Of a stretch of DNA of 64,000 bases, positions 1-64,000 are shown piece by piece. The stretch lies in NCBI RefSeq assembly GCF_003473485.1, contig NC_053044.1, positions 7,700,501 through 7,764,500 of the forward strand, read 5' to 3'. Source of the DNA: Medicago truncatula (lineage: Eukaryota > Streptophyta > Magnoliopsida > Fabales > Fabaceae). The translations under genes were made by a program, and so were the position numbers. The notes below the pieces were generated by a model. It had not been told where the DNA came from. It saw only the letters and a list, made by a program, of their open reading frames with translations, and ran no database searches. The stretch's first letter is position 1; each line of letters begins with the position of its first letter.

Positions 1-830
1 AATAAAATTTTTATTCTTCTGTAAAAAAAAATCCTAAATTCTGAAGAAAAAAAAAAAAGCTGTTCTATCAAAGATTCATTGAAAAAAGATTTTTGTTATC
101 AATCTGTAGCATAAAAAAAAAAAAAAAAAACAGACTTTTTTATCAGTAGCATCAGAACTAAAAAAGATTCATCTACAAAAGAAATTTTTACATCTCTAGA
201 AATAAAACAAAATCACATCCAATTTCATATTTGTATTGTTGTTGCTGCATGTAATGGAAACAAAATATGTAAAGAACTTGACCTTGATGAAGACAACAGC
301 CCAGGTTTAAGTGTTTGTGTAAAAATTCTGACTCAGATCTGGAAACCACGTAAGCTCTTTCCCGGCGCGGTGGTTGCAAGCTCCGGCGTGGTGGTCACCG
401 GCGAAGGTTGTCCGTTCCTGATTTTTTTTAAATGGGTTTTGTAGAGAAGATGGAGGGGACTCTTTTTATGGTGATGGATTTTCAAAAGCTTGTGCGTGGA
501 TGTCAAGATCTAGCCGAAAAGATGGTCGTAGGGAAATTTAAAATCATCTTTGAGTTGAAATAAACTTGATAGAGTATAATTACAGATGAAAAGGAGAGGA
601 TGAAGATGGTGGAGCAATGTAACGACCGCCGGAGACACACTGAAGGAGGGAGGAGGAGGAGGCGGCGGCTAGGGTTTGTTTGAGAATGAGAGAGTTTTCT
701 AGATTTCTTTGGTGAAGAGAGAGAAAATTAACTTTGAAATAAATATGGTGTGTGTGGAATAAAGTTAAATGACAAAAAATAAAATAAAAAGAAAATTATA
801 AAAATATACTCTAGGTTCGTACGAGATATA
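1..830. other. Left-edge region; possible 5' part of a minus-strand gene
   Basis: No gene can be called with confidence. The stretch at about 361-670 is clearly richer in G+C than its surroundings, and read on the minus strand it looks like a 5' leader with short codable pieces (a minus-strand frame is open over 188-379). This would fit the first exon of a gene that runs off the left edge, but no protein family is recognisable. The rest is AT-rich with poly-A runs (about 50-58 and 113-130). Confidence 0.25.
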
Positions 831-839
831 AAGGGGTAT

Positions 840-2001
840 GAGAATTGCTGTTCCCACTTTTACTTTGGCTGTGCCACACGAGTAAATTACTCAAATACCC
901 TTCAGCAGTTAACTGCCGAAGTTTTAGAAATACGGCTGCAGTTAACTGCCGAGTAAAACTTCGGCAGTAAACTACCGAGGAAAACTGAAACTTCGGCAGT
1001 TAACTGCCGAGGAAACCTCAAACCTTTTTTTTTTTTTTTTTTTTGACAAAATTCATAAATTGTCATTAATAACAAACCTTTTTTTTTTTTTGACAAAAAC
1101 CATAAATTGTCTTTAATAATATTTATTGATTTTGAATGTTTCAATCATTATTTTGGTACGTTTTAAACAATTGCAGTATTATACTTATGTGTATATATCT
1201 TAATAAGAATAACATTTAAATCAGTGTAAAAATTAAGCATTTGAATATTGTTTTGCACATTACTTAAATACAAATAACAATAAAAAAATCGTTAAAATAA
1301 TTGTGCACAACGATTTTTTTAAGGTATAATATGTTGTTATATTTTCTACATTAAAATAATTGTGTATAAAGATTTTTTTTTTATTTAAGTAATTTGCAAA
1401 ACAATATTCAAATACTTAATTTTTACACTTATTGAAATGTTTTTTGAGGACTTAAATGTTAAGCCTAAAACAAAGAAAAAGGAAATAAAAGAAGAAAATT
1501 TCGTGAAAGTTCTTTGGAAATAAAATAGGCAAAAAAAAAAAGATCAAATGAGTAATACAATTAAAATAATTGTGAATATTTCCGTAAAAAGGAAATAAAA
1601 GAAGAAAATTCCGTGAAAGTTTTTGGAAATAAAATATTCACTATTGTTGAAGATCAAAGCAGTTATAACAAAAAAAAAAGATTTAAAGGAGTAATACAAT
1701 TAAAATAAATAAGGAACGCAAATCAATAAAATTAAAAACGAATTATTAAGAAAAATCAATCAAAAATGATAAAGACCGCGGAATATTCTCAAAGAATAAA
1801 AAAAAAAAAAAAAAAACAGATTTGAGGTTTCCTCGGCAGTTAACTGCCGAAGTTTTCAGTTTTCCTCGGTAGTTTACTGCCGAAGTTTTCCTCGGCAGTT
1901 AACTGCAGCCGGTTTCATAATTCGGCAGTTAACTGCCGAGGGGCATTTGAGTAATTTACTCGTGTAGCATAGCCAAACCAAATGTGGGAACAGCAATTCT
2001 C
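840..2001. mobile_element. Mutator-type foldback element with 9-bp target duplication
   Basis: The 1162-bp element starts GAGAATTGCTGTTCCCAC at 840 and ends with the reverse complement at 2001. It is flanked by a perfect 9-bp direct repeat AAGGGGTAT (831-839 and 2002-2010), the target-site length of Mutator-like elements. The terminal inverted repeats extend about 190 bp (840-1030 and 1815-2001). Each carries several copies of the 16-bp palindrome CGGCAGTTAACTGCCG. A second inverted pair lies inside (about 1221-1271 against 1382-1432), and a direct repeat of about 50 bp sits near 1478 and 1590. No transposase frame is present, so it is non-autonomous. Confidence 0.85.
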
Positions 2002-2100
2002 AAGGGGTATAGACTTTTTTTATTGCAAAATTAGTGTAACATAATAAAAATAAAAATAAATAATTTCTTTAAAAAAATAATTATTATTATTATTATTATT

Positions 2101-2395
2101 ATTATTTCTTTATCAAATAATAAAAAAATAGTAGTAGTTTATTTAACCTCTAAAAATATAATTTAATAAATGTTATTTTACATACACATGCGCGCTCGCG
2201 CACACACACATATATATATATATATATAACGACGTGTTTTTTAATAAATAATAATAATAATAATAATATAATTATTTCTTTATCAGATAATAAAAAAATA
2301 GTAGTAGTTTATTTAACCTCTAAAAATATAATTTAATAAATGTTATTTTACATACACGTGCGCGCGCATATATTTATATAACAACGTGTTTTTTT
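2101..2395. repeat. Tandem duplication of about 170 bp with embedded microsatellites
   Basis: The block from 2101 is repeated from 2271 with few differences over about 120 bp (shared TTTATTTAACCTCTAAAAAT). ATT, TA and CA/CG dinucleotide tracts lie at the junctions (2083-2105, 2208-2228, 2250-2268). No coding potential is seen. The bases from 2396 to 2768 hold no recognisable feature. Confidence 0.7.
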
Positions 2396-2768
2396 ACAAG
2401 ATCTAAAGACGTGTTGTTACATTAATTAATGAATATTAAAATTTATTTTTTTTATATTCATAAAGACATAAGGTAAATAAATTTCATTGTTACATAAAAA
2501 TAACGGTAAAACATTGATCGTTTGATACGTACAACATATCAAAGAGAGTAGTATTAGAAAAAAGAGTGATGGGTATAGATTTAAAGTGAGGCAGTAATAG
2601 ACGAGGTATAAATAGTTTAAAAAACAGGTTTTAAAAAAAGAGTGACAAAATATATTATACAAGGGTCAACTCATCATCACTTCAGAATTTTAAAATAATT
2701 GTTGTAAATGAGACAAGTTGTCACTGCGCAAAATTTTTAAAAAATTTAAAATAAGTATTGAACATATT

Positions 2769-2850
2769 TTGGTAGTGGTCGGGGTTTGAACCCCGGACCT
2801 TACATATATTATGCATTATCCAAATCAACTGAGTTAAGTTCATGAGGACA
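2769..2850 (-). repeat. tRNA-derived SINE-like repeat
   Basis: Read on the minus strand it has an A-box-like segment (AACTCAGTTGATTTGG) followed about 35 bp later by a B-box-like GGGGTTCAAACCCCG. The same unit recurs at 21308-21386, 50578-50652 and 58202-58337. The last copy has a poly-A tail and a 15-bp target duplication, which supports SINE identity for the family. Confidence 0.65.
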
Positions 2851-3120
2851 TAAGTATTGAACATATGATTTGTCATCACTGATATATTATAAAATAATTA
2901 TTATACACAAGACAAGAGATACATTGATACATATTATTAAACCATAACGTAAGTGAAAAACTAACTTAAAAAAATAATAGAATTATACACGGCATTTGTT
3001 ATCATTGAGTGCAAATTCAAAATAATTATAACACAGAGACAAGTTGTAGCCGATATGAATTTTAAGATGATTATTAACCATGTGACATGTCATCACTGAT
3101 ATATATATATATATATATAA

Positions 3121-3173
3121 GGATTTGCTAGAACACACCCACTAATTTTTATATGGGAGTGTTTTAGCAAACC

Positions 3174-3174
<1 letters not shown>
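3121..3174. mobile_element. Tiny hairpin MITE in a TA tract
   Basis: Arms 3121-3140 (GGATTTGCTAGAACACACCC) and 3155-3174 are near-perfect inverted repeats separated by 14 bp. The hairpin is flanked on both sides by TA dinucleotide runs (3101-3118 and 3176-3214). It looks like an internally deleted MITE that entered a TA-rich target. No coding content. Confidence 0.55.
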
Positions 3175-3209
<35 letters not shown>

Positions 3210-3219
<10 letters not shown>

Positions 3220-4860
3220 CATGAAACAAGTTGTTATTGTTAACTTAAAAAAACTTTAATAATTATTATTATGACGAAATTGTCACTGATACAAATCTAC
3301 TAACATCTACTTCTTCTAACAATATCTAAAAAACGAAGTCCAACAAAATAAATAAATTAGTCTACAGTTATCAGGGGAAATTAGTTATACATGACCATTA
3401 TCTGTAATTAGTTTTAAAAAAAAAATTAGAACATAATAAACAAGTTGTCGCTCATATAAATTTCAAAATAATTATTAACCATGTGACATGTCATCACTTA
3501 TATATATTATAAAATATTTTTTTGAGGGATTATATTGTAAAATATTTATTATACACGAAACAAGTTGTCATTGTTAACTTTAAAAATTATTATTATACAT
3601 GGGCGAAGTCGTCACTAATATTTACTTTTATAGGGGGAACCGATACAAATTTACTAACATCTACTTCTATTAACAATATATATATATATATAAATATATA
3701 TATATATAATCGAAGTCCTTCAAAATTTCATAACCGTCCATATTAAAATTCACTATCTTCTTAATTTCATGTGTTAACTTTAAAAGATTTATTATACACG
3801 AAACAAGTTGTCACTGTTAACTTTAAAAATTATTATTATACACGGGTGAAGTCGTTACTAATACAAATCTACTAACATCTACTTCTACTAATAATTATTT
3901 TTATACACGGGCGAAGTCATCACTGATACAAATCTACCAACATCTACTTATACTAACAACAATAACAATATATAAAAATCAAAGTCCATCAAAATTTCAT
4001 AATAATCCTTATTAAAACTCATTATCTTCTTAATTTCATGTGCATAATTGTCATTTTTCAAAGTTTAATTTATTTAAAAAAAAATAAATCTAATTACGGA
4101 CAACGATCATCACAAGTGTAACTAATTTCCGCTAAGAACTATGTAATTAATTTATTTATTTTGATGGACTTCAATTTTTATATATATTGTTAGTAGAATT
4201 AGATGCATACTCCATTTTTTAATCATAATATAAGTGAAAAAATGACTTAAAAATTTAAAAAATCATCATTATACGTGATACATTTTTTTATCCCTTATAC
4301 GTGATATATGTTATCATTAGGTACAAATTTAAAATAATTATAACAAAAGAGACAAGTTTTCGTTAATATAAATTTCAAGATAATTATTAACCATGTGACA
4401 TGTCATCACTGATATATATTATAAAATATTTATTATACATGAAACAAGTTGTCAATGTTAACCTTAAAAATTATTATTATACACGGGCGAAGTCGTCAAT
4501 AATACAAATCAACTAACATCTACTTCTACTAATAATTTCTTTTATAGACGGGCGAAGTCATCACTAATACAAATCTACTAATATCTACTTCTACTAACAA
4601 TAATAAAAATAAATAAAAATCAAAGTCCACCAAAATTTCATAATCGTCTTTATTAAAACTCATTATCTTCTTAATTTCATGTGTTAGCTTTAAAAGATTT
4701 ATTATACACGAAACAAGTTGTCACTGTTAAACTATTATCATACAAGGGTGAAGTCGTCACTGATACAAATCTACTAACATCTAATTCTGCTAACAATATA
4801 TAAAAATCAAAGTCTATCAAATTTTCATAATCATCCTTATTAAAACTAATGAATAATAAT
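3210..4860. repeat. Array of diverged repeats of about 250-350 bp
   Basis: The same block recurs at roughly 3225-3400, 3540-3770, 3780-4040, 4425-4690 and 4695-4860. It contains ACGAAACAAGTTGTCA, then GGGCGAAGTCGTCACT, then ACATCTACTTCTACTAA, then a fragment ending CTTCTTAATTTCATGTG. The units are diverged and unevenly spaced, so it is an old array and not a young satellite. It ends just before the Helitron-like 3' terminus at 5183 and is probably part of that element. Confidence 0.6.
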
Positions 4861-5153
4861 TCGACATTTTAATTGATGACTTTTCTAAAAAAAATTCATA
4901 ATCATCTAATTCAGTACCAATACATTAACATTGCATCTCAATTGTCTTTTCTATATTTTTAATTGATTTTAAGTGTCTTCTACTAATTTAAAAAAGTTTA
5001 AATTACCTAATCAATTCAATTTTACTTTATTCTACCATCAAACATATAATACACAAATAATTTGACATTTACTTTACATTTACATAAAATTCAATTATAT
5101 CAAAATTCTTATTAAAATTTAATGATCTTTTACAAATAACAAACATTTATTGT

Positions 5154-5183
5154 ACCCGTGCGTCAGCACGGGTTTGTTACTAG
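5154..5183 (+). mobile_element. Helitron-type 3' terminus
   Basis: A perfect 8-bp stem (ACCCGTGC, 5154-5161; GCACGGGT, 5166-5173) with a 4-base loop is followed six bases later by CTAG (5180-5183) and then T. A GC-rich hairpin just upstream of CTRR, inserted before T, is the hallmark of Helitron 3' ends. The repeat array at 3210-4860 lies immediately upstream. I could not place the 5' TC end, so the element length is unknown. Confidence 0.7.
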
Positions 5184-6806
5184 TTTGCTTAAGGGGAAAA
5201 TAGATCCTCTCACTTTTTTTCATTACCATGTTTTCTCAAATTTTCAAACTCAACCCTTAGTGTACTTTTTTTTTTTCCTTCTAAATTTCAAAACTATCCC
5301 CTTTTCATATTTTAAGGGTCTAGATAGATGTTCACATTACTCCCTCATGTTTTTTTTCAACATGAAAAAATATATTACTTTTTTTAATGAGAAAAAATAT
5401 ATTATTTATAAATATTAATATCATTCTCTAAATAAATACCTTTTTAAAAAAAATGTAAAAAAGTTGGTAAACTAAACCGGTAAGCTAATCTCTTGCCATA
5501 TGGAGTATTTTTTTAATTTTTTAGGGAATATGGAGTAATTTATATTGATAAGAAATTGGATTTTTGCAATATCTAAAATAATGTCATGTCATATTATTTG
5601 GTGAGAATAGTTGATAGGAGCTAGATTTAGATCTCAAGTAGCATTTTTTTATAAATAGAAAGAATAGATACCAAGAAAACACACCATTATTCTTGATCAG
5701 AAAAATATTCCAGCCTTTCAATTTTCAAATACAATGAACCATGATTTTGTTTAATTTAATTCTTTACTCTCACTCTCAGCTTCAGTCACAAACACTGAAA
5801 ACAATTTATAAAGAAAAAAAGAAAAATACCTTTTTCTTTTTCACTTTCCAACAGTACTAGTAGAGTAGTTAAACAGACAGACAGACATAAACCACCGTTT
5901 TCATAAGATACTCTTCAATGCCAATGAAGCAACCCAACAACTCCTGTTAAGGTTCTTGTCTTCCTTCTACTATTTTTCACTGTTTTACCATCAAAGTTTG
6001 TTACTTTCTTTGACCCTTTTGATTGTTCTTTCATTTTTCTCTTCTGGGTCACTCTCTTATCATGTTGTTTAGCTGAATTCTTACATGTCTTATTCAGATC
6101 TTTCATTTTCTGATCTCTCTTTCACATGCATTTTTATATGTATGTTTGTTTAGATGCTTGTTTTTGTATTATTTAATATTTTTTAATGATAGAAAATGAA
6201 TATGGTTTTTTTGACTGAGTTTGAATTCAACTTCAACCTATTATTCTATGTTTTGATTAATTATATCTTTTTTCTGTGTCTTCAAGATTTAAAATATTAA
6301 TAATTGGTTAATGTCAATTACAAGTTTTGTGCTCGTATTATTTGTCTGATTTGGATTTATTTAATATTACTAATAAGGATGTGATTGTGAGCATGTTTGA
6401 AATTATGATTTTGAAGTTTTTTTTTTCTTCATGATTCTCCAATATAAGAGACAATAAAATAGCCCTTAATTTTGTTCTTGACTTTTGAATTTTGATACAG
6501 TTAAGTTGTGTAGGATACCTGGATATCTGATTGAATTTATACCATTACTAAGTCATGGCGATGGTCCATGATATGTTAGCTCATTGATAAGAGTTTGATC
6601 TCGTGGTTCTTGAATTTAACTAATAATAATAATATAAGTCATAGTGATGATTATTGATTATGACAAGGACACACCATGATGGAATGTTAATGTTGCTCTT
6701 TATTATTACTATGACATTATTAATTTGGAGTAATATTGAATTTTTATTTTTTTGTAAGTAATGAGTACTATACTTTCCATTTCTGGAAAAATCAAGTAAT
6801 CAATTA

Positions 6807-6845
<39 letters not shown>

Positions 6846-7074
6846 ATACTCATTCTCTTATTTTTTTTTTATTTTTTTTATTTTTTGGTGTTCAGTTACT
6901 AATCATTATGTAGTTTTTATGTAAAACATAATTTTGTATTTATTAACTGTATAAAGAATCTGTCAAGAAAAAAAAAACTGTTAGATAAAAGAAAGTTTTA
7001 ATTATTTTCTATAGTTTCATAAGATCTTTCTTTAAATTACTGCAGTTAATTTGGATTAGTTGTGTTGGCCTTGG
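5184..7074 (+). promoter_or_regulatory. Promoter and leader region of GH79 copy 1
   Basis: A TATA-like TTATAAATAG lies near 5649. The sequence from about 5890 to 7070 is repeated in altered form upstream of the other three array genes, so it is part of the duplicated unit. The conserved TTACTGCAG at 7037-7045, 55 bp before the start codon, is a plausible acceptor of a 5'-UTR intron, with the leader exon somewhere in 5680-6100. An ATT microsatellite occupies 6806-6843. The leader intron is inferred. Confidence 0.4.
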
Positions 7075-7104
7075 ATGCTGCTGCAATTGATTCAGTCATC
7101 ATGA
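7075..7104 (+). promoter_or_regulatory. Upstream ORF overlapping the GH79 copy 1 start codon
   Basis: A nine-codon ORF (MLLQLIQSS) starts at 7075. Its TGA stop shares bases with the main ATG in the overlap ATGA (7101-7104). The same arrangement occurs in copies 2 and 3, and a slightly shorter form occurs in copy 4. If it lies in the leader it could force reinitiation or leaky scanning at the main start. Confidence 0.5.
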
Positions 7105-10100
7105 GACTCTACCATGCATTGTTTCTATTTTTGGCTTCTCTTCAAGTTGCTTTAAGTCAAGATATTGAACACGGTTCGCTACTAGTAAATGGAGCTCAAG
7201 CAAAAGCTGAAACAGGTGATAACTTTATTTGTGCCACTATTGATTGGTGGCCTCATGATAAATGCGACTACGGCCATTGTTCTTGGGGATATTCATCTGT
7301 TGTAAATTTGGTGAGTATTTTCAGATTTTCATCTGTATAGAAAATGAAATCAATGCTCTTCTTGAGAATTTATTATATTTCCTTGAAAAGTAACTAACCA
7401 GTTTTAGTCATTGTTCAACTGAATGTGGATTGATTTTGCAGGACTTATCTCATCCTTTCCTAGCCAAAGCGATCCAAGGTGTGTATGTCTAAATTACTTA
7501 AATGTAAATGATTTAGAAAATTAGTTAGTTTGATAACTGATGTTCTTAAAATCGGACTAAACCGGCCAGTTATTCGCTTGGTTAACTTTTCAGTATTTAT
7601 TTGTCATCCGGTTCAACCGTGGTTGAATGGATTGAACCATGACTCGGAGTCGGATGTCTCAGTGGTTTGATCTCCACTCTAGTTTTTAAAACATTGTCGT
7701 TTTTGTTAATGTGGCAAAATGAAGTTTAAATGTATTAAGCATAATGTTATTCTTTTCATATGATTTTCTGATAGCCCTCAAGCCTTTGAGGATAAGACTT
7801 GGAGGTTCTTTGCAAGACCAGGTCGTGTATGACATAGGAAATTTGAAGTCTCCTTGTCATCCTCTTCAAAAGATGAATGGTCAAGGTTGGTTATTTGGAT
7901 TTTCAAAGGGATGTTTACACATGAAAAGATGGGATGAGCTGAATCAATTTTTCAATCAGACAGGGTAAGCATCTTTACTTCATATTTGTTAATATCATCA
8001 CCGTGACACTTACTTTCTCCTCTTTAAAACCAAATGAAAGCAATTTGGCATTTAATTAGGATATATATAACAAAGTTATAGTTTTCACTCTAATGGCTTT
8101 GCTGCTAAAGGGAATGTGCACCACTTTCTTGGTGGTATAGTAGTCTCTCTGGCTGCATTACTAAATAACCATGCAAATAAAAGGATAGTTTCAATTTAGT
8201 CCTTTCTTTCTTATAATTAAAGACTTTAGGTGATTCAATGTATTGTCTTCTATCCTGCATTATTGTAACAGTTTTTGATAGCTTACAAAGAGTATCTGAG
8301 ATATCAGGATGTGTTCAACCCCATTTTGTGTAAATATGTACCAAAACAAAGTACTTGGATGTCTGTGTCTGGTAGAATGATGATTACTTGTGGTAGGTGT
8401 AACTTAACTGAAGTTTGATACTTGCAGGGCCATTGTGACATTTGGCTTGAATGCGCTCCGTGGGAAGCACCAGATTAGTCATCATGTTTGGGAAGGAGTC
8501 TGGGACCCTACAAATGCTTATGATTTTATAAAGTACACTGTTTCAAAGGGATACAAGATTGATGCATGGGAACTTGGTATGACAATAGACAAAGTAGTTT
8601 CTTATTTTCATTAATTTAATAGTTTATTTTAGCATATGCCCAATTGGCGGACTATTAATAGACTGATCTATAGTTGTCAAAGCCTAGGGTTCATGGTCCA
8701 AAAGGTCTAAACAAGTGTTGTCAACCGCGGATCGCATAAAACAGCGATTCGTTCAAATTCCATTACACAATAGTGCCTCTGTGACTATTATTTGACTACA
8801 TTTTGTTAGCATATGGCAGAACAACAGCGATTTCTATAAATTCTACTAAACCAATTAGATTTTATCCCGCTTTAGTTTCTCTGTTATTTGACTACATTTT
8901 ACCCGATTTGGACTTATTGCATATGATTATGTAGGTAATGAGTTAAGCGGTAAAGGCATTGGTGCATCAGTTGGCGTTACACAGTATGGTAAAGACTTGA
9001 TAAAACTTAAACGAATTCTAGATGTGTTATACGAGAAGTCCAGGTTCAAACCTTCACTTGTAGCACCTGGTGGATTTTATGAAAAGGAATGGTACGATAA
9101 ACTTCTTCAGGTTTCTGGTTCAGGCATAATCAATGTTCTGACTCATCATCTATATAATTTGGGCCCAGGTTTGCTTGTCACTCACATAATTCTCTCTAGT
9201 ATAGTCATTTTTACTGAATATTTAATAGTAGTGGAATAGCATCAGGTACAATCAGTTGAGGAAATAAAAACATGTTTTATTGGTAGACTGTTGCTGTTTT
9301 TTTGTAAAGAAGGTCGTTGTTTGTCCAGATGTTTTCTTCTCTTTACATTATATTTTTTGGAAAGAAAATACCTTTTTCCCATAAAAATCAGTTATATGAA
9401 TTTCTTTTTGTAGTGATAGATACCTACCTAGTAGTGCGCCTTATATATTGACAAACGGATATGAAAAATGTTAACGATTACTTTTTAATTTCTTTTACTC
9501 GAGGGACAAAATATGAGAGTGTGTAAATTCAAGACAAAATTGGTGGTTTACTCATTTAAATTGTAAAGGGTAGCCTTGGCGCAACGGTAAAGTTGTTGTC
9601 ACAACACATGACTGAAAGGTCACGGGTTCAAGTCCTAGAAACAACCTCTTGCCTAAAAAATAGGGTAAGGCTGTGTAATGGTGGGACCCCTTGCCCGCAT
9701 GCAGGATGATATAGTTTTTTCACTTGCATTCGAAATACTGTTGTCTGCCTTTCATAATCTATTTCTAAGTTAATTTCGCTTTTCAGGTAGTGATGGACAT
9801 CTTGAAGGGAAGATTTTAGATCCTAATCGCTTGAGCAAGGTGGAAACAATTTTCAGCAATCTGTCAGAAACCATTCAAAAACATGGTCCTTGGACTTCTG
9901 CATGGGTAGGAGAAGCTGGCGGGGCATATAACAGTGGCGGCCGTTGTGTATCTAACACATTTCTGAATAGCTTTTGGTAATTGATTCCATCATTTTCTTT
10001 TCCTCTTTCTAAGTTTTAGGTGCCAGAAGAAGAATTTTGATTTTTATTTAGAATGTGTTTAACCGAATATTTGAATGATTCATAGGTACTTAGATCAACT

Positions 10101-11559
10101 TGGAATAGCATCCACCTACAATACTAAAGTTTATTGTAGGCAGACATTAATTGGAGGGAACTATGGCCTTCTCAATACCTCCACGCTCGCTCCTAATCCT
10201 GACTACTACAGGCACGTATAAATTAAATATTACTGGATTTTTTTTAGAGATTAATAGATAATTTGATATACTTTTATTTGAGGGTTTATAGTGGTTATGC
10301 ATGTCATCGTCAAACATATCTAATCCTAGATTCTGGTTCTGCAAACAGCGCACTATTGTGGCATCGGCTGATGGGAAAGAAGGTTCTTGGTGTTTCGAGT
10401 GATGTTTCCTCGCCATTTTTACGCACTTACGCCCATTGTTCAAAAGACAGAGTAAGTATGCTCATTTAGTACAACACATTTGGATGGATATTATTTTATA
10501 GAGACGGGATGAGTTTAGTTTTCATTCTTTTATATATGATAAATATGACTGAAATTATATATGATTGATGTCCCAATTCTTGGAAAATTAAAGTCGATAT
10601 GACATCATACTAAGCTCAACACATGTGTGTAAGAAATAATGTAAATAGGGTAAATATTGATTGATTATTTTGGTGAATATTATAATTTGATTACCTTAAT
10701 TAGTGTAACTATGGACTGGTTCTTAGTAGTTTCATACTTGAGACGCATAAGTTCTGTCAAATGTCTCAGTTTCGTTTTCTCTCAGCATGATATATGTAGT
10801 TTAACGAGAGCCATCTCCATTCCCAAATAAAATTGCAAGTAGTTGCAAAAAACATAAAGATCTAGAAATCATAGGTAGTGCGTAAATATTTTAGTATTTA
10901 ATGGTAAGCAAAGCCATCTCCATTCCCATTAAATACTAAAATATTTACGCACTACCTTTGATTTCTAGATCTTTATGTTTTTTGCAACTAAATGCAATTT
11001 TATTTGATATTGAATGTTTGAAAATATTGAATCCAGGTTGATTCAGTGTCATTCTTAATTTGTTCACAATTCTTTTTCTTGAATCAAAAATTTGCGGTAT
11101 CTTTTGACTTTTGCTAGTAATTTCAGCATTCCTCAAATTATTACGCATTTCATTCTACAGGCTGGTGTAACACTACTGTTGATCAACTTAAGCAATCAAA
11201 CTCACTTCATACTCAATGTGAAAAACCCTGTAACTGTTAAAGCAAATGAAGTGGCCAAAAACATCCATGAAGAAAAAAATTCATTCTTTCACAATCTCAA
11301 GAAAGCATTTTCTTGGATTGGAACAAAAGGGTCAGAGGTCACATTCAGGGAAGAGTATCACTTAACTCCGAAAGATAATAACCTCAAAAGCCAAACCATG
11401 GTGCTAAATGGCATTCCACTAAAGCTAACAAATGAAGGGGATATTCCAACAATGGATCCAGTGCACAATAATGTAAGATCTCCAATATATATAGTTCCTT
11501 TGTCAATTGCATTTATTGTGTACCCTAACTTTGATGCTCCAGCTTGTGCTAGATACTGA
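7101..11559 (+). CDS. GH79 heparanase-like glycosidase, array copy 1 (545 aa)
   Basis: Nine exons: 7101-7310, 7442-7478, 7775-7964, 8428-8576, 8935-9168, 9787-9976, 10086-10211, 10349-10451, 11161-11559. They join in frame to 1638 nt. The protein begins with a signal peptide (MRLYHALFLFLASLQVALSQ), so it should be secreted or vacuolar. GH79 hallmarks are LRIRLGGSLQD (about residues 84-94), the acid/base glutamate E198 in GNELSG and the nucleophile E316 in WVGEAGG. It is closest to plant heparanase-like proteins of the AtGUS3 type; relatives release glucuronic acid from arabinogalactan proteins or flavone glucuronides, so the substrate is open. Intron 7 has a GC donor. Unlike copies 2-4 it keeps 28 residues (447-474) before REEYHLTPKD. 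Intron 5 carries an Au-type SINE and intron 8 a long inverted repeat. Confidence 0.93.
7540..7700. repeat. Dispersed repeat in intron 2 of GH79 copy 1
   Basis: The segment is bounded by GATGTTCTTAAAATCG and an inverted TTTTTAAAACATTG and contains CCGGTTCAACCG-type motifs. It recurs in the same intron of copy 4 (about 29030-29175). In copies 2 and 3 only the ends remain. It is probably an old TIR element that was present before the array expanded and was later deleted internally. Confidence 0.45.
8716..8836. repeat. Dispersed repeat in GH79 intron 4
   Basis: Begins TGTTGTCAACCGCGGATCGC and runs through ATTTGACTACATTTTGTTAGC. Copies lie at the same intron position in the other array genes (about 16590-16700, 23513-23620, 30065-30190). 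Independent copies lie in the introns of the zinc-finger gene (about 44172, 47380 and 47632). It is a non-coding interspersed repeat of unknown class. Confidence 0.5.
9568..9705 (+). mobile_element. Au-type SINE in intron 5 of GH79 copy 1
   Basis: The head GGGTAGCCTTGGCGCAACGG holds the A box. GGTCACGGGTTCAAGTC holds the B box and is followed by AACCTCTTGCC and AGGGTAAGGCTGTGTA. This order and wording match the plant Au SINE family as I know it. It is absent from intron 5 of the other three copies, so it arrived after the array formed or was lost from them. Confidence 0.8.
10824..11006. repeat. Long inverted repeat in intron 8 of GH79 copy 1
   Basis: Two arms of 81 bp (10824-10904 and 10926-11006) are near-perfect reverse complements with a 21-bp spacer. 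The right arm corresponds to intron 8 sequence of the other copies (for example 18805-18900). The left arm is extra, so this is a local inverted duplication. AGCCATCTCCATTCCCA precedes both arms. The transcribed intron could fold into a long hairpin. Confidence 0.75.
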
Positions 11560-11870
11560 AAACTATACAGTTTAAGGTTTCTACTTTCTATATAGTCCTG
11601 TAAACTAGGCATTAAAAGTATTGAATTGCAAGCTCTTGGTAATTGTAAGTAGTGAGCAAGTGATATAGCATTTACAATAATTTTAATTTTGAAGAACAAA
11701 AGAATGTATCAACTTGTGAATATATTTGTTGGTTTGAATTTTATTTCTGGTTTCACTTGAAGTTCCATGCAAATGTATTGATTCCTTTTGCCATCAATTA
11801 TCACATGTAAATGTGTACTACTTTTTAGTTGTAACAAAAAAAATAAAATAGTATATGCCTATGATGGAAA

Positions 11871-12910
11871 TTGATCTTCTCCTTTTGCCATCAATTATCA
11901 ATGTTGTTTGAAATCAAGAGTAATCCCGCAGATCACAAGGCTACTGGTGAGGTTATGGTACCAAACTACAATGCTGAAGAGTATATTAATACCTTAAAAA
12001 AGGTTTGTGACATCAGTGATACTACCGAATTCACAACAGGAGAGTTAAAGAGAAATCTTAGAATACTACATTTGATGGTGCATATTCTAAGATAGATAAT
12101 CCTGAACTCCATTTGATATATGTTTTAGGACACAAGGTCAAAATAAATTGGCCTCATTACTTCATATCCGGAGTCGCAACATAAATCCATCTTTTTCTTA
12201 CTGCTCTATCATATCTAGGATTTTGAAGCATTTTGAGATCAAAGCTCCTGCTGAGTTTCTTGAGGCACCTACTCTTACTCAGTGTTTCAATTACTCTACC
12301 ATGAAATACATGAAATATACCATGGGATGGAAACAACATTTAGTACATAATGCCCAAGAAAGGAGTAATTATGATGATCCTGAGCCTGTAAAAGAGGCAC
12401 AACCTGATGGAAATGCAAACAATCAACAATACGTTCAATGACATGATGGGAATATTGAAGGTGAGCATGTAAAACCTGATATTGCACAAGATGAAGTTAT
12501 GGCAGATGCTAGATACTGACTATGGGGAAGAAAATGAGTTATATGATTGGCAGATGCTAGATACTGACATGATTGGCTAGGTAACGAAACTCCGTAACCG
12601 GCAAGTTCAAGTCAATGTTGGGCTCCTTGGTCCAATCCTTCTTAGGGTAATAATGTTGGAAATAACTCGAATAGGGGAAATACTATGAATGGAAGTGGGG
12701 GTGCTTACAATTGAGACAAATAAGCTTATGGTTCGCCATCTGATGTAGGTTCGAGTGGTGATATGTCATAGGTTGTCACTTTGCTGGAGCACTTGCGAGT
12801 GCAGCAGGATGAGATGCGGGAGCACCAACATGAGGAGGCACGTAGGCGACATACTCATGATGAAGCACAAACCCGATAATTTCAGAAGTTTCGACAACAA
12901 CTTCTTAATT
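11871..12910 (+). pseudogene. Degenerate transposon-like coding remnant between GH79 copies 1 and 2
   Basis: Open stretches at 11871-12095 and 12148-12441 read like parts of one protein broken by stops and frameshifts (for example HFEIKAPAEFLEAPTLTQCF at about 12227-12286). Further on, near 12787-12905, comes a Gln/Arg/Glu-rich helical segment (LEHLRVQQDEMREHQHEEA). The composition resembles plant transposon or retroelement proteins of the kind common in legumes, but I cannot name the family. It has no counterpart between the other copies. Confidence 0.4.
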
Positions 12911-14831
12911 CCTATGGAAGAGATTTAATTTGCATCATATGCTACAAATCAGTTCAATATGCTTAACGAAAATATCCAATTCAATCATAGCTCCACTCAA
13001 TACACTATTAGAGCGCTACACCAAACTGCGGACGACAACCATCACCGCTACAATATTTATTCGGTGTGCAATATGCTTTTCTATTGAATGCATTCCAAGT
13101 CAAATGTGAGTGCATGTTATACTACAATACTTTCTCCAATGAGAGAAATATGGATGTTCCAAGATGAGAGAGTCCAGAACAATGTAAATCTCTTTTATAT
13201 CTTTTCAGAACTTGCAAAAGAGGAAAAAGTTAGGGACTGTAATGATGTTTTCTCCAACAGAGGATCAAAATCGCAACTAGTGAAAAGTTAGAGATCAAAA
13301 ATACGCTTAAAAAATATTCAAAATTAACCACATTAACTTGAATCGATCAGTTTTTTGAATTAATTATCCAAATCAATCCACATGTAATTTCATCTCTAAG
13401 CAAGTGATTGTTTTTTATTCCTGTATGTGGTGTGAACACCACAACTAAAATAATTAAGTTAGACACTTTCATTTTGATTTGAATTCTATGTGTAAATCTG
13501 ATAGATTTGACACTTCCTCTCTACAAAGAAAAAGACAGTCATTAGTCAGAGACATTTGTGGCCTTTCAATTTCCAATTTGTGTCATTATTTACAACATAC
13601 TCTCTCAGCCACAGTTATCCAACCATTATTGAGCAAACACAACATACTTTTCGAAGCTGCCACACAACTCATTTTTAGGTTCTTGTCTTCTCCATCAAAG
13701 TTTGTACTTTCTGTCACCCTTTTTCTTATTCTTTCATATCTTGTTTGGATGCTCTTTTTGTTATATATAATATTTACAAGTCTATTGGAAGCTTTTTTGT
13801 ATTGTTTTTTTAATGATAAAGTGAGTCATGTTTCTTTGACTAAGTTTGAATTCAACCTATTATTCTATGTTTTTTTTATAGTTATATATTGCTGTGTCTT
13901 CAAGATTAAAATAATATAATTATGATTGGTTAATGTTTCTTACAAGTTTTGTCCTCATACTATTGACTGCCTTTGATTTATTTGTTACTAATAATTTAAT
14001 AAGCATGTGATTGTGAGCATGTTTGAAATTCTGACCTTGAAGTTTATTTTCATGATTCACAAAAACATATTGATATTTGAGAGAGAGTGAAGTGGCCCTT
14101 ATTGAATTTATGAATAAAATTACTATGTCATGGTTATGAGTATTGATCATGAGAATATCAGTGTTAACTTATAAAATAAAATTTTCAATTTGGAATACTA
14201 TAATTTTCAATATTTTTTTCTTTTATAAGTAGTGAATTTTTTTTCTTTTATAAGTGATGAATTAACATGCTTTCCATTTCACAAAAATCTGGTGCTAATT
14301 TCGGTCGGCAAGTCCATACAGCTCTGACTTTAAATGGGCCCCCCACATGTGGGCAGTGGGATTGGTCCCCTCAGATTAGTCGATTCTTTGATTAGATACC
14401 GAGTTTTCAAAAAAATAAAAAATAAATAAAATAATAATAATAATAGAGATCATGCTAACATATGTCCTTAGGATTCCACAAATAGTAAGTATTTATTGAG
14501 AAAAAGTAATTTTCAAAATTTTAAGAAATAAACTCGAACATTTTCATAACATAATTTCTATCTTTGGTATACTAACATGTACCCTTAGGGCATATATAAT
14601 CACTCTCATATTTTTATTTTTCTGATGTTCAGTTATTAATCATTATGTGGTATAAAGTATAACTTAATTTTCTATTTTTTAACTGTTAAATAAAAGAATC
14701 TGTAAGAAAAATGTTGGATAAAAGAAAGTTTGAATTCTACTCTATAGTTTCATAAGATCTTTCTATAAATCAGCTTTTATCTATTACTGCAGTTAATTTG
14801 GATTAGTTACTGACTACTGTGTTGGACTTGG
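12911..14831 (+). other. Intergenic and promoter region of GH79 copy 2
   Basis: About 13430-14280 is homologous to 20680-21600 and 27170-27960, the leader regions of copies 3 and 4. About 14280-14600 (AAATGGGCCCCCCACATGTG and following) is shared only with copy 3 (21600-21890) and is an insertion present before copies 2 and 3 separated. A segment near 13157 (TTCCAAGATGAGAGAGTCCA) recurs at 19891 and marks homologous downstream flanks. A possible 5'-UTR intron acceptor (TTACTGCAG) lies at about 14785-14793. No separate gene is seen. Confidence 0.45.
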
Positions 14832-14861
14832 ATGCTGCTGCAATTCATTCAGTCATCATGA
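14832..14861 (+). promoter_or_regulatory. Upstream ORF overlapping the GH79 copy 2 start codon
   Basis: Nine codons (MLLQFIQSS) with a TGA that overlaps the main ATG at 14858 as ATGA. It differs from copy 1 by one Leu-to-Phe change. Confidence 0.5.
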
Positions 14862-17800
14862 GACTCTACCTTGCATTGTTTTTCTTTTTGGCCTCTCTTC
14901 AAGTTACTCTAAGTAAAGATATTGAACATGGTTTGCTACTAGTAAATGGAGCTAAAGCAAAAGCTGAAACAGGTGATAACTTCATTTGCGCAACGATTGA
15001 TTGGTGGCCTCCTGAATGCAACTTCGGCGTTTGTTCTTGGGGACATTCGTCTATTGTAAATTTGGTGTGTATTTTTAGATTTTCACCTGTATAGAGAATA
15101 AAATCAATACTTTTGAAATTTTATGTTTCCTTGGAAAGCAGCTAACCCGTTTTAGTCATTGTTCAATTGAATGTGGATTGATTTTTCAGGACTTATCTCG
15201 TCCTCTCCTTGCCAAAGCAATCCAAGGTTTGTATGTCTAAATTACTTAAATGTATATGATTTAGACAAATTGTTAGTTTTATGACCGATGTTTTATAAAT
15301 CGGATAATTATTTTGGTCTCAGCGGTTTGATCTCTGGTCTTGTTTTTAAAAATCGGATAATTTGTTAGTTTTATGACCGATGTTTTTAAAAATCGGATAA
15401 CATTGTTGATGACATTATTAATGTGGTTGCATGAAGTTTAAATGTATTAAGCATAATGTTATTCTTTTCATATCATGTTCTGATAGCCCTTAAGCCTTTG
15501 AGGATAAGACTTGGAGGTTCTCTGCAAGACCAGGTGGTGTATAACGTAGGAAACTTGAAGTCTACTGGTCATCCATTTCAAAAGATGAAAAATGGTTTGT
15601 TTGGATTTTCAAAGGGATCTTTACACATGCAAAGGTGGGATGAGCTGAATCATTTTTTCAATAAGACAGGGTGAGGATCTTCTCATTATATTTGTTATTA
15701 TCCTCACCGCCACCTTCACTTTCTCTTCTTTTAAATCTAATAAAAAGTATAGTTTCAATTTAGTGCTTTCTTCCATATAATTGAAGACTTTAGGTGATTT
15801 ACTTATTTTGTTATTTGAAGTGATTCAATGTATTGTCTTCTATCCTGCACTATTGTAACAGTTTTTGTTAGCTTACAAAGAGTGTCTGAGATATCAGGAT
15901 GTGATCGACCCCATTTTGTGTAAATATGTACCAAAACAAAGAATTTGGATGTCTGTCTGGTAGAATTATGATTACGTCTGGTAGGAGTAACTTAATTGAA
16001 GTTTGACACTTGCAGGGTGTTAGTAATAGGACTCCTAAGGGCAGTAGTTATAGAATAATAGTAGTTTATTTAATAATATTATAAATTAGTTACTGTTACT
16101 TATGTGCAGTAATTGCTGTCTACAAAACTTCTATGTAACTGCTACAGGAGAGAGTTAGTATTATAAATAAGATGCAGAGGAAAAGAAAGGCATTCAGGGA
16201 TTGGGATAAAGGATTGGTAGGGAGAGACCAAGCTCTCGAATACTTGGAGGGGAGAGAACCAAGACTCTCGAATTTCTTGGGATTATATTGTAATCTTACT
16301 ATTAGTTTATATTTTGATATCAGTTCCTATCACAGGGCCATTGTGATGTTTGGCTTGAATGCCCTCATTGGGAGGCACAAGATTAACAATACTAATAATG
16401 TTTGGGAAGGAGCCTGGGACCCTACAAATGCTTATGATTTTATAAAGTACACTGTTTCAAAGGGATACAAGATTGATGCATGGGAATTTGGTACGACAAT
16501 AGACAAAGTAGTTTGTTATTTTCGTTAATGGACTGATCTATAGTTGTCAAAGCCTAGGGGTTCATGGTCCAAAAGGTCTAAACAAGTGTTGTCAATCGCA
16601 GATCATAGAAAAGATCAATTCATTCAAATTCCACTACGCAACAATGCTATAGTGCCGTTATAACTGTTATTGACAACATTTTGTTAGTGTATGGCGGAAC
16701 AACACTGGTTTAAGCCAATTGATTTTCATCCCACTTTAGTCTTCTCTGTTGTTATCCGATGTGGACTTATTGCATATGCTTATGTAGGTAATGAGTTGAG
16801 TGGTACAGGCGTTCGTGCATCAGTTGACGTTGCACAGTATGGGAAAGACGTGATAAACCTTAAACGAATTCTAGATGAGTTATACAAGAACTCGAGGTTC
16901 AAACCCTTACTTGTAGCACCTGATGGAAGTTATGATAAGGAATGGTACAATAAGCTTCTTCAGCTTTCTGGTCCAGGCGTAATCAATGTTCTGACTCATC
17001 ATTTATATAACATAGGCCGAGGTTTGCTTATCACTCACATAATTCTTTCTAGTATAGTCAATTTCACTAAATATCTAATATCCTAAGATATGTAGATATT
17101 CTTCATTTGTTTCTATTGCTGTTTTAATTTCTTTTACTTGAGGAATTGGTGGTTTACTCATATTGAAATTGTATCAGAATATATGTTTTGTTCACTTGCA
17201 TGCAAAATATTACTGTCTACCATTCATAATCAATTTCTAAGTTAATTTCTCTTTTTCAGCTATTGACACACATCTTTTAGAGAGGATTTTAGATCCTGAT
17301 AAGTTGAGCGAAGCGGAAACAACTTTCAGAAATCTTTCAGAAACCATTCAAAAACATGGTCCTTGGGCTTCTGCATGGGTAGGAGAATCTGGCGGGATAT
17401 CTTGGAGTGGCGGTCGTGATGTATCTGACACATTTGTGAATAGCTTTTGGTAATAATGATTCCATCATTTTCTTTTCCTCTTTTTAAGTTTTAGGTGCCA
17501 AAAGAAGAATTCTGATTTTTTACTTAGAATGTGTTTAACCAATTATATGAATGACTCGTCGTAGGTACTTAGATCAACTTGGAATGGCATCCACCTACAA
17601 TACCAAAGTTTATTGTAGGCAGTCATTAATTGGAGGGAACTATGGTCTTCTCAATACCTCCACTCTCGCTCCTAATCCTGACTACTACAGGCACGTATAA
17701 ATTAAATATTACAGAATTTTTTTTTTTTTAGAGACTAATAGATAGCTTGATATACTTTTATTTGAGGATTTATAGTGGTAATGCATGTCATTGTTAAACA

Positions 17801-19306
17801 TATCTAATCCTAGATTCTGTTTCTGCAAACAGCGCACTATTGTGGCATCGGCTGATGGGAAAGAAGGTTCTTGGTGTTTCGACTGATATTTCTTTGCCAT
17901 TTTTACGCACCTACACCCATTGTTCAAAAGAAAGGGTAAGTATGCTAATTTACTACAACCTCTTAGGAAGGATATTATATTATAGAGGAACCTGATGAGT
18001 CCAGTTTTTATTCTTTTATATATGATATGATAAATATAATGACATCATATGAAGCTTAACACGCGTGTGCTAGAAATGATGTAAATATGGTAACTATGGA
18101 TTGACTTTTTGGCGATTATTATAATTCGAGTATCTTAATTAGTGTAACTATGGGATACCGATTCTTAATAGTTTCGTAGTTGAGACACATAGGTTCTGTC
18201 AAATGTCTAGTTTCTGAGAGACAATAGTCCATGAATACCTAGTGGATCCGTTATTAATTGCTGTATTTTCCCCTAAAACCATGCTTCTGCTTCGGTTTCT
18301 GATCTGCACTGACATTGGCAGCCATGTTTATCTTTTTTCGACCTGTTAGAATTCAGAGAATTCTCGAGAGGAACTGATATTATTAAAGTTGAAAAATGAA
18401 CTGATTCAGATGCAAGGGAGGTCGCAACTATTTATAGAAGTTGACGGACGAAGATAATAGCAACTGTTCAGCTAGATCTGTGTGATCAGATACAGTTACA
18501 ATAAACTTATAAACCCGAGTAAGTAGACTCTAATACTCTCCTGAAACCTCAAGGTGGGTCGGAGCCATGAAAAGATGATAGATCATACACAGTGGTTAGG
18601 ATATGAGAACTACATATGTCATATCTTTAGACAACGTGGGACTAAACACAAACCGTCATTCCCAACAGAATGAAGGTGCTGCAGACTACAACATAGGCAA
18701 CCCAAAGTTTCCGCTATTAAAGCGGCTAGCGGAAAACTACAATTAATGCTACTTTCATCTTTCTAACATATTTTAATTGCTAAACTGAATAAGGTCATCT
18801 CCATTCCCATTAAATATATAAATATTTCCACACTACCTTCTATCCAATAAAGATCTTTGCTTTCTAGATCTTTATGTTTTTCGAAACTATATGCAATTTC
18901 AGTTGATAATGAATGTATGATAATATTGAATCCCGGTTGATTCAGTGTCATGCTTAATTTCCTACTAATTGTTACCAATTTGATTTTACAGGCTGGTGTA
19001 ACATTATTGTTGATCAACTTAAGCAATCAAACTCAGTTCATACTCAATGTGAAAAACCATGTAACTGTTAAAACAAATGAAGTGGCCAAATTCAGGGAAG
19101 AGTATCACTTGACTCCAAAAGATAATAACCTCAGAAGCCAAACCATGGTGCTGAATGGCATTCCACTCAAGTTAACAAATAAAGGGGATATTCCAACAAT
19201 GGATCCAGTGCACAATAATGTGAAATCTTCAATACACATAGCTCCTTTGTCCATTGCATTTATTGTGTACCTAAACTTTGATGCTCCAGCTTGTGCCAGG
19301 CACTGA
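14858..19306 (+). CDS. GH79 heparanase-like glycosidase, array copy 2 (516 aa)
   Basis: Nine exons: 14858-15064, 15190-15226, 15487-15670, 16336-16490, 16788-17021, 17260-17449, 17565-17690, 17833-17935, 18992-19306. They join in frame to 1551 nt. The signal peptide is kept (MRLYLALFFFLASLQVTLSK). The acid/base glutamate is E197 in GNELSG and the nucleophile E315 in WVGESGG. The function should match copy 1: a secreted glycosidase acting on glucuronosyl groups. A 315-bp solo LTR sits at the 3' end of intron 3, and the exon 4 acceptor used here is the one recreated by its target duplication. Intron 7 has a GC donor. Exon 9 lacks the 28-codon block of copy 1. It is most like copy 3. Whether it still yields a normal mRNA depends on the altered acceptor. 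Confidence 0.87.
16018..16332 (+). mobile_element. Solo LTR on the intron 3/exon 4 junction of GH79 copy 2
   Basis: The 315-bp insert begins TGTTAG and ends CTATCA (TG...CA ends of an LTR). It is flanked by a perfect 5-bp duplication CAGGG (16013-16017 and 16333-16337). Copies 1, 3 and 4 show the empty site GCAGGGCC. A TATA-like TTATAAATAA (16161-16170) suits an LTR promoter in + orientation. No internal retroelement domain remains, so it is probably a solo LTR left by recombination; superfamily not determined. Confidence 0.85.
18345..18667. mobile_element. LTR-like fragment in intron 8 of GH79 copy 2
   Basis: The segment begins TGTTAGAATTC and ends CATTCCCAACA, with LTR-like phrases such as CTCAAGGTGGGTCGGAGCC. 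A shortened form lies in intron 8 of copy 3 (about 25080-25260), so it was present before these two copies separated. I could not find a clear target duplication, so its limits are uncertain. Confidence 0.45.
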
Positions 19307-19384
19307 AAACTATATAGCCTTGTAAACTAGGCCTTAAAAATAAGGAACTACAAGCTCTTTGTAATTCTAAGTAGTGAACAAGTT

Positions 19385-19480
19385 AACCCACTTGCGTTGG
19401 CTCAGTGGTGTTACCTTGGGACTTTGGAGTGTGATCCTCTCAAGGTTTCAGATTCGATTCTCTTCGGTGCCAATTTCATT
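19385..19480 (+). repeat. tRNA-like SINE-type repeat downstream of GH79 copy 2
   Basis: TTGGCTCAGTGGTG (A-box-like) is followed by TTTCAGATTCGATTCTC (B-box-like). Related units stand at the same place behind copy 3 (two in tandem) and copy 4, but not behind copy 1. Confidence 0.55.
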
Positions 19481-22121
19481 ATGCAAGTTATATACAACCT
19501 TTACAATAATTTTAATTTTGAAGAAGCATAAAAATGTATCAACTTATAAATCATATCCACAATAATGGGTTTATTAAGCAAGATTTTATATTAAATTCTT
19601 TACAACAATTGCATTCACAATATTAGGATGTTAGAGATCTGTTAGCGTGTCATGACCAAAATTTAAAATCTTAAATCTTGTTGCCAATTTCCACAAGATA
19701 CCTTGTTAGAAAAGAAAGTTTCAAAATCTTACATCTTACTTGAATTTATCTTATAACATAATATTTATGTATATATTTGCAATAAACTACTCCTGACATG
19801 TTCAAAGATTTTCAAAGCTTTCTAAGATCAAATTGTGGCGAGGAATTTTACTGCTTCAAAGAGGAACAAGTCACTTTGGAAAGTGGCGAGTTCCAAGATG
19901 AGAGAGTCCAGAACAATGTAAATGCAAGTGGAAGAATCTTGTCAATCGCTACAAGGTCTCTTTCTCAGATTTGTTTGATAATGTGGATGTTGCAGAGAAG
20001 ATTTTTTTGGGTTTGTGTGTTGAAAATGGATGATTTACTGGGTTGGCTTTGTGTGTGTTTTCAAAGAGAATTGCCCTTCTCCCTTTTGTTTTTGCTCATT
20101 CCCTTAATTCAGCTTTCAGCGAGTTTACTCATGCCCACAATTTTAAGATAGGTTCAATCATCTTTTAAGCCGGTTCAACCGATTTTCAAAGACTCACGCT
20201 GAATCAAGGGAATGAGTAATTTTAAAAGGGGGAAGAACGATTTTCTTAAGCAAAAGATTGCTTTCTTGGAGAATAAGTTGAAGAAATTGGTTTTTTTTTC
20301 TTCTTTTCCAATCTCACCTGCCAATCCAAAAGTGTGTGTGAATTTTACATTCAGAAATTACCTACGAGGTATACAATTCATTTAAGTGAGAAGTCACGTA
20401 GGCATTGACCAAGTCAATGTTAAAACTTGCAAGAGGGGGAAAAGTTAGGAGTTATAATGTTGTTTTTAATAGGGGACAAAATCGCAACTAGTGGAAGTTT
20501 AAACCTAAAAAACATTCAAAATAAACCGCATTAACTTGAGTCAGATCAATATTTTAATTAATTATTCAAATTGATATCCATGTAATTTCATCTTTGAATC
20601 AAATGATTGTTTTTTTTTTTTTTTTCTTTAATCCAATATGTAGTGTGAACACCCCTAACCAAAATAATTCATTCAGTTGGACACTTTCATTTTGATTTGA
20701 ATTGTATGTGTAAATCTGACAAGATTTGACACTTCCTCTACAAAGAAAAGGACAGTCATTAAGTCAGAGACATTTGTGGCCTTTCAATTTCCAATTTGTG
20801 TCATTATTGACAGCATACTCTCTCAGCCACAGTTATCCAACCATTATATAGCCAACACAACATGCTCTTCAATGCCAATGTAGCATCCCAACAACCCATT
20901 TATTAGGTTCTTGTCTTCTCCATCAAAGTTTGTTACTTTCTGTCACCCTTTTTCTTATTCTTTCATATCTTGTCTGGATGCTCTTTTTCTTATATATAAT
21001 ATTTACAAGTCTATTGGAAGCTGTTTTGTATTGTTTTTTTAATGATAAGAATGAGTTATGTTTTTTTGACTAAGTTTGAATTCAACCTATTATTCTATGT
21101 TTTGTTTATTGTTATATCTTGTTGCTGTGTCTTCAAGATTAAAATAATATAATTATGATTGGTTAATGTTTCTTACAAGTTTTGTGCTCACATTATTGTC
21201 TGGTTTTGATTTGTTTATTACTAATAACTTAATAAGCATGTGATTGTTTGAGATTCTGACATTGAAGTTTATTTTCATGATTCACAAAAACATATTGATA
21301 TTTTTTTGGTAGTGACCGGGGTTTGAACCCTGAACCTTGCATATTTTATGCATTGTTCCAACCAACTGAGCTAAACTCACACGGACAAACATATTGATAT
21401 TTGAGAGAAAGTGAAGTGGCCCTTATTGAATTTAGGAATAAAATTACTATGCCATGGATGGTTATGAGTATTGATCATGAGAATATCAGTGTTAACTTAT
21501 AAAATGAAATTTTCAATTTGGAATATTATAATTTTCAATATTTTTTTCTTTTATAAGTAGTGAATTTTTTTCTTTTATAAGTGATGAATTAACATGCTTT
21601 CCATTTCACAAAAATCTGGTGCCAATTTCGGTAGGCAAGTCCATATAGAGCTTTGCTCTGACTCTGACTTTAAATGGGCCTCCCACAAGTGGGAAATGGG
21701 ATTGGTCCCTTCAGATTAGTCGGTTCTTTGATCAGATACTGAGTCATGCTAACATATGCCCTTAGGATTCCACAAATAGTGAGTATTTATTGAAAAAAAG
21801 TAATTTTCATAATTTAAAGAAATAAACTGACACATTTTCAAAACATAATTTCTATCTTTGGTATACTAACATGTACCCTAAGGGCATATGTAATCACTCT
21901 CTTACTTTTTATTTGTCTGATGTTCAGTTACTAATCATTATGTGGTATTTATGTAAAACCTAATTTTCTATTTTTTAACTGTTAAATAAAAGAAATTGTA
22001 GAAAAAAATGTTGGATAAAAGAAAGTTTTAATTCTACTCTATAGTTTCGTCACATCTTTCTATAAATCAACTTTTATCTATTACTGCAGTTAATTTGGAT
22101 TAGTTACTGTGTTGGACTTGG
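19481..22121 (+). other. Intergenic and promoter region of GH79 copy 3
   Basis: No gene is recognised. About 20680-21600 repeats the copy 2 leader region; 21600-21890 repeats the insertion shared only with copy 2. A SINE-like unit (21308-21386) is unique to this copy. The possible 5'-UTR intron acceptor TTACTGCAG lies at about 22081-22089. The open frame at 19798-20151 has no recognisable domain and lies in duplicated flank, so I do not call it a gene. Confidence 0.45.
21308..21386 (-). repeat. tRNA-derived SINE-like repeat
   Basis: Same family as 2769-2850 and 58202-58337: on the minus strand TTTAGCTCAGTTGGTTGG is followed by GGGTTCAAACCCCGG. It interrupts the duplicated leader region of copy 3 only; copy 2 has the empty site near 14066. 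Confidence 0.65.
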
Positions 22122-22151
22122 ATGCTGCTGCAATTGATTCAGTCATCATGA
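22122..22151 (+). promoter_or_regulatory. Upstream ORF overlapping the GH79 copy 3 start codon
   Basis: Nine codons identical in product to copy 1 (MLLQLIQSS), with its TGA overlapping the main ATG at 22148. Confidence 0.5.
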
Positions 22152-25100
22152 GACTCTCCCTTGCATTGTTCATCTTTTTGGCCTCTCTTCAAGTTACTCT
22201 AAGTAAAGATGTTGAACATGGTTTGATACTAGTAAATGGAGCTCAAGCAAAAGCTGAAATAGGTGATAACTTCATTTGCGCAACGATTGATTGGTGGCCT
22301 CCTGAATTATGCAACTTCGGCGTTTGTTCTTGGGGACATTCATCTATTGTCAATTTGGTGTGTATTTTTAGATTTTCACCTGTATAGAAAATGAAATCAA
22401 TGCTTTTAAAATTTTATGTTTCCTTGGAAAGCAAGCTAACCTGTTTTAATCATTGTTCAGGACTTATCTCATCCTCTCCTTGCCAAAGCAATCCAAGGTT
22501 TGTATGTCTAAATTACTTAAATGTATATGATTTAGATAATTTGTTAGTATTATGATCGATGTTTTTAAAAATCGGATAACATTGTTGATGACGTTATTAT
22601 TGTTGATGGCATTATTAATGTGGCTGCATGAAGTTTAAATGTATTAAGCATAATGTTATTCTTTTCATATCATTTTCGGATAGCCCTCAAACCTTTGAGG
22701 ATAAGACTTGGAGGTTCTCTGCAAGACCAGGTGGTGTATAACGTAGGAAACTTGAAGTCTCCTGGTCATCCATTTCAAAAGGTGAAAGGTGGATTTTTAG
22801 GATTTTCAGAGGGATCTTTACACATGCAAAGGTGGGATGAGCTGAATCATTTTTTCAACAAGACAGGGTGAGAATCTATACATTATATTTGTTATTATCG
22901 TCACCGCCACCTTCACTTTCTCTTCTTTTAAACCAAATAAAAAGGATAGTTTCAATTTAGTGCTTTCTTCCTTATAATTGAAGACTTTAGGTGATTTATT
23001 TATTTTGTTATTTGGAGCGATTCAATATATTGTCTTCTATCCTGTACTATTGCAACAGTTTTTGTTAGCTTACAAAGAGTGTCTGAGATATCAGGATGTG
23101 ATCGACCCCATTTTGTGTAAATATGTACCAAAACAAAGAACTTGGATATATGTGTCTGGTAGAATTATGATTACGTCTGGTAGAATTGTAACTTAATTGA
23201 AGTTTGACACATGCAGGGCCATTGTGATGTTTGGGTTGAATGCGCTCAGTGGGAGGCACAAGATTAGTAACACTAGTAATGTTTGGGAAGGAGCCTGGGA
23301 CCCTACAAATGCTTATGATTTTATAAAGTACACTGTTTCAAAGGGATACAAGATTGATGCATGGGAATTTGGTACGACAATAGACAAAGTAGTTTGTTAT
23401 TTTTGTTAACGCATTAGTTTGTTTTAGCATATGCCCAATTGGCGGAGTGTTAATGGACTGATCTATAGTTGTCAAAGCCTAAGGGTTCGTGGTCCAAAAG
23501 GTCTAAACAAGTGTTGTCAATCGTGGATCATAGAAAATAGTGATTATTTAAATTCTACGCAACAATGTTGAAGTCCCGCTGTAACTGTTATTGACAACAT
23601 TTTGTTAGCGTATGGCGGAGCAACACTGGTCTAAGCCATTTGATCTTCATCCCACTTTAGTCTTCTTTGTTGTTATCAGATGTGGACTTATTGCATATGC
23701 TTATGTAGGTAATGAGTTGAGTGGTACAGGCGTTGGTGCATCAGTTGGCGTTGCACAGTATGGGAAAGACGTGATAAACCTTAAACGAATTCTAGATGAG
23801 TTATACAAGAACTCGAGGTTCAAACCCTTACTTGTAGCACCTGATGGAAGTTATGATAAGGAATGGTACAATAAGCTTCTTCAGCTTTCTGGTCCAGGCG
23901 TAATCAATGTTCTGACTCATCATTTATATAACATAGGCCGAGGTTTGCTTATCACTCACATAATTCTTTCTAGTATTGTCTACCATTCATAACCTATTTC
24001 TAAGTTAATTTCTCGTTTTCAGCTAATGACACGCATCTTATAGAGAGAATTTTAGATCCTGATCACTTGAGCGAAGTGGAAACAACCTTCAGAAATCTTT
24101 CAGAAACCATTCAAAAACATGGTCCTTGGGCTTCTGCATGGGTAGGAGAATCTGGCGGGATATCTAGGAGTGGCAGTCGTGATGTATCTAACACATTTGT
24201 GAATAGCTTTTGGTAATATTGATTCCGTCATTTTTTTCCCTCTTTCTAAGTTTTAGGTGCCAGAAGAAGAATTCTGATTTTTTATTTAGAATGTGTTGAA
24301 CCGAATATTTGAATGACTCGTCGTAGGTACTTAGATCAACTTGGAATGGCATCCACCTACAATACTAAAGTTTATTGTAGGCAGTCATTAATTGGAGGGA
24401 ACTATGGTCTTCTCAATACCTCCACTCTCGCTCCTAATCCTGACTACTACAGGCAAGTATAAATTAAATATTACAGAAAAATAAAAATCAGAGATTAATA
24501 GATAATTTGATATACTTATATTCCCTGGAATGTTACTTAAGGATTTATAGTAGTAATGTATGTCATTGTTAAACATATCTAATCCTAGATTCTGGTTCTG
24601 CAAACAGTGCGCTGTTGTGGTATCGGCTAATGGGAAAGAAGGTTCTTGGTGTTAGGAGTAATATTTCTTCGCCATTTTTACGCACTTACTCCCATTGTTC
24701 AAAAGACAGTGTAAGTATGCTAATTTATTACAACTTCTTAGGAAGGATATTATATTATAGAGAGATGTGATGAGTTTAGTTTTTATATTTGATTAATATC
24801 CCACGAAAAATTAAAGTTGATATGACATCATACGAAAAACTTAACACGCGTGTGTAACTGTGGATTGATTCTTTGGCGATTATTATAGTTTGAGTACCTT
24901 AATTTGTGTAACTATCTACGGGCTACTGATTCTTAATAGTTTCATAGTTGAGACACATAGGTTCTGTCAAATGTCTCGTTTCCGAGAGACAACAATAGTC
25001 CATGAATAACTAGTGGATCCATTATTCATTGCTGTATTTTTCCCTAAAACCATGCTTCATGCTTCTATAAATAGCTACTGGTCGCAACTATATATAGAAG

Positions 25101-25944
25101 TCGACCGACGAAGATAATAGCAACTGTTCAGCTAGTTCTGTGTACTATAGAGATTAGATACAGTTACAGTAAACTTATAAACCCGAGTAAGTATACTCTA
25201 ATACTCTCCTACAAGCTCAAGGTGGGTCGGAGCCATGAAAAGATGATAGATCATACACACTGAGCTTTGATCTCAGAGCTTCAAATCTAGTTTGCGCTAT
25301 TAACGCGGCTTTCAGCTTTTTAACATATTTTAATTGCTAAACTGAATAATGTCATCTCCATTCCCATTAAATACATAAATATTTCCACACTACCTTCTGA
25401 TCGAATAAAGATCTTTGCTTTCTAGATCTTTTATGTTTTTTGAAACTACATGCAATTTCAGTTTATAATGAATGTATGATAGTATTGAATCCAGGTTGAT
25501 TCAGTGTCATGCTTAATTTCATAGTAATTCTTTTTTACTGCAGAGTAATTTCCATCATCTGTTGGCTAATTTGCTATTAATTTAAGCAATCCTCAAATTC
25601 TTACCAATTTGATTTTACAGGCTGGTGTAACATTACTGTTGATCAACTTAAGCAATCAAACTGAGTTCATACTCAATGTGAAAAACCATGTAACTGTTAA
25701 AGCAAATGAAGTGGCCAAATTCAGGGAAGAGTATCACTTAACTCCAAAAGATAATAATCTCAGAAGCCAAACCATGGTGCTGAATGGCATTCCACTTAAG
25801 TTAACAAATAAAGGGGATATTCCAGCAATGGATCCAGTGCAAAATAATGTGAAATCTCCAATATACATAGATCCTTTGTCCATTGCATTTATTGTGTACC
25901 CAAACTTTGATGCTCCAGCTTGTGCCAGGCACTCAAAACTATAA
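22148..25944 (+). CDS. GH79 heparanase-like glycosidase, array copy 3 (520 aa)
   Basis: Nine exons: 22148-22357, 22461-22497, 22684-22867, 23217-23371, 23709-23942, 24023-24212, 24327-24452, 24608-24710, 25621-25944. They join in frame to 1563 nt. A signal peptide is present (MRLSLALFIFLASLQVTLSK). Catalytic E198 (GNELSG) and E316 (WVGESGG) are kept. Just after the nucleophile the sequence reads ISRSGSRD where the other copies have a Gly-Gly pair, a change close to the active site. The copy 1/2 stop (TGA after the final His) is TCA here, so the protein gains SKL at its C-terminus. Intron 7 has the textbook GC donor AG|GCAAGT. It lacks the 28-codon block of copy 1. Substrate unknown, as for copy 1. 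Confidence 0.92.
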
Positions 25945-26013
25945 AGCTTGTAAACTAGGCCTTAAAAATATGGAATTACTAGCTCTTGGTAATTGTGACT
26001 AGTGAGCAAGTTA

Positions 26014-26204
26014 ACCCACTTGGGTTGGCTTGGTGGTGTTGCCTTGGGACCTTGAAGGGTGATCCTCTTAAGGTTTCAGGTTCGATTCTCCTCAGTGCCA
26101 ATTTCAGTAGGCTAGGGTTGGCTTGGTGGTGTAGTGTTGGGACCTTGAAGTGTGCTCATCTCAAGATCTCATATTCGATTCTCCCAATGTCAATTCTGGC
26201 AGGC
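26014..26204 (+). repeat. Two tandem tRNA-like SINE-type units downstream of GH79 copy 3
   Basis: Unit a (26014-26112) and unit b (26113-26204) each read GGTTGGCTTGGTGGTGT, then a B-box-like TTCGATTCTCC, then a CAGTAGGCTAG or CAGGCTAG end. They match the single units behind copies 2 and 4. The tandem state is local to copy 3. Confidence 0.55.
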
Positions 26205-26444
26205 TAGTTTGGCTTCTTCAGAAAAAATAGTGAGCAAGTTATATACGGCCATTACAATAATTTTAATTTTGAAGAAGCATAAAATTTTATCAACTTATGA
26301 ATATATTTGTTGGTTTACATTTTATTCTGTTTCACTTCAAGTTCAATGCAAAAGTATTCATTTCCTTTGCCATCAAGTTTCACATGTGAAAAACATATGT
26401 GCCTTTGATGGAAATAGATCCTCTCCATTTTCTCCATGTAGTTT

Positions 26445-26448
<4 letters not shown>

Positions 26449-26487
<39 letters not shown>
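26449..26487. repeat. (TA)n microsatellite
   Basis: About 19 TA dinucleotides without interruption, 3' of GH79 copy 3. Confidence 0.9.
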
Positions 26488-26490
<3 letters not shown>

Positions 26491-26580
26491 ATAAACCGAC
26501 TCATTACATGTTCAAAAAAATGTCAAAGCTTTATAAGATAGGAGTATACATTATATAAATAATTTACAACTTATATAAAA

Positions 26581-26612
26581 CTAGACTTAGACCCCGCACG
26601 TTGCTCGGGCGA
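26581..26612 (-). mobile_element. Helitron-type 3' terminus, minus strand
   Basis: On the minus strand an imperfect GC-rich hairpin (CCCGAGCAACGTGCGGG) is followed by GTCTAAGT, then CTAG and T, with the CTAG at 26584-26581. This is the same architecture as the terminus at 5183 but in the opposite orientation. The element body would extend to the right, perhaps to about 27150 where homology with the other array units resumes. Confidence 0.55.
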
Positions 26613-27935
26613 GAGTTAATTTTAAATTATTAGCAGAGTGTTGTCAACAAAGGATGCAGAAGTTATCAACAAAGATTGTTAAAGAAAATATATAAATAGA
26701 GAACTCTTGTCTTGGGACTTGGAACAAAAATTCTTCCTTTTATCGTGTTTTTAGAGACCTCTTGAAACTTCATTCGTTGTCTTTCAAAATCTTCAAGATG
26801 TTTTGCTTTGTCAATTTGCATGATTTTTTCTTAAATTACATCAAAAACATCATAGAATTGCTATGTTTCGGGTAAACTATAATTACATTACTTGAAATAT
26901 AAATATTACAAAAAGTCTCAAAAACCATAGGTAATTGCTCTAAAACTATCTTGGATCAAATTTAATTTAAAATGACAGAAGATAATTTATTTTTACTAAA
27001 TAAGCAAGAAAGTGTGTCCAATGACTATTTTAAAAAACAAAAAATGACTTTTCAAAAGTTTGTTTTTTGCAGGAAGCAAAACCTAAACAAACATATTTCC
27101 AAAGATGAATATCACATTTTACCGTTTTTGTTTTGTATCCAAGTTGTAGTGTTGACACTTCCTCTACAAACAAAAGATAGTCAGAGACATTTATGGCCTT
27201 TCAATTTCCAATTTGTGTCATTATTTACAACATACTCTCTCAGCCACAGTTATCCAACCATTATTGAGCAAACACAACATACTTTTCGAAGCTGCCACAC
27301 AACTCATTTTTAGGTTCTTGTCTTCTCCATCAAAGTTTGTTATTTTCTGTCACCCTTTTTCTTATTCTTTCATTTTTGTCTTCATGGTCACTCTCTTATG
27401 ATGTTTTTTTATGTTTGGAATTGGATGCTCTTTTTGTTATATATATTTACAATTCTATTGGAGGCTTTTTTTGTATTGTTTTTTAATGATAAACATGAGT
27501 TATGTTTTTTTGACTAAGTTTGAATTCAACCTATTATTCTATGTTTTGTTTATTATTATATCTTGTTGCTGTGTCTTCAAGATTTAAAATAATAATAATA
27601 TAATTATGATTGGTTAATGTTTCTGACAAGATTTGTGCTCACATTATTGTCTGGTTTTGATTTGTTTATTACTAATAACTTAATAAGAATGTGATTGTGA
27701 GCATGTTTGAGATTCTGACATTGAAGTTTATTTTCATGATTCACAAAAACAAAACATATTGATATTTGAGAGAAAGTAAAGTGGCCCTTCTTGAATTTAT
27801 GAATAAAATTACTATGTCATGGTTATGAGTATTGATCATGACAAGGACAAATCATCATAGAATAACAGTGTTGCTCTTTCCATTACGATCTACCAGTGTT
27901 AACTTATAAAATGAAATTATCAATTTGGAAGATTA
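26613..27935 (+). other. Intergenic and promoter region of GH79 copy 4
   Basis: 26613-27150 has no counterpart in the other units and fits the body of the minus-strand Helitron. 27150-27935 repeats the leader region of copies 2 and 3 (TGGCCTTTCAATTTCC near 27193). No gene is recognised; open frames here are incidental. Confidence 0.4.
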
Positions 27936-28013
27936 TACTCCCTCCATCTCACGTTAGTAATTTGAGACAATATAAATTGAAAAGTGGACACCTAATATGA
28001 GATGGACAGAGTA
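27936..28013. mobile_element. Short Stowaway-like MITE
   Basis: TACTCCCTCCATCTCA (27936-27951) and TGAGATGGACAGAGTA (27998-28013) are near-perfect inverted ends with TA at both borders, typical of Stowaway (Tc1/mariner-type) MITEs. The body is only about 45 bp. It lies about 500 bp upstream of the copy 4 start and is absent from the other units. Confidence 0.7.
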
Positions 28014-28034
28014 ATTTTCGATATTTCTTTTATT

Positions 28035-28343
28035 GGGTTAATTAATTAAATGGTCTCTATAAATATTCATAACTTCGTTTTTAGTCTCTACAAATAAAAA
28101 AACGCGTTTTTTAGGTCTCCTAAAATTTTCCGTGAGCATTTGTAGTACTCTAAAATTGTTCAGAAACATTTTTAATCCCTCTAAAAAATTTCTGTTAGCA
28201 TTTTTGGTCCCTAAAATTGGAGCATTTTTTGTCCCCTAAAAGTGCAAAGGAAAATGCTACAGGATTAAAAGTGCAACTTATTTTATAGGGACTAAAAACG
28301 AACTTATGCATATTTTTGTAGGGACCATTTACTTGATTAACCC
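28035..28343. mobile_element. Foldback MITE upstream of GH79 copy 4
   Basis: The ends GGGTTAATTAATTAAATGGTC (first 20 bases from 28035) and GGACCATTTACTTGATTAACC at 28322-28342 are inverted repeats, and the whole element is roughly palindromic with repeated AAAATT and TTTTTAGTCTC phrases. The target duplication is not clear. It is absent from the other array units. Confidence 0.65.
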
Positions 28344-28491
28344 TTTTCAGGAAAATCAGGTAATCAATTAATAATAAAATCTCTCTTTTCTTATTTTTTA
28401 ATTCTACTCTATAGTTTCATAAGATCTTTCCATAAATCAGCTTTTATCTATTACTGCAGTTAATTTGGATTAGTTACTGTGTTGGACTTGG

Positions 28492-28515
28492 ATGCTGCTG
28501 CAATTGATTCAGTGA
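28492..28515 (+). promoter_or_regulatory. Upstream ORF before the GH79 copy 4 start codon
   Basis: A C-to-G change creates an earlier stop, giving seven codons (MLLQLIQ) that end two bases before the main ATG at 28518. Copies 1-3 have the nine-codon form that overlaps the start. Confidence 0.5.
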
Positions 28516-28517
28516 TC

Positions 28518-31500
28518 ATGAGACTCTACCTTGCATTGTTTTTCTTTTTGACCTCTCTTCAAGTTACTCTTAGTAAAGATATTGAACATGGTTTGCTACT
28601 AGTAAATGGAGCTCAAGCAAAAGCTGAAACAGGTGATAACTTCATTTGTGCCACTATTGATTGGTGGCCTCATGATAAATGCAACGACGGCTATTGTTCT
28701 TGGGGACACTCATCTATTGTAAATTTGGTGAGTATTCTGTTCTATGAAGCACGGATTCTAACACGGACACCTAACACGACACTGACAATACGTCAACTTG
28801 CTGATGTAAATAACATAGGACATCGACACCACTATAGAAAATGAAATCAATGCTCTTAAAATTTTATGTATCCTTGGAAAGCAGCTAACCTGTTTTAGTC
28901 ATTGTTCAATTCAATGTTGATTGATTTTTCAGGACTTATCTCATCCTTTCCTTGCCAAAGCAATCCAAGGTCTGTATGTCTAAATTACTGAAATGTATAT
29001 GATTTAGAAAATCTGTTAGATTGATGACCGATGTTTTAAAAATCGAATTGAACCAGTCAGTTCGCTGACTGGTTTAATAATTTTTTAGTATTTATCTGTC
29101 ATCTGGTTTAACCATGGTTTAATTGATTAAACCATGACTCAGAGGTCTCTGCGGTTAGATCTCCGTTCTTGTTTTTAAAACATTGTTGATGGCATTATTA
29201 TTGTTGTTTTTTTATTAATGTGGCTGTATGAAGTTTAAATGTATTAAGCATAATGTTATTCTTTTCATATCATTTTCTGATAGCCCTCAAACCTTTGAGG
29301 ATAAGACTTGGAGGTTCTTTGCAAGACCAGATCGTATATGACATAGGAAATTTAAAGTCTCCTTGTCATCCACTTCAAAAGATGAATGGTCAAGGTTGGT
29401 TATTTGGATTTTCAAAGGGATGTTTACACATGAAAAGATGGGATGAGCTGAATCAATTTTTCAATCAGACAGGGTGAGAATCTTTTACATTATATTTGTT
29501 ATTATCCTCACCGCCACCCTCACTTTCTTTTCTTTTAAACTAAATAAAAGGATAGTTTCAATAATTCAATTTAGTCCTTTCTTCCTTATAATTAAAGACT
29601 TTAGGTGATTCAATGTATTGTCTTCTATCCTGCACTATTGCAACAGTTTTTGTTAGCTTACAACGAGTGTCTGAGATATCAGGATGTGATCCAATCCATT
29701 GTGTAAATATGTACCAAAACAAAGAACTTGGATGTCTGTGTCTGGTAGAATTGTAACTTAATTGAAGTTTGACACATGCAGGGCCATTGTGATGTTTGGC
29801 TTGAATGCGCTCAGTGGGAGGCACAAGATTAGTAACACTAGTAATGTTTGGGAAGGAGCCTGGGACCCTACAAATGCTTATGATTTTATAAAGTACACTG
29901 TTTCAAAGGGATACAAGATTGATGCATGGGAATTTGGTATGACAATAGACAAAGTATTTTGTTATTGTTGTTAATGCATTAGTTTGTTTTAGCATCTGCC
30001 CAATTGGCAGAGCGTTAATGGACTGATCTATAGTTGTCAAAGGGGTTCATGGTCCAAAAGGTCTAAACAGTGTTGTAAATCGCGGATCACATAAAATAGT
30101 GATTCATTCAAATTCCACTACGCAACAGTGCTATTGTGCCGCTATAAATGTTATCTGATAACATTTTGCTAGCGTATGGCGGAACTATAGCAATTTGTTT
30201 AAGGTTCAGTGACACTATTTAACAACACTGGTCTAAACCGATTGGACTTCATCCTGCTTTAGTCTTCCCTGTTGTTACCTGATGTTGACTTATTGCATAT
30301 GCTTATGTAGGTAATGAGTTAAGTGGTGAAGGCATTGGTGCATCAGTCGGTGTTGCACGGTATGGGAAAGACGTGATAAAACTTAAACGAATTCTAGATG
30401 TGTTATACAAGAACTTAAGGTTCAAACCCTCGCTTGTAGCACCTGGTGGATTTTATGTAAAGGAATGGTACACTAAGCTTCTTCATATTTCTGGTTCAGG
30501 CGTAGTCAATGTTGTAACTCATCATATATATAACTTGGGCCCAGGTTTGCTTGTCACTTACATAATTCTTTCTAGTATAGTCAGTTTCACTGAATATCTA
30601 ATATCCTAATATATCTCGATATTCTCCCTTTGCTTCTACCATACCATTCATAATTTCTAAGTTAATTTCTCTTTTTCAGGTAATAACACACATCTTGTAG
30701 AGAAGATTTTAGATCCTAATCGCATGATCAAAGTGGAAACAACTTTCAAAAATCTTTCAGAAACCATTCAAAAACATGGTCCTTGGGCTTCTGCATGGGT
30801 TGGAGAAGCTGGCGGGGCAGCTAACAGTGGCGGTATTGGTATATCTAACACATTTGTGAATAGCTTTTGGTAATACTGATTCCCTCATTTTCTTTTCCTT
30901 TTTCTAAGTTTTAGGTGCCAAAAGAATTTTTTTTTTAGAATGTGTTGAACCGGATATTTTAATGACTCGTAGGTACTTAGATCAACTTGGAATGGCATCC
31001 AACTACAATACTAAAGTTTATTGTAGGCAGACATTAATTGGAGGGAACTATGGCCTTCTCAATTCCTCCACGCTCTCTCCTAATCCTGACTACTACAGGC
31101 ACGTATAAATTAAATATTACGGATTTTTTTTTTTAGAGATTAATAGATAATTTGATATACTTCTATTTGAAGATTTATAGTGGTTATGCATGTCATTGTT
31201 AAACATATCTAATCCTAGATTCTGGTTCTGCAAACAGCGCACTATTGTGGCATCGGCTGATGGGAAAGAAGGTTCTTGGTGTTTCGAGTGATATTTCTTC
31301 GCCATTTTTACGCACTTACGCCCATTGTTCAAAAGACAGGGTAAGTATGCTCATTTAGTACAACTCCTTAGGAAGGAGGTTATATTATAGTTCAAAAGAT
31401 GTGATGAGTTTAGTTTTTATTCTTTTATATATGATAAATATATGATGGATATTATATATGATTAATGTCTCAATGATTGAAAAATTAAAGTTGATAACGA

Positions 31501-31965
31501 ATGTTTGAAAATATTGAATCCAGGATGATTCAGTGTCATTCTTGAAGCAAAAGTTTTTGCTATCTTTTGACATTTGCTATTAATTTAAGCAATCCTCAAA
31601 TTCTAACCAATTTCATTTTACAGGCTGGTGTAACACTACTAGTGATCAACATAAGCAATCAAACTCAGTTCAGACTCAATGTGAAAAACCATGGAACTGT
31701 TAAAGCAAATGAAGTGGCCAAATTCAGGGAAGAGTATCACTTAACTCCAAAAGATAATAATCTCAGAAGCCATACCATGGTGCTGAATGGCATTCCACTC
31801 AAGTTAACAAATAAAGGGGATATTCCAACAATGAATCCAGTGCACAATAATGTGAAATCTCCAATATACATAGCTCCTTTGTCCATTGCTTTTATTTTGT
31901 ACCCAAACTTTGATGCTCCAGCTTGTGCCAGGCACTCTGAAAACTATAAAGTCTATGATAAATAA
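28518..31965 (+). CDS. GH79 heparanase-like glycosidase, array copy 4 (528 aa)
   Basis: Nine exons: 28518-28727, 28933-28969, 29284-29473, 29782-29936, 30311-30544, 30680-30869, 30973-31098, 31238-31340, 31624-31965. They join in frame to 1587 nt. A signal peptide is present (MRLYLALFFFLTSLQVTLSK). The acid/base is E200 (GNELSG) and the nucleophile E318 (WVGEAGG). It is mosaic: exons 1, 3, 5, 6 and 8 resemble copy 1, whereas exon 4 matches copy 3 almost exactly and exon 9 shares the 28-codon deletion of copies 2 and 3. A 2-bp insertion before the old stop extends the C-terminus by SENYKVYDK. Intron 8 is only 283 bp and lacks the insertions of the other copies. Intron 7 has a GC donor. Function as for copy 1. 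Confidence 0.93.
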
Positions 31966-32814
31966 GATCAACAATAACAAAAATACATATTTCTTTCAAA
32001 ATTAAAATAATGAGGCATCAAAACAGCTCCTATAAAAAGGGACGGAGGGAGTATTAGATGGGTGGCGGCTGCCCCATTTTCATACTACTTAGCTCCGTCC
32101 CTGCTTGTAAACTATGCCTTAAAAAATATGGAATTATTAGCTCTTGGTAATTGTAACTAGTGAGCAAGTTAACCCACTTGGATTGGCTAATTTGGTGTTG
32201 TTGCTTATAGACCTTGATGTGTGCTCTTCTCAAGATCTCAGATTCGATTCTTTTCAATGTCAATTTCAGTAGGCAAGTTATATACAACCTTTACAATAAT
32301 TTTAATTTTCAAGAAGCGTAAAAATTATCAACTTATGAATATATTTGTTGGTTTACATTTTATATCTGGTTTCACTTGAAGTTCAGTTAAAAAGTATTCA
32401 TTTTCTTTGTCATCAATTTTCACATGTGAAAGAAGTATATGCCTTTGATGGAAATAGATCCGCCCTATAGGTACAAGTGGGTTGTACAAGGATACAATTT
32501 CATTATTTGAATTTGAACCATAGCTGCACCTTATGGCACTAGTATATAATATTGGGTGATATAAATCATATCCACAATAATGGTATTAATATGTGTAGCA
32601 TGAATCATGCATGATATTGACAACGTCTGAATCACAAATAATCCATATCAATCTACAATATATTTCAAAGAAATAACTTATTTTCACAAGAGGATTGTAC
32701 ATTACATACTGAAGAGCTGAAACTGGTGTTTTGTTTTATATAAAGTTCAAATCTCCTATTGAATAATGTAAAGAAGCAAAAGTTGGAATGAATCTCATGA
32801 AACAATCTGCATCC
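31966..32814. other. Convergent 3' flanks of GH79 copy 4 and the SNARE gene
   Basis: Holds a MITE end (GGGACGGAGGGAGTATT near 32039), a tRNA-like SINE-type unit (32169-32277; CAGATTCGATTC) like those behind copies 2 and 3, and the 3' UTR of the minus-strand SNARE gene. No further gene is seen. Confidence 0.5.
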
Positions 32815-35455
32815 CTATTTTCTAAGTAAATGAAGAGTACGTTGGTTGGCGCCATTCATGCGGATATTCAACTTCTCAGTATCTTTTTCAAATCCATCTA
32901 TAGCTTTGGTTTGCCTGCAACATTACCAAAATCACTTTAAATTATAACATGCTCAAATAAAGTGAAATGGTTCTGCAAAATTACACAACTAGTGTTGTAT
33001 CAATTGGTTAAACTATATAAGGTTGAAGGTTTTTGGTTCAAACAAAATATCATTCATTTAAGTGTATTCACTATAAAAAAATATTGTCCTGAATTTACTC
33101 CTCCACTTATTTCGCGTTTTCCGATTATCCCTGCCATTTTTTCTGCTGATAAGATAGACAGAAAACACTTGCCACGAAGATTTTTTAAATAACATGGCGT
33201 CCACATGGCGTACAAATCATTTTGGTTTTTAATTAATTAGTTTAAAATGGTTAATTAATAATAAAACTAGTTTAATATTTAACTAATATTAAATTCATGA
33301 CTTAGCTGTCATGTGGACGGCACATTGTTTAAAAAGAGTGCATGTAGACAATGTTGATTTGGTTTTTGATATGTCCAAAGAGTATAAAAAAAGGACTAAA
33401 TGGGAGACAAAACTTAGGTGAAATTTTTTGTAGAAACGTAGTTTGTAGTGATCAAAAATATATTTAACCGAACTATTTATCACTCTTGCAAAAGAATTAA
33501 ATCAGTGTTAAACTGTTAAAGAATATTTAGAAGACAAAATGTGAGAAAACAAAACATAAAATTCAATTTACTTACCTCTCAATTTCAGTTCCCATGTCCA
33601 TGGCCATGCCCTTCAGTTCTCCCAAGAGATCACTTATATCTGACAGTGCATCATCTTGCTTCTCTTTCTCAACCTGTTTCAGAACATTGCTGAAATCAAA
33701 CTAAGGATAAAATCACAAGTGAAAGTTACGGTATCCAGGCCGAACTTATAATGACTTCAACATATAAGTAGTTAATGATAGATATATGAGAACAGCAAAT
33801 TATCAATAATTCTGTCTGTTAGGTTCAAACAAGGATACAACAGGGATTTAATGAGATATCCTATATGGTTGAGAGGAAGGAAAGTGCTAATTTACAGATT
33901 AAACCCTTATAACATAATGTAAGGTTATTTACTTATTTTAGTCAAAGCCTCTACGAGTTTATAAACAAATTTTTCCTTTCCTCCCAACCCCTTCGTATCA
34001 TAGAGCGCTGAAATTGACTCAGGAAGAACTTTTCTCCTCTCCCATCCTATAATCTAAAAGAAATTGAAAATAATTGCTTCTCTTATCACCATTCCTCTCT
34101 GTTTTCATTAACCAAACAAGCCCTAAGTAAAATGGGTTGGCTCCAAACAATGATATGGTCATTAGGATCGAAACAATGATAGAAAACAAACTACTTAGAA
34201 ATTATTCACATATTAAAACAGTAAGATTTGAGAACTTTTGTCATGTTCAGTACTTCGAATGATTCTAAATAACATTGAAATCTTCACCAAGTTATTACGA
34301 ACCTCGACTCTTTCAAATGCATTTGTTGGCTCGGAAAGCGCTTTCCTTGGCTTTGACTGTCCTTTAGGAGCAGAATTTAATCCTAACTTCTCTCGTTGCT
34401 CCAAGTGGTTGGCGCTTTTTCGGACTGGATCATCTGTTTCATGAAGCATATATTATACATGATTATATACACATCCCAAAATAACTAAACTTCAAAAGGT
34501 GAGAATATAAAGAGAAAATGCTAACCTCCAAATATTGTAGGGCCTGTTATTGTGCCCGTCTTCTTTGGTTTCCATGTTTTGGAGAATATGCCACCAAGAC
34601 TTCCCAATAGTTTTTCTCCCTATAAACACCAATAAAAAAAAGTTAAAACAAAGCACTTTCCAAGGAGCTGCATAACAAAAGAAGCAACCTTGTTTTCACT
34701 AAGGTAAAAACAGCACGAGGAAGGTTCCTATCTGGGAGACCTAAAATAATTGGAATTCGATTCTCTGCAGTCAATAGTCGTGGATCTCGGTCATTGGATG
34801 AAGAATAAAAGGCTCATATATTTAGTTTTATTTTAAACTTGATTTGACAAAGTCAAAATACAAGCCGTCTGATTTTCATCCAATGACCGAGTCTGCGATC
34901 AGTTGACTGCAAGCATTTGGCCATTGCAGAGGATCCTGGTCCATAGTAATTTTGCATCAATTAAATATGGAATAACATGATCAATACCCTGCTTAAATTA
35001 TGGTCAATGCCAGCAGCAATATCGTGACTCCTAGTAATCTGCTCGCCCTGATGATGCAGCATGACCAAAGTCTTGGTAGCATCTTCTCGCATTTCCTCTG
35101 CTATCTTCCGACAATTGTTTACCGATTTTGTCGTCTCTTCAGCTTTGTAAACAGCATACTCCTCCAAATCCTCCACAGATTGACTCTGCAATCCACCAGA
35201 GTCACGGAAGTCGTTCTTATACATGTTTCGATTACCATACGATGGGGCATAAGATGACGATGAAGAGTGACCACGAGCATCAACATCATCAAAAGGGTTG
35301 GTATTAGTATCTCTCTGAACTAGGTTATATTGAGAAGAATTCTTCTTTGAAGAAATATTCTTTCTGTTATCCTTTTTCTCTTCATCAGAATCAAAGGGAT
35401 TATGCTTAGACCTGGGTTTAGCATCTTTCAAAGGAGATTTCTTTGAACCTAACAT
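32815..35455 (-). CDS. SNAP33: SNAP33-type Qb+Qc SNARE (296 aa)
   Basis: Five coding exons on the minus strand: 35455-34988, 34619-34526, 34433-34303, 33673-33576, 32914-32815 (891 nt in frame). The N-terminus carries two NPF motifs (HNPFDSDEE, about residue 18; TNPFDDVD, about residue 52) and a Ser-rich linker. A Qb SNARE helix starts near residue 95 (EDLEEYAVYKAEETTKSVNN) with its central Gln in HHQGEQ. GEKLLGSLGGIFSKTWKPKK follows, and a Qc SNARE helix fills about 235-293 with its central Gln in IERQTKAID. There is no membrane segment or Cys palmitoylation cluster, as in plant SNAP25 homologues. The protein should pair with syntaxins and VAMP72 at the plasma membrane and cell plate in secretion, cytokinesis and defence. 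The length matches the family (about 300 aa). Confidence 0.93.
34763..34913. mobile_element. MITE in intron 1 of the SNARE gene
   Basis: Ends CTGCAGTCAATAGTCG and its imperfect inverse CGATCAGTTGACTGCA. The inner arms CTCGGTCATTGGATGAA and TTCATCCAATGACCGAG are perfect inverted repeats around an AT-rich centre of about 70 bp. There is no coding content; superfamily not determined. Confidence 0.65.
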
Positions 35456-36530
35456 TTTCTATCTCTCTCTATGTACCTTTGAAAAAACAACACTTTCTCT
35501 ATGTATACCTTTGAACAAACAACAATCTTGTGTATTGATTTCTATCTGGAAAATCAAGAGAATAGAGAGATTCAGTCACTATTAGCATATATAGCAAAAC
35601 TAAAAAAACCCAAACAAATTTCGGTTAGTGAGCTACAACAAAGACTAATCATTCAGGAGAACCCGAGTTTGATTCTTAGCTAAAACAATTGATCAGACTT
35701 TACTGACATCCCGACCAAACTCCAGAAAACTAGGGGCCACTTCCCTAGAAATTGGAGGTTTAACACATAAAATTATACAAAACAAAAACCCGTTATTCCT
35801 TTTGCATCAAAGTCAAATTTTGATGATGATGATAATACCTATAAACCTAACTCAAAAGCGAATAAATTCATAAAAAATAAAATAAAATAGTTCTATTTTC
35901 ATCAAAATCAAATTTTGCAGATGATAATAACACCTATAATTTATAAACCTGACTCAAAAGAGATTAAATTCAAAAAATAAAAAATAAATAAAAAAATACA
36001 ATTATTCTCTTATCATCAAAATCAAATTTTGAAGATGATAATACCAATAAACCAAAGTCAAAAGAGATTAAATTCATAAAATTCAAGATGGGGTGATGAA
36101 AAATTGCAGTAACAAAAAAAGGACAAAACAAGTATTTATGAATCATATAGTAGAAAGATGAACAACTGCTCAACAAGAATAACCATAACCCACATGAAAA
36201 AATTGAAAATTAAACTGAAAAATTGATAATTTAGATGAAGATGATGATGAAAAATGAAAAAAGAATTGATACAGAAAAAACAGCAGAAGAAGGAAAACGA
36301 AGAGATAGGTATATACCTGAGGAAATTGAGTGAATAGGAATGAATGAAGTAAGAGAAGGGATATATTGTACAAGAGTGAGTACAAGTTGTGCAAAATCGC
36401 GTTAAGAAAAAGTCATAAGCTGAAGAAGGCAAGAGGAATGTCAAAGGAAAGCAGCCAACAAGAGGAAAAGTTGAAATTTTGAAACTTCTTTGTTGTCCAC
36501 TTTTGTTGATTTGGTCTTTCTCCATTTCTT
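35456..36530 (-). promoter_or_regulatory. 5' UTR, probable leader intron and proximal promoter of the SNARE gene
   Basis: On the minus strand a leader of about 200 nt could end at the donor CTCAG|GTATATACC near 36316 and be joined to an acceptor just before the ATG (near 35500). The intervening sequence is AT-rich with three diverged repeats (ATCAAAATCAAATTTTG near 35810, 35905 and 36015). This is inferred from splice-site fit only. Confidence 0.4.
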
Positions 36531-36555
36531 TATCTTTTTTGACCGATATTTATTT

Positions 36556-36872
36556 GGTTTAATAACCGTTTTAGTCTCCTAATTTTTTTAAAGTTGCGAT
36601 TTTGGCTCTCTATGAAAAAAATTACAAAATTGCCTCCTAAGTTTTGCAACTATAGCAGTTTTGGCCTCCAAGGCCATTTTTTGGTAAAAAAAATAACACG
36701 TGGCACCTCACTTAAGGTGTCACGTCAGCATAGATCAAGTCAAAATTGACCTTGGGGGCCAAAACTGCCACAGATGTAAAACTTAGGAGACGGCTTTGTA
36801 GTTTTTTTTTCTTCTTAGGGAGCCAAAATCGCAACTTTAAAAAAATTAGGGGGCTAAAATTGCTATTAAACC
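36556..36872. mobile_element. Mutator-type foldback MITE upstream of the SNARE gene
   Basis: The 317-bp palindromic element begins GGTTTAATAACCGTTTTAG and ends CTATTAAACC. It is flanked by a perfect 9-bp duplication TATTTATTT (36547-36555 and 36873-36881). Long arms (AAAGTTGCGATTTTGGC and its inverse near 36830) meet in the centre at about 36715 (CCTCACTTAAGGTGTCACG). It lies immediately upstream of the SNARE gene leader. Confidence 0.8.
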
Positions 36873-36921
36873 TATTTATTTTTCTCTTAATAATATAGAT
36901 ATAATTTTTAGTTGTACCAAA

Positions 36922-37624
36922 GTAGATAATCATTAAGCTTGGAAGACATATTATTGTTTTTAAGACATGGATCTTGCTATCAAACATTGCTTATTTGAAT
37001 GTTTGGTCGTGCTTGAAGTTAATCACTACTACCTGAAAAATGAAATTTTGAGTTAGTTGAATATGTTTTAAATGAGAACTTTACAGTTATTATTGTTGTA
37101 AAGTAGGCCGTGTAAACATTTTCTATTTTTTCACGAGCATCTTTTAAATTGGTTTATCTATATTTAATTTATAACATTTTTAAAATAAAATAACATATTT
37201 TTTTAAATAATTTAAAATATAAATAAAAAATATAATATAATCATATAAAATATTCATAATTTTCATATTTAATAATAATCGTTAAAGTCTCAGGTTCGAT
37301 TCTCCCATGTACCAATTAAGATACGATAATTTAGATTCTTCAAAAAAAATTGTCAATCTTATTAATTTGATTAATAATTAAAAATATAATAAAACAAAAA
37401 ATATACTTTATTCGAATTAACACAAAAAATACATAATGGTATAAATGTTTTTAATATACTTTATGATAGAATGTTATTTAGAATAGTACCCATGTATATT
37501 TTTATTTTATTATTTATATTAGTACTCAATGACTCATGGATATTTTTAATTTATTTTAATCTAAATACATAAAAAATTTGTCTAGTAAACAAATATTAGA
37601 TTACTATCAAAGTCTTAAATAATT
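36922..37624. repeat. Direct repeat A flanking the GH9 gene
   Basis: The segment from AGATAATCATTAAGCTTGGA to ATTACTATCAAAGTCTTAAA is repeated in the same orientation at 41767-42402. Similarity runs almost throughout, with indels. It contains a tRNA-like piece (AAAGTCTCAGGTTCGATTC, about 37285). No LTR-style TG/CA ends were found. Confidence 0.75.
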
Positions 37625-37739
37625 TTCCCATAATCCTGAACGTATGTGACATTCATATTTTTCTAGTTTTTTATACTATTGTAAGTTTTTTTTTTTTTTT
37701 GTTACATGAGAAAAGGAAAGAAAAAAAAAATCAATCCTT

Positions 37740-38210
37740 ACAAAGGACACCTCAAGAGCGTTGGCTAGTAAAGCTGGTGAAAAACTACAAGGAGGCTCTT
37801 GAAACATAAATAGAGGATCTCATTTAATAGCTCTCAACTTTGCTAGCACATCTGCGTGAAAGGTGTGATGAAGAGATATTGTCCAATCTTTTTGCATGAA
37901 ATCTCTAATAAACGCTAGCTCATTAGCATAATGACGAAACTGAAATGTTTCCTCTGTGACAAGTTGAATCACATGCAAGGAATATGAGAAACACATTACT
38001 TTCCTAAATACATCCTATCAACACAGTTTGATGCCCACTAAAAGCGCGCTTTTATTTCCGCATGAAGAATATTGGACAAACCTGCACTCCCAACGAAACC
38101 AAATTGAAATGTTCCATCATGGTTACGCACTAAGCCACCAAACCCTGCCTGGATTAGTAAGAGTTTTTCGAGGGGAGTTGGAGGTTGGACGTCCAAACGC
38201 CTTCCTGGAA
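37740..38210 (-). pseudogene. RNase H-like domain fragment (retroelement or RVT_3 type)
   Basis: Translated on the minus strand with a few frameshifts it gives GFGGLVRNHDGTFQFGF, then SNILHAEIKA, SLHVIQLV, HYANELAFIRDFMQKDW and HTFHADVLAKL. This is the order of the plant RNase H-like domain found at the end of many LINE-type elements: GGVIRD..G, the catalytic-Glu helix LHAE, the DS..V segment and the HT..N..AD.LAK segment. The DS aspartate is Tyr here and frames change, so it is a dead fragment. A poly-A/T-rich boundary lies near 37690-37730. Confidence 0.65.
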
Positions 38211-39132
38211 ACATGTAATTGAGTAAGATAGATATTATGATCTAGTACTTCACATGAATTGTTCCCTCAACAATAAATTTGTTATGAGAAATCAAATATT
38301 CCACATTAAAAGTAAAGAATCACAACCGAGTATCAAGGTCCTCAAGGAATTAGTGAGAAGAATGGTATTTAAATCATTAGGGAGGTCTTTTCAAAAAAAT
38401 ATCATTAGAGAGGAGTCCCAAATCTTCAACTTGATTTATTACTATTTAATACTCCTCATGTCTTAAATTATAAGTCGCTTTAAAATATTAATGAAACATC
38501 AATGTTTTTTTTGTTTTTATTGGATGAAATATTAATGTTATTCTTTATAAGTTTTTGTTTAATTAGCAACTTTTCTATTGAAAAACAATAATTATTTACT
38601 AAAAAGATATATATTTAATATCAAATACACAAGTTTTGGTACAAACTTATTTTTTTTAAATAGATAGAAACTTATTATTTTAAACTTCTTAACATGTGAG
38701 AATTTGCACAAAAAAAATCTTCTTTCTATTATACTCTGAACTATTTATTATTGTTTTCTCTTTCAAATTTTTAATTTATCGTTCGTATACTTTTGATGTA
38801 GAATGTTGTTTTTAAAAAAACTCATCATTTGTCTCATTCTCATACAAAATTAACTGTATTTTTTAACTTTTATACAATTGTCAAAACAATTTGTAATTTG
38901 TGACAAAAGAAATAGGCTTCAATGTGGAAAATAAATCAACACTAGCAATCTTTTTGAGTGACAAAGTTTCACCTACAATTTCAAACTCATCAATAATGTT
39001 GACAATGACTATAAATTTTTTATAATGACTAATTTCTATGGAGAATCTACTACAACTTTTAGTAGGATCTTCCCTCTCAACTACATTTTTAACAACGTTG
39101 GGGTAATTACACCAACATGAAATTAAGCTAAG
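38211..39132. other. AT-rich intergenic DNA downstream of the GH9 gene
   Basis: A MITE-like end (ACTCCTCATGTCTTAAATTA, near 38451) is followed by AT-rich sequence. The last part is presumably the GH9 3' UTR. No coding region can be supported. Confidence 0.4.
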
Positions 39133-41766
<2,634 letters not shown>

Positions 41767-42402
41767 AGATAATTATTAAGCTTGGAAGACATATTATTGT
41801 TTTTCAAGGCATGTATCTTGGTATCAAACGCTTATTTGAACATGTTGGTTGTGCTTAAAAGCAATCCCTACTAGTCCTAGAAAATGAAATTTTAGTTAGT
41901 CCAATTTGTTTCAGATGAGAACTTTACAGTTATTATTGTTGTAGAGTAGCTTGTTTAAATATTTTCTATTTTTTCACTAACATCTTTTAAATTGGTTCAT
42001 CTATATTTAGTTTATAATTTTTATTAAAAAATTCATAATTTTTTAATTTAATAATAATCGTTAAGGTCTCAGGTTTGCCCCTGTACCAATTTCGATTGGA
42101 TAATTTAACTTCTTTAAAAAAAATTGTCAATCTTATTAAAAATATAATAAAAAAATACATGCTTTATTCAAATTAATACAAAAAATATGAAATGGTTTAA
42201 ATGCTTTTAATATACTTTGATAGAATGCTATTTAGAATAGTACTCGTGTATATTTTTATTTTATTATTTATAATCGTACTTATGGATAATTTTAATTTAT
42301 TTTATTCTAAATACATAAATTTTTTGTCTAGTAAACAAATTTTAGATTACTATCAAACTCTTTTTTTTTAAGAAAGATTACTATCAAACTCTTAAATAAC
42401 TT
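41767..42402. repeat. Direct repeat B flanking the GH9 gene
   Basis: Same-orientation partner of 36922-37624. It starts AGATAATTATTAAGCTTGGA. The final ATTACTATCAAACTCTT is itself doubled here (near 42344 and 42376). The pair encloses the GH9 gene and the RNase H fragment. Confidence 0.75.
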
Positions 42403-43467
42403 AATAAGAGGTGCGGGTCTCAAAATCCAATCCAACGGTGTCCGCATCCGATGAAACCGCATACTAAAACGGACCGCGATGGGCTAGGATATTGCAGCCG
42501 TCGGATTGGTCAGTTTGAGTTTTTCGGTCCAAATCCGACCGGAACTGTTCGGTTGTCCAGCCCTAGTGTAAACGGTAAGAAAAAGAAATGATGGTTGATA
42601 TCCAATATTGTCAACTACTTTATTAAAATTAAAAAATTGTAGCTAGGTGCCATTTGAGGGCGGAAAAACCATAGAATTTTCATAATGTCCTTTGTCTGTT
42701 TTGTGATATATAATTTTAATTTTTCCTTTTGTCTTTGCATCTTGCTTCCATGTATGAAGGCATTATCTTTATTTATATTTTTAATATATACATTATGTAG
42801 TTTAGTAGCATCATCTGTACTTAGCTTTCACTTTTACTCTTTCAACAATATGGATTGATTTAATTAAACTTCATATCCCCATCATTATCATTTCTACACT
42901 TTTAATGTAAGATTTAGCAACTTAATTATCCACTACACTATTGTAATTTGTAATATAATTTGGCAAAAACAATATAATATTTCAACTTGACCCAACACAA
43001 CTAGATGATATATATGCATATATTCTTTAAAGAATTTCACATCATGTTTTTGTTAATCTGTAAACAATAATTGTGTAGAACAACAGAAACAGCCATATTA
43101 CATATATATCTTTTACTACAATTGGCGACACCATTATGCTTATTGCTTACTATCACATACATGAGATATTTATGGTATGTAACTCTTCTAATTTGTTATG
43201 CTTTTTTTTTTGTATGTATGGAAAATACTTGTGGAATATTATCCCTCTACCACTTGGCAATTAAACTCATTTTATAAACCTCAATGCATCATGGAAGTTA
43301 TCAATTATTTATATTCCAAAACACAAACATTAATAAGTTCCTGTAACACAAGTAAAAGACTATACAAAACGTTCAATGAAAATGTTGAAAGTCAAACACT
43401 AGCAATGAGAAACTGCATAGTGTATACCCTGTCTCAAAGTCTGGATAACATGATGACAATAATGAAC
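42403..43467. other. Intergenic region with a GC-rich repeat fragment
   Basis: 42410-42570 is GC-rich against its surroundings and contains CCGTCGGATTGGTCAGTTTG and GGTTGTCCAGCCCTAG. On the minus strand it starts CTAGGGCTGGACAACCGAA, like the ends of some plant hAT-type MITEs. 42580-43467 is AT-rich and probably includes the 3' UTR of the zinc-finger gene. No gene is supported on the plus strand. Confidence 0.35.
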
Positions 43468-46400
43468 TCAACCAGTGACCGACCCTGCCTTCTTCACCAT
43501 AGCAGCATGTTTCTGGCCAACAAGGTGAAAATTGAAAACTGTCTGGCTATTACACACCACATTGCATAAAGTGCACATTTTAATACCATCAACTGCAGCT
43601 CCTCCTTCTACAACTTTACGTTTCTTCGTCTCAATATCAAGTTCAGATGCCTTCTTTGGTTTTGGCTGATCGGTACCTGGCTTTTCTTGTGGCCCGATTA
43701 AGGTATTTGGTGCGATGGCGGTGGTGGTGGCGGTGGAAGTGCCACTAGTGCCGACATCGATTTTTGGATTTGACTGTTTCTCCAAGGTCTTCAAGTGTTT
43801 CTTACCGGCTAAGTGTGTAATGTAGATATCCCTGCTGTTACAATTAATCTTGCAAACTTCACACCATACAGATTGAGCAACCTTGATTTTCTTAGCAGCT
43901 TTTTGAAATGGACCAACACCGTTACGCTTGAATTCGGCAATAGATGGACCAATGCCATTATTAGACATCAAGGCAACCTGTGAGTCACAAAAAGTGGTCA
44001 ACTCAGAAACAATCCACTAATGGCTTTACGCCTTGTAGTTCAATAGGGTAAAACAGCAAATCAAATGAGCAACTTGGGAAAAATGTAGGTAATAATAGAT
44101 TAAGCTTATCTATAGATAAACATCCAGGATAACTGATAGCAAACAAGTAATGATGATAAAATCTCGCTAAAACCAGTGTTGTCAGTCATGGATCGCAAAA
44201 AATACTTGTTTGTTCAAGGTCACTAGAAATCAAGACTGATATCCTTTCCTGTATGGCAGTATATAAGGTCCTCATTGTTGTCGTCAAAACTATGAACCCA
44301 AAAGACTATTTTTACTTAATTGAACTATTAATGTTAAGAAAAACCGCATGTGATATTTTATTTATCATGTTTAACTGTTCAAATGTTTCAAAGGTTATAT
44401 ATATACAAATGGAGTTTGGCCCGGAAGTACAGAATTTCTAAGAAAAGTACATTTGAGACAATTAATTATAGGGTTAATAGTGCTTTACCCCCCTGTAATA
44501 TAGGTCATTTTCGGTTTCCCCCCCTGTAAAATTTTCTTTTTGGATTCCGTCCTTGTAATTTGAAGTTTTTTTTGGTTTTGGACCTTCATGAATTTTGAAT
44601 GTACAAAATCGATGATATGGCAGGGGGGTAAACCGAAATTTGCTCAAATTGCAGGGGGTAAACCGAAATTTCCTCAAATTACAGGGGGCAAAATTTTTCA
44701 TGAAGGTCTAAAACAAAAAAATCTTCAAATTACAAGGACGGAATCCAAAAAAAATATTTTACAGGGGGCAAAACCGGAAATGACATATATTACAGTGGGT
44801 AAAGCACTATAACCCTTAATTATAACAGTACTTGCAGTAAAATATATAAAGAACAAGTGGTTTTGCTGTGTTTTTGGGCTGCTTGGGTTGATGTTTTAGG
44901 GGTTTTTGGGAGTGGGCAGGAGTATGCGTGTAGTATGTTGCATGTATATTCTGGCCTCACCGCTTGATACCAAGGCTTTTGTGGGGGGTTTTGACGGTTC
45001 TTTGGTGTTTCCGTATATATGCGGCACCTATGTGTAATTTACCTTTCCCTTTTATCCGCAAGTTGGAGTGCTTCTTGCATATACTCGTCGTGAATAAATT
45101 CGCCATTTAAAAAAAAAAAAATGATAGAAGATTGATTCTTGTCCTATTAAATGTTTTTCTTGTATTAGAATAAGTTGAATACAATAATGGATAGTAAGAA
45201 ATTATGCCTACAGCTTTCAAGGAAGATCATACAAGTCTGTCGCAGGTGTGCACAGTATTCAAGATATTATTAATCAGAAGATGCTGCTCCAAAAGGGGCT
45301 GGCAATGGTTTTTAAAAGTTGAAAAAAGGAAATTTAAAAAAAAATCATGCACAATGAACATTCCCTTCTGTTATCCATGAATCATGGAGACCTGATTAAC
45401 AATTGATATTATAATTTATGATGTCATCAAATCCATGTAATCTACTCCTTCAACTAAAAGACTATTGTTGTTATACCTCTGTAGTTAGCAGAGGCTGTGG
45501 CGGCTATAATGCTGTGGCATGTCATAGCGGTAGCTACAGTGTAGTCAGGATTGAGTGCTGGCTCTTAGGATTGTACGATTCTACGTCCCACAGCACCTCG
45601 ACCATGCTTCGACTTTACTCCGGTTCGTTTTTGCTCTGTTTCCTCTGTTTTTTGCCCTTTTTCCTCTGTTTTTCTCTATTTTGTTGCTTGGTTCCTGTTT
45701 TTCCTCTATTTTCTCTATCTATTTCTCTCAACTCTATCAACAACCTACCGATCCTAATTACGAACCGTGGTACATTCCTCGTGTTTACGTTCTTTCACCG
45801 GACGACTGATCCTACATAGGATCTCGATCCTGACTACATTGTATCTAGGCTCTACTGAAATCGGGGCAGCGCAGCATTTTAACGTAGCGCCCATGGTGGT
45901 CAACACGTTGCAACCATTTCATAGTCAAATTGAGGGAATTAGCAACCGCAACACAACACTAAACTCATTTGGAAAACCCAAAAAATGCCCTCCATTTATA
46001 GCCTGTCTTCATCTCCAGAAGAACACTTTTTATTTCCAGTAACTTTTTTGCAGTGGATGAGTAAGGCAAATATTTTGAACTCGAATACTCAGTATGAAAA
46101 TAAGAGAATTATGGTGGGTTGCCAAAATCACTTTGTAGCTTTTGCAAAATCACGGTGTCTCGCTGAGATTTCAGTCAGCAAACCCAATGACACCAAACAT
46201 GCACATAACCAGCTATCTTACATGCATTTTAGCTAAATGGCCTACAGAGTTAATTAATGGCCTAGAGTTAATTAGCTAAACCCACAGTAATCCTATCTTG
46301 CCTTGTGGGTCCAATTAAGATAAAAATAACAGTGTTTCAGAACCATGAACAAGAGAATAGGTACAAACTGAAAAGCAATTTTCATCCTTTTAATATTCTT

Positions 46401-48803
46401 GTTCTGTCAGAATAATTTTATTTTAATGTAAGTCGTGGTTATAAGAAATTATCCATACAAGTGTGTGCATTATGTGTAACAGTCAAAGTAATCATTGTCT
46501 ACGATATAGAATAAGGAGAAAACAGAAAAATATATAACACTGTTGCATGTAATCCTACAAAAGGATAATGTAATTTACAACTCACCTGAGCAGCGTGCTT
46601 TCTCCCAGCAAGATGTTTGATATATGCATCTTGACTAGTGCACAAAACATTGCAAGTTGAGCAAACCGTTGCAGAATCAACCTGTTTCTTAGGCTCGGAT
46701 TGCTTGGCTACAGGACCAATTAACGCTTGTCCTTGAATACTACTTGTGTCAGTTTGTACATTCGCATGAGATGCAATAGTAGGATTAGTCTGTATCTGCA
46801 AATTCTTCTTGTGTTTCTTTCCAGCTATGTGACTATCATAAGAGTCTTTGCTATTGACATCAACTTTACACACTTCACATCTCAAAGCTATGGTGACTTT
46901 GGTTTGGTTAGGCAACATTGTTGTAGTCTCATTGCCATAAATTTGTGGTGGCCATGTACCATTCCACACAGAAGGTAAACTTGCAGGTGCTGCTGAAGCC
47001 TCGTGTGATGAACCAACAGCCTGCAATATTAGAAGCATTGAACACAAAACCAGAGTGAAAGTCAGAAGCTTCCAATAAAATTCAAAACCCTGACGTAAGG
47101 GATCAAATCAAATGCAGTTTACCTCCCTATTTTATTATTCTCACTTTTCACAATATATATCACAATTTTCCCAATTCTATTTACATTATATGATCATAAT
47201 TAAAATAGATAGATTATTAAAAGTACTCTGACTATCATCATTCATCTTCTTTCCACATTTTTAAAAATTGTTTTTGAAAAGAATCACATTAACAAAGAAG
47301 AAAAAGCATACAAGTGATAATCACGTGAAACACTCACAGTCATAGGTAATCGACCATGATATCCATATTGTCCTATTAGGTGTTGTCAACAACGAGTTGC
47401 AGAAAATAATGATTTGTTCAAATTCTGCTAACAAAAGCTACCATTTGACAATTATTTGTATTAAATAGAGTATCATGTGAAGACAAATGATAACCACGTT
47501 AACAAAGAAGAAAAAACATACAAGTGATAACCACATGAAGACATTCACACTCGTAGTTAATGATTGCCACGAGTTTGGCTTCTAGTTATACACTTCTTTA
47601 AGCATGCTATGCTATCCATATTGTCCTATTCGGTGTGGTCAATAACGGTTTGCGTAAAATAACGATATTTTCAAATTCCACGAACAAAAGCCACTATTTG
47701 ACATTATTTGTATTAAATAGAGTATCGTGAGACAATAGTGACTTGTTCTATATGCTATATCAACTTTTACAGTGTTTTAAGTCGTGATTGCAGTCACAGT
47801 TTTTTATATTGTAACTAATTATAGTCAATTACAACTTATGCAATCTCAACCTCGTTTGCAGCAGAGATCAAAAACTATGATGTTGTAGCCACAACCGCAG
47901 TATAGGCCCATTTTAAAAACCCTAATTATGAAAATCACGCCATTGCCTCGCCTTTCTTTTGCAAACCTTAGTCATGACAATCGCGGTATCGTTCCATTTA
48001 AAAACCCTAATTATGATAATCACGCCATTGTCTCACCTTTCATTTGCGAACCCTAAATATGACAATCACGTCACAATCGCGGTATCATTCCATTTTAAAA
48101 CCCTAACTATGACAGTCACACCACAATCATTTCCATTCTAAAAACGCTAATTAAGATGAATTCCAACACCCACTAAACAGAACTTCACATTATCATCAAC
48201 AAGTAAAAAAACTCAACCAAAACTTATCCACTATTTCATAACTAGACATCAAGTTTTTAAACCTAACAACTACAACAAAATGCAACAACAATTTCAACAA
48301 ATCAATAAAATAAAATAGCAACAAAACAGAAAATCAGATTTTGATCACAAATTTGAAAACTAAGATCAAAAGGGTGGGTGAACCAAACAACTACGTTAAA
48401 ATGAAACAACAATTTCAACAAAAGAGAAAAACAACAACAATAAATAAAAATAAACACAAATATTGATAATGAGAATTACAAAACAACCCAGATGAAAAAA
48501 AATAAGAAAAATCAAATTTTGATTACAAATTCGAAAACAATGATCAAAAGGGTGATTGAAACTTACAAGATCATATCTGATAGGTTCAGATTGTGGAACG
48601 ATCCAATTCTGATAATCTGTAGGTTGGGAGGTGTAAATGGAAACAGGAGGTGCAAAAGATGTTGAATTTGCAAGTGGGTCAGTGCCAGGAGGATGAAGTG
48701 AAGGATCAGGAAATGATGAATAGTAGGGTTGATGTTGTTGTTGCTGGAAATTGTAGGGTTGAGCTTGGTATTGTTGGTGGTGGTGTTGTTGTTGAGGGTA
48801 CAT
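43468..48803 (-). CDS. Protein with four U1/matrin-type C2H2 zinc fingers (393 aa)
   Basis: Three exons on the minus strand: 48803-48567, 47020-46586, 43977-43468 (1182 nt in frame, all phase-0 junctions). The first 45 residues are Gln/His/Tyr-rich (YPQQQHHHQQ). Four fingers with exact C-x2-C-x12-H-x5-H spacing follow: C127-H149, C199-H221, C263-H285 and C359-H381, each ending in HxxGxKH. This is the zf-met/JAZ type of dsRNA-binding and U1C-like proteins, not the DNA-binding TFIIIA type. Fingers come in two pairs, one pair per large exon, each pair separated by an LIGP motif, which points to duplication of a two-finger exon. It is probably a nuclear RNA-binding protein; no specific partner can be named. 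Both introns are large and full of repeats. Confidence 0.88.
44471..44815. mobile_element. Mutator-type foldback MITE in intron 2 of the zinc-finger gene
   Basis: The 345-bp palindromic element begins GGGTTAATAGTGCTTTACCC and ends GGGTAAAGCACTATAACCC. It is flanked by a perfect 9-bp duplication TTAATTATA (44462-44470 and 44816-44824). Internal tandem pieces (AAACCGAAATTTGCTCAAAT and a near copy) fill the centre. Confidence 0.85.
44840..45121 (+). mobile_element. 5'-truncated LINE-like 3' tail in intron 2 of the zinc-finger gene
   Basis: G/T-rich sequence ends TGAATAAATTCGCCATTT followed by a run of 13 A (45109-45121), as at the 3' end of plant LINE transcripts. A similar tail occurs at 54340-54645. 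No coding domain is kept and no target duplication was confirmed. Confidence 0.45.
45122..46585. other. Remaining part of intron 2 of the zinc-finger gene
   Basis: The plus-strand open frames here (45418-46236) show no recognisable domain and lie inside the intron. A GC-richer patch near 45480-45560 (GTGGCGGCTATAATGCTG) may be an old transposon fragment. No independent gene is called. Confidence 0.4.
47297..48135. repeat. Tandem duplications in intron 1 of the zinc-finger gene
   Basis: A block of about 200 bp (47297-47490) is repeated at 47503-47725. Both copies contain CATACAAGTGATAA, TATCCATATTGTCCTATT and the dispersed TGTTGTCAA repeat also seen in the GH79 introns. From about 47918 a unit of about 75 bp (AAACCCTAATTATGA, AATCACGCCATTG, CAATCGCGGTATC) is repeated 2.5 times to 48135. 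Confidence 0.65.
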
Positions 48804-49206
48804 TTTGGTTTTGGAATGATTTTGTGTTTGTTATGTGATTATTGATTTGTAGTGACAGTGTAAACTTGTGAAAAATGATTTGATTGAGTGTGAAGAAAAA
48901 AGAAAAAAAACCAAACAAATTGGGTATGAATTCGTGGGCTTTTTTTGTTTGTTTGAGAATGTTTCCTGTTTACTACTTTTGAAGAGTACTATTATTGATT
49001 AGGAAAATGTTGTTATTGATTAGGAAAATGTTGTTATGGAATTAAAAAAGGAAATATTTTCTTAAAAAATGTGTATTATATTTTTTTGAAAGTTGAATAT
49101 ATGTCACTTTAATGTAAAATATGACTTTTTTTCTACTTTTAGTTTGTTAACTAGTGTTTTGGAAGTACCGGTTGTCAAGATTCGATTGATTATTACTCTT
49201 TTCGCT
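48804..49206 (-). promoter_or_regulatory. Upstream region of the zinc-finger gene
   Basis: About 100 bp of A/T-rich leader precede the ATG on the minus strand. A tandem GATTAGGAAAATGTTGTTAT (near 48997 and 49018) is seen further upstream. No clear TATA box. Confidence 0.35.
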
Positions 49207-49459
49207 TACTTCCTCTATTTTAAAATGAATGTCGTTTAAGATTTTTACACACATATTAAGAAATGAATTAATAAAAATAAAGAGAGATGATATTTTAGTA
49301 AATTATCCTAATCAACTATTGGTTTCTTTCTCATTAAAGAAAAATAATAATTTCGAAGTAGTGTATATAGTAGTATTAATTGAATGATACAATTGAAAAG
49401 AAAAAGTTATTATTGCATTCGTAACTAAAAGTGACATTCATTTTGAAACAGATGGAGTA
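49207..49459. mobile_element. Stowaway-like MITE
   Basis: TACTTCCTCTATTTTAAAAT with AATGTCGTTT, and the inverse ending GAAACAGATGGAGTA, form inverted ends of about 30 bp around 190 bp of AT-rich sequence with TA at the borders. These are typical Stowaway termini. Confidence 0.7.
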
Positions 49460-51956
49460 TTAAATTGTTCATTTTCTTATATCAGCAATAGTTAACTTAA
49501 GTGTCGTTTGGCATTTAGCGCTCACCACTTTTAAGATCAGTTCAAGCAGTTTTTAAGATGGTTCAACCACTGCCGAACAACATTTAACTGCCGCTGATAT
49601 TAGAGAGAATGAACAATTTCATAAGTAAGAAGAGTAATTTTCACTACTATTTGCACCTCAAATATATGGTTGGATATAGAGAGTATGAATTGTGAATGTA
49701 AGGTATCGATAAGATATTATTCACAAACATTTAAACACTTCATTTAAAGAGATTTTGATGGAAGGCAAACTGCAGTTGAAGAAATCGATTTTCAAAAGCT
49801 ATGAATAGCTGCTTCACCTAGATTTGAGTTTGGGCAGGAAAACGTATGATGGCTTCATCTAATTGAGAGAGAACCAAACACTCCATAATCGAATTGGGAT
49901 GGTTGGAAGCGCGTTTTTCACTTTTCACCATGTAAGTACTTAGCAGGGGTAGTGAGAATTGATTCACCACCACTCCACCATCGATCTAATCCATCCAACT
50001 AAAAAAAATCGGTTAAGGAATTGAATTGAATCCATGCATGTCATCATATAAATTCAATGGATCCATTAAAATCCTTAACATATGATATTACTAGGTATAT
50101 CTTGCAAACTTTGTTAGAATTAGTATTTGCAAAAAAAAAATAGCATTAAGAATAACACTAATTTTACGAAATGTATTATTAGAACTTGGGAATTATCTAT
50201 CCTTTTGAAATTGTACATCCGATAGACATCACAAGACCTCTTTGTCAAAAAAAAAAAAAACATCACAAGACCTCAAAAGGTGTAATAAAATTTCATAGAG
50301 TAGTGATATTTGAACAACCATTTGATACAACTTTTGTGACAATTTATTTTTTCTCTCTTTTCATTGGTCAAAAACAATGGAGAGAGATAATAAGAGAAAA
50401 ATGTGAGTATGAGATAAAAAAATTGTTAAAAAGTTGTCACAAAATGAAATATCGTTTCTCAATTTCATATGATATAGTCTAGGCAAAGTTCGATTACAAG
50501 GAGATATACTTACAAGGATTTAGACACCTTCCTACAAAAAAAGGATTTAGACACCTAAAAAAATAAATAACTTTTTTTTGTGGCTGGGGTTTGATTTTCG
50601 GAGCTTGCATATATTATGCATTGTTTCTACCAACTGACCTAAGCTCATGAAGATTAAAAAATAAATAATATTTAACAAAAAGGACAAAAAATATATAAAA
50701 CTTAGAATAATTTCCGTGTGGACACATGGTTTAGACATTTTATTACATACGCACAAAAAATAACATCATATAATTATTTAATTATTATTACTTTTTATTT
50801 TTATTCTTTTTTGTGTGTGACCAAAGAGAAAATCTTTCATGGACACAATCACAAATCAATATTGTTAGGCACCCTTTCACATGAAATGACAAAAATTTAA
50901 GAAAAAATATTTAGGCATATCAATTAAATCATTCAATTTTGTTCTCTTTTTCTTTAAAAAAAATTATTCTCTTTTTCTCTCTCTATGATTTTATGGTGTG
51001 CCCAACTATATTTATTTGGACTTGTGTCCAATGAAGTATATCTCGTGACCAAATGAAGTGCCTATCATTGTGCCCATACAATAATGCTCATAAAATTTAT
51101 ATAGTGACCAAAATCAAAGTCTAACCAATTTTATTATAATCACAAGAAACATATACAGTTAATCCTTATAAAATTGACCATATTTTGGTATGTGCCAACT
51201 GCCAACTGTCTCTATTTTACCAACTCTTCCATCTCACCAGCATAGGAGAGTTTTCATTCTCTTTGATTTTGATCCTAAGACACCTCCTAAGGTTAAAATT
51301 CTTATCTACACTCTGATCATTAGATATACAAAAAAATAGAGGTTCTTAATTATAAACTTTTAACATAAAAACAAACAGAATAAAAAAGGTTATCTTAGTT
51401 AGTTGCATTTTGTGATGTGTCAAGTTATAAGCTGTTACAATTGAGTTACATAATTGTGGTCACATATTATCAATTTATGAATGATTTCAAAATTTCATTA
51501 ATTTTATAAGCTAAACATGTGATTCACTTAATATTAGTATTTACAAACCAAAATGTTACTATAGAAATTTCACACACATAGAATTTTGCAATGGTCAAAG
51601 TTTGTGAAAAACAAGCTAACATACAATTCCTCAAGCTTCAAAGATAGAACAATCATGAGGTTAAAATTTGCAGCATAGGAATCTATTCTTTGAAGTATGA
51701 ACAAAGTAATCATCATTTATCACCATCCAACAAAAGAATACAATATTCACAAAAAGAAAGCAATATCAAAAGTTCCTTGTAAACTACTAGAAGAATAAAA
51801 GCAGAACAAAAAACATCTCAAAAAGCTACATGATTCCTTTAAAGAATTAATGAAAAAAAATGCAAAAACTTTTCCTATACAGATTCAAATCTTCAATCTA
51901 AAGTCGAATCAAATTGAACCGAACCGAATCGAGCCAACGCTAAAAACTGGAATGAA
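49460..51956. other. Intergenic region between the two zinc-finger genes
   Basis: AT-rich and without a supported gene. It contains a diverged tRNA-derived SINE-like unit on the minus strand (50578-50652, family of 2769-2850). The last 300 bp are presumably the 3' UTR of the ZAT-like gene. The small frame at 50186-50482 has no recognisable domain. Confidence 0.45.
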
Positions 51957-53363
51957 CTAGTTTGATAGTAGACCTACCATTGCCTCTTGTTTGAGACTGC
52001 TTCCAACTAACCACCATGGTTTGTAAATCTCAGAATGACCATTTCTTTCATCATCAATACTTGCAGCAGGAAGATTAAGATCAAGATCAAGATAATCCCT
52101 CATTTCAGCAACTTCTTCATTAAGCATAACTCTTTCACTTTCTACCATTCTTCCCTCAGCATCTACTTCCAATTCCAATTCAGCACTGTTTCCATTCTCA
52201 CTGCTTTGATCATTTCTTGAAGCAGAAAAGCCTTTGGTTCTCTTATGACTAGCTCTATGTCCTCCAAGAGCTTGATAAGATTGAAATTTTTTGTTGCAAG
52301 TAGCACATTCAAATTTTCCTCTTTTCTGATATTTTCTCTTCCTGAATTCACCTTCTGATGTAACCTTAGTTTCAGAATCAACAACATTGACCTCAAATGC
52401 TAAATCAGAATCAACCTCAATCTCCATTTTCTTCTTCTCATCTTTTCCATTCTCAACAACAGAAACTCTAGCTTTCTTCATCTTCAATCCATCATCATTA
52501 TCAAAAACTTCTAAACTTTTCCCTTTGGACATAACATCTGAAGAAACAACATTACCAAAATCTAACTTCTTTGGTTTTTTGTTCATTTTCACAATTTCAG
52601 AACTATTAGTGATAAACTTTTTCCCTTCAATCTTAGAAACTAAATGAGTTAACGGCGCTTCGAATTCCAAAGAATTCTCATCATTATCATTATCATCATT
52701 ATTATCAGAAAATTCAGCAATAGAATTGATACCAAACCAAGGTCTTACATCTCTACTAAGCATTATCAAACTCATAGCAACCTCTTCTTGTTCCTTTTCA
52801 TCACTATTATCAGAAGATTCAGCAATAGAATCTAAAGAATTATCACCAAAATTCACAACAGAAGTTGAAGTATTACTCTTATTGTACCTTGTTCTTAACT
52901 TTCTTTTGGATCTTCTCTTTCTTTTTGGAAGAACAGTTGCATTAGAATCATCATCTTCTTCTTCTTCTTCTTCATCCAATTCAAAACTATTCTTCTTCTT
53001 ATGACACTTCATGTGACCAAACAAAGCTTTCATAGATTGAAACCCTTTACCACATTCTTTACACAATTTATCCAAAACAACATCAAAAGGATCTTGAATC
53101 TCTTGTTCATTAGTTGAATCAGTGAGTACTCTCCAAGTTTTCTTTGGATTCTCTCTAAGACCATAACCTTCTTCCTTCTTCATTCTTCTTCTTGCAGCAA
53201 CAACATACTCATCACCATCATCATCATGATCATCATCATAATCATCATCATGATCATGATCATGAGACCTCATGTGACCACCTAATGATTTACCAGAAGC
53301 AAAACTTTTTCTGCAGAATTTGCACACATGTTTCAATTTCATCACTTCTTGATCTTCTTCCAT
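51957..53363 (-). CDS. ZAT-like C2H2 zinc-finger repressor with EAR motif (468 aa)
   Basis: Intronless minus-strand CDS. I start it at the ATG of MEEDQEVMKLKHVC (53363); the frame is open a little further but without an earlier ATG. Three plant-type C2H2 fingers are present: C14-H34 (SFASGKSLGGHMRSH), C101-H121 (GFQSMKALFGHMKCH) and C353-H373 (KFQSYQALGGHRASH), each centred on the QALGGH-type helix, the second with LFGH. A long acidic spacer, a basic KRKRRSKRKLR stretch (about 147-157, probable nuclear signal) and a C-terminal EAR motif DLDLNLP (about 426-432) follow the ZAT1/4/9 layout. It should be a nuclear transcriptional repressor. Finger 1 is followed directly by an Asp/His run (about 35-52). 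Confidence 0.92.
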   Translation of the reverse strand: MEEDQEVMKLKHVCKFCRKSFASGKSLGGHMRSHDHDHDDDYDDDHDDDGDEYVVAARRRMKKEEGYGLRENPKKTWRVLTDSTNEQEIQDPFDVVLDKLCKECGKGFQSMKALFGHMKCHKKKNSFELDEEEEEEDDDSNATVLPKRKRRSKRKLRTRYNKSNTSTSVVNFGDNSLDSIAESSDNSDEKEQEEVAMSLIMLSRDVRPWFGINSIAEFSDNNDDNDNDENSLEFEAPLTHLVSKIEGKKFITNSSEIVKMNKKPKKLDFGNVVSSDVMSKGKSLEVFDNDDGLKMKKARVSVVENGKDEKKKMEIEVDSDLAFEVNVVDSETKVTSEGEFRKRKYQKRGKFECATCNKKFQSYQALGGHRASHKRTKGFSASRNDQSSENGNSAELELEVDAEGRMVESERVMLNEEVAEMRDYLDLDLNLPAASIDDERNGHSEIYKPWWLVGSSLKQEAMVGLLSN

Positions 53364-53396
53364 TGTTGAAACCACAAAAACTTCAAGAATTAACTA

Positions 53397-53776
53397 CTAA
53401 AAGAGTAATCTTTATCAGTAAAAAAAAAAAACCAAACTTTGAAACAGAATCAATAACACCAAGAATGTTGAATTGGGCTATTTCAATTTTCATGTAATAA
53501 ACCAAACGACCCAGATGAGAAAAAATGATCAGAAAGTGAAAATAAGCACGACCCAGATGAGATTATGGAGTGAAATCGTCATATCTTGCAAAACCCATAT
53601 CTGAAATGAGATAAAAATTCAAACTTTGAAGTTAAGAAAGTGTGAAAATTGATGTAATAAAGGAAGAAAAAAGAAGGTGTAGTGAGTAGTGTGTATAGCA
53701 TTTGGAAGATGAATTTTGATGAAGAAGAAAAAAAAGAATGAAACTTTGAAGTAGTTGAAGCGATTTTTACCTTTGA

Positions 53777-53824
<48 letters not shown>

Positions 53825-53830
53825 TGAATG
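53397..53830 (-). promoter_or_regulatory. Leader, probable 5'-UTR intron and GA tract of the ZAT-like gene
   Basis: On the minus strand CTTCAAAG|GTAAAAATC (donor at 53770) and CTCTTTTAG (acceptor at 53397) bracket an intron of about 374 bp in the leader. An uninterrupted (GA)n tract of about 42 bp (53780-53821) sits in the leader exon or just at its start; CT-rich leaders are common in plant genes. Inferred from sequence fit. Confidence 0.5.
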
Positions 53831-54339
53831 AATGAGCTAAGAGTAGTTTTTGTTTGATTCTATTTATTTATATTTGGAAGAAAAATCCATGCATAAGAAA
53901 GATTAAAAATGTAATTTTTTCAAAACAATTTAAAAAGTAAGAAAAAATGTGAAGTATGAGAGAGGGATAGTATAGTGTGTGTATTGAAGTGAGGATTCTA
54001 TGGTACTTCTTGATCCAATGGTTTCAGATTTATCCATGTCAGCATTCTCTATAGAGTGTTATCATTATAATTTCACAATTTATTCACCTTTTTAACTTTC
54101 TTTTTAACCTTTTTTTTGTTAATCTTGGTAGTTAGTTAGTACAAATGCACACACACTCTTCAACTCAAAGGTTCCACTCTTCCTTTATTCCTCTAAACTT
54201 TGTATCACAAATGATGTGTTTCTTTCAATTTTTTATTCAGTTGTTAGTTAAAAACAGTTTTTTTTTTTTAAGTGGGTCCACTTGTTTTAGTTGTCCCATT
54301 TACTTTCTTTTTCATGAAGTAACAACAACACTCTGATCC
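53831..54339 (-). promoter_or_regulatory. Promoter region of the ZAT-like gene
   Basis: A TATA-like TATAAATAAATA occurs on the minus strand near 53861-53873, just upstream of the GA tract. The rest holds poly-T runs and no recognised element. Confidence 0.35.
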
Positions 54340-54645
54340 ATTTTCTTCTTATTCCAACAAACTTTAAGTGGGTATTTTATTGAGGGTTTTTTTTTTCTTT
54401 CTATAGGGGTAAGTAGTGAAGACGGATGGCGTGGGATATCGTTTTTCCAGTAGTTATTCTCTTGTAGGAGTCTGTTTTTAGGTGGTAATATGTTTTTGGT
54501 GGGTTTCGTCCTCTTGAGTGTTTTAGGATTTGATTTTTGGATATTCCGCCTATATATGGCACATTTGATTTGTACTTTCAATTTCATCGATCTCTATTCA
54601 TCTTGGGTTGTTCAATAAAATTTGCTGCTTAAAGAAAAAAAACAC
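54340..54645 (+). mobile_element. 5'-truncated LINE-like 3' tail
   Basis: G/T-rich sequence with GGTAATATGTTTTTGGTGGG ends TCAATAAAATTTGCTGCTTA, AAG and an A run at about 54632-54642. It resembles the tail at 44840-45121 in composition and ending. No coding remnant. Confidence 0.4.
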
Positions 54646-57141
54646 ACAAAGGTCTCTTAAGTGGCAATGCTACTGTTTTGGTTTCTTTGATTCTTCACAC
54701 CGATTTTGACTTTTGAGACACACATTTCAAGGATAATTTGGTAATTTTAAATTCCCAAAGCATTTGGATCTGTGGGTGGGTCCTTGTCAAGTGGGGTCGG
54801 TCGGTTTCTCTTTTTTAATTTAAAAAATCTATTTTATTGGACAGTTATGTTTTTCACTATTAAAAATTTCTTATAATTTTGGAAGTATACATTTGAATTG
54901 CAAAAATTATTTCATAAAAATAAAAAGTTGCACAAATTATATGAAAGAAAATTATGTTGTTGCTGAAAATTTGTTGGATGGCGGTTTTAGAAAGAAAAAA
55001 AAATTAAAATCTTATTTTAAATTAATTAAATATACAAAATATATGACATTTGATGATTTTTTTTAAGGATTTAATGATACGATGATGATGATGATGATGT
55101 GTATCTAAAATAAATTTAAGGTATATATTGTAAAGCCTAATTCAATTGACAATATTGATGTCGTTTGATTGGATAGTTTATTTAAAATTCGAACTCAAGA
55201 CGCGTGACTTTCAATGACATTTGTTGGTCCATTTACTTAAGGCATGGGCAGGCTTCTATATTGCTATTTTTCTTTCTTGATTCATGGAAAATTTAGCCTC
55301 TTTTTCTTTCATTTTTTATTTTTTATTTTTAAGATTTGCTGCTTTTACATATACAGTCCATCTCTTTTTTACTACACCTATTTGGGAACTGAGCCATACA
55401 ATGGGATAACAACAATTTGAGCTGATGTAGAATTGATGTACAAAAACTAAGGGTCTTTTTATGAAATCAAAATTAACATAATGACATGTTAACAAATAGA
55501 GAGGTGATACATAAACATCTATGTGGCAAACCTCTCTATACATCCCTTATGTGGTACACATTTGACATTAATAAATAATAAATGTTAAAAAGAATAAAAA
55601 AATAATGAAAAGGAAATAATGTTTCCCTCACGCTCTCTCTCCTTCGCCAGTTTTTTTTTCCTTCCACCCTTCTCCACTATTCCGATGTCTTCCTCACTGC
55701 CTCCGGCCCACGGTCTCGCCGTTCTTTGATCAGGCCACCACCCCAACGTTGGGTCGCGAGATCTTCCGACGACGAGAGATCGGAGGTCGGGTAGAAAATG
55801 ATGATAGACCACTTTAAAAATTGGGTGGAAACTATAACATAAATTAGAGTTAACAGTATTTTTCAGACCAAACAAGGCTATTAACAGCCATGGAAGCGGA
55901 CTAACCAGCATATTATACATTTTGAATAAGTATTTTAGATTCAAGATAGAACTTGTGATGGGTAACACTTGTTTACCCATTTTAGATTCATCATTTTTTT
56001 TGGCCTTGCATTTCCTTTTTCAGTTTGATCTGAATTTGTGTTCTTTATTCTAATTTGGGTAGATGTGAGAGAGAGCCGCGACGGAAGCCGGCAAGAAAAA
56101 AGAGAGGGACAACAAAGACGAGAGAGAGGGGTGGATGGAGGAGAGAAAGAAGAGTTCAGAGAAAATGACACATGAAATCTCAATTTTACCCCTTCCTTTT
56201 TAACAAAATTACAAAGCTGCCATCCACATGGGCAGGTGTATAAGAGGGGTACAAGGAAAAGTGTGTCTATGAATCATTTTCCTAACAAATATAATCCATG
56301 TTCATTATTCCATACAATTCAAAATGCTAGTTGAAGAACTTTGAATATGTTATTGTTAGATTTTAAGTGTGAGTTGTTAAGTATCACATCATCTATGAAT
56401 AAGTAAAATGTTTGATTTATATCAGTTTATATCAGAAGTTGGTCAATAATCTAATGCCTTAAGGTTTTTGATGGAGATGTAACGTCTCCCTCTCTTTTGG
56501 TCTGGAGCATGTTGTTTCTCCCGTGACCTATGAACTCCGCAATAAGTACTATCTGGGCAAAGTTCGTTTGGCGTATTAACTACAACATTTTTCTTACTAT
56601 CTTTTCTTTTCAATCGACGAAGTGAATATCGAAAATTCATTGCATTAAAAAGCTACTACAACCAGATTTTTGTTGAGGCATTGTCGCAAATTTGTCATGA
56701 TGAATGAGGGTGCATGACATGTACCTTGCCACATAGCATGAGTACTCACACTCAACAATGAAAGCAGGTCCCTTGTCATGCAAGTAATCTTATTTGTCAA
56801 ATTAAACATAGCTTATTCTTGATGATGTTCTATTCTATTCTACAAATCACCTAAAGTTAGGTTTCATGTTAATAGGCAATAACATTAATAAACATTACAC
56901 ACGGTATTATTTTAAAAACTTGATTTCAATAAACAATCTATGAGGCTATGAATGTACCAATAAACATGTGAAATATAAATATGCCTTCAAGATTAAAGTT
57001 GAAACCCATGAGCATCACATGCTTCACAAAAATAAACTACTGTAGTGTTTGGGTCTAATTAAAACCAAGTACTGACCCACACTTGTAATAAGCAAAAAAA
57101 CAAACTTAAATGTTGGGGTTTATTATGTTATCACCACCCTC
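54646..57141. other. Intergenic region without a supported gene
   Basis: It contains a (GAT)n tract at 55078-55099 and a GC-rich patch at 55620-55800 (CCTCCGGCCCACGGTCTCGC). A second patch lies at 56070-56160. Minus-strand frames cover both (55585-55980 and 55941-56183), but their translations are low-complexity and match no family I recognise. The patch may be a transposon or a broken gene leader. Confidence 0.35.
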
Positions 57142-58450
57142 TCACTCTTGATCTGAATTGGACTCTGAATTTTCATTACCTACATAAAAAGAGACAAATC
57201 AACCACATTATAAATAACATTAACACTATAATATTCGCATGCTGGTGTTATCTTATAAGCATTATCATTTGAGAATTGCTCTTCTCCCATCCATTTTTGT
57301 TAATTCACATCCAACGTGATTTAACTCACGTTGAAAAATGCACCTACGTGACTTAACTCATGTTGAAAATACACTTACGTGAGTTAATTCACGCTCGACT
57401 TTTTTACGGGAACGAGCAATTATCTTATCATTTTTCCTATGTATGTAGAAACTTACTAGGGGAGACATGTGATCCATTAGAGTTGGGTGGTAATGGAACT
57501 TCATTTTGTTGTGAGTCCATTATCTCCTTTTGTTTCTCTAGCAGTATGTTGTATTGTTCAATTTGCTGCTTCAACACCACTCTTGTATAATAAGCTTTGA
57601 AGAATTCAGCATTATGTTCTTCAAGCTTTTTCCAGACTGCAAAGATGAGAGGGGAAAAAAATTATTAACTAAGATTTTAATCATGATATATATTGTATGA
57701 AAAATTATAAGAATCAAACTGAGACCTATTTTAGTAAACTCAGGTTCGATTTTTGATTCACTTAGTAGTGTTTCCACTACTTGTTTTGGGGACATATACT
57801 TGCGTAGACATTGTCCTATGAGATTTTCCACCTGCAAAGAAACAAGTAAACCATAATAATAGAAGTTATCTTTAAAAATATCTATCTAAGTGAACATATT
57901 AATAGAACAAATAAACTTATTTTAGATAACTAAATATATATAGTAGAGCAACTAAACATAAGAATATAACAACTTTTTTTTCTTTTTTAACAAGCAAAAA
58001 TGAGATATATTAACATGGACACCGTAATTGTTACTGCATAAGGTGTGCCAAAACAATCACGGAAATGTCAAGAATATAACTACTTAATTAAACCTTGTAA
58101 AAAAAAACTACTTAACTAAACAATATTAAAAAAAAAAACTACTTGATTAAACAAGGCTACACCCCTATTCTAAAGCAACATTTAAGAGATGTTAATTAAT
58201 TGTCCCCGTGAGCTTAGTTCATTTGGTAAGGGATATTACACAATATGTGTAGGGGGGTTCGAACCTCGAACACCCCACTTATTCGTCTTTAAGGTGGATT
58301 TCTCTAGCCTATAGGTTACTTTACAAAAAAAAAAAAAAGATGTTAATTAATTACTTGTTGAATATCTTCAGAAGTAACACCCTTCACAGATTCACTTGGC
58401 ATATTGCAAATTTCTTCAAGAGTAACACGCTTCATTGATCCAATTGGCAT
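57142..58450 (-). CDS. Small plant-specific protein of the TIGR01589 type (139 aa)
   Basis: Four coding exons on the minus strand: 58450-58355, 57831-57726, 57636-57457, 57179-57142 (420 nt in frame). The conserved core is EDIQQVENLIGQCLRKYMS, then QVVETLLSESKIEPEFT, then VWKKLEEHNAEFFKAYYTR and LKQQIEQYNILLEKQ (about residues 29-120). This is the layout of the uncharacterised plant domain known as TIGR01589, often mislabelled in databases as an angiotensin-converting-enzyme-like protein; no enzymatic motif is present. The last third is a predicted coiled helix and an acidic Ser/Asn tail (NENSESNSDQE). The N-terminus has a tandem duplication (ISEFCNMPIGSMKRVT, partly in the UTR, and LEEICNMPSESVKGVT). 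The function is unknown. A SINE lies in intron 1 next to the donor. Confidence 0.82.
58202..58337 (+). mobile_element. tRNA-derived SINE with 15-bp target duplication
   Basis: Head GTCCCCGTGAGCTTAGTTCA (A-box-like TAGTTCATTTGGTAAGG), then GGGGTTCGAACCTCG (B box), ending in a poly-A tail (about 58325-58337). The insert is flanked by the perfect 15-bp repeat AGATGTTAATTAATT (58187-58201 and 58338-58352). This proves a poly-A-primed retroinsertion and identifies the family of the repeats at 2769, 21308 and 50578. Confidence 0.88.
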
Positions 58451-59040
58451 ATTGCAAAATTCAGAGATACTTTGAGCAACTAACTGGAGACATAAATAAA
58501 AATACAAACATAAGTAAAAATCTTGTAAAACTTAAAAAGAGAAAAATACACAAAATAAGTCGATCGCGAGTTACGATTCGATAAATTAATGAACTCTTGA
58601 CGAAAAGAGAATGCAATATAACACAACAAATACATAAAATAATACTCATGATGAAAAGAGCATGCATAACACAACAAATAATAAGTCGATCGGGGGTTAT
58701 GATCCGATGAATCAATAAACTTTTGAGCAAAACTGAGAGGACCGATTAGCACGATATAAAATAAGATAAGTAAAAATCTCGTAAAATCAATAATACGCAA
58801 AATATAAGTCGATCTAGAGTTACCATATGATAAATCAATGAACTTTTGATCAAAACCGATTAGCACGATATATAAAATAACATCAAAAGGTTTGATCAAT
58901 TGCATAAATAAGAAGGAAGAAAGAAAAAAAAGATAAGCAAAGTTGAGGCTCATACCTCTATGTCGAAAAATTGAGGTATCACTCTGAATGAATTTTTTTT
59001 TATTTTTCAAGCACAATGTGGGTATTTATAAAAATCTTTC
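58451..59040 (-). promoter_or_regulatory. 5' UTR, leader intron and TATA box of the TIGR01589-type gene
   Basis: On the minus strand a TATA box (TTTTATAAATA, 59033-59023) precedes a short leader that lacks any ATG. The leader ends at the donor ACATAGAG|GTATGAGCC near 58956. An acceptor CTCCAG lies near 58486, 36 bp upstream of the chosen ATG. The intron between (about 470 bp) contains repeated AAGTCGATC and GATTAGCACGATATA-type blocks. Confidence 0.55.
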
Positions 59041-60296
59041 AAGCTCTTGTCTAAAAAAAAATAAAAAATCTTTCAAGGTGATATGGAAAGAAATAAAAAA
59101 GGCAAAACATTAATTATAATTTGATATGGAAAGAAAATAAAGGAAGAACATTAATGAGAGTGAATCAACCATTAAAACAGATTGGAAGATTTATTCATAA
59201 AATTATTTATTTGATTTCATTATAATTTTCATAACACAATTTGCACAAAAAAATATATATATATCTTTCATAACACTCGTAGCCATTGTCTACCCATTCT
59301 CATTTGTTTTATTTTCCTTGCATTCTATTTTGATGCTTGATCCTCACAATTTAGTTCCGACCAAAATTAATACTCGATTAATATTTGATATTTGCATGTT
59401 GAGGACAAATTAATCTATGCAATATAATAAAACTATTGTTAATTTGTTCTCGTGTAAAAATGACATGGATTAATTTGATCATTATTTTTATTTATTTTTT
59501 GGTCAACTTTGATCATTATTTTTACCATTGACTAAATTGGACTGAAAAAATATTGTGAAAGATCAAACTGAATAATAGCTCTTTTATTTTTATTTTTTAG
59601 TATTTTTATTATTAGATTAGATTAAATTAAAAAGGTAAGTAGAGGTGAGATTTGAGACATTTTCAATCGAGACAGTATAAGAAAACGTGGAAAGAATAAT
59701 TACAGGATTGTTTTTGTTGGTTTTTTTTTATTAATTAAAGTTTGTATAAGCCACTAAATTTGATTTGTTATAAAAAAGAATAAACCATTACGTGTGAGAT
59801 GTGTTTCTTGTATGCATCTTCCAATAGTGATTAGTCTTAGGTTCATCACCAAACACTTGGTTCAGAAAAGTTAACATAAGAGGAAACACTTACTTTGATT
59901 TCTCATTTAAGGGGAGTTGAAATCTACCTTTTCTGCAGAAGGAGACAGTACAGTATATCTACCAGTAAGAATTTTCATTTAGGGATAAAACAATGACAAT
60001 TACATCAGAAAATGGTTTCTTTCCCATCAGCTATTTGTCTATTTTCTCCCTCTAATCTTAAATCCACACCAATGTGGAAACTGACCATAAATTAAGGAAT
60101 AAGAAATTGTACAAATTCCAGAAAAGACTTGAGAAGAAAAAATTGGGACATAACTCAAACGGAATAACCTTCCAAAACACTATTTTACAATGAAGGTAAC
60201 TTTTCCAACCTTATGTCAAATGTACAAAAGAAAATTAAAAAATCTCATCACCCTTCTTAGCCTTAGCAAGAAAGATGCTAACTGAGATTGAATCCA
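59041..60296. other. Intergenic DNA and 3' UTR of the ELM2/SANT-type gene
   Basis: AT-rich, no supported gene. Roughly the last 300 bp should be the 3' UTR of the minus-strand gene to the right. Confidence 0.4.
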
Positions 60297-61965
60297 TCAA
60301 GCTCTTCTCATGTCTTGCCTACGTCCATCTCCAAAAACCTCTTCTATCATGCTACACGTAGGTAAGAAATCCATCTTACTTTTAGAGCAAGATACAAAGC
60401 CAGGATCCCACCCTGGTGCATCACAATGCTCCATCACATACCCTTGGCTGTAACCATTGCTTACTCCATTATTATAGTTACTGCCCCAATGATCACCATT
60501 CCCACTCTTCACCTTGGTCTCCCTTGAAGCAACTCCCATGTCATGTGATGTGTATGGATCATGTTTAACTTTTTCCTCCCAAACATGTTGGTCCTGGCCT
60601 TGAATCAGATGAGGGGAACCACTAGAGTGATGTATATCAAGAAAATCATACTTAGAATCATCATCAATGTTCCTCTTGGTCTGATCTACTATTCCATTAA
60701 CAGCACAGATTTCATCTTCAGAAAAATCATCATCATAATCCTCTAAGTGATCATCATTGTGGTTATTATTGTTACAAGTATCATCTTCATAGATGGGATA
60801 CTCAGCAACAGAATCCTCATCTTCATCATGGGTAGCAACTTCATTGTCATCACTACCTTGCCACTCATCATTATCACTATCAGCACTTAATAGGTGGTTC
60901 CTGTTCTGCTCAGCTCGCTTTCGAAGCATGAAGACATTAAAGTAGTAACTCACTATCTCCTTTTTGCTTCGTGAGGGAAAAACAATGGAAAGATAGTTCC
61001 AGAAATTCTTGTTGAGGGATGCTGGATTGTTGAAGACTACCTTGTGAAATAGATGTTCATCTTCTTGAGTCCACTTTTGAGCCACTTGTTCTCCCATGCC
61101 AGCAAACCCCAATTCAATGAATTTCTCAATCCCAAAGGTTTTTAATAGTTTTTTTCTTTCTTCCATTATATGTTGTCTTACACATCTCATAGATCCCCTG
61201 TCCTCGCAGCTACAATCAGTTCTTCCTTTTCCAACTTCATCATCAAGGCTAGATAATTCCATCTCAGGCATAGGGATAACACAGGTCCCCATCAATCTTT
61301 TTTCAGCTTCATCCCCATCCCTAACATTGAGGTTTGAATCAGACCCAGAAAAACCCCATGCAGGAACATCAGCTTGATGGTCAGCTCCTACTGATACAGG
61401 CTTGCGAGGAGAATGTTCAAGGAGTATGGAATAGAGGTCCTCATGAGTTAATGTCCTTATGGGTCGTTCCGGACTGAAATATATTGGCCGTTCTGGACTG
61501 AAGTACTCATGAAAAAAGGGAAGATGTATAGGCTGTTCTAAACGGTGATCATCTTCAGTAGTGCAACTGGTGGCCCAAGAAGAAGCAGGAATACCTATCA
61601 CAGGAGAGTCCCCAGCCCCTCTAGGATGTCCATCACAAGTTTCAACAGCAAGCTTCTCATTACAATCACTACCACCTTGTGCATATCCTTCCTCTATGAA
61701 TTACAATTTAGACAAACTCAATATAAGTATACAATTTATCACAAACTCGAAACTCCTTGAAATGTATATTACATAGTTTAATTTCCAATTGCACAAGATT
61801 TAAAACTAAACTCCCACCTGAAGTCTTAGCCAATTGGGTGTCGCAATCATCATCGGGGAAAACAGATTCTGTCAACGGTAGAAAATCGCTGGGGCCTGCA
61901 TGTTTCGGGTGTTTGAACGACACCTCAAGCATCTCCTCAGCATCGAAAGGACGTTTCTGCACCAT
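60297..61965 (-). CDS. ELM2/SANT-type chromatin protein (514 aa)
   Basis: Two coding exons on the minus strand: 61965-61818 and 61693-60297 (1545 nt in frame). It starts MVQKRPFDAEEMLEVSFKHP, the characteristic N-terminus of a plant family with an ELM2-like region and a SANT (Myb-like) domain. SPVIGIPASSW and the following 90 residues form the ELM2-like part. The SANT domain is KWTQEDEHLFHKVVFNNP to VFMLRKRAEQNR (about 257-312). A Cys cluster (DCSCEDRGSMRCVRQH, about 209-224) lies between them. A long acidic tract follows (about 320-380). The family is nuclear and linked to histone-deacetylase-type complexes by analogy with ELM2-SANT proteins. An octapeptide YFSPERPI is duplicated in tandem at about 113-128. 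Confidence 0.88.
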
Positions 61966-63400
61966 TGTTGCCTGCAAGAAAACATTTAACAAAGAATAAG
62001 TCAACAAGCTTGCATCACACTACACAAGAAACTATTTATTTGGAATTCATGCATCAAAACAACCGAGAAGTAGCTCATCTACTATGATGGAAAACGTTTT
62101 GAATGATGAATGGAACATGTAATGCATGAAAAACAAACCACTTGAGCATAGTACACCTATTCAACTCATTATCATCATCAACATGCATGACAAAACATCC
62201 TCAAATATAAGATATTTGTCATAACAGCAACATTGGAATATGCTAATAACAGTTAACACTTGACTAATGTTGACACTTATGTTCTGACTTCAATTTAAAA
62301 ACACTGTAACTCTGACTTTTAATTGATTACTATTAAAAATCATTATATCATTATCATAAAAAGAGTGGGCCTACTCAATGAAAGGACATGCAGTAACTTC
62401 ACATTAATTATTACACATAAAAGAAACATGCCACATCACTTCAAAAACTTTTAACCAGAAAATAAATGTCAAAAAATAAATTAAATTAAACGATTGAATA
62501 GTACCCACAAAAAAAAAAAAACAAATATGATTATTAATTACAATAATTAGAAAATAAAAAATTAAAATTAATTTTTTTTATTATACCTTAAACACGGTCT
62601 CAGTCAAATTAATTGGAAATTGCTGAATTTGGAAGTAATAAACCAAGAGAATCGTAATTATACAAAAGAATTGAACTTTCCCCAAATAATTTCAATAAAA
62701 CAAGAAAAGCCCCAATTTCAGGAAACCCTAACCCTAATTTTTTTCAAATTGAACAATTAAGAACAAATCAAGCCTAATTGACGAACAATTACAACGATTC
62801 GAACAAAGATCTAACAAATCCAAACAAAAATTGGAACGTAAAATCCCAAAATCAAACCCGTGGAAAATTTCCCCAAATCAAAAACAACAAATCGAAACAA
62901 ATAAAATCAATAACCCAAATCAATTAAAGAAGAATTGAAACCTTTAGCTCGGATCGAGAAGATCGGAGACGGAAACCCTAAAAACCGAAAACGTGAAACG
63001 AATCGAACAAAATCAGGTTCAATCGAAAGAGAATTTCACGATCTATTCGAAGATTGAATCGATCGGAAGAAAAGAGAAGAAATTGAAGGTGAAATTGAGG
63101 GAAAGAGAAAAGGGAATCGAGATCTGAAAACGCGGCGGAAGAAGAAAGGGGAAAAAACTAGGGTTAGGTGGATTTTATTTATTTTTAGGGTTGGTGAGAG
63201 AAACGACAGCGTTTTGTGGAAAAATAAACGTGTTTGGTTTTAGAGAGAGAAATAAAAGAGAGAGAAAGAGAGATATATGAAGAGAAAAAATATTGAGATG
63301 TGAGTGCGGTATATATGGGACACAGTGTGGGAATGAGGTTGTGGCCTGTGGGTAGATTCGGAATCATCATGATTTTGAGCTTCTGAATATAGGTGTATTT
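61966..63400 (-). promoter_or_regulatory. 5'-UTR intron, leader exon and promoter of the ELM2/SANT-type gene
   Basis: The acceptor TTTTCTTGCAG ends six bases before the ATG (about 61972). The donor GAGCTAAAG|GTTTCAATTC near 62942 is preceded by a purine- and C-rich leader exon (about 62943-63170) with GATCGG and AAACCCTA phrases typical of plant leaders. The intron of about 970 bp is AT-rich. TATATACCGCACTCAC at about 63301-63316 on the minus strand may be the TATA region. Confidence 0.55.
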
Positions 63401-63520
63401 ACACGTGGCGTTCTCTTAATGAGTTTCTTCGTTTTTTTAAATAAAAAATATTTATTTATTTTTTTACTTTTATTTAAGAGTGAAGGGAATAAGAGCTTTT
63501 GACACATTTCATAAGGTTGA

Positions 63521-64000
63521 GGCACACAAGTAAAATACGTTTTTACCCTCTAGACAATTAACTGCCGAGTATCTTCTGCTACAAATCTGACAGAAGCTCT
63601 CTCATCCATTATTCATCTCATCTTCCCAAAAAAAAAATTGAGAATCTCTCTCATAAATCTCTCTAAAAAACTCAAACATATTTATTCTACAAAATCACAA
63701 GTAAGTAATTATAATACTATTAACTTACATTTTAGTTATTATAAATACTTTATTTTTTAGTTTTTGAGTAGATTTATTTTATTTTTGTTTTTGAGTAGAT
63801 TTACATAGTATAATTCATTTTTAGAGTAAATATTAGTTGCTTAATTTAGTTAAAATGTTTGTATGATGTTTATGTTATAGTTTAAAATTTAGGGTTACAT
63901 TTTAATTTGGTGTTTTATATTTATTTTTTTATTTTAGTTTTTAATTAGATTTACATGTTATAAATCATTTTTAGATTAGATGTTAGTTGATTAATTTAGT
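63521..64000 (+). mobile_element. Probable left end of a second Mutator-type element related to 840-2001
   Basis: GGCACACAAGTAAAAT, then TTTTACCCTCTAGACAATTAA and ACTGCCGAG (63521-63570) follow the order of the TIR at 872-921 (GCCACACGAGTAAATTACTC, AATACCCTTCAGCAGTTAAC, TGCCGAAG). The next 120 bp look like a C/T-rich transcript leader ending at a possible donor ACAA|GTAAGTAATT near 63701. This would suit a MULE whose TIR carries a promoter. The element leaves the window, so length and coding content are unknown. Confidence 0.5.

Follow-up and report, generated by a model that had tools for sequence, protein, structure and literature searches.

The window, the whole 64,000-nucleotide stretch of Medicago truncatula DNA that was analysed, carries a tandem array of GH79 genes. 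The second gene (copy 2) holds a 315-bp insert, identified as a solo LTR, exactly on the splice acceptor of exon 4. The 5-bp target duplication left copy 2 with two identical acceptors 320 bp apart. Repair of splicing by this duplication is plausible, at about even odds, with a near-null gene as an alternative close behind.

The GH79 array and the insertion site

The array consists of four tandem copies of a nine-exon GH79 (plant heparanase-like) gene. The gene models, built from copy comparison and splice consensus rather than RNA, were open from ATG to stop and encoded 545, 516, 520, and 528 aa for copies 1–4, respectively. Copy 2 matched Pfam Glyco_hydro_79n (PF03662) with an E of 2.7e-144 and solved heparanase structures with a best E of 9.9e-41 (residues 133–513). 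Its E197 and E315 aligned with NE and GE of heparanase, which we take to be the catalytic glutamates. With the N-terminal Pfam domain present and both glutamates aligned, copy 2 was assigned to GH79.

In the models of all four copies, intron 7 was a GC-AG intron (AG|GCACGT; AG|GCAAGT in copy 3). The last exon of copy 1 (11161–11559) had 28 extra codons compared with those of copies 2, 3, and 4 (18992–19306, 25621–25944, and 31624–31965), with the frame unshifted. The window also gave Rfam matches to MIR2619 (129.9 bits, 36627–36796) and MIR2629 (83.3 bits, 1878–1946), both microRNA families of Medicago truncatula. Adjoining minus-strand ORFs at 43468–44016 and 46499–47107, each of which has two stretches of zf-met zinc fingers, are perhaps duplicates of each other. 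The features used below are as follows.

14858..19306, + strand: copy 2 GH79 gene, 9 exons, 516 aa via the downstream acceptor (gene model, Pfam, heparanase structures)
15671..16335, + strand: intron 3 of copy 2 via the downstream acceptor, 665 bp; 345 bp via the original one (gene model)
15992..15996, + strand: branch-site-like TTAAT, A at 15995, 20 nt before the original acceptor
16013..16017, + strand: upstream target site duplication CAGGG, with the original exon 4 acceptor AG at 16014–16015
16018..16332, + strand: solo LTR TGTTAG...CTATCA, 315 bp, gene-sense; missing from all three paralogues, with a family in the genome
16162..16168, + strand: TATA-box-like TATAAAT in the LTR
16172..16335, + strand: LTR reading frame with ATG, open into exon 4
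16295..16318, + strand: branch-site-like motifs at the LTR 3' end, CTTAC (A 16298), TTTAT (A 16309), and TTGAT (A 16317)
16333..16337, + strand: downstream target site duplication CAGGG, with the second acceptor AG at 16334–16335
16336..16490, + strand: exon 4 of copy 2 via the downstream acceptor (gene model)
8425..8429, + strand: empty site in copy 1, one CAGGG (alignment)
23214..23218, + strand: empty site in copy 3, one CAGGG (alignment)
29779..29783, + strand: empty site in copy 4, one CAGGG (alignment)
10212–10348, 17691–17832, 24453–24607, and 31099–31237: GC-AG intron 7 of copies 1, 2, 3, and 4 (gene models)

In copy 2, a TG...CA insert split the exon 4 acceptor CAG|GG, with TG at 16018 and CA at 16331–16332, and the order of the sequence was TTGCAGGG, the 315-bp insert, and CAGGGCCATTG. 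CAGGG stood on both sides. The repeat was exactly 5 bp long, the adjoining bases being unlike (G/A on the left, T/C on the right). When the four copies were aligned, only copy 2 had the extra sequence. Matching flanks by themselves are weak evidence, since 77 of the 40,273 TG..CA pairs spaced 250–400 bp in the 64-kb window (0.19%) also have identical 5-bp flanks. A chance origin is excluded by the three empty paralogous sites together with the multi-copy LTR family described below. Because of the 5-bp duplication and the many family copies elsewhere, deletion from copies 1, 3, and 4 instead of insertion was ruled out.

The original prediction had placed this insert and its duplication at 16013..16337, and sequence and alignment showed the coordinates to be exact. 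It had named the presence of the 315 bp in other copies as a finding that would count against it, and the alignment showed the insert to be absent from all three.

The coding consequences of the two acceptors were investigated in the gene model. Splicing at 16336 restored the codon GG|G, followed by TGAIVMFGL as in copies 3 and 4, and gave 516 aa. Splicing at 16016 gave a 156 aa product, with a TAA as codon 14 past the junction. The predicted frame retention at the downstream acceptor and early stop from the original one were thus both reproduced. Skipping of exon 4 (155 bp) would shift the frame. The other splice sites of copy 2 were kept, and neither stop nor frameshift was present in 516 codons. 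A second allele of copy 2 was sought in the same genome, with 40 of 120 candidates scored. Among the matches listed, just copies 2, 3, and 4 of the window were found; the list is incomplete, since copy 1 is missing from it.

The LTR family and the age of the insertion

The genome (430 Mb, 42 contigs) was searched with the 315-bp insert, and 40 of 117 candidates were scored. The insert had at least 44 matches including itself, that is, at least 43 others, some of them fragments of one copy. A total of 27 stretches were fetched, covering 40 of the 43 other matches, with three partial ones left out. Nine stretches held paired LTRs of one element, and the outer 5-bp flanks matched at five of five positions in all nine. 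The paired elements had LTRs of about 310–330 bp and an outer length of 1450–1634 bp in eight cases; the ninth (L017) was 2801 bp long. A single LTR was found in 16 stretches, 12 of them with identical 5-bp flanks. In the remaining four, the flanks matched at four of five positions in two, at one in one, and at none in L033, which looks like a 5' LTR because of a primer-site-like sequence after it. The two rearranged loci, L018 and L019, had outer flanks matching at 3/5 and 2/5 positions. With a possible target preference for splice sites in mind, the target duplications of the other family copies in the fetched stretches were compared by eye, and they varied.

The internal signals of the paired elements were those of LTR retrotransposons. 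The sequence TGGTATCAGAGC, presumably the primer site for initiator tRNA-Met (tRNA-iMet), followed the first LTR in six of the nine pairs (L009–L012, L015, and L017). L013 had TGGTATCAAAGC, with one change, and L014 a weaker variant; in L016, a primer site after the first LTR was not found. The polypurine tract AGGGGGGGAG preceded the last LTR in every pair except L012. TG...CA ends, 5-bp target duplications, empty sites, paired relatives, primer site, and polypurine tract were therefore all present, as expected of an LTR retrotransposon. The original prediction of a solo LTR agrees with these pairs from the same genome, with their identical 5-bp flanks, primer site, and polypurine tract, and on this sequence evidence the insert is identified as the solo LTR of a small multi-copy retrotransposon family. 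A MITE or other DNA transposon was ruled out on the same grounds.

In L010 and in L017, one internal ORF was compared with Pfam, and neither had a relevant match for reverse transcriptase or integrase at E up to 1. These two elements look non-autonomous, unlike an autonomous Copia or Gypsy element, since their ORFs lack a retrotransposon domain in Pfam. The 315-bp LTR had no match in viral contigs (searched with one 22-base word) or in plasmids, and its sequence words had no match in the open-licence papers searched. RNA folding of the LTR was not unusual (z −1.2; 13 of 100 shuffles equally stable).

Several family loci had structures of their own. Both LTRs of L012 were preceded by one shared flank (...agcataacattc), unlike those of the other pairs, a pattern suggestive of a tandem duplication of LTR plus flank. 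The first LTR of L015 was rearranged by an internal partial duplication (query 1–290, then 93–315). In L039, a 399-aa open frame without a Pfam match at E 0.001 lay near a family LTR (1407–2606, minus strand), and an ORF with a MULE transposase domain lay at 5009–6187.

The age of the insertion was investigated from LTR divergence. The two LTRs of one element differed by 0.3 to 7.4% in eight family copies. The window LTR differed by 2.9% from its nearest relative among 33 others compared, and its terminal branch was 0.0216 substitutions per site, an estimate built on few substitutions in 315 bp with 40 of 117 candidate relatives scored. Copies 2 and 3 had a dS of 0.074 and differed by 9.4% in introns. 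Since the LTR branch is short beside these values, the simplest reading dates the insertion after the split between copies 2 and 3, and it has probably been carried through a substantial part of the separate history of copy 2. A nearer, unsampled LTR relative would make the insertion younger.

Choice between the two acceptors

In the proposed course of events, copies 2 and 3 would have separated first. A small LTR retrotransposon would then have inserted, in sense orientation, within CAGGG at the 3' end of copy 2 intron 3, and would later have been reduced to a solo LTR. This would leave two acceptors in competition, 320 bp apart. The LTR 3' end, with its branch-like motifs and T-rich tract, and the AG of the downstream duplication may together form a working acceptor. 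The LTR would leave with the lengthened intron 3 often enough for copy 2 to remain a coding gene, and transcripts using the original acceptor would stop at codon 14 past the junction. The chances for and against this course of events are judged to be evenly balanced.

The LTR end has candidate signals for an acceptor. YTNAY is a branch-site motif, and branch-like A's of this motif precede the downstream acceptor by 37, 26, and 18 nt. Of 33 LTR 3' ends compared within the family, 32 had TTTTGAT and 18 were identical over the final 45 nt. Base composition was also investigated. The 60 nt after the original acceptor were 70% AT. The 32 modelled exon starts of the array were 50 to 67% AT, and the downstream site of copy 2, one of them, was 57%; at the 37-nt exon 2, the 60-nt span reaches into the intron. 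Plants recognise introns partly through AU-richness. A small acceptor weight matrix from 31 introns of the array (26 distinct sites), with intron 3 of copy 2 excluded, gave 9.67 for 16336 and −0.22 for 16016. It was dropped and these scores were not used, since true acceptors scored too unevenly, from −9.2 to 10.0 with the same intron left out.

The reading frame of copy 2 gave a further line of evidence. The coding sequences of copies 2 and 3 differed by 4.4% (the slightly later stop of copy 3 omitted), against 9.4% in introns. There was one coding indel, of 3 bp, against 27 in introns, 22 of them not multiples of three, per 194 intron substitutions. A neutral coding sequence of the age of the insertion (0.0216) would be expected to hold 1.2 stops and 3.8 frameshifts; none was observed, with a probability of 0.0067, in a test that leans on intron indels from automatic alignments. 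This probability was 0.10 at an LTR age of 0.010 and 0.0003 at 0.035. Neutrality was not rejected by stops alone (P 0.33). A clean frame in copy 2 could also result from gene conversion within the array, with copy 3 as the donor.

Dominance of the original acceptor is the main alternative. The LTR would then be retained in exon 4, translation would stop at codon 14, and the transcripts would be degraded; copy 2 would have become near-null so recently that its frame is still intact. In copy 2, the original acceptor keeps an unchanged TTGCAG context and an unchanged branch region, so the downstream acceptor must outcompete the original one rather than replace it. Splicing generally favours the first good AG past the branch point. 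The stop that follows from the original acceptor agrees with a near-null gene, and so does the pattern of substitution: the copy 2 branch had 22 nonsynonymous and 8 synonymous changes, 1.12 times the neutral ratio (P 0.68), with no sign of amino-acid constraint. The copy 3 branch had 18 and 12, 0.61 times the neutral ratio (P 0.13), and the difference between the two branches was not significant (Fisher P 0.41). These counts comprise 60 changes polarised by copies 1 and 4, from 69 copy 2/3 differences in total. However, about five disabling changes would be expected in a near-null copy 2 at the LTR age and none was present, and the AT-rich stretch past the original acceptor is unlike the exon starts of the array. 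A near-null copy 2 is a serious possibility, at somewhat less than an even chance.

Use of another site, either an LTR acceptor in frame with exon 4 or a transcription start in the LTR, is quite unlikely. There were 38 AGs at 15960–16336, and besides 16336, ten gave an open frame to the protein end; for example, 16324 adds 4 residues and 16198 adds 46. Acceptor 16324 has a branch-like A (16298) 25 nt upstream of its AG, but the nearest such A (16317) is only 6 nt before 16324, and the CAG|GG site follows only 12 nt further on. A transcript started in the LTR would draw on the TATA-like box and the ATG at 16172, which is in frame with exon 4. This ATG begins 10 nt downstream of the first base of the TATA-like box and so is probably upstream of the transcription start, and the product would lack about residues 1–142.

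Returning to competition between the two acceptors, a wider role of the family can be proposed. With TTGAT in a T-rich tract and an LTR ending in CA, LTR 3' ends of the family might act as portable acceptors needing only a well-placed AG. Since the target duplication would bring the AG, insertion of sense copies at acceptors might be tolerated, and in copy 2 the dual-acceptor competition might tune expression. This proposal is doubtful.

Comparison with known systems

The original prediction had called the insertion a rare natural case. This was borne out in part. Of about 4129 positions in the copy 2 gene, 32 (0.8%) are 5-bp targets containing an acceptor AG; an acceptor AG inside a 5-bp target is duplicated automatically, and a close precedent exists in the canine merle SINE (PMC7349775). 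The origin of the second AG's upstream signals in the transposon, by contrast, is not automatic.

In the merle allele, as described in PMC7349775, a SINE lies at the exon 11 acceptor of PMEL17, with a 15-bp duplication holding the original acceptor. Use of the original acceptor gives the normal protein, and a cryptic acceptor in the SINE gives an abnormal one. Merle and copy 2 share a retroelement on an intron/exon boundary and an acceptor within the target duplication. Unlike copy 2, with a plant LTR in sense orientation and a 5-bp duplication known from sequence, merle has a dog SINE in reverse orientation and a 15-bp duplication; its acceptor choice depends on poly(A)/poly(T) length, and its phenotype is known.

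Introner elements, in the excerpt of PMC9860276, are similar in that target duplications can supply splice sites and the element is spliced out. They create new introns, whereas in copy 2 the existing intron 3 was lengthened and none was created. SMART/FRetro129 (PMC3281118) and TRIMs (PMC4717578), as far as the available text of these sources extends, resemble the LTR family in short LTRs, 5-bp target duplications, solo LTRs, a small internal region without a recognised protein domain, and genic insertions that can alter gene structure. FRetro129 is 292 bp in PMC3281118, and the elements of the present family are larger, at 1.45–1.63 kb in eight of nine and 2.8 kb in one. Within the parts of the open-licence literature seen, no like case other than merle was recognised, and a plant solo-LTR case may already have been reported elsewhere. 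The excerpt of the plant splicing review PMC4598772 held no rule for acceptor choice.

The copy 2 insertion is a good natural experiment and not a new kind of system. It places two identical CAG|GG acceptors in one gene, the first preceded by native sequence and the second by sequence from a transposon, and copies 1, 3, and 4 are adjoining uninterrupted sister genes that can be used as controls. Should the downstream site prove to be in use, an LTR end can furnish the signals that a plant splice acceptor needs upstream of its AG, and copy 2 would show how a gene survives insertion on a splice site.
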